Positions 1 through 64,000 of a DNA stretch of 64,000 nt are shown piece by piece. The translations under genes were made by a program, and so were the position numbers. The stretch's first letter is position 1. Every line of letters begins with the position of its first letter. The notes beneath the pieces were generated by a model. The model had not been told where the DNA came from. It made no database searches and worked only from the letters and a program-made list of their open reading frames with translations. This stretch comes from Bacillota bacterium (lineage in GTDB: Bacteria; Bacillota; Dethiobacteria; DTU022): the NCBI GenBank assembly GCA_011389985.1, contig JAABTH010000010.1, positions 26,835 through 90,834 on the forward strand. The letters run 5' to 3'.

Positions 1-944
1 GAGTAAGCAAGCATTTTTTTTAGATCAGTTTGCAGCATAGCATATATTGAACCAAACATCACTCCCATTGCCCCAAGCCACAGTATTATTTCATTAAGTG
101 GAATAGTATCCAGCAAAGAGCGGGGGAACACTCTGTAAAAGATCATAAAAAGGGCAAAGGCATAAATTTTAATAACCAAACCCGAAAGCATAGCGCTTGA
201 TGGTGAAGGCGCCGCAGCATGAGCATCAGGCAGCCAGACGTGCAAGGGGAATAAAGCGGCTTTTGTCCCAAACGCAACGATGAAAAGGGCTGCTGCAGTA
301 AAAATATTTAAAGGATAGTCCGTTAAAGCAAGAGACAGCTCAGATTGAATAAAACTATAATTAAGGTAACCGGTAACCATATAGATCATAGCCACACCTA
401 ACAAAAAACAACCGGTACCCATGGCGCTCATAATCAGGTATTTAAAACCTGCCTCTAAACATTCACGCTGATCTTTAATAGTAATAATTGCACAGGCAGT
501 TATTGCGCATATCTCCATTAAAACAAAAAGATTAAATAAATCGTTGGTCAAAGTAATAGCAGACATGGAAGCAACCAGCACGGCATAGAGTGAATAGTAC
601 CATCCAATTACATCATTGTGCAGCTCGTGTTTTAGATCACCCAGTGCGTAAATAAAAATCCATAAACTGACCCCGGTAACAACTAACAGCATATAAACCC
701 GCAGCGGATCTATTATCAGCTCAATCCCCCACGGAGGAGGCCAGTTGCCCAGGTGATATGATAATGATGAAGAAGCGCCGGATTTACTTAACAGTAAAAG
801 CGCAGTAATAAAAGAGCCTGTTAACGCGGCAAGAACAACAGCGCCTGACAAAAACCTCCACCGCCTGTAAAGAAGCGGAGCAATGAAAGCGCTTATCAGG
901 AGTAAAACTATAATTAAAACCGGTTGATGACCGGCAGATTCCAC
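1..944 (-). CDS. mrpD: Mrp/Mnh cation:proton antiporter subunit D-like (NADH dehydrogenase ND5/ND2-like), 3' end truncated by window edge
   Basis: Continuous minus-strand frame from GTG at 944 (VESAGHQPVLIIVLLLISAFIAPLLYRRWRFLSG...), hydrophobic, overlapping the mrpC stop; position after mrpC fits MrpD. Not in the ORF track because it runs off the edge. Confidence 0.75.
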   Translation of the reverse strand, partial: MESAGHQPVLIIVLLLISAFIAPLLYRRWRFLSGAVVLAALTGSFITALLLLSKSGASSSLSYHLGNWPPPWGIELIIDPLRVYMLLVVTGVSLWIFIYALGDLKHELHNDVIGWYYSLYAVLVASMSAITLTNDLFNLFVLMEICAITACAIITIKDQRECLEAGFKYLIMSAMGTGCFLLGVAMIYMVTGYLNYSFIQSELSLALTDYPLNIFTAAALFIVAFGTKAALFPLHVWLPDAHAAAPSPSSAMLSGLVIKIYAFALFMIFYRVFPRSLLDTIPLNEIILWLGAMGVMFGSIYAMLQTDLKKMLAY

Positions 945-1330
945 TAATCTTCGCTCCTTAGCTCACAGATTTCATCACAATCTACTGTTTCGTAACTCCT
1001 CTGTATTTTGACAATAATACTGAGTGCATATGCTGTAACACTGACAGCAACAACGATACCGGTAACAATAAGCGCTCCGGGAAGGGGATTTGCATAAACA
1101 ATATCAACCCCCTCACGAATGATCGGAGCCTGGGCGCCATGTCTATATCCTATAGCAACAAAGAGCAGAAAAACAGAACTATCCATAATATTCATCGCTA
1201 TTACTTTTTTGATCATGTTAGAATGAGTAAGCATTGTATGCATACCGATTACAAATAAAATAACAGCCACAAGATAAAAGTAGTTTTCAGTCAGTCTGCT
1301 TATGATTTCCAAGTGGTTCCTCCTTTTCAA
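944..1330 (-). CDS. mrpC: Mrp antiporter subunit C (NuoK-like)
   Basis: 128 aa NuoK/MnhC-like protein (IGMHTMLTHSNMIKKVIAMNIMDSSVFLLFVAIGY). Confidence 0.85.
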   Translation of the reverse strand: MKRRNHLEIISRLTENYFYLVAVILFVIGMHTMLTHSNMIKKVIAMNIMDSSVFLLFVAIGYRHGAQAPIIREGVDIVYANPLPGALIVTGIVVAVSVTAYALSIIVKIQRSYETVDCDEICELRSED

Positions 1331-1742
1331 TAATATTGTAAAAGAGGGTAGTTATTGTACTGGCAACTTTTATACCGACAAAAACAGTGATAACCAAAAT
1401 TGCTCCCGAGCTGAAAAACTGACCAGCCTCACCCAGGGGGAAACCGGCTGAGCGATTCGCCAGGTAATTACCTCCAAAGGCTATCGCAACCAACCCGGTT
1501 AGTGCAAAGCCAAGAGCTCCGCCACTCTCCAGCACTGAAGCAGTCTGGTGAGAAATCTGCTTTATCCCCGCCTCAAGATTAAACGAAAGCGCAATTAAAA
1601 CCAGGCTGGCTCCGAATATGGCCCCCCCAGAAAAACCGCCTCCCGGTGAAAGATGCCCATGCAGTATAATATAAATACCGTAGAGTTGTATAAAAGGCGC
1701 CACTAAGCGACTGGTAATTCTAACGATCTGATCATCCATCAT
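1287..1742 (-). CDS. mrpB: Mrp antiporter subunit B (MnhB domain)
   Basis: MnhB signature: LYGIYIILHGHLSPGGGFSGGAIFGASLVL. Confidence 0.85.
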   Translation of the reverse strand: MMDDQIVRITSRLVAPFIQLYGIYIILHGHLSPGGGFSGGAIFGASLVLIALSFNLEAGIKQISHQTASVLESGGALGFALTGLVAIAFGGNYLANRSAGFPLGEAGQFFSSGAILVITVFVGIKVASTITTLFYNIIEKEEPLGNHKQTD

Positions 1743-1754
1743 TAATCAGCCCCT

Positions 1755-2099
1755 TTAATCCCGGTGAGATTTGAGGGTGGCAACAACAGCAGCTATCGCC
1801 ACAAATAGCACTGTAGCTTCACCGAGAGTGTCAAAAGCCCTGTAATCGGTGATGACACTGCTTATAATATTAATTGCCCCGGTTTCAGAAGGTCCGGCTT
1901 CCAGGTAACGTTCGGGGACTTCATTAAAAGCCGGGTTATGCGGATTGCCGAATGTCGGCATCTCCGCTACTGCGAAACTAAAAAAGTATACAATTAATCC
2001 AAGAAGATATATAGTCAGGATACTTCTTAATTCAACCCCGACAATAAAGCGCAAAAATAAGGCAAATATAAGTAAAAATAATATGAGGATATAAAACAT
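1755..2099 (-). CDS. MbhE-like / MrpA C-terminal-like membrane subunit
   Basis: 114 aa membrane protein with ...GAINIISSVITDYRAFDTLGEATVLFVAIAAV, typical of MbhE/MrpA C-terminal segments. Confidence 0.7.
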   Translation of the reverse strand: MFYILILFLLIFALFLRFIVGVELRSILTIYLLGLIVYFFSFAVAEMPTFGNPHNPAFNEVPERYLEAGPSETGAINIISSVITDYRAFDTLGEATVLFVAIAAVVATLKSHRD

Positions 2100-2122
2100 T
2101 GTCCTAACCTCCGTGCTTAAAG

Positions 2123-2362
2123 CTATTCAGCACGCTTGGTTTTACTTATCGCAGCTATCAGAAGCAGCGCTGCCACTCCAGTTCCAAGCGCAGCTTCAAC
2201 CATAGCAATATCAGGAGCTCCAAGCTGTTGCCAGATTATAGCCATAATCAACCCGAAAGCTGAAAACAAAATCACCGCACTGAGAAGGTCCCGAATATGA
2301 GCTACCGCAACTGCACAAACAATCAAAAATAACAGCAGCAGTATATTTAAAATATCAGTCAT
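2123..2362 (-). CDS. MbhD-like (DUF4040) antiporter/hydrogenase subunit
   Basis: ORF 2123..2413; ATG at 2362 preferred (GGAGGTCACCCGATG). Sequence LLSAVILFSAFGLIMAIIWQQLGAPDIAMVEAALGTGVAALLLIAAI is DUF4040-like. Confidence 0.75.
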   Translation of the reverse strand: MTDILNILLLLFLIVCAVAVAHIRDLLSAVILFSAFGLIMAIIWQQLGAPDIAMVEAALGTGVAALLLIAAISKTKRAE

Positions 2363-2693
2363 CGGGTGACCTCCTTCCAATAATTGGCCTGTTACCTGTT
2401 TGATAGGCAGCACGCGCTATAACATGAGCTGCTGTAGGATTTGTGACAATTATAAAAACAACGATTAGGGCCAGTCGTATTCCTACAGCAGGAGCGCTTT
2501 GTAGAGCAAGCGATAGAAGAACAAGACCGGCACCAAGTGTATCACACTTGGTTGTTGCATGCAGCCTGGTGAAAACGTCAGGAAGCCTTAACAAACCCAC
2601 GGTGCCGACAAACAGAAAAAAGAGACCGCCGATCAGGCTGATCAGTGATATAAGATCAACTAACAAATTCACCCAGTGATTAATATCAGTCAA
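2355..2693 (-). CDS. mrpG: Mrp antiporter subunit G
   Basis: MnhG motif GTVGLLRLPDVFTRLHATTKCDTLGAGLVLL; TTG start at 2693 overlapping the mrpF stop preferred over 2726. Confidence 0.8.
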   Translation of the reverse strand: MTDINHWVNLLVDLISLISLIGGLFFLFVGTVGLLRLPDVFTRLHATTKCDTLGAGLVLLSLALQSAPAVGIRLALIVVFIIVTNPTAAHVIARAAYQTGNRPIIGRRSPDD

Positions 2694-2967
2694 GAGCTCC
2701 CTTCTCGAGGTATTTAGCCACGCCAACAGTGGTTATAAAACTCATTAAAGCATAGACCATAGCTACATCCAAAAAATATGTCTGTTCATAAATCCGGGCA
2801 ATCAGGGTTATTATTACCACTGTTTTTGTACCTATTATGTTTATAGCCGCTACTCTATCAGGGGCGGTAGGCCCTTTTAATGCCCTGACCAATGACAGGA
2901 AGATCATTAACATCACAAGAATAGCACCTAGATTGTAGGAAAATTGAAGAATTTGAGCAACACTCAC
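2686..2967 (-). CDS. mrpF: Mrp antiporter subunit F
   Basis: MnhF motif RALKGPTAPDRVAAINIIGTKTVVIITL. Confidence 0.85.
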   Translation of the reverse strand: MSVAQILQFSYNLGAILVMLMIFLSLVRALKGPTAPDRVAAINIIGTKTVVIITLIARIYEQTYFLDVAMVYALMSFITTVGVAKYLEKGALD

Positions 2968-3461
2968 GACCGGGTTTCCTCCATTTCCTTAATCCTATCA
3001 ATTAAGGGCCACTTTTTTAGTTCTTCGCCTGTTGGAATAGTCAAAGCATGAACAAGAAACTTCTTACCATCGGCAAGCACCGTAAGTGTTCCGGGAGTGA
3101 GAGTTATTGAATTTGCCAGCAGTACCCGACTTGCAACTCTGTTAATATCGACCTCAAGCGATACCAGGTTTGGCTCGATAGGCATCTTAGGGTGTAAAAC
3201 AAGCCAGGCAACATGAAAATTAGCGACAACAATAGCCCAAAGCAACTTAAACATGTAACCAAATAACCAAATTACTGTCCTGAGCCGAATTGGTGGCCGT
3301 TCTTCAGCAGTGATCAGTAAATTTCTATTAAAATAGGTTACAAAGATAGCCGCTGCTAAACCTACCATAAGCTGCGGCCACCTGAGGGAGCCGCTCACGG
3401 CTACCCAGAAAAGTAATAGAATTACTGTTATACCGATGTAGTTTAACCAATGGTTTTTCAT
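2964..3461 (-). CDS. mrpE: Mrp antiporter subunit E
   Basis: MnhE-like: VASRVLLANSITLTPGTLTVLADGKKFLVHAL. Confidence 0.85.
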   Translation of the reverse strand: MKNHWLNYIGITVILLLFWVAVSGSLRWPQLMVGLAAAIFVTYFNRNLLITAEERPPIRLRTVIWLFGYMFKLLWAIVVANFHVAWLVLHPKMPIEPNLVSLEVDINRVASRVLLANSITLTPGTLTVLADGKKFLVHALTIPTGEELKKWPLIDRIKEMEETRS

Positions 3462-3584
3462 GTATATCCCTACCTCGGCGATTAGATTAAAAAGACAGAA
3501 GACAGCAAACAGAATTCAGGAGATGTAATCCTCCAATGCCGCCATTAATGTTTCAGCAGCCTGATGCAAAAGAAATTGATATAC

Positions 3585-4451
3585 TTAAGCAGATTCTGTT
3601 GCTTTCTCCGCTGCATAAGCAAGCGCCTGTTCCTCTGTAGGAATAGCATTGCGCCTGAAAATAGTGCCTGGAGGACATTTTTCAACACACTTGCCGCAGT
3701 CAGTACATTTTTCAAGATCAATTACGGCCAGGTTGTCTTCCATAACAATAGCCTCTTCCGGGCAAACCTTCACACAGGCTTTACAGGCTATACAACCAAC
3801 CTCGCATGCCTTCGATACTGTCTTGCCGCGGTCATGCGAGTTGCACAGGACAAGGTGACCATTTTCTCCTTTGGGCAACATCTTGATAATTGTTCTCGGA
3901 CAGGCTTTGGCGCATAATCCACATCCTGTGCACTTTTCCACATCTACAACGGGTAATCCGTGTTCGCCTATTTTAATCGCGTCAAAAAGGCAGGCTTCAA
4001 CGCAATTACCTAATCCCAGGCAACCATAACCGCAGACTTTAAAACCACCGATAAAGTTACCAGCCACTTCGCAGTCAGTAACTCCGTCATAAATAAATTT
4101 ATCTTCTGTTTTAAAACAGTCGCCTATACAAAATACCGTCGCTACCGGCTGAGCAGAACTGCTTACCTCCCGGCCTAATAACTCAGCAATCGCCTTGGCT
4201 GTTTCATCTCCGCCGGGGATACAGCCATTGGTTTTCGCTTCACCACTGACAACTGCCTCGGCAAAACTAGAGCATCCGGCATATCCGCAAGCGCCGCAGT
4301 TAGCACCGGGTAGTTCATCTTTTACAGCTTCAACCATTGGATCTGTATCAACCGCAAAAAAGCGCGCTGCTAAAGCGAGAAAGATACCAAAAAGAAGACC
4401 GAGTAAACCTAGCGCAGCCACAGCATATATTATTAGCACGGTTAAATTCAC
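3585..4451 (-). CDS. rnfB: Rnf complex subunit RnfB (polyferredoxin)
   Basis: N-terminal TM, GANCGACGYAGCSSFAEAV Fe-S motif, multiple CxxCxxCxxxC clusters; last gene of the rnf cluster. Confidence 0.93.
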   Translation of the reverse strand: MNLTVLIIYAVAALGLLGLLFGIFLALAARFFAVDTDPMVEAVKDELPGANCGACGYAGCSSFAEAVVSGEAKTNGCIPGGDETAKAIAELLGREVSSSAQPVATVFCIGDCFKTEDKFIYDGVTDCEVAGNFIGGFKVCGYGCLGLGNCVEACLFDAIKIGEHGLPVVDVEKCTGCGLCAKACPRTIIKMLPKGENGHLVLCNSHDRGKTVSKACEVGCIACKACVKVCPEEAIVMEDNLAVIDLEKCTDCGKCVEKCPPGTIFRRNAIPTEEQALAYAAEKATESA

Positions 4452-4487
4452 CTCGCATCAGAATTATTAAAAATAAAACACTTGTGT

Positions 4488-5069
4488 TTAAAGTGTCAGC
4501 ATTCCTTTAAAACCCAGGAAAGCCAGCGACAATATACCGGCAGTGATTAGGGTAACTGCGGAGCCCTGTAACACATCCGGCATCTCAGCCAGTTCAAGTC
4601 GCTCCCTGATTCCGGCCATTATAATAAGGGCCAGTGAGAAACCTATAGAAGCAGCAATGGCAAATACTACTGATTCCAAAAAGGAAAACTCCTGGCGAAC
4701 TGCCAACAGTGCAACAGCCATAACAGCACAGTTAGTAGTAATAAGTGGTAAAAATATTCCCAAACCCTGGTACAGTGTAGGACTAATCTTTCTCAAAACA
4801 ATCTCAACCAACTGAACCAGCGAGGCTATGACCAAAATAAAAGTTACAATCTGCAAATAGGTCAGGTTAAAAGGAACCAGAACAAATGTATAGAGCAACC
4901 AGGTAACAAGTGTAGCCATTGTCATTACAAATACAACTGCCATACTCATCCCGATTGCAGTTTCCATTTTGCGGGAAACGCCCAGGAATGGGCAGATCCC
5001 GAAAAAGCGCTGCAGAACAAAGTTTTCAACAAATATATAGATAAAAATAATTGAAAGCAGCTTTTCCAT
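4488..5069 (-). CDS. rnfA: Rnf complex subunit RnfA
   Basis: VENFVLQRFFGICPFLGVSRKMETAIGMSMAV. Confidence 0.93.
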   Translation of the reverse strand: MEKLLSIIFIYIFVENFVLQRFFGICPFLGVSRKMETAIGMSMAVVFVMTMATLVTWLLYTFVLVPFNLTYLQIVTFILVIASLVQLVEIVLRKISPTLYQGLGIFLPLITTNCAVMAVALLAVRQEFSFLESVVFAIAASIGFSLALIIMAGIRERLELAEMPDVLQGSAVTLITAGILSLAFLGFKGMLTL

Positions 5070-5112
5070 AATATCCTCCTGCCCAGGCAGACAAACTTAC
5101 CAGTAAGCCTGC

Positions 5113-5778
5113 CTATTTAATGTTAAAGCGCTTGAATAATAAATTTACAATGGCCAGCAACAGACCAAGAGCAATAAATGCCCCTGGCGGCTGAGCAAAA
5201 AGGGCCATCGGCTCAAAATTAGCCCCGAAAAGATGAATAGCGCTTTCCGGATCGGGGCCAAGAATGGTACCATGGCCAAGGATCTCACGTACTGCCGATA
5301 ATATTAAAAGAGCAAGTGTAAAACCAATGCCCATTCCAATACCATCTAAAAGTGAGCGAAGAACCGGTCTTTTACTGGCAAATGCTTCAGCCCTGCCCAG
5401 AATAATACAGTTAACGACAATAAGCGGTACGAATACACCAAGGGCTTCGTATAATACAGGCTGAAATGCCTGCAAAACCATTTCGATAATAGTTACAAAA
5501 GTAGCTATAATCACTATAAAACATGGTATACGCACTTGCGAAGGTATGTAATTGCGCAACAGCGATATTACCAGGTTTGAGGCAATCAATACTGCTGCTG
5601 CCGCAAGCCCCATACCAACTCCATTTACTATAAAGGCAGTAACTCCGAGTGTGGGGCACATGCCAAGCAGGGCTACAAATACAGGGTTTTCTTTTACTAT
5701 ACCCCTGGTGAAGTCCTGTAAATAAGGACTACTGGCTTTCATATCAATTTTCACCTCCGCTGTCACTATCCAGGGCAC
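5113..5778 (-). CDS. rnfE: Rnf complex subunit RnfE
   Basis: FTRGIVKENPVFVALLGMCPTLGVT...; start may be internal to the ORF (e.g. MKASSPYLQDF). Confidence 0.92.
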   Translation of the reverse strand: MPWIVTAEVKIDMKASSPYLQDFTRGIVKENPVFVALLGMCPTLGVTAFIVNGVGMGLAAAAVLIASNLVISLLRNYIPSQVRIPCFIVIIATFVTIIEMVLQAFQPVLYEALGVFVPLIVVNCIILGRAEAFASKRPVLRSLLDGIGMGIGFTLALLILSAVREILGHGTILGPDPESAIHLFGANFEPMALFAQPPGAFIALGLLLAIVNLLFKRFNIK

Positions 5779-6910
5779 CGGTCAGGGCATCAAGAACAGC
5801 CTGAACTATTCCCTTTGCACTGAAGGTGCCTCCTGTCTGCGTATCGACATCAAGACTCTGTTCTTCAATGATACAATCCGGAATTGCCGGGTTGGCATTC
5901 GCGAAATATTCCGGAGTTTCTTCCTGCTGAAGTACGGAGATATTAACTATCTGTCCGTCAGAAACTTCAACTTCAACTACGATTGGACCGTAGAAACCTT
6001 CGGCACTGCCTTCGTAGATACCATCCGGGACTTCACTGATATTTACTTCAACCGGTGATTCCTCATCCGGCTCTTCAACTTCAACTTCATGCCCCAGGGC
6101 AACGAGAAGAGCATTTTCAACAGCTTCAACTATTGCATTTGCACTGACAGTCGCCCCAGTATTTGTGTCAATATCAAGGCTCTGTTCAGCAATGATTGTA
6201 TCCGGAATCAGTGGGTATGATTCGACAAAGTAAGTGGGTGTTTCACTATGCTCTGTCACTTCTATACTTACAATCTCCCCGCCTGAAACTTCAACCTCGA
6301 TAAACAGTTCGCCGCCAAGGCCCGGGGCTGATCCCTGGTAAGTGCCATCCGGCACCTCGGCCAGATCAATTTCAACAGACTCTACGCCCAGGTAGTTTTC
6401 AGCAACCACGCCTGCAACCCGCCTGACTGAGTTAATCATTGCAGAGCTACTGACCGTTGCGCCTGTAACAGCATCAACATCGTCGCCGGCAACAATCGGA
6501 TCTTCATAACTTTTGCCGATAAACTGTTCCTGAAAACCTTCTGTAGTAATTACATCACCAATACCGGGAGTTTCAGAATGAGATACTATCCTGATGCCAA
6601 CGATTGAACCCGATTCATCCATAGCCAGGTTATATGTTATTGTGCCGTCATAACCCTGTTGCTCAATAGTACCCATAACTCCAATCATATCACCGGATTG
6701 ATCATAGATGATATCAAAATAATCGTCACCGATTTCTTCGCTTTCATAACTGGCCACTTCCGGAAAATAAAACTCCAGAGCCTGCCTGTATTCCTCTTCC
6801 TGCCGTTCGGTAATTATCGGAGCGGTAACATTATGTACACCTGTAAGAAGAGCAGCTGAAATTATACCAACTACGGCAAGAGTAATGGACAACTTAATAA
6901 TGTTACGCAC
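5744..6910 (-). CDS. rnfG: Rnf complex subunit RnfG with two extra C-terminal FMN-binding domain repeats
   Basis: 388 aa; N-terminal TM plus RnfG domain with DAVTGATVSSSA, then two ~95 aa repeats with NTGATVSANAIVEAV and QTGGTFSAKGIVQAV. Confidence 0.92.
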   Translation of the reverse strand: MRNIIKLSITLAVVGIISAALLTGVHNVTAPIITERQEEEYRQALEFYFPEVASYESEEIGDDYFDIIYDQSGDMIGVMGTIEQQGYDGTITYNLAMDESGSIVGIRIVSHSETPGIGDVITTEGFQEQFIGKSYEDPIVAGDDVDAVTGATVSSSAMINSVRRVAGVVAENYLGVESVEIDLAEVPDGTYQGSAPGLGGELFIEVEVSGGEIVSIEVTEHSETPTYFVESYPLIPDTIIAEQSLDIDTNTGATVSANAIVEAVENALLVALGHEVEVEEPDEESPVEVNISEVPDGIYEGSAEGFYGPIVVEVEVSDGQIVNISVLQQEETPEYFANANPAIPDCIIEEQSLDVDTQTGGTFSAKGIVQAVLDALTGALDSDSGGEN

Positions 6911-7871
6911 TCTTCTTCACCCCCCCAAACTGCTGCGGCACGGTAAAGTTATCAATAATCGGGGTAACTGCATTCATCAGTAAAATCGCATAGGTAACGC
7001 CTTCAGGCGAAGTACCCCATAACCTGATCATCATTGTTATAATCCCACATCCAATACCGAATATTAACTTGCCTTTTGTTGTAACGGGTGTTGTGACCAT
7101 GTCAGTAGCCATAAATAGCGCGCCAAGCATGACTCCTCCCGCTAATACATGAAAAAGGCCGGTTGTCAAAGCCCCTCCGTAAAAACCTCCACCGAAGACA
7201 GCGCCCATAACAAAAACTACGCCAATGAAACCTCCGGGTATACGAAGATCAATATGTCCCTTGTAAAATAGCCAGGCTGCTCCGAGAAGCAGGGCCAGGG
7301 CTGACGTTTCGCCAAGGCATCCGGGGGCACTACCGATAAAAAGATTTGTTAAACTGACAGCTAGAGCTTCTTCCTGACCGCTAAGAGGTGTTGCCGTAGT
7401 TACAGCAGATATGTCTGCTGTAAAAGCAAATGGCTGGGGCTGTGACCAGACTCGGCCAACTAGATGGCCGCCCCAGGACATGACAACAACTGCTCTCCCA
7501 ACCAGGGCCGGGTTAAAAATATTGTAACCGATACCGCCAAAAACCTGTTTGCCGATAATGATTGCCGAAGCTGCACCTACGACAACCAGCCACCACGGGG
7601 GCGAAGGCGGTAATACCATTGCAAACAACAATCCGGTGACAGCAGCGCTGCCATCACTGTAAATGTCACGCTTACGTAACCATAGAGCTTCGGCAAGCAT
7701 AGCTGTTGCAACAGAAATAACCATTGTGATAAGGGCTTGGTATCCAAAAAGTAAAACCGCCATCAGGGCTGCCGGAAACAAGGCAATCAGAACATCAGTC
7801 ATAACACTCTGTACTGACTCAATACTCCTGATATGCGGAGATGATGAAACTACCATTTTATTATTATCCAT
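6903..7871 (-). CDS. rnfD: Rnf complex subunit RnfD
   Basis: 322 aa RnfD/NqrB-like membrane protein (YNIFNPALVGRAVVVMSWGG, FMATDMVTTPVTTKGKLIFG). Confidence 0.93.
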   Translation of the reverse strand: MDNNKMVVSSSPHIRSIESVQSVMTDVLIALFPAALMAVLLFGYQALITMVISVATAMLAEALWLRKRDIYSDGSAAVTGLLFAMVLPPSPPWWLVVVGAASAIIIGKQVFGGIGYNIFNPALVGRAVVVMSWGGHLVGRVWSQPQPFAFTADISAVTTATPLSGQEEALAVSLTNLFIGSAPGCLGETSALALLLGAAWLFYKGHIDLRIPGGFIGVVFVMGAVFGGGFYGGALTTGLFHVLAGGVMLGALFMATDMVTTPVTTKGKLIFGIGCGIITMMIRLWGTSPEGVTYAILLMNAVTPIIDNFTVPQQFGGVKKSA

Positions 7872-7902
7872 TTACTATCACTTCCCTCCCTTGCGAAGCA
7901 GG

Positions 7903-9228
7903 TTACTTTTTATTCGCTTTCGCTATTTCTGCCTTGGCAACTCTGATCCATTGAGTTAAAGGTATTTTTGAAGGACATACATATGAACAGCATCCGCATT
8001 CAAAACAATCCATTGCATGCAGCTTTTCAGCTTTTTTAAATAAGTCATGCTCGGCCGCCTGCGCTATTGATGTTGGCAACAGCTGAACCGGACATGCTTC
8101 TACACACTTTGCGCACCGAATGCAGGGACTGCTTTCAGCAATATATACATCCTGGTCTGTCAGGGCAAGAATACCAGAGGTTCCTTTAATTACCGGCATA
8201 TCCGCATTTGGTTGAGCCAGGCCCATCATCGGACCTCCGGTGATCAGTTTCCTGGTATCTTCCTTCAGGCCGCCACAAACTTCAATAACATCTGAAACAA
8301 GCGTGCCAACCCTTATCAAAAGATTTGCCGGTTTATTAATTCCCGACCCCGTAATTGTAACAACTCTTTCAATTAAAGGTTTACCCTCACGCACTGCATT
8401 AGTTATCGCTACCGCTGTTCCCACGTTGTGGTTTACGACTCCGATGTCAAGAGGAAGGCCTCCAGACGGCACTTTACGACCGGTTGTAACCAGAATCAGC
8501 ATTTTTTCAGCACCCTGGGGATACTTGGTGTGCAGGGGTGCAACGGTAATATTTTCTTCACCTGCCACGGCCTGCTCCATGACACTGATCGCATCAGCCT
8601 TGTTTTCTTCAATTCCGATCACGCCTTTCTCTGCACCGAGAGCCTTGATCATCAGTTTAAGGCCATAAATAATTTCTTCGGGCTTTTCAAGCATGATTCG
8701 GTGATCTGCTGTAAGATAAGGCTCACATTCAGCACCGTTGATAACAACACAATCAATTTTTTTCTCAGGTGGTGGAGATAGCTTGACATGAGCCGGGAAA
8801 GTTGCTCCGCCTAAACCGACAATACCGGCTTCTCGAATAATCTTGCGAAGATCATCAGGACTGAGGTCATCAATATTCCCTGGTGGTTTGACCTTTTCAT
8901 CCCATTCTTCCTGCTCATCCGACTCGATTGTAATCGCCTTAACCGGACGTCCAAGGGGATGATTGTATGCACCGATTGTCTTAATCGTACCCGATACACT
9001 TGCATGTATGGGTGCGGAAACAAACCCGCTGCTGTCGGCAATTTTTTGTCCCATTTTAACGCGAACGCCTTCTTCGATTCCGTCGAGCGGTTCACAGGGT
9101 GCGCCTATATGTTGCTGCAGAGGGATAACTACTGTTGAAGGGGCTTTCATCTTCGACACAGCCATTGATGCTGTTATCTCTTTATGATAGTCCGGATGAA
9201 TGCCTCCTTTAAAGACCGCGCTACCCAT
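7903..9228 (-). CDS. rnfC: Rnf complex subunit RnfC
   Basis: GGIHPDYHKEITA, GLGGATFPAHVKLSPP, two CxxCxxCxxxCP clusters. Confidence 0.94.
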   Translation of the reverse strand: MGSAVFKGGIHPDYHKEITASMAVSKMKAPSTVVIPLQQHIGAPCEPLDGIEEGVRVKMGQKIADSSGFVSAPIHASVSGTIKTIGAYNHPLGRPVKAITIESDEQEEWDEKVKPPGNIDDLSPDDLRKIIREAGIVGLGGATFPAHVKLSPPPEKKIDCVVINGAECEPYLTADHRIMLEKPEEIIYGLKLMIKALGAEKGVIGIEENKADAISVMEQAVAGEENITVAPLHTKYPQGAEKMLILVTTGRKVPSGGLPLDIGVVNHNVGTAVAITNAVREGKPLIERVVTITGSGINKPANLLIRVGTLVSDVIEVCGGLKEDTRKLITGGPMMGLAQPNADMPVIKGTSGILALTDQDVYIAESSPCIRCAKCVEACPVQLLPTSIAQAAEHDLFKKAEKLHAMDCFECGCCSYVCPSKIPLTQWIRVAKAEIAKANKK

Positions 9229-9374
9229 AAACTTTGTTCACCCTTTCCTGTTATATTTAAAATGCTGTTATTATTAAAAAATAAGTACCCAATATTCTTT
9301 CGTGATATCTCTCTAAACTCCTGCCTTAAAAGGTTCTTTTCGCAAACTGGCAATAATGACAATAATCTGCCTAA

Positions 9375-10730
9375 TTAACGATAATTCTCTATCCAATATG
9401 CACGAATATCGCTAACGGTGTAAAGTGATCCTGTAACCAGGATTGCATCACCTGGATCAGCCATTTCAAGAGCTTTATCCAGTGCTTCACCATAATGCCT
9501 GATAACGTAGTATTCTTTTTCAAAGCCCAGTTTTTCAGTGGCAAAAGCGGCAACTAGATCAGGTTCGGCAGCTCTCGGAAGCAGGGGTCGGGTAAAAATT
9601 ACTCTGTCGGCAAGGGGCAATATGGTTTTCAACATTGATTCCATATCTTTATCAGCAAGCATGCCAAAAACCAGGATGAGCTTTTTGTAATTAAAATAGA
9701 GGGGAAAAGCTTCAGCCAGCTTTTCTATTGCAGCAGGATTATGCGCTCCATCCATAATCACAGGAGGTTCCTTTTGCAAAAGCTCCAGTCGTCCCGGCCA
9801 GATTGTAGAGGCCAGGCCCTTTCTAACAGCTTCTTCGCTTACTGCAAAACCCTGTCCATTTAATATTTCAACAGCAGCAAGCGCAGTACAGGCATTTTCA
9901 ACCTGGTATTGCCCCCGTAAAGGGATAAAGAGCTTATCAAAATGCCATTTAAAGCCCCTGTAGGAAAAGTACTGCCCTTCACTCGTAATATCAAGCGGAA
10001 TCGCTGTCGGTCTTTTTTCCGGTTTATCATCAGCTGCTTCAAAAGGCTTATAAATCCTGTAAAAAGGAGAACCAAGCTGATAACAGCGATCTTCGAATAA
10101 CTTTAAAACCTCTTGATCTGCTGAAGCAGTTAATAGCGGTTTACCAGCCTTAATGATACCAGCTTTTTCACCGGCAATCTTTCCGATTGTATCACCAAGC
10201 ACTTCTGTATGCTCGAGGCTTATATTTGTAATTATACTTAATAGCGGGTTAACAACATTAGTAGCATCCAACCTGCCGCCGAGACCTACCTCCAATACAA
10301 CAAGATCAACTTTTTGACGGGCAAAATAAGTGAGCGCCAGCACAGTTACAACTTCAAATTCAGTAGGCTGTCCCAATTCAGGATTACTTAGCACACGATC
10401 AACTAATGGACGCACTTCTTCAACCAATTCAGCAAGTTCACCGTGATCAATATCAGTACCGTTAACTGCCATCCGATTTGTAAATGAAAGCAGGTAAGGC
10501 GAAGTATAAAGACCAATATTATAGCCCGCTGTTTTTAAAACTGAAGCGAGCATTGCAGCTGTCGAACCTTTTCCATTGGTTCCACCAACATGGACAAAGG
10601 AAATTTGTTGGTGAGGGTTGCCGAGCATTTCAAGAAGCGCATTCATTCTTTCCAGGCCAGGTTTAATTCCAAATCGCCCCAGACCATGAATCCATTTCAG
10701 AGCCTCTTCATAACGTTTATCTTGATCCAT
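9375..10730 (-). CDS. folC: Bifunctional folylpolyglutamate synthase/dihydrofolate synthase
   Basis: HVGGTNGKGSTAAMLASVL, VVLEVGLGGRLDATNVV, DGAHNPAA. Confidence 0.95.
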   Translation of the reverse strand: MDQDKRYEEALKWIHGLGRFGIKPGLERMNALLEMLGNPHQQISFVHVGGTNGKGSTAAMLASVLKTAGYNIGLYTSPYLLSFTNRMAVNGTDIDHGELAELVEEVRPLVDRVLSNPELGQPTEFEVVTVLALTYFARQKVDLVVLEVGLGGRLDATNVVNPLLSIITNISLEHTEVLGDTIGKIAGEKAGIIKAGKPLLTASADQEVLKLFEDRCYQLGSPFYRIYKPFEAADDKPEKRPTAIPLDITSEGQYFSYRGFKWHFDKLFIPLRGQYQVENACTALAAVEILNGQGFAVSEEAVRKGLASTIWPGRLELLQKEPPVIMDGAHNPAAIEKLAEAFPLYFNYKKLILVFGMLADKDMESMLKTILPLADRVIFTRPLLPRAAEPDLVAAFATEKLGFEKEYYVIRHYGEALDKALEMADPGDAILVTGSLYTVSDIRAYWIENYR

Positions 10731-10735
10731 ACCTT

Positions 10736-13417
10736 TTAACTCAACTCCCGCAAACGTTCTTGAAGCTTAATCAGCTTTGATTCCTGTTCTTCCCTGCGCG
10801 CTTTTTCTTTTTCTACCACTTCGGCCGGAGCCTTACTGATGAAACCAGAACTGCTAAGTTTGCCTTCGGTTTTTTTAATTTCGTTTTGCAGCTGAACAAG
10901 TTCTTTTTGCAGGCGCTTAATTTCCGCTTCAAAATCGACAACACCCTCCAAGGGCAGAAATACTTCTAGATCATCACCAATTATAGCGGTCAAAGCCTGT
11001 TCCGGTTTGTCAGCCCCGGAATCAACAATTAACGGTTCGGCAAAAGCGAGTTTGCTCATCTGGTGGCTCTCTTCTTTCAGACAAGCGGCAGCGCGGCCGG
11101 AAGCGCGAACAACTACCGCAGCCTTTTTACCGGGTGGTATTTGAACCTGGCTGCGCAGGTTTCTAATAGCTCTTGCCACCTCCTGGAAAGTATCCATATC
11201 CGATGCTTCATCAGGAAAATGATGCGACTTTAAAACTACAGGCCAATCAGCTCTTACCAGGGCTTCGCCATCACGATAGGGAAGCTGCTGCCATATTTCT
11301 TCAGAAATAAAGGGCATAAAGGGATGAAGAAGTTTCATGACCCCGTCTAGAAGGTAGGTCAGTAATGAACGGGTCCGATGACGATCTTTATCAGCTTCAG
11401 CACTATTGTCACTTCGATATAAATAATACTTGCTTATCTCAACATACCAGTCACAGAAATCGTTCCACAAATATTCATAAATGAGGCGGGCTGCTTCACC
11501 AAGTTCATATTTTTCGAGCGAAACAGTTGTTTTTTGCACCGTTTCATTATAACGATGCAAAATCCAGCGTTCAGCCCGGTTTAGATCGGAAGGCAAATCC
11601 TCAGGGTTAAATCGCGGGTAGTCAGGCTCAGTTGCCCCCTCATCATAGAGATTCATCAAAACAAAACGTGAAGCGTTCCAAACTTTGTTTGCAAAGTTGC
11701 GCCCGGCTTCAACACTTTCCTGGCGAAAACGCTGATCATTACCCGGTGCCTGGCCGGTAATCAGTGTAAAGCGTAATGTATCAGCACCATAATGATCGAT
11801 TACTTCAAGTGGATCAATACCGTTACCGAGAGACTTGCTCATTTTGCGACCCAAAGCATCGCGCACCAAACCGGTAATGTAAACAGTATTAAAAGGCACT
11901 TCGCCCATGAAAGCAAGCCCCATGAAGATCATCCGGGCAACCCAGAAATAAATGATATCATAGGCAGTTACCAGTACAGACGTAGGGTAAAAATGCTTAA
12001 GGTCTGGAGTTTCATCAGGCCATCCAAGGGTAGAAAAAGGCCAGAGGGCTGAACTAAACCATGTATCGAGAACATCGGGATCCTGTTCAATGGAACTGCC
12101 GCCGCAGGAGGGGCATTTTTTAGGTTCATCATAGTCTACAATTACTTCACCGCACTCACAATACCATGCAGGTATGCGGTGACCCCACCATATCTGACGG
12201 GAAATACACCAGTCACGAATATTTTCAACCCAGTTTTTATAAATACGGGTAAATCGCGGCGGAATAAAACGAGTCAGGTCGTTATTAACCGCCTCCAGGG
12301 CCGGTTCGGCCAAAGGCTTCATTCTGACAAACCATTGTCTTGAAATTAAGGGTTCTACAACTGTGCTACAACGCTGACAGCGACCTACAGCATGATCATA
12401 ATCCTCAATTTTTTCAACAGCGCCCAATTTCTGCAGGTCGGCTACTACTTTTTTACGGCATGCAAAACGGTCAAGCCCAGCGTATGGGCCTGCTGCATCA
12501 GTCATTTTGGCATCTTCATCGATTATTTTGATCAACTCAAGATTATGACGCTGTCCAATGGCAAAGTCATTGGGATCATGTCCGGGGGTCACTTTTACCG
12601 CACCGCTTCCGAACTCTGGATCGACATAATCATCTGCAACAATCGGTATAGGTCGATCAAGAAGAGGCAGTATAACTTTTTTCCCGACAAGACTTTTGTA
12701 GCGCACATCTTCAGAATGCACCGCCACCCCTGTATCGCCGAGCATCGTCTCTGGGCGGGTAGTGGCAACAGAGATTGAACCTTCACCATTTTCGAGGGGA
12801 TAGCAGATATGAGTTAAAGTTGATGATTCATCTTCATGTTCAACTTCAATATCGGAAAGAGCTGTATGACAGCGGGGACACCAGTTAATCATGTAATCGC
12901 CCCGGTAAATCAACCCTCGGCGGTAGAGATCAACAAATACTTTGCGTACTGCTTTAGAACAACCTTCGTCCATTGTAAAACGTTCACGTGACCAGTCACA
13001 GGAAACACCGAGACGATAAAGCTGTTTTGTGATACGTTCATGATAGGTTTCCTTCCACTGCCAGACCCTTTCAATAAAAGCATCCCGTCCCATCTCACGA
13101 CTATTGATGCCTTCATCAGCAAGGTGTTTTTCAACTACATTCTGGGTGGCAATACCGGCATGATCGGAACCGGGAAGCCAGAGTGTATCATATCCCTGCA
13201 TCCGCCGCCATCTGATTAAAATATCCTGTACCGTATTGTTTAGAGCATGGCCCATATGCAATGAGCCTGTTACATTTGGCGGGGGAATAACAATAGTAAA
13301 ATGCTGCCGCTCAGTATCCCGGTCTGCTTTAAAATATTCACCATCCAACCAGAACTTGTAGAGCTTTTCTTCAACAGCAGCCGGATCATAAACAGGAGGC
13401 AATGTTGTTTCAGACAT
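10736..13417 (-). CDS. valS: Valyl-tRNA synthetase
   Basis: 893 aa class I aaRS; PPPNVTGSLHMGHALNNTVQD and KMSKSLGNGIDP signatures. Confidence 0.97.
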   Translation of the reverse strand: MSETTLPPVYDPAAVEEKLYKFWLDGEYFKADRDTERQHFTIVIPPPNVTGSLHMGHALNNTVQDILIRWRRMQGYDTLWLPGSDHAGIATQNVVEKHLADEGINSREMGRDAFIERVWQWKETYHERITKQLYRLGVSCDWSRERFTMDEGCSKAVRKVFVDLYRRGLIYRGDYMINWCPRCHTALSDIEVEHEDESSTLTHICYPLENGEGSISVATTRPETMLGDTGVAVHSEDVRYKSLVGKKVILPLLDRPIPIVADDYVDPEFGSGAVKVTPGHDPNDFAIGQRHNLELIKIIDEDAKMTDAAGPYAGLDRFACRKKVVADLQKLGAVEKIEDYDHAVGRCQRCSTVVEPLISRQWFVRMKPLAEPALEAVNNDLTRFIPPRFTRIYKNWVENIRDWCISRQIWWGHRIPAWYCECGEVIVDYDEPKKCPSCGGSSIEQDPDVLDTWFSSALWPFSTLGWPDETPDLKHFYPTSVLVTAYDIIYFWVARMIFMGLAFMGEVPFNTVYITGLVRDALGRKMSKSLGNGIDPLEVIDHYGADTLRFTLITGQAPGNDQRFRQESVEAGRNFANKVWNASRFVLMNLYDEGATEPDYPRFNPEDLPSDLNRAERWILHRYNETVQKTTVSLEKYELGEAARLIYEYLWNDFCDWYVEISKYYLYRSDNSAEADKDRHRTRSLLTYLLDGVMKLLHPFMPFISEEIWQQLPYRDGEALVRADWPVVLKSHHFPDEASDMDTFQEVARAIRNLRSQVQIPPGKKAAVVVRASGRAAACLKEESHQMSKLAFAEPLIVDSGADKPEQALTAIIGDDLEVFLPLEGVVDFEAEIKRLQKELVQLQNEIKKTEGKLSSSGFISKAPAEVVEKEKARREEQESKLIKLQERLRELS

Positions 13418-13588
13418 TTATTAAGTCACCTCGTTAGATTAGAAGACAGAAGGTAAGAGACATGAGCAACAATACGAAACTCGCATGAAACCATCGCTTC
13501 GTCAACCTTAAAGATTACCAAATTAACTTTTTAAATAGTATTATTAGTGAGGTTGAAAGTCAAGGCAGAAAGCCGAATCGGGGAATGT

Positions 13589-14515
13589 TTACTTTTTAAT
13601 CTCCCAATAGAGAGCGTTTATAAACTGCTTGATATTAACTCTTGTTTTAGTAGGAGCTTCCAGTTCCTGCTCCAACTCTTTCATTTTCACCCGAAGTTCG
13701 TTAAAATCAAAAAATTTCGAGCCGTAACGTTCGAAGGTCGGGTTATTATAATCTTCCATACCGAGAGCGGCCATATGGTGCATGGCATGCCTGATCGCCC
13801 GGCGAACCCTTTGTTCAATGGCACGCACATCTGTCTCTTTTTCTTCTTCGCGCAGATATTTTTCCTGCACTGCTTGATACAAATCCTTTAGGCGTCTGTA
13901 TTCTCCAAGATACTTCTCTACATCGGGGACAGTATTTAAAAAAAGAACTATTTGAATCAAATCATGGCTGCCCGGTTCACCGATTAAACCAAGATCTGTT
14001 AAAACTTCACGGGCTCTTTCCTTAATAAGCTCCTGATCCGGCTCTCTGCTTTCCCTGGAAAAAACACCTCTTCGGAGGCTACCGATGCGATCAAGGGCTT
14101 CCAGTGAATCTCTCATCTGCTCAAAGGAGCGTTCCATTCTCAGCCGTTCAGTTACATTCTTTATAACTGAAATAACCTCGATCCTGTTAACCGGCTTGTT
14201 AATATAAAACTCAATGCCGGCATCATATGCCTGGGCAACCATCTCTTTCTTTTCCACCTGGGAAATCATAACAATTTTACCGCGGTATTCCCGCTCTCTC
14301 AGCTGTTCTACTATTTCGATACCATCTTTTCCCGGCATCAATAAATCGACAAGAAGCACCTCGGGCTGGTGATAAAGTATTGTACCAACTACATTTCCAT
14401 GCCCGTCAGGCAGTTCGCCAATTACTTCCCCAAGCCCCTCGTCTTCAATAATCTGTGCCAGTATGCGGCGACAGGCGAGATCATCGTCAACTATAAAAAA
14501 TGTGAAGTCGTCCAT
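13589..14515 (-). CDS. Response regulator with C-terminal YcbB/GlnL-type DNA-binding domain
   Basis: Receiver domain (FFIVDDDLACRRILAQI..., LLVDLLMPGKDG, ...FYINKPVN) plus YcbB-like C-terminus; paired with kinase 14519..15868. Confidence 0.85.
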   Translation of the reverse strand: MDDFTFFIVDDDLACRRILAQIIEDEGLGEVIGELPDGHGNVVGTILYHQPEVLLVDLLMPGKDGIEIVEQLREREYRGKIVMISQVEKKEMVAQAYDAGIEFYINKPVNRIEVISVIKNVTERLRMERSFEQMRDSLEALDRIGSLRRGVFSRESREPDQELIKERAREVLTDLGLIGEPGSHDLIQIVLFLNTVPDVEKYLGEYRRLKDLYQAVQEKYLREEEKETDVRAIEQRVRRAIRHAMHHMAALGMEDYNNPTFERYGSKFFDFNELRVKMKELEQELEAPTKTRVNIKQFINALYWEIKK

Positions 14516-14518
14516 GAC

Positions 14519-15868
14519 TTAACCCCCGGAAATATTTTTTACAGGAAGAAAAACAATGAAGCATTTTTCATCTTCAATTTCTTTGAAGAGAACCCGGCCC
14601 CGGAAGTTCTCCACTAACCCCTTGACGTAGGCAAGCCCAATACCAGTAGAAGGCACTCCCTCTGTCGAAAATTTGGTTGTGAAACCAGGCGTAAAGATCA
14701 GGTTTTTATCGCGGGCTTTAACCGGGTCTCCGTTATCACAGACATAAATTCTTAATATAGACTTCCTGCACCTGATTCTAAATCGGATGTGCCCTTCAGA
14801 AGGTATAGCCTCAACGGCGTTCGAAACGAGGTTGTTCAGTATAGACAACAGCGGATAAATCTGCTCAACTTCAAGGTCTTCCTCGATTCTTAAATTATAC
14901 TGGATTTTTTTATCAAGACTCTGACTGTAGCTGCGGTTGGTTTTTATGACCAGGTCCAGGATCTCGGAGAGGTTCATTACCGGCTTTTCCTTCCTGATTT
15001 TTAAAGCTTCACCCAGGCCGGCCAGAATACGCATAGTATCTTTCTTTACTTCATGTACTTCTTCAGCGATTTCAAGAGCTGAATGCTCTACTGATCTGTC
15101 CGTTAGTTTTAACTCCTTTAAACGCTTATGAAGATTATAGCTTTTCGCCATGATATTTTCTATATTTTCCATTGATTTCTGCATATAAAAAAGTTCATCA
15201 TAGAGCTCAGAAGCAATAATTAACATTTTTTCATAGCTAACGCGCTGTTGTTCATCAAGTACCAGGGTTTTCTGGAATTGACTGATATTTACCAGGCTGG
15301 TCACAAGAAATACCTGGACTGAAGACATCAGGATTAAAATAATTATATTTCCCGGAGTAAAGATTTCTCCCGGTGAAACCCTAACTAAAGCTTCAGCCAG
15401 ATTTGCCAGAGTCACCGCACCTCCCAGATAGAGAACCAGGGCAGGTGAAATATTCCGTGCGCCTTCTCTGATTCCACCCAGTTTAAGAATTACAGCAAGC
15501 AGCATGAAATAAACCACGCCTGAGTATTGGTGAGCAACCATAAAATTGAAGTATTCACGCGGGAGCCAAAAGAAGTAATCAAAACCCACTCTGAGCAGAA
15601 GAGTAAAGAAAGCAACCATTACAGCTGTGGGAATGATTAGGATATGGTTAAGGCTTAGAATAGCATAGACGAAGACGACCGTGCCAATTGAAAAACGAAA
15701 TGGCCCGATATCGGTAACAATAAAAAGTTCAGTGGCGATAACGGTAACGACAACAACCAGGATGACCCTTTTATTGAGGGGTTTGAGAAGATATTCCGAG
15801 ATTTTGCCCCATACCCTCATTAAAGAGACGGTAACCCAAGTCAAAGGCCTGTTGATTGAGCTCACCAC
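14519..15868 (-). CDS. GlnK/YcbA-like sensor histidine kinase
   Basis: Multi-TM N-terminus, GHKL ATPase motifs (NLVSNAVEAIPSEG, GIGLAYVKGLVE). Start uncertain (15868 or 15820); the ORF overlaps the korC 3' end. Confidence 0.85.
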   Translation of the reverse strand: MVSSINRPLTWVTVSLMRVWGKISEYLLKPLNKRVILVVVVTVIATELFIVTDIGPFRFSIGTVVFVYAILSLNHILIIPTAVMVAFFTLLLRVGFDYFFWLPREYFNFMVAHQYSGVVYFMLLAVILKLGGIREGARNISPALVLYLGGAVTLANLAEALVRVSPGEIFTPGNIIILILMSSVQVFLVTSLVNISQFQKTLVLDEQQRVSYEKMLIIASELYDELFYMQKSMENIENIMAKSYNLHKRLKELKLTDRSVEHSALEIAEEVHEVKKDTMRILAGLGEALKIRKEKPVMNLSEILDLVIKTNRSYSQSLDKKIQYNLRIEEDLEVEQIYPLLSILNNLVSNAVEAIPSEGHIRFRIRCRKSILRIYVCDNGDPVKARDKNLIFTPGFTTKFSTEGVPSTGIGLAYVKGLVENFRGRVLFKEIEDEKCFIVFLPVKNISGG

Positions 15869-16349
15869 TTCCCTTGGGTGCTAGTTTAAAGATGCTTTCC
15901 CTGAATATTTCACGGTCAACCAGACCGGTAGCAGCATTAATGGCGCCAAGTGCGAGCATATTGGCTACAACTTCGCGTCCCAATTGTTCTCTTGCGGCCT
16001 GTGTTATAGGTAAGGCTGTTATTTTATAATCTTCGCGGTAAGATCCGCTGACAAAAGTCGAATCAACAATTATTATACAGCTCTCTTCAACCTTGGGGAT
16101 ATACTTGTTAAATGAAGCCTGGTTCATACAGAGCAACACTGAAGGCTTGGTAACCTTGGGGTATTCAATGGTATCGACATCGATTATCACTCCAGCCATA
16201 CTGGCCCCGCCACGTGCTTCAGGGCCATAAGACTGGGTCTGCACAACATTTTTATTGTCGTTAACAGCCGCTTCGGCCAGAATAATAGAAGCTAGAATTA
16301 AACCCTGTCCACCGGCTCCGGTTAATAATACTTCCTGCCTGTTACTCAA
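15771..16349 (-). CDS. korC: 2-oxoacid:ferredoxin oxidoreductase gamma subunit
   Basis: EVLLTGAGGQGLILASIILAEAA; TTG start at 16349 preceded by GGGAGGTATTTC preferred over 16433. Confidence 0.88.
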   Translation of the reverse strand: MSNRQEVLLTGAGGQGLILASIILAEAAVNDNKNVVQTQSYGPEARGGASMAGVIIDVDTIEYPKVTKPSVLLCMNQASFNKYIPKVEESCIIIVDSTFVSGSYREDYKITALPITQAAREQLGREVVANMLALGAINAATGLVDREIFRESIFKLAPKGSGELNQQAFDLGYRLFNEGMGQNLGISSQTPQ

Positions 16350-16365
16350 AGAAATACCTCCCGCT

Positions 16366-17181
16366 TTATGCCTTGCCAATAGATCGATAATATTCTTCAG
16401 AAAACTCCGGGGCATCGACTGAATAAATGACACCGCTTAAAGTTTTATCTTTTAATTCATCCACATCCATGGTTGAAGCTTTCTCCACTGAAACAGCTTT
16501 ATCTTTCATTTCGCGAAGCATCTCAACAGCTCCTCCCAGCTTGTTTCGCCTGCCATATGCTATCGGACATTGTGAGAGCGCCTCAACAACGGAAAAACCT
16601 TTATGATTTGCAGCCCTTGATATAAGCTGTTCCAACTGACGTGGCTGTGCAGCATTACCACGGGCTCCAAATGTTGCGCCGGCACCCCTGGCAAGTTCAA
16701 GCAGGTCAAATGGCCTTTCAAGAGTTCCGCCGGGGGCAGTTGTCGCTTTCATGCCCGTCGGGGTAAGAGGCGAATGCTGCCCGCCTGTCATACCGTAAAT
16801 GTGATTATTGATTATTACTGCATTAAGATCAATATTCCTTCTTGCAGCGTGAATAAAGTGATTACCGCCTATTGCGCTGCAATCACCGTCGCCCATGATC
16901 ACAAAAAGTTTTAGCTCCGGCCTGGCCATTTTCAACCCGGTTGCAAAAGCAAGAGCCCGGCCATGAGTAGTATGCAGAGTGTTAAAGTTAAGGTAACCGG
17001 CCGCTCTTGAAGAACAGCCAATACCTGAAACGATTACTACATCTTGCTGATTATAGCCTGCCCTTTCAATAGCCCTGACAAGCGCAGCAGTAACAATACC
17101 GTTTCCACAGCCAGGGCACCAAATATGAGGTAATTTCTTTGTGCGTAAAAAGTCTTGGGTCAGCTGTTCCATTACAGCCAC
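16366..17181 (-). CDS. korB: 2-oxoacid:ferredoxin oxidoreductase beta subunit (TPP-binding)
   Basis: HIWCPGCGNGIV, VSGIGCSSRAAGY, IMGDGDCSAIGGNHF. Confidence 0.93.
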   Translation of the reverse strand: MAVMEQLTQDFLRTKKLPHIWCPGCGNGIVTAALVRAIERAGYNQQDVVIVSGIGCSSRAAGYLNFNTLHTTHGRALAFATGLKMARPELKLFVIMGDGDCSAIGGNHFIHAARRNIDLNAVIINNHIYGMTGGQHSPLTPTGMKATTAPGGTLERPFDLLELARGAGATFGARGNAAQPRQLEQLISRAANHKGFSVVEALSQCPIAYGRRNKLGGAVEMLREMKDKAVSVEKASTMDVDELKDKTLSGVIYSVDAPEFSEEYYRSIGKA

Positions 17182-18299
17182 CTTCCTAACAGTTCAGATA
17201 TTTGATCGGGAGAAATCATTTCACCATCATACCGGTTAAGGGGTACAATCTCGGCATTACCGCATGCATATCTTTCAACTTCGCCAACAATTTGTCCCAT
17301 ATTCATTTCAGGAACAATTATAACATCGGCCTGTTTAGCAATAGCGGCAACTTCTTTGTCCGGAAAAGGCCATAAAGTTTGCAGACTAAGCAACCCGACC
17401 GGCAAGCGATTCTGCCAGTAGGCTTTTTTAACCACAGCCCGGGCAGATCTGACTGTACAGCCATATGCTATTATTACCACTCGCGGCTCTTTATGGCCGA
17501 TATAATTGGTTAACACTATTTCATCACGATATTTTTCCAACTTACCATGAATTCGGTCGAGCGCCCTTTCCACCTGGGGCGGATCTCCTGTGGGAAAACC
17601 ATACTGGTCATGGAACAAACCGGTTACATGGTAATAATGACCGAAACCGAAAGGAACCAGGGGAGTTAAACCTTTTTCATCATAAGGTTTCCAGTCAGCG
17701 GGAACATTATCACTTGATTTTTCAACTAAAAGTTTGCCGGCTTCAGGGATAAGCACTTTTTCACGCATATGCCCTATTACCTCATCTAACAGCATGATCA
17801 CGGGCTGCCTCAACTTCTGGCTGAGATTAACAGCAGCAATAGTCAGGTAAAAAGTTTCATAAACCGAGGCCGGAGAAAAAACTATGATCGGATGATCACC
17901 GTGAGTGCCCCAACGGGTTTGCATAACATCGCCCTGAGCTGGCGCCGTCGGCACACCAGTGCTTGGACCCATCCGCTGCACGTTAACAATTACACATGGA
18001 ATTTCAGCCATAATAGCGTAGCCGATATTCTCCTGTTTCAAAGAAAAGCCCGGACCGCTTGATGCTGTCAGGGTTCGCATTCCACCAATTGAGGCGCCGA
18101 TCACGGCAGCCATACTGGCAATTTCATCTTCCATCTGGATAAAAACTCCACCGAGTTCAGGCAGCTTGGCCGCCATAAGCTCGGCTACTTCGGTTGAGGG
18201 TGTAATCGGGTAACCGGCATAAAATCTTACACCGGCGCTGATCGCACCTTCAGCACAGGCTTCATTGCCTTGCATCAAAACTGGCTTTGTCTCCGCCAT
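17172..18299 (-). CDS. korA: 2-oxoacid:ferredoxin oxidoreductase alpha subunit
   Basis: GNEACAEGAISAGVRFYAGYPITPSTEVAE, ASSGPGFSLKQE. Confidence 0.93.
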   Translation of the reverse strand: MAETKPVLMQGNEACAEGAISAGVRFYAGYPITPSTEVAELMAAKLPELGGVFIQMEDEIASMAAVIGASIGGMRTLTASSGPGFSLKQENIGYAIMAEIPCVIVNVQRMGPSTGVPTAPAQGDVMQTRWGTHGDHPIIVFSPASVYETFYLTIAAVNLSQKLRQPVIMLLDEVIGHMREKVLIPEAGKLLVEKSSDNVPADWKPYDEKGLTPLVPFGFGHYYHVTGLFHDQYGFPTGDPPQVERALDRIHGKLEKYRDEIVLTNYIGHKEPRVVIIAYGCTVRSARAVVKKAYWQNRLPVGLLSLQTLWPFPDKEVAAIAKQADVIIVPEMNMGQIVGEVERYACGNAEIVPLNRYDGEMISPDQISELLGRWL

Positions 18300-18540
18300 C
18301 TGCTGAAAGCCTCCTCTTAACTACTGTCAGTGCAAAATCAGGACATAAAGTTTCGCATATTCCACAGTAAGTGCATTTATCAATATTTTTTTCAACTTTT
18401 CCTTTGCTATCTAAAAAAAGAGCTTCCTTTGGACAGAAAGCAATACAGATACCGCAACCTTTACACCAATCCTGATTGATTAAAAGGTCGGCAGTTATTT
18501 CAGTTTTTCCAGCCCGCACCAATATATCTTCTCCTCTCAA
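18262..18540 (-). CDS. korD: 4Fe-4S ferredoxin subunit of the 2-oxoacid oxidoreductase
   Basis: CKGCGICIAFCP and CTYCGICETLCPD; overlaps korA start. Confidence 0.9.
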   Translation of the reverse strand: MRGEDILVRAGKTEITADLLINQDWCKGCGICIAFCPKEALFLDSKGKVEKNIDKCTYCGICETLCPDFALTVVKRRLSADGGDKASFDARQ

Positions 18541-18708
18541 GAAAGAGATTTGAAAACCACTGGTAATGATTCTAAGCTTAAGCCTACAGAAAGTGACAGA
18601 AAGATACCAAAATTAACAAATAATTTTAACATATATTCGTATTTATTATTAATATGCCATTTACAGGCGGAGCATAAGACAATCAACTCCGCCCATAAAA
18701 GGTAAATA

Positions 18709-20001
18709 TTACTTTTTCGTACTGCTGCGCAGCCACCCGCGGTACTGCATTGCTTCAGCAAGACGCTGAATTGAATACCGGTAGGCACCTGTTCGCATAT
18801 CAGAACCGATACATTTTTCGCAGTAAAAACTGTATACAAGTTTAAACGCCTCGGTCATTTTTTCTTCCAGGCGGCGGTTAACTGTAGCTAAATCCCAGCG
18901 AAAACCGTAGTTATTCTGAACCCACTCGAAATATGAAACAGTAACACCACCACTGTTGGCCAAAATATCAGGAACCACTAAGATATCATTATCTTTGAGA
19001 ATATGATCGGCTTCCGGGGTAGTCGGGCCATTAGCCCCTTCTATTACTATTTTTGCCTTGACGTTACCGGCGTTATTGCTTTTAATCTGGTTTTCAAGAG
19101 CAGCAGGAATCAGTACATCACAGTCGATGGCAAGCAGCTCATCGTTGGTAATGTCCTCACCACCGCTGAAACCTTTAACAAAACCGGTTTTTTCAACATG
19201 ATTGACAATGTCATAAATATTTAACCCCTTCGGGTTATATATCCCGCCGCTTACATCGCTTACAGCTACTACAGGGCTACCCGATTCGGCAAAGAGAAGT
19301 GCGGCATTACCGCCAACGTTACCAAAACCCTGAATTGCTATACGGGCCTGATCAAGGGGCATGCCAGTAGCTTGTGCCGCTTCTCTTGTGATAAAGAAAA
19401 CTCCCCGGCCGGTAGCCTCTGTCCGACCGACACAACCACCTACAGCCAGCGGTTTGCCTGTGACAACCCCAAAGGAGGGAACTCTCATAATATTGCTGTA
19501 CTCGTCTGCTATCCAGGCCATAACCTGAGCGTCAGTGGCAACATCAGGAGCAGGAATATCCGTTTCCGGACCCAGAATTGAGCCGAGCACACGGACATAA
19601 CTGCGGGTCATTTTTTCTTTTTCTTTCATTGACATTGTTAAAGGATCACAGGCAATTGCTCCCTTAGCTCCACCAAAGGGAACTCCAACCAGGGAACATT
19701 TTAGGGTCATCCACATTGAAAGAGCCTTAATACTATCTGTTGTTACTGCCGGGTGATAACGAATACCACCTTTGTAAGGCCCAAAAACATTATTGTGCTG
19801 GGACCTGTAACCTGTAAAAACCTTGATTGCTCCATCATCCATTTCAACCGGGATGGCCACTTCAACAAATCTCATCGGGGTTTTAAGATGTTCATATACA
19901 TCATTTGAGAGATCTGAAAGCTCTATTGCTTGTTTGATCATGTTTAAAGTTGCCGTTAAAGTATTATCTTCTTTTTTAGCTTTGTTTACCTCTACAGACA
20001 T
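18709..20001 (-). CDS. gdhA: Glu/Leu/Phe/Val dehydrogenase (glutamate dehydrogenase)
   Basis: GPYKGGIRYHPAVTTDSIKALSMWMTLKCSLVGVPFGGAKGAI. Confidence 0.93.
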   Translation of the reverse strand: MSVEVNKAKKEDNTLTATLNMIKQAIELSDLSNDVYEHLKTPMRFVEVAIPVEMDDGAIKVFTGYRSQHNNVFGPYKGGIRYHPAVTTDSIKALSMWMTLKCSLVGVPFGGAKGAIACDPLTMSMKEKEKMTRSYVRVLGSILGPETDIPAPDVATDAQVMAWIADEYSNIMRVPSFGVVTGKPLAVGGCVGRTEATGRGVFFITREAAQATGMPLDQARIAIQGFGNVGGNAALLFAESGSPVVAVSDVSGGIYNPKGLNIYDIVNHVEKTGFVKGFSGGEDITNDELLAIDCDVLIPAALENQIKSNNAGNVKAKIVIEGANGPTTPEADHILKDNDILVVPDILANSGGVTVSYFEWVQNNYGFRWDLATVNRRLEEKMTEAFKLVYSFYCEKCIGSDMRTGAYRYSIQRLAEAMQYRGWLRSSTKK

Positions 20002-21791
20002 TGTATCGTCCTCCTTGATAATTGATGATTTAAATTTCCTCTGGGGGTTATGCCATTCTCATTCCAGCCTCTGAGCAAATAATAATCTTTAAGCATCAGC
20101 TCCAGTTCTTCTAATGTTATCAAATCTTTTTTATTATTAATAGGCTCTTTTATCAGTCGGGAAGGCAGTCTTTCATCGCTTCCTGCAGCACTTTCGTTAA
20201 GATTAAAAAGCCTGATTGTTGCAAGATTTCGGGCAGAAACGACGCGAAGGCCAACTGCGCTGTAATGTTCTCCGGTAAGCAGATATATGGCCGTTATTAA
20301 ATCTTCCCACTGAAGAAGACTGTGGCAGTTACGACAAAAAACGAGACTGTCGATAATATTCATTTTATCTTCATACTCAACAAACAACCGTGTAAGATTA
20401 TTTCTTTTTTCCAAATTAAACAGACCGTAACTGATACCTGGGAAATACAGGTTTTCCGGATTCGGCTCACCAAATCCGGATACAATATGCGACAAGCCTG
20501 CAGCCTTAACAACCCGGGGGTCAAAACCGGCCGGTTCAAGGCCCCTGACATGCACTGCAAAATCAGACATATTTAAAATTGCAGCCGCTTCCCTGATACC
20601 ATCAGCAAAAAGAACCCCTTCATCTTTACCATAAGCAACCGATTCTAAAAAGCGAGCAATTGAATCTGGTTCACCATAAACGGGAGCTTTGTTTAATTTT
20701 CCCTTTAAACCAGCTTCAACTGCAAATGATGCAATATTTCCTGCGCTGACCGGGTCCATACCGAGCCGATCGCAAAATTCCACAAGTCTTATTATGCTAT
20801 CCAGATCGGTTATACGGCAAAGGCCGCCGATAGCGCTAATATTATTATAATCAAGACTTCTTACACTCTTCTTACTGACTTTCTTTTCTTCAACTGCAGT
20901 TTCTTCTTTGCAACCCCTAAAACATTTTTGGCAGCTTAAACCATTCACGTGCCTGCTCTTCAACCGATATGCATCGACAATCTGTTCCCACCCCTCAAGA
21001 AAACCTCCAGACCAGTAACCGGAAGTAAAACAGCCTTTTCTGTTGGCGATTGTAACAAGCGAGGGAACATTAAAATATTTTAAAGCGCTATTCTCTCTCC
21101 CACTAACAGAACGGTTTATAATCTTTTTATTCCATTGATTATACTCTTCTTCTTTAAAAAGATTTGTCTGGGCGCCGCCCCTGAAAACAATCCCTTTTAA
21201 ATTTTTTGACCCGAATACAGCGCCAACTCCGGCCCTTCCGAAACTACGGTAGCGGTTACTCTTTAAACAGGCTGAACCAATCATTTTCTCACCGGCAGGT
21301 CCAATAGACAACACTTCTGAATCAGCTGCACCGACAGCGTTAAGAATTGAATCTTCAGCAATACCGGTCTCCATTCCCCAAATTTCAGCTGCATCATAAA
21401 AGTTAACACCAAGCTCGGAAATTGTTATAAAACTCGGTTTTGAAGCAGCACCTGTTATTGCAATCGCATCATAACCTGTTCTCTTGATCAGCGGTGACAG
21501 GTATCCCCTGCAATAAGCCTCCGCAAACAAACCGGTCACAGGCGATTTTGTAAAAATACCATAACCGGAAGCAGAAGCCAGGCCAGCGTCAGTGGCCGGT
21601 CCGGCAGCAAAAACGATGACATTATGAGGAGATAGCGGATCTTCTCCCGGAGCCAGCATTTTTGCCAACAGGTAAGCCCCGAGTCCCCTGCCTCCCAGGT
21701 ATTCATGAATTATTTCCTGCTCCAGTTCTTTTTCGATGATATCCATCTTGCTGAGATCAACGATCAGAAGCTTGCCATAGCTGCCGTACAA
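19992..21791 (-). CDS. Aldehyde ferredoxin oxidoreductase family protein
   Basis: YLGGRGLGAYLLAKML, GRAGVGAVFGSKNLKGIV, CQKCFRGC Fe-S motif. Confidence 0.92.
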   Translation of the reverse strand: MYGSYGKLLIVDLSKMDIIEKELEQEIIHEYLGGRGLGAYLLAKMLAPGEDPLSPHNVIVFAAGPATDAGLASASGYGIFTKSPVTGLFAEAYCRGYLSPLIKRTGYDAIAITGAASKPSFITISELGVNFYDAAEIWGMETGIAEDSILNAVGAADSEVLSIGPAGEKMIGSACLKSNRYRSFGRAGVGAVFGSKNLKGIVFRGGAQTNLFKEEEYNQWNKKIINRSVSGRENSALKYFNVPSLVTIANRKGCFTSGYWSGGFLEGWEQIVDAYRLKSRHVNGLSCQKCFRGCKEETAVEEKKVSKKSVRSLDYNNISAIGGLCRITDLDSIIRLVEFCDRLGMDPVSAGNIASFAVEAGLKGKLNKAPVYGEPDSIARFLESVAYGKDEGVLFADGIREAAAILNMSDFAVHVRGLEPAGFDPRVVKAAGLSHIVSGFGEPNPENLYFPGISYGLFNLEKRNNLTRLFVEYEDKMNIIDSLVFCRNCHSLLQWEDLITAIYLLTGEHYSAVGLRVVSARNLATIRLFNLNESAAGSDERLPSRLIKEPINNKKDLITLEELELMLKDYYLLRGWNENGITPRGNLNHQLSRRTIQCL

Positions 21792-21795
21792 TTAT

Positions 21796-23139
21796 TTATT
21801 TTCCTCCCTGCTCTTCTGCAATAGCATCTTCGAGGATATCAAGACCCCGGTTTAACTGGTCAGCCGTAATATTTACCGGCATCAAAAGACGGATCACGTT
21901 ACCGAAAATACCGGCAGTGATAATCACCAGGCCGCGTTCATGACAGCGCTTAACGATTGCCTTTGCTGCATCGGCTGCCGGTTCTTTGGTTGTGCGGTCC
22001 TTGACCAGTTCGATCGCCCGCATGGCACCCAAGCCCCGGTGCTCACCGATAAGGGCATATTTCTCAGCCATTTCATCTAACCTGGCTGCAGTCAGCTCTG
22101 CTGTCTTTTTCGCCTGAGCGGCGATATCTTCCTTTTCCAGTGTCTCTAATACAGCCAGTCCGGCGGCGCAGCCAACCGGGTTGCCGCCGTAGGTGCCGCC
22201 GATTTCTCCGGGGCCGGCAGCATCCATCACTTCAGCTCTGCCTGTCAGGGCGCTGATCGGCACTCCACCGGCCAAAGATTTGGCCATAGTGATCAGGTCG
22301 GGCGCAATGCCGTAATGTTCACTGGCAAAGGTTCTGCCGGTGCGGTAGAATCCGGACTGAATCTCGTCGATGATTAAGAGCACATCATTCTTTTTGCATA
22401 TTTCATGGAGCACTTTAAAATAATCCTGCGGGGGCACGATAAAGCCGCCTTCGCCCTGGACCGGTTCGGCGATCACTGCGGCAACGCTGTCGGCGGTGCA
22501 TTCAACGGCAAAGAATTGTTCTAAGTATCTGGCACAGTGCAGGTCGCAGGATGGGTAGGTCATTCCGAAGCGGCAGCGATAGCAGTAGGGCGAGGGGATC
22601 TTGTAGACTTCCGGGGCAAAGGGGCCAAAGCCATATTTATAGGGTCTTACTTTCGAGGTCAGGCTCATGGTCATCAGGGTGCGGCCGTGAAAGGCGCACT
22701 CTAAAGAGATCATCGCTGTCTTTTTCGTGTAGCGGCGTGAGAGTTTAACGGCATTTTCAACCGCTTCAGCTCCGCTGTTGAAAAAGGCGCTTTTCTTCTT
22801 AAAGTCACCGGGGGTAAGCCGGTTCAGCTTTTCGGCCAGCCTTAGATAAGGCTCGTACATAGTCACCATGAAGCAGGTGTGTAAATACTGGTCGGCCTGC
22901 TTTTTAATCGCTTCTACAACAGCGGGGTAGTTGTTGCCAAGGTTGCTGACCCCAATGCCGCTGGTAAAATCAATAAATTCATTGCCGTCTACATCGGTGA
23001 TGACTGCTCCTTTGGCTTCTTTAACAAACACCGGCATTACATACGAGATGCCGCGGGCAATATGCTGGTCCCGAATCTTCATTAACTCCTGTGAGTTTGG
23101 CCCCGGAATGGCAGCCGGTCCTTTTGCTTGATCGGTCAT
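21796..23139 (-). CDS. Class III aminotransferase (4-aminobutyrate/ornithine-type)
   Basis: NSGAEAVENAVKLSRRYTKK, FHGRTLMTMSLTSK, IIDEIQSGFYRTG, PLP-Lys region TMAKSLAGGVP. Confidence 0.92.
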   Translation of the reverse strand: MTDQAKGPAAIPGPNSQELMKIRDQHIARGISYVMPVFVKEAKGAVITDVDGNEFIDFTSGIGVSNLGNNYPAVVEAIKKQADQYLHTCFMVTMYEPYLRLAEKLNRLTPGDFKKKSAFFNSGAEAVENAVKLSRRYTKKTAMISLECAFHGRTLMTMSLTSKVRPYKYGFGPFAPEVYKIPSPYCYRCRFGMTYPSCDLHCARYLEQFFAVECTADSVAAVIAEPVQGEGGFIVPPQDYFKVLHEICKKNDVLLIIDEIQSGFYRTGRTFASEHYGIAPDLITMAKSLAGGVPISALTGRAEVMDAAGPGEIGGTYGGNPVGCAAGLAVLETLEKEDIAAQAKKTAELTAARLDEMAEKYALIGEHRGLGAMRAIELVKDRTTKEPAADAAKAIVKRCHERGLVIITAGIFGNVIRLLMPVNITADQLNRGLDILEDAIAEEQGGK

Positions 23140-23184
23140 AAAATAAAACCCCTTTCTGCTTGTGAGTTTCTTAACATACTATAT

Positions 23185-23200
23185 AGCAATAGTGGTGCCA
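23185..23200 (-). promoter_or_regulatory. Sigma-54 (-24/-12) promoter
   Basis: Minus strand TGGCAC-CACTA-TTGCT, matching TGGCAC-N5-TTGCW, 46 bp upstream of the aminotransferase start. Confidence 0.85.
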
Positions 23201-23314
23201 GAATAATATTTCAAGTGTTATAACTCCTTAAACGTCAAAAAGACCCGTTTTAAAGGTCTTCTAGCAAAACATTACAGCTATTTTTAAAAGCAATCGGTAA
23301 TAAATTATTAAATT

Positions 23315-23353
23315 TGATGCATAAATACATCAAGCTGATGCATTATTACATTA
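23315..23353. promoter_or_regulatory. Tandem UAS-like repeats for a sigma-54 activator
   Basis: TGATGCATAAATACATCA (23315-23332) and TGATGCATTATTACATTA (23336-23353), each near-palindromic, 21 bp start-to-start, ~115-170 bp upstream of the -24/-12 element. Confidence 0.65.
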
Positions 23354-23375
23354 AAATACTAATTATCTATCTCTA

Positions 23376-25145
23376 CTATCGATCAATCTCACGACCTTCG
23401 GGCACCAGTTTGTACTTCTTTAGTTTTCTAACCACCGTGGACTGGTCAATCTTAAGAGCCTCGGCTATTTCATATGTTGTCCTGCATATACGAAGTGCTT
23501 CGGCAAGCATACCGCGCTCAAGATTTTCCCTTGCCTTTTTTAACGGTTCTAATCTGACAGCAGGTTTCAGAACAGTTTCGGATCGCTCGAGCCCGGTCAG
23601 GCGGCGGGGAAGATGGACTGTTTCAATCTCCCTGCTGTCAACCACTATCATCAATCTTTCCACCAGGTTTTCCAGTTCACGAACATTTCCGGGCCAATGG
23701 TATTCATCCAGAGCGCTGTATACATCAGATCTGAAATATTTGTTTTTTTGGTAACGTTCATTTAACTTTGCTAAAAACTGTTCAGCCAGAGCCCTGATAT
23801 CTTCACGCCTTTCCCTGAGCGGAGGTACTACCAGGGGTATTACATCAAGTCTGAAATATAGATCTTCCCGGAATTTGCCCTCTTCAACCAGGCGAGCAAT
23901 ATCGCGGTTTGTAGCGGCAATAAATCGCAGGTTCAGCTTGATCTCCCGCGTTCCACCGATACGACTGATTACCCCTTCCTGGATCACATGAAGCAGTTTT
24001 ACCTGCAGATTAAGGGGAAGTTCGGTTATTTCATCTAAGAACAGAGTTCCTTCATTTGCCAGTTCAAGCTTACCAATTTTACCTTCACGGCGGGCCCCGG
24101 TAAAAGCGCCACCGGCATATCCGAAAAGTTCACTTTCTAGAAGGTTCTCAGGAATAGCGCCACAGTTGACAACGGTAAACGGTTTGCCTGCACGGGGGCT
24201 GGTGTTATGGATGTAACGGGCAATCATTCCTTTGCCTACTCCTGATTCACCGGTAAGTAGTACAGTGGAATCTACTGAAGCTATCTTCGTAGCCACTTTA
24301 AGCAGCTCAAGCATTGCCGGACTTGAAGCTATAATTTCTCCGCTGTTCAGGTAGCCCTGTCGAAGTTCAACGAGCTCCTGCTGGTAGCGATTCTTCAGCA
24401 GCTCCGCTTCTTCAAGCTGCAGTTTCAGGGTGTTAAGCCTGGTAATATCCCTGGTGTTGACAATAACTCTGAATACTGAACCATCTTCATTAAAAGCCGG
24501 GGTGCCTGTTGCTAAGAGTTTTCTTCCATCCCGGCGCGACTGAATGACAGTTTGCGTGCTTTTTTTATCGATAACCAGCCTGGTCACAGAAGGAGTAAAT
24601 ATTTTTTTCTTCTCCAGTTCATTAACTTTTTTCCCAAGCACTGAGGCAAGCTTAACCCCAAAATTATCTTCAAACATTGAGTTTACCCTCAGAACCCGAC
24701 CTTCACCGTCAGCCACAAATATCTCATCTGAAGAAAAATTAATGATTGCATCAATCTCGCGCTCAAGTTCAATTGTCTTGGCTGAAAGTTTTTCCAACAT
24801 CCCTGAAACAGTTATTACACCATATACAACATTTTTAGAATCGGTAACAGCCAGCAATCCATTACCTTTAAGTTTACCGATAAATTCAGGCCAGCCTATT
24901 TCTGAACTAATCAAAGGCAATTTATTAAGAGCTAAATCAGCCGTAGTTAAGCTCTGAGCTTCAGCCGCATTCTTAATGGAGCTTAAAGCCGATTCACAGG
25001 TTATAACCTGGCAGATACTGCCATTCTCAGCAAGGCAGATAAAACCATGATCGTTATCAAGCAATAGTTCGAGAGCTTTTTCTATACTTGCCCCCTTTTC
25101 GATTACCACCGGTTTAGTTATAATGAAATCAGCTGCTCGCCGCAT
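23376..25145 (-). CDS. Sigma-54-dependent transcriptional activator (CBS-like N-terminus, PAS, AAA+, Fis/TyrR-type HTH)
   Basis: GESGVGKGMIARYIH, ESELFGYAGGAFTGARR (GAFTGA loop), C-terminal HTH TTYEIAEALKIDQSTVVRKLKKY. Confidence 0.95.
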   Translation of the reverse strand: MRRAADFIITKPVVIEKGASIEKALELLLDNDHGFICLAENGSICQVITCESALSSIKNAAEAQSLTTADLALNKLPLISSEIGWPEFIGKLKGNGLLAVTDSKNVVYGVITVSGMLEKLSAKTIELEREIDAIINFSSDEIFVADGEGRVLRVNSMFEDNFGVKLASVLGKKVNELEKKKIFTPSVTRLVIDKKSTQTVIQSRRDGRKLLATGTPAFNEDGSVFRVIVNTRDITRLNTLKLQLEEAELLKNRYQQELVELRQGYLNSGEIIASSPAMLELLKVATKIASVDSTVLLTGESGVGKGMIARYIHNTSPRAGKPFTVVNCGAIPENLLESELFGYAGGAFTGARREGKIGKLELANEGTLFLDEITELPLNLQVKLLHVIQEGVISRIGGTREIKLNLRFIAATNRDIARLVEEGKFREDLYFRLDVIPLVVPPLRERREDIRALAEQFLAKLNERYQKNKYFRSDVYSALDEYHWPGNVRELENLVERLMIVVDSREIETVHLPRRLTGLERSETVLKPAVRLEPLKKARENLERGMLAEALRICRTTYEIAEALKIDQSTVVRKLKKYKLVPEGREIDR

Positions 25146-25266
25146 TTACTGCTCCCCCGTATTATTTTTATAAATGTAATTAAAAAAAAACCTGTTTGTA
25201 ACATTCCTGTAATGTTAAGCCTTTATAATGAACTTGAGTTGACCCCCTCTTTTTATATATATTGCT

Positions 25267-25297
25267 GGACGCGGTTATCAAACCGCGTCCTTTTTTT
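25267..25297 (+). terminator. Strong intrinsic terminator without an obvious upstream gene on the same strand
   Basis: Perfect 10-bp stem GGACGCGGTT-atca-AACCGCGTCC followed by TTTTTTT. Confidence 0.85.
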
Positions 25298-25359
25298 ATC
25301 TTTTTTCTAAATCTGACAGTAAACAACCCTATCTCTTACTAAATTAATATCAATCCTAA

Positions 25360-25414
25360 TTGTAAACTATTTATATTTTTATAGGTTGACAATTGACTCA
25401 ACCTCACTTATTAT
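25360..25414 (+). promoter_or_regulatory. birA-bioY promoter with BirA-type biotin operator
   Basis: Operator TTGTAAAC (25360-25367)-N17-GTTGACAA (25385-25392); overlapping promoter TTGACA (25386-25391)-N17-TATTAT (25409-25414). Confidence 0.75.
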
Positions 25415-25444
25415 TCTATCAAAAGTTATCTTCCGGGGGTAGTA

Positions 25445-26401
25445 GTGAATAAAAAGAACAGTAAAACAGAAATTCTCAAAATGCTGAAAGAAAGAAGCGG
25501 GCAATTCTTTTCCGGAACCACCCTGAGCAGGAAGCTTGGCGTAAGCCGGGCAGCTGTCTGGAAACAGATCAACAGCTTGCGCAGTGATGGATACACGATC
25601 AGCTCTGTTACCAACCGCGGTTATAGGCTGGAAGCAGAACCCGGCACATTGGACAGCAAAATACTTGAAAATAATAATATAATCTATAAACATTCAGTTG
25701 ATTCAACAAATTATGAAGCACGTCTCCTTGCCGAATCAGGCGCTCGCGGCTTTAGCACAATAGTTGCAGAAGAACAGCTGCAGGGGCGAGGTCGTTTAGG
25801 CCGTAGTTGGGTATCACCCCCTGAATGTGGGCTTTGGTTTTCGATTCTGCTTCGTCCTGGCTTTTTAACCCCTGCCGAAGCTACACCGATAACCCTTGTC
25901 ACGGCAGCAGTCATTGCCGGCTATTTCCGGGAAAAGCATAATCTACCGGTAAAAGTTAAATGGCCCAACGACTTACTAATTAATGGGAAAAAATTCGGGG
26001 GCATTCTGACCGAGCTAAAAGGCGAACCCGACCGGATTGAATATTTAATTGTTGGTACGGGATTAAATATTAGCCAAACTGTTGAAAACTTCCCCCCTGA
26101 CCTCAGGGATAAAGCCACCTCGCTTTATATTGAAAGCGGAATCAGTCATAATCGCACCTCCCTGCTGCTCGAGATTCATAAATCGCTGGTAGATGCTTAT
26201 GAATTATTTTTCAGAGAAGGATTTGCTCCTTTTTATGAAAATTGGAAGAAGTTAAGTTCTACTATGGGTCAGGAGATTACTATCAAATGGGCCGGAGGAA
26301 CGCTTTCAGGAAAAGCAGTTGACTTAAACGATAATGGCGCCTTAATTGTAATCGATTCCAGGGGAGATAGACATCAAATACACTTCGGAGAAATAACATA
26401 A
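25445..26401 (+). CDS. birA: Bifunctional biotin--[acetyl-CoA-carboxylase] ligase / biotin operon repressor
   Basis: N-terminal HTH (SGTTLSRKLGVSRAAVWKQINSLRSDGY), ligase motifs STNYEARLLAESG, GRGRLGRSW, KWPNDLLINGKKFGGIL. Confidence 0.94.
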   Translation: MNKKNSKTEILKMLKERSGQFFSGTTLSRKLGVSRAAVWKQINSLRSDGYTISSVTNRGYRLEAEPGTLDSKILENNNIIYKHSVDSTNYEARLLAESGARGFSTIVAEEQLQGRGRLGRSWVSPPECGLWFSILLRPGFLTPAEATPITLVTAAVIAGYFREKHNLPVKVKWPNDLLINGKKFGGILTELKGEPDRIEYLIVGTGLNISQTVENFPPDLRDKATSLYIESGISHNRTSLLLEIHKSLVDAYELFFREGFAPFYENWKKLSSTMGQEITIKWAGGTLSGKAVDLNDNGALIVIDSRGDRHQIHFGEIT

Positions 26402-26952
26402 TGCCGCTATCCAAATTAACTGCCTGTGCAATGTTTGTCGCTCTTATTGCAGTTCTAGCCCAAATCGCCATACCTCTGCCCTTTAGTCCGGTACCTTTTA
26501 CCGGGCAGGTGGTGGGCGTCCTGCTTGCAGGAACTTTACTTGGCCCCAGATCTGGTCTTTTAACTATAACAGCCTACCTTCTACTGGGGGCAGCGGGTGC
26601 ACCGGTTTTTTCGCTGGCCCGCGGCGGCATATATATGCTTACCGGGCCCACTGGTGGTTATCTCTGGGGGTTTATACCTGCTGTTTTAATAACCGGCCTG
26701 CTGATGAAAAAGTTTCAAACCACCCGCTATAGGTACAATGCAGCAGCCCTGTTTCCGGCAATATTTATCATATACCTGTCAGGCGCCCTGCAGCTTGGCT
26801 GTTTGATGCAATACAGCATCAAACAGGTTTTGCTTGTCGGGGTGCTGCCTTTTATTCCCTTCGACATTATAAAAATTTTTCTGGCTGCCGCCCTGAGTGT
26901 TCAGATCAAAAAAAGCCTTCAACACAACGGCCTGGGACACATCCTTAATTAA
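26401..26952 (+). CDS. bioY: Biotin transporter BioY (ECF S-component)
   Basis: IPLPFSPVPFTGQVVGVLLAGTLLGPRSG; MLTGPTGGYLWGF. Confidence 0.93.
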   Translation: MPLSKLTACAMFVALIAVLAQIAIPLPFSPVPFTGQVVGVLLAGTLLGPRSGLLTITAYLLLGAAGAPVFSLARGGIYMLTGPTGGYLWGFIPAVLITGLLMKKFQTTRYRYNAAALFPAIFIIYLSGALQLGCLMQYSIKQVLLVGVLPFIPFDIIKIFLAAALSVQIKKSLQHNGLGHILN

Positions 26953-26955
26953 TAT

Positions 26956-27741
26956 TTAAGATGTAAATTCTTCTTCAGCCAAAAGAGCGGCGCCAAGTGC
27001 GCCGGCAATTTGCGGTTCGGACGGTATAATAATTAAAGTATTAAGCTTTTCGTTAAGAGCCCTGACAACCGCGCTGTTGCAAGCCACCCCGCCAGTCATC
27101 ATCACACGCTCTTCAAGGCCAACCCTTTTAACAAGACCGGCTGTGCGTTCTGCAATTGACTGGTGCAATCCGCGGGCAATATCTTCCCGGGGCAACCCCC
27201 GGGCGATTAAAGACACTACTTCCGATTCAGCAAAAACCGTACACATACTGCTGATTGAAACAGCATTTATTGCTTTATCACTCAGCTCAGAAAGGCCCGC
27301 CAGTTCAACTTCAAGGGCATGAGCCATTACCTCCAGAAATCGTCCTGTTCCTGCCGCACATTTGTCATTCATAGCAAAATCTACAACCCGCCCTTTATCA
27401 TTGAGGCGGATCACTTTGCTATCCTGGCCGCCAATATCAATAACTGTGCGAACTTCAGGGTTCCAAAAGTATGCGCCCCGGCCATGACAGGTAATTTCAG
27501 TTATTCGCTTGTCAGCAAATTCTATGTTGACCCGCCCATAGCCTGTAGCAACCAGATACTCAATATCTGCTAATACTAAACCCGCTCTCTGCAGGGCCAG
27601 TTTCATTACTTTATCGGCTGCTTTTCTGCTGTTTGAACCGGTTGAACAAATCGTGTATTGAATAATTTCACCCTGATCTACAATCACTGCTTCAGCGGTA
27701 AGTGAGCCGATATCAATTCCCGCAAACGGCAAATTTATCAC
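26956..27741 (-). CDS. Acyl-CoA dehydratase activase (BadF/BadG/HgdC ATPase family)
   Basis: AGIDIGSLTAEAVIVDQG, IDIGGQDSKVI, NDKCAAGTGRFLEVMA, MTGGVACNSAVV. Confidence 0.93.
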   Translation of the reverse strand: MINLPFAGIDIGSLTAEAVIVDQGEIIQYTICSTGSNSRKAADKVMKLALQRAGLVLADIEYLVATGYGRVNIEFADKRITEITCHGRGAYFWNPEVRTVIDIGGQDSKVIRLNDKGRVVDFAMNDKCAAGTGRFLEVMAHALEVELAGLSELSDKAINAVSISSMCTVFAESEVVSLIARGLPREDIARGLHQSIAERTAGLVKRVGLEERVMMTGGVACNSAVVRALNEKLNTLIIIPSEPQIAGALGAALLAEEEFTS

Positions 27742-27800
27742 CCTTTGGCTTTTTTATTAACATCTTCTGTATCCTTAACTCTTCCTGATAGCAACGTATA

Positions 27801-28382
27801 CTAAATTATTTTTATAATTGCCTTCCACAGCTCTTCCCGCCCCGCGCCGGTACGTGATGAAAAAGGAAGTAAGAGATCATCTTCAAACAAACCCAGGTTT
27901 TTGCGGATTACTGTCAGCTGCCTGAGCATAGCACTTCTCGACATCTTATCAGCCTTGGTCGCCACAGTGATAGTGGGGATGGTATGAGCCCGCAGCCATT
28001 CTGACATTAAACGGTCATCTTCGGTCGGCTCATGACGGCAATCGATAAGATGCAAACAACCGCGCAGATTGACCCTTAAAGCAAGGTAATCTTCGATAAT
28101 AGGAGCCCAGCGCTCACGTTCTTTTTTGGATACCTTGGCATAACCATAACCAGGAAGATCAACAAAACATATTTTATCGTTTAGAACATAAAAATAAAGG
28201 CCCCTGGTTTTACCAGGGGTTGAGCTGATCCTGGCCAGGTTTTTACGACCAATTAATGTGTTTAAAAGGGATGATTTACCAACATTTGAGCGCCCGATAA
28301 AGGAGACTTCGGGCATATCCCAGAGGGGGAAATCTATTGTATTGTAAGCGGAAGCTTTCAGTTCAGCTCTGTTTACTTTCAT
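27801..28382 (-). CDS. ysxC: Ribosome biogenesis GTPase YsxC/EngB
   Basis: FIGRSNVGKSSLLNTLIGRKNLARISSTPGKTR. Confidence 0.95.
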   Translation of the reverse strand: MKVNRAELKASAYNTIDFPLWDMPEVSFIGRSNVGKSSLLNTLIGRKNLARISSTPGKTRGLYFYVLNDKICFVDLPGYGYAKVSKKERERWAPIIEDYLALRVNLRGCLHLIDCRHEPTEDDRLMSEWLRAHTIPTITVATKADKMSRSAMLRQLTVIRKNLGLFEDDLLLPFSSRTGAGREELWKAIIKII

Positions 28383-28450
28383 TTTTCAGCTCCAATAAAA
28401 ATGATCTAAAATACGAAGGGCTGAGGTAGGAATACCTCTGCCTCTCCTTG

Positions 28451-30865
28451 TTAGTGTTGAAAGGCCGAATCGCGATCTTCTTTTTCAGGCGGCAGATCAA
28501 GATTATCTTCTTTGATTTTTTTACTTCTCGTACCGTTTTTAGTCTTGCATACAGGTTCCACCAGGGCCACATCAAGCACTTCATCCATATGTTCGACCAG
28601 CTTTACCTCAACCTTTCGGCGTACATTTGCCGGTATATCGCTTAAGTCTCGCCGGTTCTCGGCGGGTAAAATTATATTCTTTATACCGGCACGATGTGCA
28701 GCCAACATTTTTTCCTTAACCCCGCCAATGGGCAAAACTCGGCCACGCAGGGTAATTTCACCGGTCATAGTTACATCTTTCCTGATCGGCACCCTGGTCA
28801 AAGCAGAGGCAAGAGCAGTAGCCATGGCAATTCCGGCCGAAGGGCCATCTTTAGGTATCGCTCCTTCCGGAACATGGATATGAATATCAATCTCTTCATA
28901 GAAGTTTTCTTCAAGACCAAGGGAATCAGCTCTTGAACGGATATAACTCATTGCAGCCTTGGCTGACTCCTGCATCACATCTCCAAGTTTTCCGGTTAAG
29001 GTCATTTTACCTTTACCCTTCATCAGGCTTACCTCTATAGATAAGATATCTCCACCGCTTTCCGTCCAGGCTAACCCTGTAGCAACACCCACTTCGTTTT
29101 CTTTTTCGGCTGCCCCAAAGCGGTAACGGGGAACTCCCAGATACTTCTGTAAATTACTTTTAGTGAGTTTTACATGCTTTTTACGATCTTTTACAACTTC
29201 ACGGGCTACTTTACGGCATATGGCTGAAATATTACGCTCAAGATTACGAACGCCCGCTTCCCGGGTATACTCGCGAATAACCCGCCTCACCGTTCCTTCA
29301 GAAATCTCAAGATTATTTTCAAACAAGCCGTGCTCTTTTAACTGCTTCGGGATAAGATATTGCCGGGCGATTTCCACCTTGTCTTCTTCTGTGTACCCGG
29401 GAATATGAATTAATTCCATCCGATCGCGCAGCGGTTGGGGAATATTGTAGGTTGTATTTCCGGTTGTAATGAACATTACCTGGGAAAGATCAAAAGGCAC
29501 TTCCACATAGTGATCGCTAAAAGAATTATTCTGTTCAGGATCTAATACCTCAAGAAGCGCCGAAGAAGGATCTCCCCTGAAATCAGTCGACATTTTATCA
29601 ATTTCATCCATTAGAAATACAGGATTTTTAGATTTAGCCTGACGCATCCCCTGAATAATCCGCCCGGGCAATGCTCCAATGTAAGTACGGCGGTGACCAC
29701 GTATTTCTGCCTCGTCGCGGACTCCGCCAAGTGAAATACGCACAAAGTTACGTTCAAGAGCCCTGGCTACAGACTTGGCCAAAGATGTTTTACCCACACC
29801 GGGTGGCCCCACCAGGCAAAGGATTGGGCCTTTTAGTTTTTCAGCCAGCTGTCTGACAGCCAGATATTCAACAATACGCTCCTTTACTTTCTCAAGACCA
29901 TAGTGATCTTCATTAAGGATTTGTTCAGCCATATCGAGGTCAAGACGATCATCGGTCTCCGTAACCCAGGGCAGTTCAAGAAGCCAGTCAAGGTAAGTTC
30001 TTATCACTGTGCCTTCCGCAGCTGCCGGAGGCATTTTCTCCAGTCGCTCAACTTCCTTGATAGCCTTATCTTCAACTTCCTCCGGAAGCTTGGCTTCAGC
30101 TATCTTTTCCCTGTACTCTTCAGCCTCAGCCATCCTTTCATCCTTTTCACCAAGTTCTTTCTGGATAGCTTTCATCTGCTCCCGCAGATAATATTCTTTC
30201 TGAGTCTTTTCCATTTGCTTACGAACTCGCAGGTTAATCTTACGCTCTATCTCAACAATCTCCATTTCACGGCCGAGGATATCATTTAAAACCTCAAGTC
30301 GTTTGCGGGGATCAATCGATTCCAGCAGTTCCTGCTTTTGTTGAATTTTCATGCTCAGGTGAGATGCTATTACATCGGTAAAACGCCCCGGCTCTTCAAT
30401 ATCTGAAACAGTAGTAAGTGTTTCAGGCGGAACCTTGCGGCTTATTTTTATATACTGCTCAAACTGGTAAAGAACGGTACGCATTAGCGCCTCAATTTCA
30501 GGAGTTTTTTTAGCAGCATCTTCTATAACTTCTACTGACGATTCGAGAAATAGTTCCTCTGTAAACAGCTTGATAATTTTAGCCCGGTTCAGACCTTCAA
30601 CCAAAACGCGAATTGTCCCGCCCGGCAGTTTAATCATCTGTTTTATACGGGCAACTGAGCCAACATCATGGATATCATCCCTGGCCGGCTCGTCAACCTT
30701 GGCGTCCTTCTGGGTGACCAGAAGAATGCGATTATCTTTCATCATTGCCCGTTCTAGCGCAGATATTGAGCGCTCGCGCCCCACGTCGAGATGTAGAACC
30801 ATATTTGGAAATACCAGCACCCCTCTTAAGGGTAAGACCGGTAAACTTTCTTTTTTTACAGCCAT
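28451..30865 (-). CDS. lon: ATP-dependent protease Lon
   Basis: [34 protein letters not shown] at 30865 ([15 protein letters not shown]) preferred over ORF start 30889. Confidence 0.96.
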
Positions 30866-30989
30866 AACTTTAAACCACCTTTCCTTCAAAAGTAAAGCGA
30901 GAAGCCCCTTTTATGAAGATATTCGCTTCCCGCTTTTCTATTCCCTTGTTTGTAATTACTCACTTAGCCTTTTTCCAGTAAACTGCCGG

Positions 30990-32249
30990 CTAGGCAGACT
31001 CTTCTTTCTTTTTACGTTTATCTCTGGTTGCTAGCATAGGCGCTTCCTTGTTAACAACTACTTCACGGGTGATCACGCAGCGTTCAATATCTTCCCTTGA
31101 AGGAAGATCAAACATAACTTCCAGCAGCGTCTCTTCCAGAATAGCCCGGAGCCCCCTGGCTCCTGTATTTCTTTTCATAGCTTCTTCAGCAATTGCCTGC
31201 AAACAGTTATCTTTAAATTCAAGGGTAACTCCGTCAAGTTCAAAGATTTTCTGGTACTGTTTAATCAAAGCGTTGCGCGGTTCTTTCAAAATGCGCACAA
31301 ATGCATCACTGTCAAGTGGGTCAAGCGTGGCAACAACCGGTATACGTCCGACGAATTCCGGAATAAGACCATATTTGAGCAAGTCCTGGGGCAGAATCTG
31401 CTTTAATATGGCTCCAAGGTTACCGTCATCACGGGATACTACCTCTGCGCCAAAACCGATCCCTTTATTGCCAATGCGACTCTGCACTATTTTTTCTAAT
31501 CCATCAAAAGCGCCACCACAGATAAACAATATGTCAGTTGTATCTATTTGCATAAACTCCTGATGAGGGTGCTTACGCCCACCCTGCGGTGGAACGCTCG
31601 CAACTGTGCCTTCAAGAATTTTTAGCAGCGCCTGCTGAACTCCTTCTCCGGATACATCCCGGGTAATGGAGGGGTTATCGGTTTTTCGGGCAATCTTATC
31701 GATCTCATCGATATAGATAATGCCTTTTTCAGCTTTTTCCAGATCATAATCAGCGGCCTGGATAAGTTTAAGCAGGATATTCTCGACATCTTCGCCGACA
31801 TAACCGGCCTCTGTAAGCGAGGTAGCATCGGCTATAGCAAAAGGTACATTAAGGATTCTGGCCAAGGTTTGTGCCAGCAGGGTTTTACCAACCCCTGTCG
31901 GCCCAATCAGAACGATGTTACTTTTCTGCAATTCAACATCTTCTACTTTCTGGCCTGCGTTTACCCTCTTGTAGTGATTGTAAACAGCAACAGAAAGGCT
32001 CTTCTTTGCACCTTCCTGACCGATCACATACTGATCAAGCACCTCTTTGATATCCTGGGGTTTAGGCAGCTCAACCTTTCCCAGTTCAGTCTCGTCGCCT
32101 ATCTCTTCTTCAATTATTTCGTTGCACAGCTCTATGCATTCATCGCAGATATAAACCCCCGGACCGGCCACCAATTTACGAACCTGTTCCTGGCTTTTAC
32201 CGCAAAATGAACATTTCAGCTGTCCTTTTTCTTCGTTAAACTTAAACAT
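30990..32249 (-). CDS. clpX: ATP-dependent Clp protease ATP-binding subunit ClpX
   Basis: [14 protein letters not shown] zinc motif; [16 protein letters not shown]. Confidence 0.97.
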
Positions 32250-32272
32250 TTGGAGAACTCACCTCATCTCCG

Positions 32273-32863
32273 CTATTTGGGTCTGTCAACCAGAATATCA
32301 TCAATCAAGCCGTAATTTTTAGCATCCTCTGCCGACATGAAAAAATCACGATCTGTATCATGGGAGATAGTTTCCACTGGCTGGCCGGTATTTTCGGCCA
32401 GTATCTGGTTTAATGACTCACGGATTTTTAAAATTTCTCGTGCATGTATTTCAATATCAACAGCCTGGCCCTGGGCGCCACCCATAGGTTGGTGCAGCAT
32501 TATACGGGAATTCGGAAGGGCAAAACGCTTGCCCTTTTCTCCCGCTGAAAGCAGAACTGCGCCAAAACTTGCAGCGAGTCCAACACATATTGTTGAAATC
32601 GATGGCTTAACATAGCGCATTGTATCCAGTATAGCCATTCCGGCATAGACAGAACCACCGGGAGAGTTTATATATATGTTGATATCTTTTTTGGGATCCT
32701 CAGATTCAAGAAAAAGCATCTGAGCCACTATTAGGTTGGCCACACTATCATCTACCGCACTGCCGAGAAAAATAATCCTATCCTTTAATAGCCGGGAATA
32801 TATATCGTAAGCCCTCTCACCACGGCTGGTCTGTTCAACTACCATCGGAACAAGTAAACTCAT
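32273..32863 (-). CDS. clpP: ATP-dependent Clp protease proteolytic subunit
   Basis: [54 protein letters not shown]. Confidence 0.96.
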
Positions 32864-32928
32864 ATTAAAACCTCCCTGCTTTTTTCAATTATTAATAACC
32901 ATTCTTACTTACAATATTATATCATAGA

Positions 32929-34383
32929 TTAACTATCTTTTTTTTCCTTTTCTTCCTGTTTATTTATATCTTTTTTTACTTTGTTTTTTTTAGGTTTAGC
33001 TGAAGTTTTCGCTTCTTTTTCTGCTTCGGCCTCAGGTTTTGTGCCTGCATCTTTGACAGCCTTTTCTTTCTTCTCAGGTTTATTTGGCTTTACCTTCTTT
33101 ATTTCGGCATTTTCAACCAGAAAATCAATAACTTTACGGATACGAATCTCTTCCACCATGACCGGAATACGACCCTGATTATCCAGAATGCCTCTGATCC
33201 TTTCGGGATCATCATTATAGCTTTCAGCTATTTCAGCTATTTTGGCCTCTATTTCGCTATCTTCAACAGTAATTCCTTCTTTTTTGGCAATAGCATCGAG
33301 AACCAGATTGGCCTTGGCTCTTTGCTCAGCTTCCTCTCTTCTGTCCTCGCGAATATCTTCCCTGGTTTTACCTGAAAGCTCAATAAACTGGTCCAGCCCC
33401 ATACCCTGGTAACGCAGGTAACTTTCAAGATCACCAAGCATCCTGTCAATCTGCCTGTCAACCAGTACTTTCGGAGTTTCAACCTCTGATGTGGCTGAAA
33501 CCTTTTCGATAAGATCCTCTTCAAGCTTGGATTTTGACTGATCTTCAGCGTTTTTCAACATCTTTTCTCTCAGATCGGCTTTCATCTCTGCCAAAGTTTC
33601 AAATTCACTTACCTCTTTAACAAATTCATCGTCGAGCTCAGGAAGCTCTTTTTCCTTGATCTGGTTAATTTTAACCTTGAAAACGGCATCTTTACCGGCC
33701 AGATCTTCCTTGCCATAATTATCGGGAAACTTCAACTTAACCTCAATTTCTTCTTCGGGAGATGCCCCAATGAGTTTCTCTTCAAACCCGGGGATGAATG
33801 AGTTTGAACCAATTTCAAGTGAGTAATTCTCAGCTTCTCCACCTTCAAAAAGTTCATCATCGACATAACCTTTAAAATCGATCATAACTATGTCGCCATC
33901 TTTAACAAAACCTTCTTCCCTGGGAATCAGGCGGGCATTCTGTTCTCTCAACATATACAGGTGATGATCGATTTGCATCTCATCGAGTTCAGCCTCTTCC
34001 TGTTCTACCTTTAACCCTTTGTGTTCACCGATTTCAACCGGAGGCAGCACTTCAACAACCGCATTGAATATTAAGGGCTTACCCTCCTCAACCTGAATCA
34101 GCTCAAAATCAGGATGGTTGATCGGGTCAATCTCCGCTTCCTTCAAAGCCTCATCATAAGCAAAAGGGACAAGCAATTCAAGCGCTTCTTCATGTAATAT
34201 TTCCGGGCCAAAACGCGATTCCAGTATTTGGCGCGGCACTTTACCCTTTCGAAACCCGGGTAGGTTTACTTTTTTAACAACCTTCCTGTAAGCTTTGGCC
34301 AGGGCGGTATCAACATCAGGTGCCGCTACCTCTATCTGAAGTTTTACCCTGCTATTCTCTATATTTTCCTTGCTTTTTAACAT
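32929..34383 (-). CDS. tig: Trigger factor with lysine-rich C-terminal extension
   Basis: NLPGFRKGKVPRQILESRFG signature; ATG at 34383 (MLKSKENIENS) preferred. Confidence 0.94.
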   Translation of the reverse strand: MLKSKENIENSRVKLQIEVAAPDVDTALAKAYRKVVKKVNLPGFRKGKVPRQILESRFGPEILHEEALELLVPFAYDEALKEAEIDPINHPDFELIQVEEGKPLIFNAVVEVLPPVEIGEHKGLKVEQEEAELDEMQIDHHLYMLREQNARLIPREEGFVKDGDIVMIDFKGYVDDELFEGGEAENYSLEIGSNSFIPGFEEKLIGASPEEEIEVKLKFPDNYGKEDLAGKDAVFKVKINQIKEKELPELDDEFVKEVSEFETLAEMKADLREKMLKNAEDQSKSKLEEDLIEKVSATSEVETPKVLVDRQIDRMLGDLESYLRYQGMGLDQFIELSGKTREDIREDRREEAEQRAKANLVLDAIAKKEGITVEDSEIEAKIAEIAESYNDDPERIRGILDNQGRIPVMVEEIRIRKVIDFLVENAEIKKVKPNKPEKKEKAVKDAGTKPEAEAEKEAKTSAKPKKNKVKKDINKQEEKEKKDS

Positions 34384-34627
34384 TACTTTCCTCTCCTTAC
34401 GCTTCAATTCTTGTTCGCGTCTTACAGTCCAAAATTTACCTTTAAATCAGGCCGTCTTTTTCAGCCTCAGTGTCAATAATAAAAACGCCTTATACAGAGG
34501 CGTTAACGAGCAAATATATATTAACATATAAAAATAAGGTAGACAACAGGGAATGAGCAGAGAATTAAGAAGAAAGAAAAGAGAATTCCAAAACCTTCTG
34601 ATCATCAATTAAAAATTGCGACACATC

Positions 34628-34681
34628 TTGATTATTATCTCAAAATAATATACAATAAGTAGCGAATGAGGATTCATTCAT
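34628..34681 (+). promoter_or_regulatory. Promoter and FadR-type operator of the fad operon
   Basis: TTGATT (34628-34633)-N17-TACAAT (34651-34656); operator GCGAATGAGGATTCATTCAT (34662-34681) with perfect GAATGA-ggat-TCATTC inverted repeat. Confidence 0.7.
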
Positions 34682-34700
34682 TTCGGGATGGAGGGGTTTT

Positions 34701-35282
34701 GTGGCCAAACGAACCGGTGAGAAATACCAGGTTATTTTAGAAGCGGCCGTAAAGACCTTTGCCCGTACCGGTTTTCATCGCACCCGCATTGCCGATATTG
34801 CCGGCGAAGCCGGTGTCGCCGATGGAACCGTCTACATCTACTTCAAAAACAAAGAAGATATACTGATTTCCCTTTTTCAGAATTTAATGAACACCTTTGT
34901 TGAAGAACTTAAAAATGAGCTGTTACAATGTCAAAATGCTAATGAAAAGCTCGAAAGGATAATTACTTATCACCTGACCACCCTGGCAAACCGGCCGGAT
35001 CAGGCCAAGGTAACCCAGATCGAGCTGCGGCAGATTGATCAGGTAATCAACAAGGGCATCTCCAAACCGCTGAAAAGCTATTTCTATCTTATTGAGGAGG
35101 TGGTTGAAGAAGGTAAAAAGCAAGGTCTGTACCGGCATAATCTCGATACCAGGATTGCCCGAAAAGTTATATTTGGCGCAATTGATGAAGTGATTACCTG
35201 CTGGGTTATGTCAGGCAAAGCGTATGATTTAATTGCTTTAAGAAATCCTGTATTCGAATTGCTGGTTAAAGGACTGCAATAG
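34701..35282 (+). CDS. TetR/AcrR-family regulator, FadR-like
   Basis: AAVKTFARTGFHRTRIADIAGEAGVADGTVYIYFKNKEDIL; first gene before fadN-fadA. Confidence 0.88.
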   Translation: MAKRTGEKYQVILEAAVKTFARTGFHRTRIADIAGEAGVADGTVYIYFKNKEDILISLFQNLMNTFVEELKNELLQCQNANEKLERIITYHLTTLANRPDQAKVTQIELRQIDQVINKGISKPLKSYFYLIEEVVEEGKKQGLYRHNLDTRIARKVIFGAIDEVITCWVMSGKAYDLIALRNPVFELLVKGLQ

Positions 35283-35344
35283 CTTTAGACATTAATAAAT
35301 CTGTAATACTCTGGTTTAAACACAAGTTACAAGGAGGTATTTTA

Positions 35345-37753
35345 ATGGCCTTGAAAGAAATTCGAAAGGCTGCTGTTCTCGGTGCCGGGGTCATGGGAGC
35401 CACTATTGCCGCTCATCTGGCCAATGTGGGTATTCCGGTTTATCTGCTCGATATAGTTCCCCGTGAGCTAACCCCGGATGAAGAAAAAAAAGGTTTAACT
35501 TTGGAAAGTCCGGAAGTTCGTAACCGCCTTTCTGAAATGGGAAAGCAAGCACTACTGAAAAACAAACAAAAACCTCTTTACCGCGATTCAAATATCGATT
35601 TAATTACTCCCGGTAACTTCGAAGACGACATGGTAAGGCTAAAAGATGTCGACTGGGTCATAGAAGTTATTGTCGAAAATATGGATATCAAGAAAAAAGT
35701 TTTTAAGCAGGTTGAAGAAAACTGGAATCCGGGCACAATAGTTTCTTCAAACACATCGGGACTTTCAATCAACGAAATGGTTGTCGATAACTCGGCGGAA
35801 TTTCGCCGTTACTTCCTGGGAACACACTTTTTTAACCCACCCCGCTGGATGAAACTGCTTGAAATAATACCCTGCAAAGATACTTCTGATGAAGTCCTTA
35901 ACTTTATGCATCGTTTCTGTGAAAGAGTTCTCGGTAAAGGGGTTGTATTTGCCAAAGACACCCCCAACTTTATTGCCAACCGCATCGGCACCTATGCTAT
36001 GGCCTACACAATGAACCTGATGGAAAAAGAAAAAATGACCATAGAAGAAGTTGATACAATTACAGGTCCACCGATGGGACACCCGAAGAGCGCTTCATTT
36101 CGCACTCTCGATATGGTCGGGCTCGACACCTTCTGTCATGTGGCCCGCACTGTTTATGAAAAGTCAGAAGACCCCGCTGAAAAAGAAGTCTTTGATCTTC
36201 CCGGATTTCTTCAGAAGATGATCGACAATAAAATGCTTGGTGACAAAACCAAGCAGGGCTTTTATAAAAAAATCAAAGGCGAGGGCGGCTCTGAAATTTT
36301 GGCTCTCGACTATGAAAAAATGGAATACCGGCCCAAGGAAAAAATCCGTTTTGATATTCTCGGAAAAACCAGGCACGAAGAACTGAAAGTAGGCTTTAAG
36401 ATGCTCGTCGAGGCTGATCAAAAAGCCGGAAAATTTGCCTGGGAACTAACTAAAAACTTTTTAGTCTACAGCGCTTCCCTGATTCCTGAAATCGCAGATG
36501 ATATTTACAATGTCGATCGGGCTATGCGCTGGGGCTTTAACTGGAAGCTTGGCCCCTTTGAAAGCTGGGATGTAATCGGGCTCAGGGAAAGTGTTGAACG
36601 GATGAAGGAAGAAGGCCTTAAAATCCCGGCTAATGTTGAAGAAATGATCAGTAAGGGATTTGAAAGCTTCTATAAGGAAGATGAAAAAGGAAATCGCTCT
36701 TATTATGATTTCGCCTCCAAGGATTATAAACCGGTTCCTGTCAGCACCGAGATAATCAGCCTTCCCTCTCTTAAAAAACAGAACAAGCTGATCAAAGGCA
36801 ACGATGACGGCAGCCTGATTGATATGGGCGATGGTGTCTGCTGCTTGGAGCAGCACAGTCCTCAGCAGGCGCTTTCGCCGATGTTCTGGGATTTCGTCCA
36901 CGAAGCGGTTGAAGAAGCTGAGACAAACTATGTCGGGATGGTAGTGGGAAACCACGCCAACAATTTCTGTGTTGGCGCCAACGTTGCCCTGATGCTGATG
37001 GGCGCTCAGTCCGGCGAATGGGATATGCTTGAAAAAGCCAACATCAGCCTGCAAAGCGGCCTGATGAAGCTTAAGTATTCAAGAATACCTGTTGTAGCCG
37101 CTCCTTTCCAGATGACTCTGGGCGGCGGAATGGAGCTTATTTCTCACTGTGACCGCGTCCAGGCTGCTGCTGATACATTCCTCGGCCAGGTTGAAATGGG
37201 AATGGGCTTAATACCCGGCGCCGGAGGCAACAAGGAGCTCCTGATTCGAATGACCGAAGGGTTGCGCGATGATACAAAAGTAGACCGTCTACCCTACGTG
37301 CAGAAAGCGTTCGAAGCAATCGCCATGGCTACCGTCTCATCCAGCGCCCAACATGCCCAGGAACTGGGTTTCTTGAGAAAAACAGATAATATAACTGTTA
37401 ACCAGGATTACCTGCTTCATGATGCTAAGCAGACTGTTCTGGCTATGGTTATGGAAGGATATAAACCACCCAAACCAAAAATGATCAGGGTACTGGGCGA
37501 ATATGGAATAGCCACATTCAAAGTAGGCGTGCAGAATATGCTCTGGGGCGGCTATATTACCGAATATGAACAAAAAATTGCCGAAGCAATTGCTTATGTG
37601 CTCTGCGGGGGCAATATCAAACCCGATTCGCTTGTAACTGAACAATACCTGCTTGATATTGAAAGAGAAAAATTCAAAAGCCTTCTTGGTGAAGAAAAGA
37701 CACAGGAAAGAATCACTCATTTCCTCACCACAGGCAAGCCTTTGAGGAATTAA
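35345..37753 (+). CDS. fadN: 3-hydroxyacyl-CoA dehydrogenase / enoyl-CoA hydratase (FadN-like)
   Basis: 802 aa; [47 protein letters not shown]-terminal crotonase-like region. Confidence 0.93.
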
Positions 37754-37770
37754 TGAAGGAGGTTAGGAGA

Positions 37771-38946
37771 ATGAAAGAAGCTGTTATAGTTTCCAGTGTA
37801 CGAACAGCAATCGGCAGGGCGCCGCGAGGCAAATTGCGTTATACACGCCCCGAATATATGGGTTCTGTTGCCGTAACTGAAGCAATTGCCCGTGCCAAAG
37901 GTTTAGATCCTGCTGAGATTGAAGATGTTATCCTCGGTTGTTCTTTCCCGGAGGCAGAACAGGGCATGAACTTAGGTAGAATTGTCGCCTTGCAGGCCGG
38001 TTTGCCCGACAGTGTGCCGGGTCAGACAGTAAACCGATTTTGTTCATCAGGCCTTCAATCTATTGCAATGGCTGCTGAAAGAATCATGTGCGGCTTTGCT
38101 GATATTATTGTAGCCGGGGGCGTAGAAAGCATGAGCATGGTACCTATGGGCGGCAATAAACTTGCTCCCAGTCCTGTTCTGGCTGAAAAACATATTGAAA
38201 CTTATACCCCAATGGGTATCACTGCAGAAAACGTAGCCCAACGTTTCAATATATCCCGTGAGGATCAGGACAAGTTTGGCCTGGCCAGCCAGCAGAAGGC
38301 TGCTGCTGCCACAAAAGAGGGCCGCTTTAAAGACGAAATAGTTCCGATGAAAATCGTGAACCGTTCAGTAGGGCCGGACAATAAAATAGTAGAAGAAGAA
38401 TTTACTTTCGATGTCGATGAGGGTATTCGTGATACAACCTTTGAAGCACTGGCCAAATTGCGCCCTGCCTTTAATGTAAAAGGCTCAGTTACAGCAGGCA
38501 ACTCTTCGCAGACCAGTGACGGCGCTGCAGCAGCAGTGGTTATGTCTGCTGAAAAAGCGGCTGCACTTGGTCTTGAGCCGCTAGCAGTATTTCGCGGTTT
38601 TGCCGTTGCCGGCTGCCCGCCTGAAATCATGGGCGTTGGCCCAGCTTATGCAATTCCGAAACTGATGCAGTTAACCGGCAAAAAGATCTCAGACATTGAC
38701 CTTTTTGAATTAAATGAAGCTTTTGCATCGCAGGCACTTTACTGTGTGCGTGAGCTTGATCTTAATCCCGATATTGTCAATGTCAACGGCGGAGCAATTG
38801 CTTTAGGGCATCCGCTTGGCTGCACAGGAGCAAAACTTACCGCAACCCTGCTGCATGAAATGGGCCGCCGCGAATCGCGCTACGGTGTCGTTTCAATGTG
38901 CATCGGCGGCGGTATGGGCGCTGCCGGATTATTCGAACGCGCCTAA
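37771..38946 (+). CDS. fadA: Acetyl-CoA acyltransferase (thiolase)
   Basis: [42 protein letters not shown] at 37771 with AAGGAGG upstream preferred over 37753. Confidence 0.93.
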
Positions 38947-39020
38947 GCGTAAAATTGAACAAACTAAAAACCAAATAAGGAGCACGAAGCTTAATTTGCC
39001 CGAAGCGTTGTGGTATGATT

Positions 39021-39043
39021 AAGTGGAGTGCTCCACTTTTATT
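39021..39043 (+). terminator. Intrinsic terminator of the fad operon
   Basis: AAGTGG-agtgct-CCACTT followed by TTATTT. Confidence 0.6.
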
Positions 39044-39143
39044 TAGATGTAATCATAAAATATTCGCTCTTAAAAAACTTTTGAAAAACATACCGGTTCA
39101 TCAACAACACCATAATATTTAAGCCGGTAGGAAAGGAATAATA

Positions 39144-40319
39144 ATGATCCCTCGGGAAGAGTTGTATGGTCGAATTAAGAAACTGCAGAATGCAATGCAG
39201 AAAGACGATCTGGCCGGAGCGCTGCTTGTGCAGAGAGCTGATCTTTTTTATTTCAGCGGCACAGGACAAAATGCCCACCTTTTTGTTCCTGCGGAAGGGG
39301 AACCTGTATTAATCGTCAAAAAATCTTTAATCAGAGCTGAAAGGGAAAGTACAATAGATAAAATTATTCCCTTTCAGGGTTGGAGTGAACTTGCCCGCCT
39401 AATCGCTGACTATGCACCGAATAATTCAAAAATTGGCCTTGAAAATGATGTACTTCCGGTTAACCTCTACAATCGCTACCGAAAGTTACTCGACAATTAC
39501 AATATTGTAGACATTTCAAACCAGGTTCGGACTATACGTGCAGTAAAATCCAACTATGAATTAAATATCATGCGCAAATCGGCCATGATTAGTGCAGCTG
39601 TATTCACCCATGCCCGCGAAGTAATACGGGAAGGCTTAAGTGAAGTTGAGCTGGCCGGTGAACTTGAACTTTTAGCACGCACTATGGGACACCAGGGCGC
39701 CGTTCGTATGCGTGGTTTTAACCAGGAATTATATTTTGGACATATAATGGCAGGGGATAACGCCGCAACAGTCAGCTTTTTTGATGGCCCCACCGGAGGC
39801 TCAGGCCTTAATCCATCATACCCGCAGGGGGCGGGAAAAGCTGTTATCAAAAGGAATGAACCGGTGCTTGTCGATTTTGTCAGCGTCCTTGACGGCTACA
39901 TGGTCGATCAAACCCGTTCATTTTGTATCGGCGAACTCAAACCTCACCTTCAGGCAGCCTATAACCAGGCAGTTTTTATCAGGAACGTGCTGGCAAAAAA
40001 AGGCAAACCGGGTGTTTTGGGAAGCGCTCTCTACTGCCGGGCTGAAGAGCTTGCTGCCGAAGCAGGGCTAGCTAATCATTTTATGGGTTACACAGAAAAA
40101 GTAAGTTTTGTCGGACATGGTGTTGGAATTGAGCTTGATGAACTTCCGGTTATTGCCCGCGGACTTGATACCCCACTTGAAGAAGGAATGGTTTTTGCCC
40201 TTGAGCCAAAGTTTATATTTCCCGGAGAAGGAACTGTCGGAATTGAAGATACCTTTGTAGTCGGTTGCGACAGGTTGGAACTGCTAACCCCTTTCAGCGA
40301 CAAACTGCAGACACTTTAA
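39144..40319 (+). CDS. M24-family Xaa-Pro aminopeptidase-like protein
   Basis: Creatinase-like N-terminus plus M24 motifs (VDFVSVLDGYMVDQTRSF, VGHGVGIELDELP, FALEPKF). Confidence 0.9.
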   Translation: MIPREELYGRIKKLQNAMQKDDLAGALLVQRADLFYFSGTGQNAHLFVPAEGEPVLIVKKSLIRAERESTIDKIIPFQGWSELARLIADYAPNNSKIGLENDVLPVNLYNRYRKLLDNYNIVDISNQVRTIRAVKSNYELNIMRKSAMISAAVFTHAREVIREGLSEVELAGELELLARTMGHQGAVRMRGFNQELYFGHIMAGDNAATVSFFDGPTGGSGLNPSYPQGAGKAVIKRNEPVLVDFVSVLDGYMVDQTRSFCIGELKPHLQAAYNQAVFIRNVLAKKGKPGVLGSALYCRAEELAAEAGLANHFMGYTEKVSFVGHGVGIELDELPVIARGLDTPLEEGMVFALEPKFIFPGEGTVGIEDTFVVGCDRLELLTPFSDKLQTL

Positions 40320-40407
40320 ATGAGCGGCGCCTGTCTGAACATAACCAGGCAAGCACTCAATAAAAAATCAGCTGAAAGAGCCGAACTGGCTCTCAATTGT
40401 TGGCTTA

Positions 40408-40491
40408 TCAGCCACTGCCGCCTCCACACCCGGCCAAAAAAATCAGCGAAGCTAACGTAAGGGCTACAAAAAGCAGGTAATTCCGGCTCAT
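40408..40491 (-). CDS. Putative 27-aa lipopeptide/micro-lipoprotein
   Basis: MSRNYLLFVALTLASLIFLAGCGGGSG*: charged N-terminus, hydrophobic core, LAGC lipobox; SD GGAGGGGGTG; upstream TTGTCA-N17-TATTAA (40522-40550). Confidence 0.5.
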   Translation of the reverse strand: MSRNYLLFVALTLASLIFLAGCGGGSG

Positions 40492-40975
40492 TCAAGCACC
40501 CCCTCCCTCTTATTAACACTATTAATAGCATAGAATGCATTAAATGACAATCACTAACATCTTGGATCTGCAATTATTATGTGGCGCAACTAAGTCCAAC
40601 ACAGATGCATTTTTGTTAATTAAGGCTATAATTTTATGTTAACTAATATTTTCCGAAAAAAAATACTTTGCTTTAAAATCTACCCTTCTGTAAAAGCAAA
40701 TACCTGTTCTGCCCACAATATGCACAGGGTTATCCACAGGCAAATGCCCGTTATACTGCCCACAATGACTTTTTCCACATTTTAAGCAGCTAGTCACCAT
40801 AATATATACCTAATTTCGACATAAAATGATGGCATAAAAATTGATTATTGATGACATTTCAACCGCAATATTCATTTTTAGTCAAGAAAAGATTTTCAAA
40901 AAAGAGGTATAATGAAATCCTTAGCGAATTAATGATTTATTGAAAATATCTATATCCATTTAAGGAGGCATCAGC

Positions 40976-41161
40976 ATGGAGGTTAAAGTAAACGAAGATT
41001 GCAGCGCCTGCGGTATCTGTGAAGATATCTGCCCGGAAGTATTCGTATTGGGTGATGAATTCGCCGAAGTAAAAGTTAGCCCTGTTCCTGCAGAACACGA
41101 AGAGAAGGTGCGTGAAGCAGCCGAAGAGTGTCCGACAGAAGCAATTGAAGTAAGCGAGTAA
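40976..41161 (+). CDS. Ferredoxin, single [4Fe-4S] type
   Basis: 61 aa; CSACGICEDICPEVF ... CPTEAI; RBS AAGGAGG. Confidence 0.92.
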   Translation: MEVKVNEDCSACGICEDICPEVFVLGDEFAEVKVSPVPAEHEEKVREAAEECPTEAIEVSE

Positions 41162-41189
41162 TTTGCTAAATCAAAAAAACTTCAACGGG

Positions 41190-41209
41190 AGCCCGTCAAT
41201 TGACGGGCT
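41190..41209 (+). terminator. Hairpin downstream of ferredoxin
   Basis: Perfect inverted repeat AGCCCGTCAATTGACGGGCT with modest T-rich tail. Confidence 0.55.
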
Positions 41210-41290
41210 TCCTTACGTTTCGGACAGCAGGAGTTAGCAATACATTCGGCGAATAACTGCATAGCTTAAAGCGCAGACGGAGGCATCTCG

Positions 41291-42829
41291 ATGAACCTGA
41301 CAGATTTAATACAAGCAATAGAAATTATCGACAGTGAACCGGTAAAACCTTTATTAATAACCGGTCTGGCTTACCATTCAGGAAAGGTTAAACAGGGAAA
41401 CCTTTTTGTCTGTATCAGGGGCTACAAAACAGATGGGCATTTGTATATCAAAGAAGCCGAAGAGAAAGGCGCTGCCGCTTCCGTTGTTGAGAAATATGTA
41501 AAAGGCGTAAAAATACCTCAATATAAAGTGAAAAACAGCCGCCTGGCCCTGGCAGCCCTGGCAGATCGCTTTTACGACCATCCATCTGAAAAATTTAAAC
41601 TTATCGGTATAACCGCCACAAATGGAAAAACTACCACCACATATATGACAAATGCAATTTTCGAAGAAAATAGCTTGAAAACTGGTATGATTGGTACGGT
41701 TGTTGTAAAAACCGGCAACATAATAAAACCGGCCGAGCTGACTACGCCCGAGTCACTCGACCTGCACCGTTATTTTCACCAGATGGTCGAGCAGGGCGTT
41801 ACCCATGCGGTTATGGAAGTATCATCTTCAGGCCTTGAATTAAACAGGGTAGGCTGCGCCGATTTTAACACTGTTGTGGTTAACAATATCAGCCGTGAAC
41901 ATATTGATTTGCACGGCTCCTTCGAAGCATATTTTAACGCCAAAGCAAGCCTTGTGCGGAACGCCGGGGAAAACCAGTGGGCCATATTTAATCTAGATTG
42001 CCCCTATACTAAATCGCTCGTTCACGAAACTAAGGCAAAAACATTTACTTACGGATTAAAAAACAGAATGGCTGACTGCCTGGTTGATAAACTTGATCTA
42101 AGCACAGGCAGGGCAAATTTCGATGTAATCATCAGCAGAAAAGAACCTGCAGAAATCTTTGAAAAGCAGCCTCATCAGTTTCGGATAGAGCTCTCTGTAT
42201 TGGGGTTGCATTCAGTATATAATGCGATGGCGGCTATACTGGTTGCTCTTATTCACTCTATTCCCGTAAATATTATTCAAAAAGCGCTTAGAGCGTTCAG
42301 GGGTGTTGAGCGGCGCTTTGAACTTATCTTTGAGGATGATTACAAGGTTATAGACGACCACTTCGCCAACAGCGGTAATATCCATGTTACACTGGAGACC
42401 CTGAAGATGATGGAATATAACAAAGTTCACATGGTCTATGCCATCAGGGGAAGTCGAGGCGTCACTGTCAACCGTGAAAATGCCGAGGCCATAGCTCACT
42501 GGGTTCCTCTACTCGGGTTAAAAAAGGTCATAGCGACCAGAAGTATCAGCCATGCAGGCGAAAAAGACTTCGTTACAGATGAAGAAGTAAAAGTTTTCCA
42601 GTCTGTTATGGATCAAGCCGGAATTAAGGCAGACATACATGAAGAACTACCCGACGCGATCGCCCGGGGACTGGCTGAAACAGAGTCCGGTGACATTCTG
42701 CTCCTGGCCGGCTGCCAGGGTATGGATTACGGGGCTTCTGTCTGCCTCGGACAAATTCATGCGTTGAAACCGGATTTACCGAAAGAAAAAGTATTTTTCG
42801 CTCTTAAAAACCGTGTGGCAGGGGTTTAA
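41291..42829 (+). CDS. Divergent MurE-like Mur ligase family protein
   Basis: GITATNGKTTTTYMTNAIFEE P-loop, TTPESLDLHRYFHQMVEQGVTHAVMEVSSSGL, but no DNPR motif. Confidence 0.85.
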   Translation: MNLTDLIQAIEIIDSEPVKPLLITGLAYHSGKVKQGNLFVCIRGYKTDGHLYIKEAEEKGAAASVVEKYVKGVKIPQYKVKNSRLALAALADRFYDHPSEKFKLIGITATNGKTTTTYMTNAIFEENSLKTGMIGTVVVKTGNIIKPAELTTPESLDLHRYFHQMVEQGVTHAVMEVSSSGLELNRVGCADFNTVVVNNISREHIDLHGSFEAYFNAKASLVRNAGENQWAIFNLDCPYTKSLVHETKAKTFTYGLKNRMADCLVDKLDLSTGRANFDVIISRKEPAEIFEKQPHQFRIELSVLGLHSVYNAMAAILVALIHSIPVNIIQKALRAFRGVERRFELIFEDDYKVIDDHFANSGNIHVTLETLKMMEYNKVHMVYAIRGSRGVTVNRENAEAIAHWVPLLGLKKVIATRSISHAGEKDFVTDEEVKVFQSVMDQAGIKADIHEELPDAIARGLAETESGDILLLAGCQGMDYGASVCLGQIHALKPDLPKEKVFFALKNRVAGV

Positions 42830-43581
42830 GCCTCTTTAATTTCCACCCCACCCATGATAGCCCGGGCCTGAATGCGAAGAATGCTTTTTGATTCAGGCGT
42901 TAAGTTCTGTTCAATGCGGCGCCCACCAACAATACCACCATCATCCTGATCCCTGAAAGTCACGCCGCCTAATACGGCAGAGCCTTCATAGATTACAGCG
43001 AGATCACGCGGTATTTTAACTTCTATCCCGCCCATTACAGCAGTCAGATCAAGAAATGTTTCCCCTTCATCCATTTCTGCCGCAGTCAAATCCATCTCAA
43101 TACCGCCCATAAACGCAAAATAACTGCCGCTTTCTAGCTTCCAGGGCTGAGCGCCGCCAACATTGGTGCCGCCCATGAAAGTAAAGCGTCCGCCCCTGCC
43201 TTCTTTATGTGAACGTCCCCGCAGCAGGTTTATCCCGATTAAAATAAGTATTGCCGGCCAGAATAAGTTAAAAAAGAGGCCCACATCTACTTTGAACAAA
43301 CCAAGATTGCGACCAAGGAATATAATACCAATCGCTATGAGAATAAGCGCTGAAATGAACTGCCCCCAGGAAAAGTAAACCTTTCTACCCTCTTCAGAAC
43401 CTGAAGAACCAAAAGAAAGTATTAACCAGTTAAGCCCAAGAATCAATGGAATGACCGGCCATAACCTCAGAATCTGCCGCATTTCAATTTCAAACCCCAA
43501 ATCAAGGTTGTTTAATAGCAGTAAAACACCAATTATCAGAACCGCCAGGCCAATCAGAAGCCGACCGCTTAGATTACGCAT
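42826..43581 (-). CDS. LiaF-like membrane protein (cell-wall stress-response/DUF5668-type)
   Basis: N-terminal TM pairs (GVLLLLNNLDLG, GIIFLGRNLGLF) and C-terminal repeated FMGG / VMGGIEVKIP / AIMGGVEIKE strands. Confidence 0.75.
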   Translation of the reverse strand: MRNLSGRLLIGLAVLIIGVLLLLNNLDLGFEIEMRQILRLWPVIPLILGLNWLILSFGSSGSEEGRKVYFSWGQFISALILIAIGIIFLGRNLGLFKVDVGLFFNLFWPAILILIGINLLRGRSHKEGRGGRFTFMGGTNVGGAQPWKLESGSYFAFMGGIEMDLTAAEMDEGETFLDLTAVMGGIEVKIPRDLAVIYEGSAVLGGVTFRDQDDGGIVGGRRIEQNLTPESKSILRIQARAIMGGVEIKEA

Positions 43582-43746
43582 CTATAATTCCTCCTTAGCA
43601 TTAATGCAGTGCAAGTATCTTATTTCTTCCTTTAAATAAACTTTCCTGCAGCAACAGAAAAAACAGTTTTTATAAAACTAAGATAAAACTAAGATCGTTG
43701 ACTTTTCAGGCCTGGCGTGCTAAAATGAACAGCGCAAATATAACAT

Positions 43747-43824
43747 GGTGGGTGTAGCTCAGTTGGTTAGAGCGCCAGGTTGTGGCCCTGGAGGCCGTGG
43801 GTTCAAATCCCATCACTCACCCCA
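43747..43824 (+). tRNA. tRNA-His (GTG), CCA encoded
   Basis: Acceptor GTGGGTG/CACTCAC with G-1 opposite C73, anticodon loop TTGTGGC, GTTCAAATCC T-loop, 3' CCA. Confidence 0.95.
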
Positions 43825-43842
43825 TTATAATGTTTAAATCGC

Positions 43843-43917
43843 TGGGGCGTCGCCAAGCGGCAAGGCACGGGTCTTTGGAATCCGCATTCGCAGGTTCGAA
43901 TCCTGCCGCCCCAGCCA
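43843..43917 (+). tRNA. tRNA-Gln (TTG), CCA encoded
   Basis: Acceptor TGGGGCG/CGCCCCA, anticodon TTG in TCTTTGGA, GGTTCGAATCC, 3' GCCA. Confidence 0.95.
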
Positions 43918-43938
43918 TTTTTATGCCTAAAATCAAAT

Positions 43939-43990
43939 AAGGGGACAGGGCTTGTCCGATAAACAAGATCGGGCAAATTCCTGTCCCCTT
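43939..43990. repeat. REP-like 52-nt imperfect palindrome
   Basis: AAGGGGACAGG...CCTGTCCCCTT 11-bp outer arms with inner TTGTCCGAT/ATCGGGCAA stem and 7-nt loop. Confidence 0.6.
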
Positions 43991-44007
43991 GCATGATCTA
44001 CTGCTTT

Positions 44008-45339
44008 TTAATATTCCGAGAGAAACTGATTGATCTCCCAGGGATGAATTTCACTGCAGTACGATGACCATTCGGCAGCTTTCTGCGCAAGAAACTGGTC
44101 ATATACATGATTACCCAAAACATCGTGCATAAAATCGCTCTTTTCAAGCTGATGAAGCGCTTCACCAAGATCACGGGGCAATTTTTTGGCATCACCTGTT
44201 GTTTTAATCTTGTCATCTTCGAGCGCATAGTTATTGCCATTTAACGGTTTCGGAGGCATCGTTTTCTTGTCAATTCCCTCGAGACCGGCTTTTAATATCA
44301 CAGCCAGGGCCAGGTATGGATTACAGGTAGGATCGGGGCTGCGCAGCTCTACCCGTGTCCCCACTTTGCTGTGAGCTGCTGGAATACGGATTAATGAAGT
44401 CCTGTTTTGTTTTGACCAGGCTACAAACAGCGGCGCTTCAAAGCCACTTCCCAGGCGCTTGTACGAATTTACAATCGGATTCGTTATAGCGCTGAATTCC
44501 CGTGCATGCTCTAACTGTCCCCCGATAAAATGCAGGGCTGCATCGCTTAAATGATTCTCCTTATTATCATTATTATCATTGTAAAAAGCATTTTGACCAT
44601 CTTTAAAAAGCGACTGGTGTATATGCATGCAGGAGCCGGCATGATCTGAGAATGGTTTCGGCATAAAAGTAGCATGCAGCTTATACTGATGAGCAATCGC
44701 CCGGACCACCGTTTTAAAGGTAATAATCTTATCTGCCGTTGTAAGAGCATCATCATATTTAAAAACTATTTCATACTGCCCGGGAGCATTTTCCTGGTGT
44801 AAAGCCTCAATCTCAAAATCCAATAGTTTCAGATTCTCGGCAATACCGCGAAGCACTTTTTCTTCCTGGTTAATAATCTCATCGCAGTAGCCGTCTTCAT
44901 TCGAGGCAAGAGTTGTTGCCTGTCCCCCTTCATTATTCCGGAAGAGGAAAAATTCAGGTTCGGGCCCCACATTATAACTGTAACCTCTCTCTTCTGCTTC
45001 CTTAAGTGTTTTCTTTAATATACTGCGGGGGCAACCTTCAAAAAAGCTACCGTCCGATTTCTTGACGTCGCAAATCATACGGGCTACGGAATCGTCCTTC
45101 CAGGGTAGAATAGTTAACGTATCCGGGTCGGGCGCCAATTTCATATCACTCTCTTCAACCGTTACAAATCCTTCAACAGAAGAACCGTCAAACATTATCT
45201 CTTCGCGCAGCGCTCTTCCCAACTGCTCCACCGGAATTTCCACGTCTTTCAGCCTGCCCAGAATATCTACAAACTGCAGGCGCACATAGCGGATATCATT
45301 ATCCGCCGCTTCTCTGAGTACATCTTCTTCAGTCTTCAT
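44008..45339 (-). CDS. glnA: Glutamine synthetase type I
   Basis: MFDGSSVEGF, MPKPFSDHAGSCMHIHQSLF, RIPAAHSKVGTRVELRSPDPTCNPYLA. Confidence 0.96.
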   Translation of the reverse strand: MKTEEDVLREAADNDIRYVRLQFVDILGRLKDVEIPVEQLGRALREEIMFDGSSVEGFVTVEESDMKLAPDPDTLTILPWKDDSVARMICDVKKSDGSFFEGCPRSILKKTLKEAEERGYSYNVGPEPEFFLFRNNEGGQATTLASNEDGYCDEIINQEEKVLRGIAENLKLLDFEIEALHQENAPGQYEIVFKYDDALTTADKIITFKTVVRAIAHQYKLHATFMPKPFSDHAGSCMHIHQSLFKDGQNAFYNDNNDNKENHLSDAALHFIGGQLEHAREFSAITNPIVNSYKRLGSGFEAPLFVAWSKQNRTSLIRIPAAHSKVGTRVELRSPDPTCNPYLALAVILKAGLEGIDKKTMPPKPLNGNNYALEDDKIKTTGDAKKLPRDLGEALHQLEKSDFMHDVLGNHVYDQFLAQKAAEWSSYCSEIHPWEINQFLSEY

Positions 45340-45516
45340 AAATTAAAACTACTTCACTCCCAAATCTTGTATTGGTTAAAATTGAAACATAAAACAAACC
45401 ATAGCACACCTCATGGTTAATGTAAAGTTACGCAATATTTTAACTATTGTGGGATTAATTATGAATGCTTCAGTAAGTAAAATAGTATGAGAGATGACAG
45501 GCAATTTCGGGTTTTT

Positions 45517-46059
45517 TTACTCAGCCATTTCAAGCAGCTGTTCAAAAGGCAATTCGATCACTTCTCCCTGCTCAAGCCCCAGCTCGGAAGCCATACCACC
45601 CCGCAGTTCAACAGCAAACTGGGCCGGCTCATTGCTTGAATACCTGATAAGATCGTTATCGGGAGTTCCCGGCGCAGGGGGCTCCATCTCATGTATTGCA
45701 GTAATCATTCCCTCTGCCGTTAAGAAGATTACATCTATCGGAACCAGGCAGTCTTTCATCCAAAAGGTTAATTCGGCCGGAAAAGGTTCAACCGGCGGCA
45801 TTACAAAAAGCATTCCGCCATCTTCGGCAATTTCATCTCTTTTCATTAGTCCTTTAGCTCGCTGCCTGTCATTTAAAGCAAGTTCAAGGGTAAAGGGGCG
45901 TTCTTTTAACTCTATTTTAATGTAATCGTCACCAACTGCCGTTGCAGTAGGCTCTGCGCTCCCTGCGCCGGATTGAGAACCGCAACCGGCAGAAATTGTA
46001 ATTAAGGCAATTAACATAAAGAGAATAATGCTACTTATGAATAGTCGCTTTTTAATCAA
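45517..46059 (-). CDS. DUF192-family lipoprotein
   Basis: Lipobox ITISAGC; DUF192 pattern RQRAKGLMKRDEIAEDGGMLFVMPP...FWMKDCLVPIDVIFL. Confidence 0.88.
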   Translation of the reverse strand: MIKKRLFISSIILFMLIALITISAGCGSQSGAGSAEPTATAVGDDYIKIELKERPFTLELALNDRQRAKGLMKRDEIAEDGGMLFVMPPVEPFPAELTFWMKDCLVPIDVIFLTAEGMITAIHEMEPPAPGTPDNDLIRYSSNEPAQFAVELRGGMASELGLEQGEVIELPFEQLLEMAE

Positions 46060-46198
46060 ATGTTTAATCTCCCTGTCGCTGCAGTTTTAAACAGTTTTTC
46101 GCATTTAAAGCTATTTTACTGGAAATATTATATAATACTGATAATATTAAGCCAATCTCATTTCCCTCAAGCCGGAAGCTTCTGCCTGAAGAGGTCGA

Positions 46199-47722
46199 TC
46201 AATCCTGCCCCGAAAAACGGTAAACATCAGTTTCCGCCCATTTAAAAGATCTTTTTACTGCCTCATCCCAGCCTGAACAGAGGATCTTCCGGGCCTTATC
46301 ATTCATCTGCGGCTCAAAAGCGGCACTCTGTTTCCACCTGCCAGCCAGATCATCAATATTCTCCCAAAACCCTGTGGCCAGCCCGGCCAGGTAAGCAGCG
46401 CCAAGGGCGGTTGTGTCAAATGTGGCCGCCCTGCGAACAGTGGTGCCTGTTATATCAGCCTGAAACTGCAACAACAGGTCCATTACACTTGCTCCCCCGT
46501 CAACCCTTAACTCTGTAATTGGAAGACCGGCCTCCCGATACATCAGGTCAAGTACATCCCTGGTCTGGTAAGCCATCGCTTCAACTACAGCCCTGGCCAG
46601 ATGCGCCTTCGAAGTTCCACCGGTAATGCCAATTATTAAACCACGGGCATAAGGATCCCAGTGGGGTGCTCCAAGCCCGGCAAATGCCGGTACCAGGTAT
46701 ACTCCGCCGTTATCTTCAACCTGCGAAGCCAATTTTTCCAAATCAGATGATTTTTCAATCAGCCCGAGACCGTCGCGAAGCCACTGGACCGCAGCGCCTG
46801 TAATAAAGATGCTGCCTTCAAGAGCATACTTAACTTTATTATCCAGACCCCAGGCTATCGTTGTCAACAAGCCTTGTTTTGATGACACGGCTTTCTCGCC
46901 GGTATTCATGAGAATAAACGACCCGGTTCCATAAGTATTCTTTGTCATGCCGGGGTTATAGCAGGCCTGACCGAACAAGGCAGATTGCTGATCGCCGGCA
47001 ATGCCGCCAATCGGCACAGAACTCCCAAAAAAAATCTCCGGATCAGTCTCGCCGAAGATTGTACTGCTTGCTTTAACTTCAGGCAGCACATTTAGAGGCA
47101 CTTTGAAAAGCTCAAGCAGTTCAGAATCCCACTTAAGGGTACTGATATTATATAAAAGAGTACGCGAAGCATTGGAATAGTCGGTGACAAAAACCCTGCC
47201 GCCGGTAAGCCTGAAGAGCAGGTAACTGTCTACAGTACCACAGGCAAGGCTGCCATCATCTGCTGCGCGGGCTACTTCCGGCAAGTTCTCAAGCGCCCAC
47301 CTGAGCTTTGTCCCTGAAAAATAAGGATCAAGCAGCAGACCCGTTTTAGTGCGCACTGTCTCTTCATATCCTTCTTCTTTAAGCCGGGTACACATCTCGG
47401 CTGTTCGCCGGCACTGCCAGACAATAGCCCTGCTTAAGGGCTTGCCGTTGTTGCGATCCCAGAAAACAATTGTTTCACGCTGATTGGTTATACCTACAGC
47501 CGCCAGATCGGCAGCGCTAATTGATGCTTCCTTAAGAACCTCTTCTACAGCAAAAAGCACGTTATCCCATATTTCAACAGCATCATGCTCAACCCAGCCG
47601 GGCTGGGGATAATACTGTTTGTGCTCTTTATTGATCCGGGCGACTGAACGGCTTTCTTTATCCCAGATAATAGCGGTTGTTCCCGTTGTGCCCTGGTCGA
47701 TTGATAAAATATACTTACTCAT
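46199..47722 (-). CDS. glpK: Glycerol kinase
   Basis: SIDQGTTGTTAIIWD; GITNQRETIVFWDRNNGKPLSRAIVWQCRR; GLGAPHWDPYARG. Confidence 0.95.
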   Translation of the reverse strand: MSKYILSIDQGTTGTTAIIWDKESRSVARINKEHKQYYPQPGWVEHDAVEIWDNVLFAVEEVLKEASISAADLAAVGITNQRETIVFWDRNNGKPLSRAIVWQCRRTAEMCTRLKEEGYEETVRTKTGLLLDPYFSGTKLRWALENLPEVARAADDGSLACGTVDSYLLFRLTGGRVFVTDYSNASRTLLYNISTLKWDSELLELFKVPLNVLPEVKASSTIFGETDPEIFFGSSVPIGGIAGDQQSALFGQACYNPGMTKNTYGTGSFILMNTGEKAVSSKQGLLTTIAWGLDNKVKYALEGSIFITGAAVQWLRDGLGLIEKSSDLEKLASQVEDNGGVYLVPAFAGLGAPHWDPYARGLIIGITGGTSKAHLARAVVEAMAYQTRDVLDLMYREAGLPITELRVDGGASVMDLLLQFQADITGTTVRRAATFDTTALGAAYLAGLATGFWENIDDLAGRWKQSAAFEPQMNDKARKILCSGWDEAVKRSFKWAETDVYRFSGQD

Positions 47723-47740
47723 ATTAACCGCCTTTCACTG

Positions 47741-48721
47741 CTAAAGATAAAAGACCATCATCTGGCCGTCCATTTCACGTTTAACAAGCCCCTGGCTTTC
47801 AAGGTAGCAAATATGAGCTAAGGCTTCACCAGTAGCAAACCACTTCTGCATCAGGGGAAAGTCATCCCAGCTGTCGGCAACCAAATCCCAGGTCATTTCG
47901 GCAGCCACATTAAAGGCATTTGTACTGTTCTTCCTGGAAATAATTTCCTTAACCTCAACAAGTCTCTTAGCATGGTGATCTTTTAGCTGATCAATCCTGC
48001 CCCGGCAATCATAAATGAAACTACGGTGACCTGGCAGCACCAATTCAATATCCATCTTATAAACCCTGTCGAGACTCTTAAAATATTCACCGAGGGGGTT
48101 ACCTTCATCCAGCCAGGTCGAAATATTGGGGGTGATGTCACCAAGAATATGATCACCGGAAAACAGCATTTTATGCTGCCCTTCATAGAGGCAAGTATGA
48201 CCACCAGTATGACCCGGCGTTTGGACGCACCGTAGTTCGTAACCACCGTAATTAATGATATCGCCGTCTTCAACCATGGTAAATTCAACTAAGTTTTCAG
48301 GGCTGTAACGCTGACCGGGATGAGAATCAATAGCACTGCTGACGAGATCAGCTGGAAACCCGTGCTTGCCGGCAAGGGAATAAATCAGCTGCCACAGGTT
48401 TGGATTATTTAATATTTCAGCATCAGGCCGGTTAAAATAGATAATGGCATCATCTTCAGACAGAACCTCAACCAGACCAATGTGGTCTGCATGCAGGTGT
48501 GTGACAAAAAAATCAGTAATTTTAAGATCAAGATTTAGCTGATCAAAAGCATCCAGTAAAGCGCTTTTACATTCTTCCCGGTTCATCCCCGTATCGATAA
48601 CCAGGTTGCGGTCTTTACCCTTGATGATATAAGAGTTTGTCGCTTTAAGCGGATTACGCGGCAGAGGCACTACTGCACGGTACAAATTTTTCCTGATCTC
48701 TTCTACAGCCGACTGCGGCAT
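47741..48721 (-). CDS. MBL-fold metallo-hydrolase
   Basis: THLHADHIGLV motif, TPGHTGGHTCLY, FSGDHILGD. Confidence 0.9.
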   Translation of the reverse strand: MPQSAVEEIRKNLYRAVVPLPRNPLKATNSYIIKGKDRNLVIDTGMNREECKSALLDAFDQLNLDLKITDFFVTHLHADHIGLVEVLSEDDAIIYFNRPDAEILNNPNLWQLIYSLAGKHGFPADLVSSAIDSHPGQRYSPENLVEFTMVEDGDIINYGGYELRCVQTPGHTGGHTCLYEGQHKMLFSGDHILGDITPNISTWLDEGNPLGEYFKSLDRVYKMDIELVLPGHRSFIYDCRGRIDQLKDHHAKRLVEVKEIISRKNSTNAFNVAAEMTWDLVADSWDDFPLMQKWFATGEALAHICYLESQGLVKREMDGQMMVFYL

Positions 48722-48743
48722 CCATACACATCCTTTAAAAATT

Positions 48744-49919
48744 TCACTTAAGATTTTTCTTTGTGGCCGCTGAAAATTCCTCGATAATCTTTTTCTGCAG
48801 GTTCTTATCTTTCAATATTTTAAGGCCTGTTAACGCCATAGCCTCGCCAACAGAAAGCATTACATCATAAGATTCAGCAGTGTTGCACAGAGCAGTAAAT
48901 TCATGTGTATGTCCGGGCACCCACTGGTCTGTAATAGCAACAACAGGATGAATAGAAGGCGTAACCCGGCTCACATTACCCATATCGATAGAACCGCGTC
49001 CCTCCTCGTAGGAAGAATCAATGTTGTAACCCGATTCCTTCAGGCTTTCTTCAAAGAGATCGGCCATAACCCTGTTGCTTACCATGGCATCATAGGGATA
49101 ACCCGACTCTTTTATTTCAAGAATTGTTCCCGTTGCTATCGCCGCCCCCCTGGCACAGGCGATGACCTTCTCTACAACTTCAGCCAGGTAATTACTGTCG
49201 CGCGCCCTGATAATAAAATCGGCTGCCGCCCTATCAGGAACGACATTCGGGGCCAGACCACCCTCTGTGATGATACCATGAACCCGTACATCATCTTTCA
49301 GGTATTGACGCAGGGCATTAATGCCATTAAAGGTTTGAATAACCCCGTCAAGAGCATTCTGACCTTCCCAGGGTTCAGTGGAAGCATGAACGCTGCGTCC
49401 GTGAAATATAAACCGGTAGTCCCGGCAGGCTAAGGAATCAACATTTATGCTGGTTGAACAACCGGGGTGAAACATCATGGCGGCGTCAACATCGTCAAAA
49501 ACTCCGGTCCTGACAAGATCAACCTTTCCGCCTTCATTTTCTTCGTTAGGAGTGCCGATTACCGATATCCTTCCCGGCAGGTTACCAAGGCTTGATGCCA
49601 GAGCCACCCCTGCCGCCACACCGGCTATACCGATCAGATTGTGTCCGCAGCCGTGACCAATTTCGGGCAGGGCATCATATTCTGAGCAAAAGCCCACATG
49701 GAAGCCTTCATCGCCATAACTGGCCATAAAGGCTGTTTTAAGGCCACCGACTCCCCGCCAGACTTTAAAACCTTTCTCCTCGAGGTAGCCGGTCATCAGG
49801 TCAGAAGCAAATATTTCCTGCCCACCCACTTCGGGATTGCTGTGTATTGCCTGGGCCATCTCAAAGAGTTTGCTTTTTTCCTCTGCAATTTTCTGATGAA
49901 TAGCTGCAAATTCATCCAT
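48744..49919 (-). CDS. M20-family amidohydrolase
   Basis: EYDALPEIGHGCGHNLIGIAGV; MMFHPGCSTS; FHGRSVHAST. Confidence 0.92.
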   Translation of the reverse strand: MDEFAAIHQKIAEEKSKLFEMAQAIHSNPEVGGQEIFASDLMTGYLEEKGFKVWRGVGGLKTAFMASYGDEGFHVGFCSEYDALPEIGHGCGHNLIGIAGVAAGVALASSLGNLPGRISVIGTPNEENEGGKVDLVRTGVFDDVDAAMMFHPGCSTSINVDSLACRDYRFIFHGRSVHASTEPWEGQNALDGVIQTFNGINALRQYLKDDVRVHGIITEGGLAPNVVPDRAAADFIIRARDSNYLAEVVEKVIACARGAAIATGTILEIKESGYPYDAMVSNRVMADLFEESLKESGYNIDSSYEEGRGSIDMGNVSRVTPSIHPVVAITDQWVPGHTHEFTALCNTAESYDVMLSVGEAMALTGLKILKDKNLQKKIIEEFSAATKKNLK

Positions 49920-49937
49920 TATTTAAATCACCAACTT

Positions 49938-50960
49938 TCAAATAATAATCTCTTTTAATATGTTACCACAGGGATTATTAACAGCAACCCTTGCCCGGAA
50001 ATTTTTTAAATCAAAAATTACTGAAAAGATTGTTGCGCTGTTATCACTCTGTTCACCAACATGCCGGCAGATAGAATAAGGCCGGTTTTCATGATCGCAT
50101 AAAACCTGCCTGAGCGCAGCAGGTTTATCGCTTGCATCAATTATGCCATTTTCTAATTCCTTCAGCCGCCTGTAGCGGGTTAACGAATGTTCTGAAGCTT
50201 TCTTTGCCAGAGGTTTAAGCCGTTTACTGATATAGTGATTGGTATGAAAAATTATTTTTTCCGCAGGCATGTAGTCAGCATCAGCAGCAGTAGTTTCAAA
50301 GTTGCCCAGCTCACCCCCTGCATGAACCAGGAGATGATTGTAACCTCCCGCCCTGCCGCAAGGTGCAGCTAAACTGCAGGCTTCTTTGATTGATGTGGCT
50401 TCAAGCACCGCCCGCGCTGAAAACATCCTCGGTATACCTTCCTGGTTATCAGTAGAATCAACGCTGTTAACACCCTGGGCCAAACCTGCTTCATTCATCC
50501 CTACCGCCGCCAGAAAAGGCGCCGCCGTTATACTGATAAAGGCAGGCTTATTTACAGGCTGCGCCCAAATAGCTATAACCGCTTCTGAATCGGAGGCATA
50601 CCAGTCTTCATTATGACCAAGCCAAACCCCACTGGCATCCGCCAGGCCGATAGCTGTACAGGCAGAAAAAGATTTAAGATCCAACGCCTCTTCAAGAGCA
50701 TTAAGGAAAAATAAATCGCTGAATTTTATTCCGGATCCATCTGCCATTCCCTGCAGCTCTTCAACCAGGTGCGGGAATTTTTCGCGGGTTGCCTCGAGAT
50801 AATACGCGGGCAATTCCCAAGGTTCTTTCCAGCCATCTGCAGGAAGGTCTTTACGGTAGCCGGCAAGGGCACGTTCGATCAGCGGTCCCGCCGCCCTGCC
50901 TACCTTATATCCGATATCATAATTTGATCCTGCCGCTTTAATCACCATTAAATCAGACAA
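49938..50960 (-). CDS. C45-family acyltransferase/peptidase (Ntn-hydrolase fold)
   Basis: ACTAIGLADASGVWLGHNEDW nucleophile-Cys region; GMNEAGLAQGVNS; GGYNHLLV. Confidence 0.8.
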   Translation of the reverse strand: MSDLMVIKAAGSNYDIGYKVGRAAGPLIERALAGYRKDLPADGWKEPWELPAYYLEATREKFPHLVEELQGMADGSGIKFSDLFFLNALEEALDLKSFSACTAIGLADASGVWLGHNEDWYASDSEAVIAIWAQPVNKPAFISITAAPFLAAVGMNEAGLAQGVNSVDSTDNQEGIPRMFSARAVLEATSIKEACSLAAPCGRAGGYNHLLVHAGGELGNFETTAADADYMPAEKIIFHTNHYISKRLKPLAKKASEHSLTRYRRLKELENGIIDASDKPAALRQVLCDHENRPYSICRHVGEQSDNSATIFSVIFDLKNFRARVAVNNPCGNILKEIII

Positions 50961-50971
50961 TATCAGCGCTC

Positions 50972-53900
50972 CTATTCTTCCCTGATTAAAACATAATCGC
51001 GGTTTAGCTCCTCCTGTGGATCCAGTTTATAGCCTTTATTATTATTTGTATCTTCCACAGAGCTGTAACCTTCTTCTTCGATCGTGATCCGAAAACGATC
51101 CTGGAAGCTTACAAGGCACTCGTAAGTACCATCCCTCCTCACAGGAACCTTTGAGAGAGAGACTCCACCCTCAACTTTGGGGTAACGTTTTATTGCAACC
51201 GCAGGCGGATCAGGCGGACAGTAGCCCTGGAATGTAACCCTGCCTTTAATTACAGCAGCCTGATTAAGAGCAAATAAATGGTAACAGTCTTCACCCGCTT
51301 TAATCTCTAGAGGCCATTCAATCGATTTATAGCGAAGCCCATCAGGCGCTGCAACTGCGTAAAGCAGGTATTTGCCCGCCGGCAGCTCTATAGAAAAGGA
51401 ACCGTCGGGCTTTGTATAAGTTTCTCCGGCGAGAGCTTCAATCAGGGGGTCGCCTACTGGGTCTAATTCCCCGCGAAACAGGCGGATTAAACCTCCCGCA
51501 ATTCTCTCACCAGAAGACTTATCGAGCAGAGATCCATTGAGTGTAACCATATCAGGCTTTTCCAGTTTGTATCTTAAGAAATGATCGGGTATAGTCTCAA
51601 CAACTTCGCGTTTAAAAACCTGGTAATTGTCGGGCAGCTCGTAAAGCGGAAACTGTTCCTGGATTAATAGTTTACTTTTCCCGGCAGACAATATATTAAA
51701 ACTGCCATCCGCCTCAGTGAGCGCAAACAAAACGCCGGTAAGCTGCGGATCTTTATTTTTCCCATCTGCCGTCTTATTTCCCTCAAAACCAGATAGAACA
51801 AGATAACTTCCCTTGCTCTTTTCCCCTAAAACCTGGCCTTCATAATGGACACCCGGAACCGTTTCAACTTCAAAGGCCATCTTTTTAAGGCGTACTGCCG
51901 ATCGGCATTTTTCATCGATCAGAAGCACAGGCGCCAGCCAGTGCAGCCGGTAACGATCACTTTTTATTTCCGCGCTGAAAGCCCAGCCTTCACGCATATC
52001 GAGCTCAATTGGCGGCTGTAACAAGTATGGCAGCCTGAACCTGGAAGCAGCTTCAAGCAGATTTTCAACCGGTGCAGACTGGTTTTCGCAGAGCAGGCAA
52101 AGCGGTTCATCTGCCTCGACCTCAATAAGCCGTAAGCTCTTTGGAACCTGTCCCGGCAGCAGATCGGCTGTCAGATGGATTAACCCCGACATTACCGCTT
52201 TTTCGCTAATATTCTCAGCATCCGGAGCAACCCGATAATAATCGCCCCAGCTGATAATGTTTTCTCCATAAGGGGTGTTAACCTCAATATTGCGGCAGCG
52301 GTAATAATGCTTCGAAGCCTCTTTCGGGTTAACAGCCGTTGAAGCTTTCCGCCACCTATTCTGCGGTATACTTACCGTTATTTTTATCTTTTCATCTGAA
52401 ACCTGATCTTCATTGCCGGGTAACCGGCAATCGATGTTTGCCTCTTGTTGACAGGGGATAAAAGCGGGATCTCCCAGTAAAACCTGCTGATGGATTGCAT
52501 TTGCTGTCCCCCAGCGGTATTTTCGATAGGCACCGGGATTTTTCTGCAGCAGGGTAGCGGCGTAGAGACTGACAAAGTTGCGGGTAGCCTTAACCGCTTC
52601 CCCCACACTTACACCTTTCACCAGAAGCGCTTCCATAAATATGGCATAGATTGAAGTGCTGTACTGCAAATCTTCTATAGTGGCACCACCGACAAAGCAG
52701 AGCGCCCCTTTTTCAACAAATGAAAGCCCGATAACCTGATGTGAATCTACAGCAATCCCTTCCCAATCAAGCCCTTCATTAACAGACAGCCAGTGAGGCA
52801 CCATCGCTACCGTTGAACAGGCTGAAGTATAGGCAACAAGCGGAGCCATGTGCGGCAGATGATCGGCCCGGTTAAGAGTGTGACCGTGAGTATGCAGTCC
52901 TTCAGGGCCTCCATGACCGGTATAGAGAAAAAAGTCGGACCGGCTCAGTTCACTGCCAACCCTGCTGTATTTAGATTCTTTTCCCCGCAGTACTTTTAAC
53001 CTATACTTATTCTCTTCAAGAAGGGGCAGCAGCTGCGCCTCCATTAATGCATCATCGCTGGCAAAAATAATCCCACTTTCAATATGGGGAGTGCTGACCA
53101 CAAGAACATCTTTGCCATCCCTTCCGCTGTGATCAAGGATCTTCCGGTAATGCTTCGTGCTGATCAACTGGGTAGAGAGCCCACCGGTTGTATGCTGCAT
53201 AAGACGTCCTTCACAGAGATCAAAAAAGAGATCGCTGTTAAGCCTGACATGAATATCGCGGACCATTTCTTCAGTCCACGCCGTAATACCCTTCTTCTCT
53301 TCGTAAAAGAAGGGTATTGATGCAGGAGAAGCTAACACAGCCAGAAACCTGGGCTTTAAGTTGTTTTCCCTGACCATTTCGTTAAGATTCTCTTCAATTA
53401 CAGCGGCATCGGGTTGGGCGGCATCAGCATCATAGGGGATTACATTCCTGTAGGTAGAAAGCGTAGTTAAAAGCAAACTTAAGCCTCTTACCCACAGCTT
53501 TCCAAGCGAGTCTCCCCCATTCGAATCAGTGCTTAAATCTGCCGAATTGTATAAAACAAGGTAATCAGATTCAAGGCCGGCATCGTTGAACTCGGCTATA
53601 ATGTCTTTATAGTTTTCCATAATCTTAAACAGGTTTGCCGTCTCTTTGCCTGCGCCTGTTTCCAGCGTTGATTTTTGACCAAACCATAACAGCGGCAGGT
53701 TGCCTGTTAGTGAAATTCCACAGCAGCTTAAATCAGCATCCGTTATAAAATAATAGCCGAGCCGCACAGCCATTGAAGCTGCTTTCAGACAGTCAGATGG
53801 AGATGCGGCTGAGGCTGCGCATATACCACGGGGTTCACCGGCCATGTTTATTATTTCCGGCCAGAAATTACTTTCTGTTACAGAACATGGTCTGGGGCCT

Positions 53901-54121
53901 AAGCCTGCTTTATTTAGCGCTTCTGCGACTTTATCTGTACCGGTGGCATTGATCAGCGTAAAAGGGAGCCTCTCCTTTAAAATCAGCAGTGGCTCAAGTT
54001 CTTTTTCAATGTGCAGCGGATCAATGAAAAAAAGTTCACCCTTTTTACCGCTCAGTATAGCAGCTGCCAGACTTAAGCTTTTTACGTAATCACGATTTGA
54101 AAGCAGGTATATTTCGGTCAT
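50972..54121 (-). CDS. C25 (gingipain-like, clan CD) peptidase-domain protein with carboxypeptidase-regulatory-like repeats
   Basis: 1049 aa; YTGHGGPEGLHTHG (His) and AYTSACSTVAM (Cys) dyad motifs, upstream SDLFFDLCEGRL; C-terminal beta-domains (LNGSLLDKSSGERIAGGLIRLFRG..., IKGRVTFQGY...). No N-terminal signal sequence. Confidence 0.75.
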   Translation of the reverse strand: MTEIYLLSNRDYVKSLSLAAAILSGKKGELFFIDPLHIEKELEPLLILKERLPFTLINATGTDKVAEALNKAGLGPRPCSVTESNFWPEIINMAGEPRGICAASAASPSDCLKAASMAVRLGYYFITDADLSCCGISLTGNLPLLWFGQKSTLETGAGKETANLFKIMENYKDIIAEFNDAGLESDYLVLYNSADLSTDSNGGDSLGKLWVRGLSLLLTTLSTYRNVIPYDADAAQPDAAVIEENLNEMVRENNLKPRFLAVLASPASIPFFYEEKKGITAWTEEMVRDIHVRLNSDLFFDLCEGRLMQHTTGGLSTQLISTKHYRKILDHSGRDGKDVLVVSTPHIESGIIFASDDALMEAQLLPLLEENKYRLKVLRGKESKYSRVGSELSRSDFFLYTGHGGPEGLHTHGHTLNRADHLPHMAPLVAYTSACSTVAMVPHWLSVNEGLDWEGIAVDSHQVIGLSFVEKGALCFVGGATIEDLQYSTSIYAIFMEALLVKGVSVGEAVKATRNFVSLYAATLLQKNPGAYRKYRWGTANAIHQQVLLGDPAFIPCQQEANIDCRLPGNEDQVSDEKIKITVSIPQNRWRKASTAVNPKEASKHYYRCRNIEVNTPYGENIISWGDYYRVAPDAENISEKAVMSGLIHLTADLLPGQVPKSLRLIEVEADEPLCLLCENQSAPVENLLEAASRFRLPYLLQPPIELDMREGWAFSAEIKSDRYRLHWLAPVLLIDEKCRSAVRLKKMAFEVETVPGVHYEGQVLGEKSKGSYLVLSGFEGNKTADGKNKDPQLTGVLFALTEADGSFNILSAGKSKLLIQEQFPLYELPDNYQVFKREVVETIPDHFLRYKLEKPDMVTLNGSLLDKSSGERIAGGLIRLFRGELDPVGDPLIEALAGETYTKPDGSFSIELPAGKYLLYAVAAPDGLRYKSIEWPLEIKAGEDCYHLFALNQAAVIKGRVTFQGYCPPDPPAVAIKRYPKVEGGVSLSKVPVRRDGTYECLVSFQDRFRITIEEEGYSSVEDTNNNKGYKLDPQEELNRDYVLIREE

Positions 54122-54138
54122 AACTGTTCATCTCATTC

Positions 54139-55176
54139 CTAAATAAAGTGACAGGCGCCGAAGTGTTTTGGGGTTATTTCCCTGTAGGCAGGCTCTTCTT
54201 CGCTGCATCGCGGCTGCGCTTCCGGGCAGCGAGGGTGGAACCGGCATCCCAAAGGAATATTAACCGGGTCCGGCGTTTCGCCTTTCAACAACGTTTTACC
54301 TGCCAGCGATACCCTTTTAGGGACAGGTATAACTGAAACAAGCGCTTTTGTATAAGGGTGCAGCGGCGATTTAATCACATCATCTGCAGAGCCGAGCTCA
54401 ACAATTTTACCAAGATACATAATAGCAATACGGTCAGAAATCAACCAGGCCAGTGAAAGGTCATGAGTAATAAACAGATAGCTGATTCCCTTGTTATCCC
54501 GCAGTTCAACCATAAGCTTAAGAATACCGGCCCGGATTGAAAGATCAAGCATAGAAACCGGTTCGTCGGCAACGATAAAGTCTGGATGCAGAACAAGAGC
54601 GCCGGCTATTGCCAACCGCTGCCTCTGCCCTCCGCTTAATTCATGGGGATAACGCATAAAAAGTTCCCGGGGATTACTCAAACCTGCATCACTTAGCGCC
54701 TTCGCCACCCGCTCTTCCTTTTCCCGGCGATCGCGGGTCAGGCGGTTAACCTCAAGCGGTTCAGCAACAGTTGAAAACACAGTCTGGCGCGGATTAAGTG
54801 ATTCAAAAGGATCCTGAAAAATAATCTGCGCTTCCTGGCGAAAGTGACGCAGGCGGGATTTGCTGAATGCATTCATCTCTTCGCCTTTAAATAAAACCTC
54901 GCCGCCTGTAGGCTCAAGCAGGCGCAGAACCGCTTTACCGGCAGTTGTTTTCCCACTGCCCGATTCACCGGCCAAACAGAGTATTTCACCTTTTTTAAGC
55001 TCAAAATCAAGACCGTCAACCGCCCTGACCAAAGAAATTTTACGGCTTACAAGAGATGAAAAAAAGCCTGATCTTACGGCAAAATGAACTTCAAGACCCC
55101 GCACGCTCAGCAAGTTATTAGCTTCATTAAAATCTTTGTTCATTATACCTTCACCCTCCTTTGCAGCAGGTGGCAA
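54139..55176 (-). CDS. Oligopeptide/dipeptide ABC transporter ATPase (DppF/OppF-like)
   Basis: GESGSGKTTAGKAVL, LSGGQRQRLAIAGALVLHPD, C-terminal oligo_HPY (GCRFHPRCPEAQPRC); true start may be internal. Confidence 0.93.
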   Translation of the reverse strand: MPPAAKEGEGIMNKDFNEANNLLSVRGLEVHFAVRSGFFSSLVSRKISLVRAVDGLDFELKKGEILCLAGESGSGKTTAGKAVLRLLEPTGGEVLFKGEEMNAFSKSRLRHFRQEAQIIFQDPFESLNPRQTVFSTVAEPLEVNRLTRDRREKEERVAKALSDAGLSNPRELFMRYPHELSGGQRQRLAIAGALVLHPDFIVADEPVSMLDLSIRAGILKLMVELRDNKGISYLFITHDLSLAWLISDRIAIMYLGKIVELGSADDVIKSPLHPYTKALVSVIPVPKRVSLAGKTLLKGETPDPVNIPLGCRFHPRCPEAQPRCSEEEPAYREITPKHFGACHFI

Positions 55177-56111
55177 AAAGCGCTGTGTCCAGGCGAAATA
55201 TTGGTAAGGGCAGGTACTTCATTACTGCAAAGCCCGTATGCTTCACTGCAGCGTTCATGGAAACGGCATCCGCCCGGAGGGGCGAGCAGGTTTGGCGGAT
55301 TACCCGGAATTGACGCAGCAAGAAAACGCTCTCCTTCTATGTTGGGAAAAGCAGCAATAAGGGCCCGGGTATAAGGGTGGGCAGGATCAGAAAACACTTT
55401 TTCAGTAGGACCATTTTCTACAATCTGCCCTGCATACATTACCGCAACCCGGTCACAGGTTTCCCCTACGACAGAAAGGTCGTGAGTGATTAGTAACATA
55501 CCCATTTCTCGCTCCCGCCGCAAAGTTTCAAGCAGTTGAAGCACCTGCGCCTGCACCATAACATCGAGCGCCGTTGTCGGTTCATCACCAATAATTATTT
55601 TCGGATTGCAGGCGATAGCCATGGCAATCATCACCCGCTGCCTCATGCCGCCACTAAATTCATGGGGATACTCTCTGACCCGGTCGGGGTCAATTTCAAC
55701 CTGATCAAAAAGCTCTGCTGTTCTCTTGCAGGCTTCCTTTTCAGACAACTTATCATGGATACGCACTGCTTCAACAATCTGGGCCCCAACTCTTCGCACC
55801 GGATTTAATGCGTTCATCGCCCCCTGAAAGATAATGGCAATGTCTTTCCAGCGGATATGGCGTAGTTCTTCTTCCGTTGCCCCGGAAATATCTCTTCCTT
55901 CAATCTTTATACTGCCGGCCATAACATGGGCATTTTCGGGTAAAAGTTTAATCAAAGAAAGAGCAGCTGTAGTTTTACCCGAGGCCGATTCGCCAACCAG
56001 GCCAATAGCCTCTCCCCGCTCAAGATGCAAAGAAATATTCTCACAGGCGCGCACATAACCTTCCTTAAGCTTATAGTAAGTGGTAAGATTTTCGACTTCA
56101 AGTAATCTCAC
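55143..56111 (-). CDS. Oligopeptide/dipeptide ABC transporter ATPase (DppD/OppD-like)
   Basis: [53 protein letters not shown]. Confidence 0.93.
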
Positions 56112-57007
56112 TGGTCACGCCTCCTCAATTTAGGATTTAACACTTCGTCCAAGGCATAACCAATAAATGTAAAGCTCAGCACTACCAAGACAACGCAAAT
56201 ACCCGGAGGCAAGAGCCACCACCAGGCTCCGAAAGATACCGCCCCCATCGAAAAGGCAAAGTGGAGCATCATTCCCCAGGTAACCTGGGTCGGATCGCCC
56301 ATACCGAGAAAACTGAGCGTTGTTTCCGATAAAATTGCCACCGCCGCTACAAGGACGGTATTGGCAAAAATCAAGGGGAACACGTTAGGCAAAATATGAT
56401 AAAACATGATATGCGTATCGCCGCTGCCGATAGCGCGCGCCCTTTCAACATAGGGACGCTCCTTAACGCTTAAAGTCTGTGACCGAATTATCCTCGCCGT
56501 TCCGGCCCAACTGGTAATTCCGATCACAAAAATAATATTGCCGAGGCTGGGTCCCAGCAGAGCGGCCATGACCAGCATCAGAGGCAGCCAGGGTATTACA
56601 AGAAACACATCTGTAAAACGCATCAGTAAGGCATCCACCACACGTCCGTAAAAACCGGAAACAATTCCTACTACCGTCCCTATCACCATTGAAATTGCGG
56701 TCGCGGCCAGACCAACCATCAGCGAAACCCTTGAGCCAACTATTACTCCGGCCAGGATGTCTTTACCAAGGTCATCAGTGCCGAGCCAATATTCGGATGT
56801 AGGCGGATGAATAACCTGGGTGACCCCGTCTACTGTCATAATAGTAATATCAACCAGGTAAGGGCCCAAGATAGCCATGAGGGCAAAAATCAGTAAAATA
56901 ACCATACCGATTAAACCCATGCTGTTCTGCCGGTAAATCGACCAGAACGATGAGAGATTCTTTTTCCAGAGAGCGAAAGTATCTTTTTTAACAAGCGCTG
57001 AGTTCAT
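56108..57007 (-). CDS. Oligopeptide/dipeptide ABC transporter permease (DppC-like)
   Basis: HPPTSEYWLGTDDLGKDILAGVIVGSRVSLMVGL; RARAIGSGDTHIMFYHILPNV. Confidence 0.93.
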   Translation of the reverse strand: MNSALVKKDTFALWKKNLSSFWSIYRQNSMGLIGMVILLIFALMAILGPYLVDITIMTVDGVTQVIHPPTSEYWLGTDDLGKDILAGVIVGSRVSLMVGLAATAISMVIGTVVGIVSGFYGRVVDALLMRFTDVFLVIPWLPLMLVMAALLGPSLGNIIFVIGITSWAGTARIIRSQTLSVKERPYVERARAIGSGDTHIMFYHILPNVFPLIFANTVLVAAVAILSETTLSFLGMGDPTQVTWGMMLHFAFSMGAVSFGAWWWLLPPGICVVLVVLSFTFIGYALDEVLNPKLRRRDQ

Positions 57008-57020
57008 TTTCTACGCCCCC

Positions 57021-58100
57021 TTAGGATTTTACCCTGGGATCAAGGTAACGATAGAGTATGTCGGCGCAAAAGTTTGCCCCGATTACAGCAATAGTTATGA
57101 GCAAAAAGAGTCCCTGCAGAACAGGGTAATCGCGGTTTGTGAGAGCTGTATACATTAATCGGCCCAAGCCGGGCCAGGAAAAAACAGTCTCAATTTGAAT
57201 TGTGCCGCCTACAATGAAACCAAGATTGATAGCAATCAAAGTTACAACCGGCAGCATTGCATTTGGCAATGCATGCTTTAAAAGCAGGTTGCGGTTGTTT
57301 ACACCCTTGGCTCTTGCTGTGAGCATGTAATCTTCCCGCATTACTTCAAGCAGTGAACTGCGCATAATCAGAACATACTCCCCGATCAGAATCAGGGTAA
57401 AAGTTATCGTTGGCAAAAACATATAGCGCAGCTGCGATGTTAGTTCGGCCCAGGCCGAAGCGTAAAAGGTTCCGGGCATACCCATTCCCCCCAGGGGAAA
57501 GATCTGCCAGTAAACCGCAAAAATCATCACCATAATAATAGCCACCCAGAATGTTGGCATAGAATAGAGAACAAGCGAAACACTTAAACCCACAATGTCA
57601 ACTCTCGTGCCTCTTTTCCAGGCGAAAATTACACCGAGTAAAACTCCTATGATAATGGAAAGCACTGTAGCAGTGCCGATCAGGAGAACAGTCGCCGGTA
57701 CTCTTTCCATAACAATATCCCAAACAGGCTGGCGGTAGTTAAAAGAAGTGCCCAAATCTCCGGAAAAAAGATCTCGCAGATAAATCCAGAACTGAACCAG
57801 CCGGCTTTCATTAAGACCAAACTGTTCGCGCACCCTTTCCAGTGCATCAGCAGAAATTTTCGGATTACGGATTAACACCCGGATCGGGTCTCCGGGCATA
57901 ATGCGGAACAGGAAAAAATTCATAAAAACAACAATAAATATAGTTATACTCGCCTGAATAAACTTGCGTAAAAGGTAACCACGCATATTCAAAGCCTTTC
58001 CCTCCCGGAAAATGATCATATTATTTTCCGGCTTCTTAAGTGTGTCAGTAAGTGCCGGAGAGGGATCATAAAAGACCCGGCCCCTTATGGAGCCGGGCAC
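57021..58100 (-). CDS. Oligopeptide/dipeptide ABC transporter permease (DppB-like)
   Basis: MPGDPIRVLIRNPKIS; TARAKGVNNRNLLLKHALPNAMLPVVT; likely start at the internal MRGYLLRKF. Confidence 0.92.
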   Translation of the reverse strand: MPGSIRGRVFYDPSPALTDTLKKPENNMIIFREGKALNMRGYLLRKFIQASITIFIVVFMNFFLFRIMPGDPIRVLIRNPKISADALERVREQFGLNESRLVQFWIYLRDLFSGDLGTSFNYRQPVWDIVMERVPATVLLIGTATVLSIIIGVLLGVIFAWKRGTRVDIVGLSVSLVLYSMPTFWVAIIMVMIFAVYWQIFPLGGMGMPGTFYASAWAELTSQLRYMFLPTITFTLILIGEYVLIMRSSLLEVMREDYMLTARAKGVNNRNLLLKHALPNAMLPVVTLIAINLGFIVGGTIQIETVFSWPGLGRLMYTALTNRDYPVLQGLFLLITIAVIGANFCADILYRYLDPRVKS

Positions 58101-58111
58101 ATATTTTTTAT

Positions 58112-59746
58112 TTACTCACCGATAGGTCTCAGTTCTTCATAGGTGTCAATAATATTGGTGAACAGAACCGGGCCTGTCCGCGGATTACGAACCCAACCTT
58201 CATACTTATCTGTCCTGTAAGCCATCAGCTCAGGATCATAAGAAAGCATAATATAGGGAGAATCATTGTAGAAGATGCGCTGCATTTCCAGAATAAGCTC
58301 CCGTCTTTGATCCCTGTCCAGAGTTCGCTGTTGGACCAGGTGCAACTCATCGTAAACCGGGTTCGAGTAGAAGCAGTCACTCCAGGACATAATTTCATCG
58401 GTAGTTGCAACCTTTAAAATCGAAGAAGGATCTACATCAACATACCAACCCCAGATAAACATGTCGAAATCACCGTCATAAATACGGTCGGTCAAAGTTC
58501 CCTCGTCAATAACCGACACGGTGATCTCTATTCCTACTTCGGCCAGCATATCTTTAATCATTGATGCCATTTTCTGGTTATCCGGCGATTCATTACGAAT
58601 AAGCAGTGTAAACGAAAGCGGGTCGCCCTCAGGGCTTACCCTGATGCCATCTGCGCCAAGGGTATAGCCGGCAGCCTCAAGAATATCAACTGCCATCTGT
58701 GGGTCGTAAGCACGAAAATCTTCGCCAAGATCAAGGTGCCAGAATTCAAACAGCGGCGGTACCAGTGTAGAACCGACTTCGCCATAACCCATTAAAGCTA
58801 CATCAATCATCTCCTGGCGATCCAGGGCATACTCGATTGCAATACGTACTTCACGGTCTAGCAGAATCGGGTTACCCTTGGACGCTTCATCTTCCCAAAC
58901 GTTAAAAGATAGCTCCGTAAAGGAAGGGGAATCGGCATCAAGAGCAACTATATCGGGGTCGCCAACCTCCTGGAGAGCCTTAAACTGAGCTCCGGGAACA
59001 TCGCCAATAACATCAAGTTCACCTTGTTTCAGCGCTTCAACCATCATATCAGTATTGGCATAGATGATAATTATAACCTCATCAATTGCCGGTCTGCCTT
59101 TAAAATAGTTTTCGTTGACAGCCATCCTGGTAAATTCACCCTTACGGTGTTCAATTACCTGGAAAGGTCCGGTGCCGACAGGGTTTTCATTGGTGAATTC
59201 GCCCTCAGCATCGGCAGGGTCAATTTCCGACCAGATATGCTTGGGGAAAATTGGGACAAGAATCTGCGGCATCCAGGCGATCGGCTCGTCGGTCTTGATT
59301 GTTACCGTATTTTCATCTACCACTTCTATTTCTTCCATCGAAGCTACATAATCATAGAAATAGCCAAGTTCATTGTCACGAATGTATTCAAAAGTAAACT
59401 TCACATCTTCTGCGGTAAAAGGTTCACCGTCATGCCAGGTAACCCCTTCTTCCAGGTAGAATGTCCAAAGCATTCCACTTTCATCAACATCCCACGACTT
59501 GGCCAGTTTGGGGGTAACAACAAGATCTTCGTCCCAGCCCATCAGGTAGTTGTAATTAAGGTTCATCACTTCATAAGCCTGAACCGACCATATAACCATG
59601 GGATTAAGACTTTCAATCTCTCGCATATAACCAATTCTTAAGACATTACGCTCATCCTGGGCCTCCTCGCCTCCACAACCGGCGATAAGCAGGCTGAAAG
59701 CCAATAAAATTACCAACATAAGAGCCAGCTTATTAACTTTACGCAA
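58112..59746 (-). CDS. ABC transporter substrate-binding lipoprotein, family 5 (DppA/OppA-like)
   Basis: TTG start at 59746 after AAAGGAGG; lipobox LLIAGC; SBP_bac_5 features (WTFYLEEGVTWHDGEPFTAEDVKFTFEY). Confidence 0.93.
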   Translation of the reverse strand: MRKVNKLALMLVILLAFSLLIAGCGGEEAQDERNVLRIGYMREIESLNPMVIWSVQAYEVMNLNYNYLMGWDEDLVVTPKLAKSWDVDESGMLWTFYLEEGVTWHDGEPFTAEDVKFTFEYIRDNELGYFYDYVASMEEIEVVDENTVTIKTDEPIAWMPQILVPIFPKHIWSEIDPADAEGEFTNENPVGTGPFQVIEHRKGEFTRMAVNENYFKGRPAIDEVIIIIYANTDMMVEALKQGELDVIGDVPGAQFKALQEVGDPDIVALDADSPSFTELSFNVWEDEASKGNPILLDREVRIAIEYALDRQEMIDVALMGYGEVGSTLVPPLFEFWHLDLGEDFRAYDPQMAVDILEAAGYTLGADGIRVSPEGDPLSFTLLIRNESPDNQKMASMIKDMLAEVGIEITVSVIDEGTLTDRIYDGDFDMFIWGWYVDVDPSSILKVATTDEIMSWSDCFYSNPVYDELHLVQQRTLDRDQRRELILEMQRIFYNDSPYIMLSYDPELMAYRTDKYEGWVRNPRTGPVLFTNIIDTYEELRPIGE

Positions 59747-59818
59747 AACGGAAACCTCCTTTAATAGTTTAATCCCCTCTGGGTAAAACAAAATGATGCG
59801 TTCTGCACCTCCTTCTTT

Positions 59819-61246
59819 TTAATTCCGCTTTTCTTCCTCTGCTTCTTTGAGTATTGACATAATCTCCCTGCTGACAGGATCACTTACAACGGTGCCGGGA
59901 TGCTCAGCCAAAATCTGGTCAACCTTAGCTTTGGCCTCTTCGCGAACCGTGGGACGACCCGAGCTGCGCCATTCTTCAAAGGGAGATTCATTACCCAGTT
60001 TACCTGAATATAGCTCACCCCGGCGCATAAAATCTCTCGTATGCACCTGGGCCAGGTAATTGCCGCCATCCATGACCGCTCTGACGACATCAGCGCCTAT
60101 AGATTCTTCGCTTACATCAATGCCCTGTTGCCTGTGAAATACCATACTGTAAATTTCATCATCAATTACCAACTGTTCTGCACTTGCCAGCAGTCCCGCA
60201 TTTAACGACCCCATCCCTGAAACAAAAGTTGCCCGCGCCATCGATGGATAAAGGGCATTCAAAGAGCGTTCGTACCCGGATTGAATATCAGGCACCGCCG
60301 CCCCGGTATCCATACCGTAAACACCTGAAGGCAAACCGTAGTTTCGGGCTATCTGGGCTACGCAGGCGCCGGAAAATCCTAAATCAGGGTCTCTGCCGCT
60401 AACACAACCACTGCGCATATTTGCTGCTGCCAGCCTGCAGGTATAGACCAACGGTGTGCGGCGGTTAACCAGGCGAGCCAGGGTAATGAAAGCCAGCTGC
60501 TCTGCATTCTGCTGCACCAAACCACCGGCAAGCGTAACAGGCGCTGTCAGGCCGCGAGTTGGGCAGGGCAGCATGGTTATAGGAAGTCCTGTCCGGGCGC
60601 TTTCGATTATGGCATCTGTAATATCGGCCGGAAAGTTTAAGGGGCTTAAAGGTGATATCGATAAGGTCCCCATCGGTTTTGCCACCAGCTTTTCAAGACT
60701 ACCGCGAACTGCTGCAGCAATACGAATCAGGTAACGTATCTCCCAGGTATCGGAAGCCGTACCTATATCAACCGGTTTTTGTGTATTTTGAAGAGCATAA
60801 GCGGTCATTGCCAGGGAGGCAACCTCTTCGGGCAAATCAGTTGGCCGCAGGCTTGGCACAACCATGTGCAGGTTCGTCAATTTATCGCTAATTCTGATAT
60901 AATCTATGAGATCAGCTACAAGAGCTTCGCGGATTATATCATCTTTGTGATCTAAAAGCATAGAAACTGAACCAAAATTGTGGGCATAAGTGCGGGGAGC
61001 TTCCGTAAGGGGAAGAACAATGCTCTCATCAACACCATAGAGAGTAACCGGTTCGGGGTCAGTCAAACATTCTTCAACCAATTTTGAAGGAAACCGCAAT
61101 CTTTTGCCGTCTTCCAGGCAGCCTGCAGAAAGCAGTATTTCACGTGCCTCTTTTCCTTCGATAACGGCTCCTGTATCTGCCAGTATTTTTAAAGTCTGAT
61201 CATGAATTAACTGTAAATCGGCCACCGATAAAGGTTCAAATATCAA
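59819..61246 (-). CDS. Trimethylamine methyltransferase (MttB) family protein, non-pyrrolysine
   Basis: 475 aa MttB-like (YAHNFGSVSMLLD, GNYLAQVHTRDFMRRGELYSGKLGNESPFEEW); continuous frame with no internal amber codon. Confidence 0.9.
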   Translation of the reverse strand: MIFEPLSVADLQLIHDQTLKILADTGAVIEGKEAREILLSAGCLEDGKRLRFPSKLVEECLTDPEPVTLYGVDESIVLPLTEAPRTYAHNFGSVSMLLDHKDDIIREALVADLIDYIRISDKLTNLHMVVPSLRPTDLPEEVASLAMTAYALQNTQKPVDIGTASDTWEIRYLIRIAAAVRGSLEKLVAKPMGTLSISPLSPLNFPADITDAIIESARTGLPITMLPCPTRGLTAPVTLAGGLVQQNAEQLAFITLARLVNRRTPLVYTCRLAAANMRSGCVSGRDPDLGFSGACVAQIARNYGLPSGVYGMDTGAAVPDIQSGYERSLNALYPSMARATFVSGMGSLNAGLLASAEQLVIDDEIYSMVFHRQQGIDVSEESIGADVVRAVMDGGNYLAQVHTRDFMRRGELYSGKLGNESPFEEWRSSGRPTVREEAKAKVDQILAEHPGTVVSDPVSREIMSILKEAEEEKRN

Positions 61247-61278
61247 TTAGACTTCTCTCCTTTCGCTACAACAGTTAT

Positions 61279-61929
61279 TTATGACAGATTGAGCATAGCC
61301 CTTACTTTCTTCACTCCGGCAATAGCATCGGCAGCATAGGCATCAGCACCAATCTTGATTGCCCATTCTTCCGACAGAGGAGCTCCGCCAACGATAACCT
61401 TAACCTTATCTCGCAAGCCTTTTTCGGCTAACATATCAATTATTTTTTTCTGTTCCTGTATCGTTGTTGTCATCAGGGCTGAAATACCGAGCACCTGGGC
61501 ATTATTATCCTCGACAGAACGGACAAATTCTGCAGAAGGCACATCTACGCCAAGATCGTAGATCTCCATACCAGCCGCTTTCATCATCATAATTACAATA
61601 TCTTTGCCAATAGAATGTAGATCACCTTTAACCGTACCAATTACGCATTTAACGATATTTTCCTGTTTACCATCCTTGTCTTTAGCCATATGTGGTTCAA
61701 GGTAATCAATAGCGCCGCTCATCGCTTCAGCAGCAAGCATCATATCGGGCAAAAAGTATTCACCCTCCTCAAATTTTTGCCCAACCTGATCAAGTCCAAC
61801 AGTAAGACCGTCCGTAATAAGCTCAAGTGGGGCAATCCCTGAATCAAGTCCTTCCTTAACAAGCGATAATGTTTCGTCCCTTTTTCCTTCGAGCACCGCA
61901 TAGGCTATATTCTGCAGTATTGTCGGCAA
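61279..61929 (-). CDS. Corrinoid (B12-binding) methyltransferase protein, MttC-like
   Basis: GTVKGDLHSIGKDIVIMMMKAAGMEIYDLGVDVP (DxHxxG) plus VKVIVGGAPLSEEWAIKIGADAYAADA. Confidence 0.94.
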   Translation of the reverse strand: MPTILQNIAYAVLEGKRDETLSLVKEGLDSGIAPLELITDGLTVGLDQVGQKFEEGEYFLPDMMLAAEAMSGAIDYLEPHMAKDKDGKQENIVKCVIGTVKGDLHSIGKDIVIMMMKAAGMEIYDLGVDVPSAEFVRSVEDNNAQVLGISALMTTTIQEQKKIIDMLAEKGLRDKVKVIVGGAPLSEEWAIKIGADAYAADAIAGVKKVRAMLNLS

Positions 61930-62353
61930 ATTAATTCCTCCTTATTTATCTCTTCACCGGTGCTATACCGATTAACCCAAGCTATTTTAAGCATAAAAAA
62001 ACAGCCGGCTATTTTACCGAATCGAAACAAAAGTACTTTTATCCTAAACGGCACCCACTGAATATAACGAGAATGATTCTCAGAATAAATCATATAAGTT
62101 CATTAAATATTTTTGCTAATTATACCATATTTTTTTATTATTATATCTATTGTTTAAAATAATTTTTTCCAAACCGTCCGGTTGGCAAACCGGCTGCTGT
62201 CTTAAAAATTACAATAGCATAGTGTAAAGTTATTGTCAGAATCAGCAGGTGAATAACTTAAAGATGTAGAAAGAATATTTTAGAAATAAAACTCAATTTT
62301 TGTGGTATAATAAGTTTGAAAAACTTGAGTTGATTCAAAGGGAGATGAGATAA

Positions 62354-62875
62354 GTGCCTGATATTAAACGTGCATTACTGGTAACGTTAATAATCACCCT
62401 TACCCTGTTTATGTTTGGTTGTCTTGAAAAAGCTTCAAATGAGGGTAACTTAACGGATAATGATCAAGTAATCGAGGAAGCTGCAGCTACCCAGCCCCTT
62501 CAGGTAGAAGTACCTGACGGTAAAACAGACCGCCTGCCAGGAAGTCTTAAATGGGACAGCATCACCATTTATGCAGAAGGCATTGATTTTATCAGTGATC
62601 AGCCCGAAGGTCTGCTTACACAGGTGTCCTCAACCCAAACAATTACAGTTGACTCAACAACCACAACCGAGACTACTGAAACTGCAGTTGTCACTGAAGA
62701 GAGTGAAACGGCAAATCAGGGTTCAGGTGGCTCAACCACTTCAATTCACAGTTCCAGCGGCGGCATAACAACTGATATTACTGTTGATGGATCAATAAAA
62801 GTAACTGAAAGCACCACCAGCACCAGCGGCAGCCAGAGCACCACGAACTGGTGGGAAGTGGACGCAACAAATTAA
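62354..62875 (+). CDS. Small Ser/Thr-rich lipoprotein of unknown function
   Basis: GTG start after GGGAGATGAGATAA; lipobox LFMFGC; low-complexity TTTTETTETAVVTEESET; C-term NWWEVDATN. Confidence 0.8.
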   Translation: MPDIKRALLVTLIITLTLFMFGCLEKASNEGNLTDNDQVIEEAAATQPLQVEVPDGKTDRLPGSLKWDSITIYAEGIDFISDQPEGLLTQVSSTQTITVDSTTTTETTETAVVTEESETANQGSGGSTTSIHSSSGGITTDITVDGSIKVTESTTSTSGSQSTTNWWEVDATN

Positions 62876-62940
62876 AGTTTTTAATAATAATGCAGGCAAA
62901 GATATTTGGAGTAATTTACTGGCAGGAGGTGAAGCGATTG

Positions 62941-63282
62941 TTGACTAATAAACGCTTCATGTTAATCCTGATTATGATCTGTTTTAGCCTTATCTTAATC
63001 GGCTGCGCCGATGCTGAACCGGAAGAGAGCGCTGTGAGCGAACAGAAAGAAGAACCGAAACCCATATCGGCAGAACATCAGGCAATGCTTGATGCCCTGC
63101 ATAGAGATCTTGAAGCAATGTCGGAAGAAGATACTGAAGAAGATACTGAAGATAGCAGCGGTCAGGATCAGGAATCAGAAAAAAACACAACAGTTGTTGA
63201 TGGATTCAAGCATGAAGTTGAAATGGATATTGATGGTGTAATAGAAGAAGGCCATGATGAGGAATGGTGGGTCGTCGACTGA
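62941..63282 (+). CDS. Small acidic lipoprotein of unknown function
   Basis: TTG start at 62941 after AGGAGGTG (ORF track 62851..63282); MLTNKRFMLILIMICFSLILIGC lipobox; C-term EEWWVVD. Confidence 0.75.
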   Translation: MTNKRFMLILIMICFSLILIGCADAEPEESAVSEQKEEPKPISAEHQAMLDALHRDLEAMSEEDTEEDTEDSSGQDQESEKNTTVVDGFKHEVEMDIDGVIEEGHDEEWWVVD

Positions 63283-63314
63283 CTCAACCAGTCGCATATT
63301 TAAATTATAAACCA

Positions 63315-63346
63315 GGGCATGGTGAAAACCATGCCCCTTTTTATTT
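63315..63346 (+). terminator. Intrinsic terminator downstream of the lipoprotein pair
   Basis: GGGCATGGT-gaaa-ACCATGCCC followed by CTTTTTATTT; overlaps the 3' end of larE. Confidence 0.85.
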
Positions 63347-64000
63347 GTTCATACTGCCGGAACGAAAACCATTTAGATCTATTGTAATAAAATCAAATCC
63401 TGCATCTCTTAATTTGCGGTCAATTTCTTTCTTCTTTTTAATAATGAGTTCAAACTCGGTAGGATCAACTTCAATTCTGACCAGTTTTCCGCCGTGTACA
63501 CGCACCCTTAAATTACCCCTGACACCCAAGCTCCTGATATATGCTTCTGCTTCGGCCACCCTGGCCAGGGCAAGGGCAGTTATCTCTTCACCATGGGGGA
63601 AACGTGTAGCCAGGCATGCCGCAGAAGGCTTATCTCCTGTTGACAGTTCACCTCTTAATGAAAGGGCCCTGATCTCTTTCTTGGTCAAACCGGCCTCGAG
63701 CAGAGGGCTTCTAATTTTAAGCTCTTTCAGGGCGCGAAGCCCGGGGCGCTCATCATTGGGGTCATCTGCGTTAGTGCCATCAATTATAGTAGCAAACCCC
63801 CTTGACGCTGCTAAACTCTGTAATTTGCCAAAAATGCGTTTTTTGCAGATATAACATCTTTCATATGAATTACTTTTAATTAAAGGATCGGCCAGAAGAT
63901 CTATAGTTAAAACCAGGTGTGGCACACCCAGGTTGCGGGCTAACCTTTCTGCTTCATCTGCCTCTGCAGCAGGATGCAGTTCAGAGTGCACAGTTACTGC
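63341..64000 (-). CDS. larE: ATP-dependent sacrificial sulfur transferase LarE, 5' end truncated by window edge
   Basis: RCYICKKRIFGKLQSLAASRGFATIIDGTNADDPNDERPGLRALKEL; frame open to the edge (AVTVHSELHP...). Confidence 0.88.
   Translation of the reverse strand, partial: AVTVHSELHPAAEADEAERLARNLGVPHLVLTIDLLADPLIKSNSYERCYICKKRIFGKLQSLAASRGFATIIDGTNADDPNDERPGLRALKELKIRSPLLEAGLTKKEIRALSLRGELSTGDKPSAACLATRFPHGEEITALALARVAEAEAYIRSLGVRGNLRVRVHGGKLVRIEVDPTEFELIIKKKKEIDRKLRDAGFDFITIDLNGFRSGSMNK

Follow-up and report, generated by a model that had tools for sequence, protein, structure and literature searches.

The closest known systems to the locus studied here are MtgB/MtgC/MtgA of Desulfitobacterium, for glycine betaine, and MtpB, MtcB and MtyB with MtqC/MtqA/RamQ of Eubacterium limosum. 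They share with it an MttB-superfamily enzyme, an adjoining corrinoid protein, a methyl-tetrahydrofolate (THF) transferase and a RamA-type activator. MttB genes are numerous in anaerobes, E. limosum having 42 genes of the superfamily (PMC8604678), yet few substrates are known and all of them are small amines. The pyrrolysine (Pyl)-dependent MttB of Methanosarcina is also related, sharing the fold family (187 bits to 7xcm), Gly at position 110 and a corrinoid partner. Peptide importers of the Dpp/Opp/App type resemble the importer found here in having the full set of a solute-binding protein (SBP), permeases B and C and ATPases D and F within one operon.

The window, the 64,000-nucleotide stretch of DNA that was analysed, extends to the end of a 90.8-kb contig in a 1.9-Mb draft genome of an uncultured anaerobic bacterium. 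In contrast to the Mtg and E. limosum systems, its MttB belongs to a separate clade, has Asp at the Pyl position and has lost the predicted ligand residues of MtgB, and the candidate operon also has the five genes of a peptide-type importer and genes for a C25-like peptidase (C25L) and for amide hydrolases. The importer differs from those of the Dpp/Opp/App type in being tied to one MttB clade and to C25L in every cassette observed. All parts are members of known families, and the locus is not a new category of system. On balance, we are inclined to see in positions 48744-61929 a transferable cassette for the catabolism of a compound that is bulky, N-methylated and probably peptide-like or N-acylated.

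Layout and integrity of the gene run

Twelve minus-strand genes span positions 46199-61929. The initial annotation had counted eleven; the genes it listed and their positions agree with the open reading frames and with Pfam/NCBIfam family scans. The run begins with a cognate corrinoid protein of the MtbC/MttC/MtgC type (61279-61929; TIGR02370, 221 bits, above the cut-off; PF02310 and PF02607), which has a DLHSIG cobalt-ligand motif at residue 103, and a non-Pyl MttB-superfamily methyltransferase (59819-61246; assigned by PF06253, tree and active-site columns). The importer genes encode a family-5 solute-binding lipoprotein (58112-59791; PF00496, 304 bits; lipobox Cys39), Dpp/Opp-type permeases B (57021-57986; PF00528 and PF19300) and C (56108-57007; PF00528 and PF12911), and Dpp/Opp-type ATPases D (55143-56111) and F (54139-55176), both with PF00005 and PF08352. 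They are followed by genes for the C25-like cysteine peptidase (50972-54121; PF01364, above the cut-off), a C45 (AAT-type) Ntn hydrolase/acyltransferase (49938-50960; NF040521, 214 versus 85 bits; PF03417), an M20 amidohydrolase/dipeptidase (48744-49919; TIGR01891, above the cut-off), an MBL-fold hydrolase (47741-48721) and the glycerol kinase GlpK (46199-47722; TIGR01311, 706 bits).

Neighbouring genes are 11-32 bp apart or overlap, the corrinoid gene lying 32 bp upstream of mttB and the upstream genes being 27-32 bp apart. The earlier description of short gaps or overlaps therefore holds, except for 125 bp between the SBP gene and permease B, whose start was moved from 58100 to the ATG at 57986 because its orthologues are mostly 323 aa. 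A stem-loop scan placed a 10-bp stem-loop in this gap (58075-58098, minus strand), which may give differential expression or act as a partial terminator. Promoters or terminators that split the run into unrelated units had also been considered in the initial annotation. Matches in a scan for such internal signals somewhat exceed those in shuffles (40 versus 24 and 27 versus 18.5) and give no argument for a split, apart from the stem-loop 3′ of the SBP gene.

All 12 genes are conserved in a congener (G001), and pairwise dN/dS values of 0.03-0.20 against it show strong purifying selection on each; the run is thus real coding sequence, far from chance. Synonymous divergence from the congener is ∼0.5-0.6 in the C25L and C45 genes versus ∼0.95-1.6 in the rest of the run; recombination or a difference in codon use are options for the lower values. 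The leader upstream of the corrinoid gene (62040-61930) is conserved with the same congener and contains a weak stem and, after it, a stretch of T residues (62020-62005), a possible attenuator. An Rfam search gave no match to a riboswitch or other RNA near the operon.

Conservation and boundaries of the cassette

C25L was found in eight of the 100 genomes searched, including our own, and every one of them is from the same family. The gene order corrinoid-MttB-SBP-B-C-D-F-C25L is kept in G001, G003, G013 and G022 where contigs allow, and in G009, where the cassette is divided between two contigs; G016 and G021 have truncated versions. MttB orthologues (67-87% identity) are present in six of the 43 family genomes (own included), and all six also encode C25L; a neighbourhood search anchored on these two proteins, as proposed in the initial annotation, thus did find co-occurrence. 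Orthologous cassettes occupy at least three chromosomal sites in at least six genera of the family. The cassette is nevertheless rare, occurring in ∼10 genomes among those searched. No match to C25L was obtained on plasmids in PLSDB, and for a defence role PADLOC gave no match to C25L, C45 or M20.

The accompanying hydrolases vary by lineage, although all are from amide-hydrolase families. The C45 and M20 genes come next in the cassettes of G001, G003 and G013, while the G016 cassette has M20 and an ArgE/DapE-type deacylase. Because the cassettes of G009 and G021 are without C45 and M20, these two enzymes are not indispensable. Both G016 and G022 have two C25L copies. An MttB match in G003 (G003:C12:13717-15201) lies within a 1170-aa open frame, possibly a fusion protein.

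The MBL and glpK genes had been included in the locus by the initial annotation. In nine genomes (G004, G007, G025, G027, G028, G030, G033, G035 and G036), however, the MBL-glpK pair directly abuts homologues of the genes that flank the run in the window, and the cassette is absent. GlpK orthologues are present in 35 of the 43 family genomes, and among these genomes glpK is neither confined to those that bear the cassette nor always found with it: in G016 and G022 the cassette is elsewhere, and glpK is at another site adjoining an unrelated hydrolase gene. In the GlpK tree as in the MBL tree, occupied sites are scattered among empty ones, a pattern that needs three to four changes. From the empty sites, the spread of GlpK and the trees it follows that the unit consists of ten genes, 48744-61929. 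On the empty sites and both trees we reject GlpK and the MBL protein as members; glpK is certainly a host gene, part of the family core, and the MBL gene, whose product has the metal motifs, is probably one as well. No regulatory sequence common to the cassette leader and the MBL leader of the empty sites was found. At the site in G015 the SBP and M20 genes alone remain, which looks like decay.

A clade-specific link between MttB, importer and C25L

The window MttB matches PF06253 over its full length (residues 3-462; 237 bits, cut-off 25). It is not of the Pyl type, having no in-frame amber codon or Pyl at position 334; the Pyl column is occupied by Asp313 in the window protein, by Asp in its five close orthologues and by Gly in a more distant clade member, G143_4. 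Compared with the Methanosarcina enzyme it therefore lacks pyrrolysine, with Asp313 for Pyl334, and it has Ser (Gly by alignment) for Tyr364. The betaine ligands of MtgB predicted from a docking model are Y94, N199, R309 and H345 (PMC6855144), and the alignment columns of these residues contain G, S, G and S in the window MttB. Side-chain volumes were summed over six columns predicted to form the pocket (GSGDGG in the window MttB), and of the 67 MttBs compared, those of the window clade, seven in number, had exactly the seven lowest totals; the columns come from alignment with the MtgB docking model (PMC6855144) and not from a structure, and the H345 column shifts with the alignment. Side chains this small suggest that the pocket is opened and the donor bulkier. 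A second MttB clade, common to the family and G143 (G016:C156, G022:C225, G022:C188 and G143:C26; L118, L115, L114 and L105), has similarly small pocket residues (GCAAGS/GCNAGA).

We also compared the locus with genomes of other classes. G143, with 40 MttB matches in 3.9 Mb, is from a different and small class, of which the searched set contains four genomes. One of its contigs, of 334 kb, encodes a PucR-type regulator, three MttBs, the SBP-B-C-D-F set, C25L (41% identical to the window C25L), a fourth MttB and an M19 dipeptidase. We built a tree from 69 MttB proteins, including 33 full-length MttBs of G143, and in it the window MttB falls in a clade separate from MtgB. Only one of the 33 paralogues, G143_4, which is the MttB after C25L, joins this clade, with support of 100/100 and only 34% identity to the window MttB. 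G283, from a further class, has the importer and the beginning of C25L at a contig end. That one particular MttB subclade should recur beside this importer and C25L in lineages so far apart is not easily put down to chance, even where genomes are rich in MttB. The linkage of demethylase, Dpp-type importer and amide hydrolases noticed initially thus proved to be a conserved cassette, present in family genomes and in G143.

The importer set is complete, with SBP_bac_5, two BPD_transp_1 and two oligo_HPY domain proteins. The nearest solved relatives of the SBP are AppA and other peptide or nickel binders. Ligands of family-5 SBPs also include nickel, opines, sugars and heme, and the sequence of the window SBP resembles peptide, nickel and sugar binders alike.

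C25L is a protein of 1049 aa without a signal peptide and with prealbumin/CarboxypepD_reg-like domains at its C-terminus. Its Pfam C25 score is 30.2 against a gathering threshold of 23 bits, nine of nine relatives match the family (E ≤ 0.1), and a His403/Cys435 dyad is invariant in 10 sequences. It resembles the gingipain-like peptidases of family C25 in this dyad and in a Pfam domain above the cut-off, and differs from them in lacking a signal peptide and in having its own N-terminal domain and a beta-domain tail. No solved structural relative was detectable in the PDB, and two AlphaFold models, from four-row alignments each, had a pLDDT of 40; the predicted fold assignment rests on the Pfam matches and the dyad. 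The C45 nucleophile, Cys101, follows a predicted processing site and is kept in four orthologues. The M20 protein has the metal motifs. Its closest solved relatives are HmrA and the Xaa-Arg dipeptidase PM20D2 (3ram, 263 bits; 7yh4, 212 bits), from which it differs in being linked to demethylation. This likeness would fit dipeptides ending in a cationic residue and serves as a lead only.

Proposed pathway and alternative explanations

In the pathway that we propose from these protein families, the SBP lipoprotein and the Dpp-type ABC importer would take the compound in. The signal-less C25L, together with C45 and M20, would then cut amide bonds in the cytoplasm and expose a methylated amine; in sister cassettes an M19 dipeptidase or an ArgE/DapE deacylase could be the cleaving enzyme. 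The MttB-clade enzyme would transfer a methyl group to the adjoining corrinoid protein, a step that follows the chemistry of the family, with this compound as presumed substrate. The order of cleavage and demethylation, like co-transcription of the genes, is what we infer. As had been noted for the window initially, no MtgA-type transferase or RamA-type activator is among the genes of 44000-64000. The genome has a single methyl-THF:corrinoid methyltransferase of the MtgA/AcsE type, on contig C16 beside an MtgB-like MttB (own_C16a), and a single RACo/RamA-type activase, on contig C42. With both on other contigs, their absence from the locus is not a gap; the MtqA and RamQ clusters of E. limosum are likewise separate from the substrate-specific MttB genes (PMC8604678). 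The transferase would pass the methyl group to tetrahydrofolate and the activase would reactivate the corrinoid protein, the two genes being observed and their wiring to the cassette presumed.

One alternative is that this MttB takes methyl groups from a small, free quaternary amine, the importer carrying a small compound or simple conjugate and C25L having a maturation or regulatory role. The characterised non-Pyl MttB enzymes all use small amines (PMC8604678), two cassettes are without C45 and M20, and the diversity of family-5 SBP ligands would accommodate such a compound. We nevertheless consider this unlikely, though worth keeping in view, since small residues stand across the clade where MtgB has its predicted betaine ligands, and since an MtgB-like enzyme (own_C16a) is already encoded in the genome, next to the methyl-THF transferase. 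In E. limosum, moreover, MtyB and MtcB adjoin an MFS transporter and no peptide importer (PMC8604678).

An ordinary oligopeptide-scavenging operon could also have come to lie by coincidence beside an MttB pair in genomes rich in MttB: there are 19 homologues in our 1.9 Mb and 40 in the 3.9 Mb of G143, and a second Dpp-like importer lies among MttBs on contig C12 of our genome. But the neighbour is always of the same MttB subclade (one of 33 full-length paralogues in the other class), the upstream genes are spaced by only 27-32 bp, and cassettes at different chromosomal sites retain one gene order, which makes coincidence improbable. The proposal that a glycerol-bearing betaine is the substrate, with GlpK phosphorylating the freed glycerol, drew on the gap of only 18 bp between the MBL gene and glpK downstream of it, a linkage that recurs in G001, G003, G009 and G021. 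As glpK belongs to the host locus, this glyceryl-betaine idea falls: given the empty sites with the same flanks in nine genomes and glpK in 35 of 43, its location elsewhere in G016 and G022, and the interspersed trees, we give it almost no credence.

Within the preferred reading of a cassette for a bulky N-methylated compound, a more specific version is possible but doubtful. This would be an anaerobic pathway dedicated to living on the methyl groups of N-methylated peptides, in which the new MttB clade is supplied by the importer, by a caspase-like peptidase inside the cell and by dipeptidases. The opened MttB pocket would take bulky donors, possibly a methylated residue within a short peptide; peptides that are released as proteins decay and carry an N-terminal trimethyl group or trimethyl-lysine are example sources. 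Should the substrate prove to be a methylated peptide, the methyl groups of proteins would have to be added to the sources known to support anaerobic methylotrophy. With its fixed gene context, distinct active-site signature and defined importer, the clade offers a good way into a new class of substrates, and through the SBP the substrate can be tested directly. The initial view of the system as undescribed agrees with the open-access literature searched, in which we found no paper linking these parts and no description of this MttB clade, of the C25-like partner in the cytoplasm or of the parts in this fixed combination.

The same genome contains further genes for methylated compounds. In-frame TAG codons are present in one MttB gene on C2, in two on C9 and in one on C17, four in all, and in a gene for the dimethylamine methyltransferase MtbB (TIGR02368, 519 bits; from the set of contigs C2/C9/C17/C20), and PylS is also present (346 bits). 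Judged by these genes, the organism is a predicted pyrrolysine-using methylamine degrader. Many methyltransferases were found in the genome, which is ∼97% complete, and no match to the CdhC/AcsB domain (PF03598). On contig C12 (1-32000), five MttBs lie with a histidine ammonia-lyase, a proline-racemase-family gene, the second Dpp-like importer and, by eye, a glutamate-formiminotransferase-like gene, a cluster that looks like one for demethylation of amino-acid betaines. Genomes of the CSSed165cm series originate from a Siberian soda lake (PMC6704655). In the window itself, positions 16366-23139 encode, by eye, 2-oxoacid:ferredoxin oxidoreductase subunits, together with an aldehyde:ferredoxin oxidoreductase (19992-21791) and a class-III aminotransferase (21796-23139); these are putative amino-acid fermentation genes.
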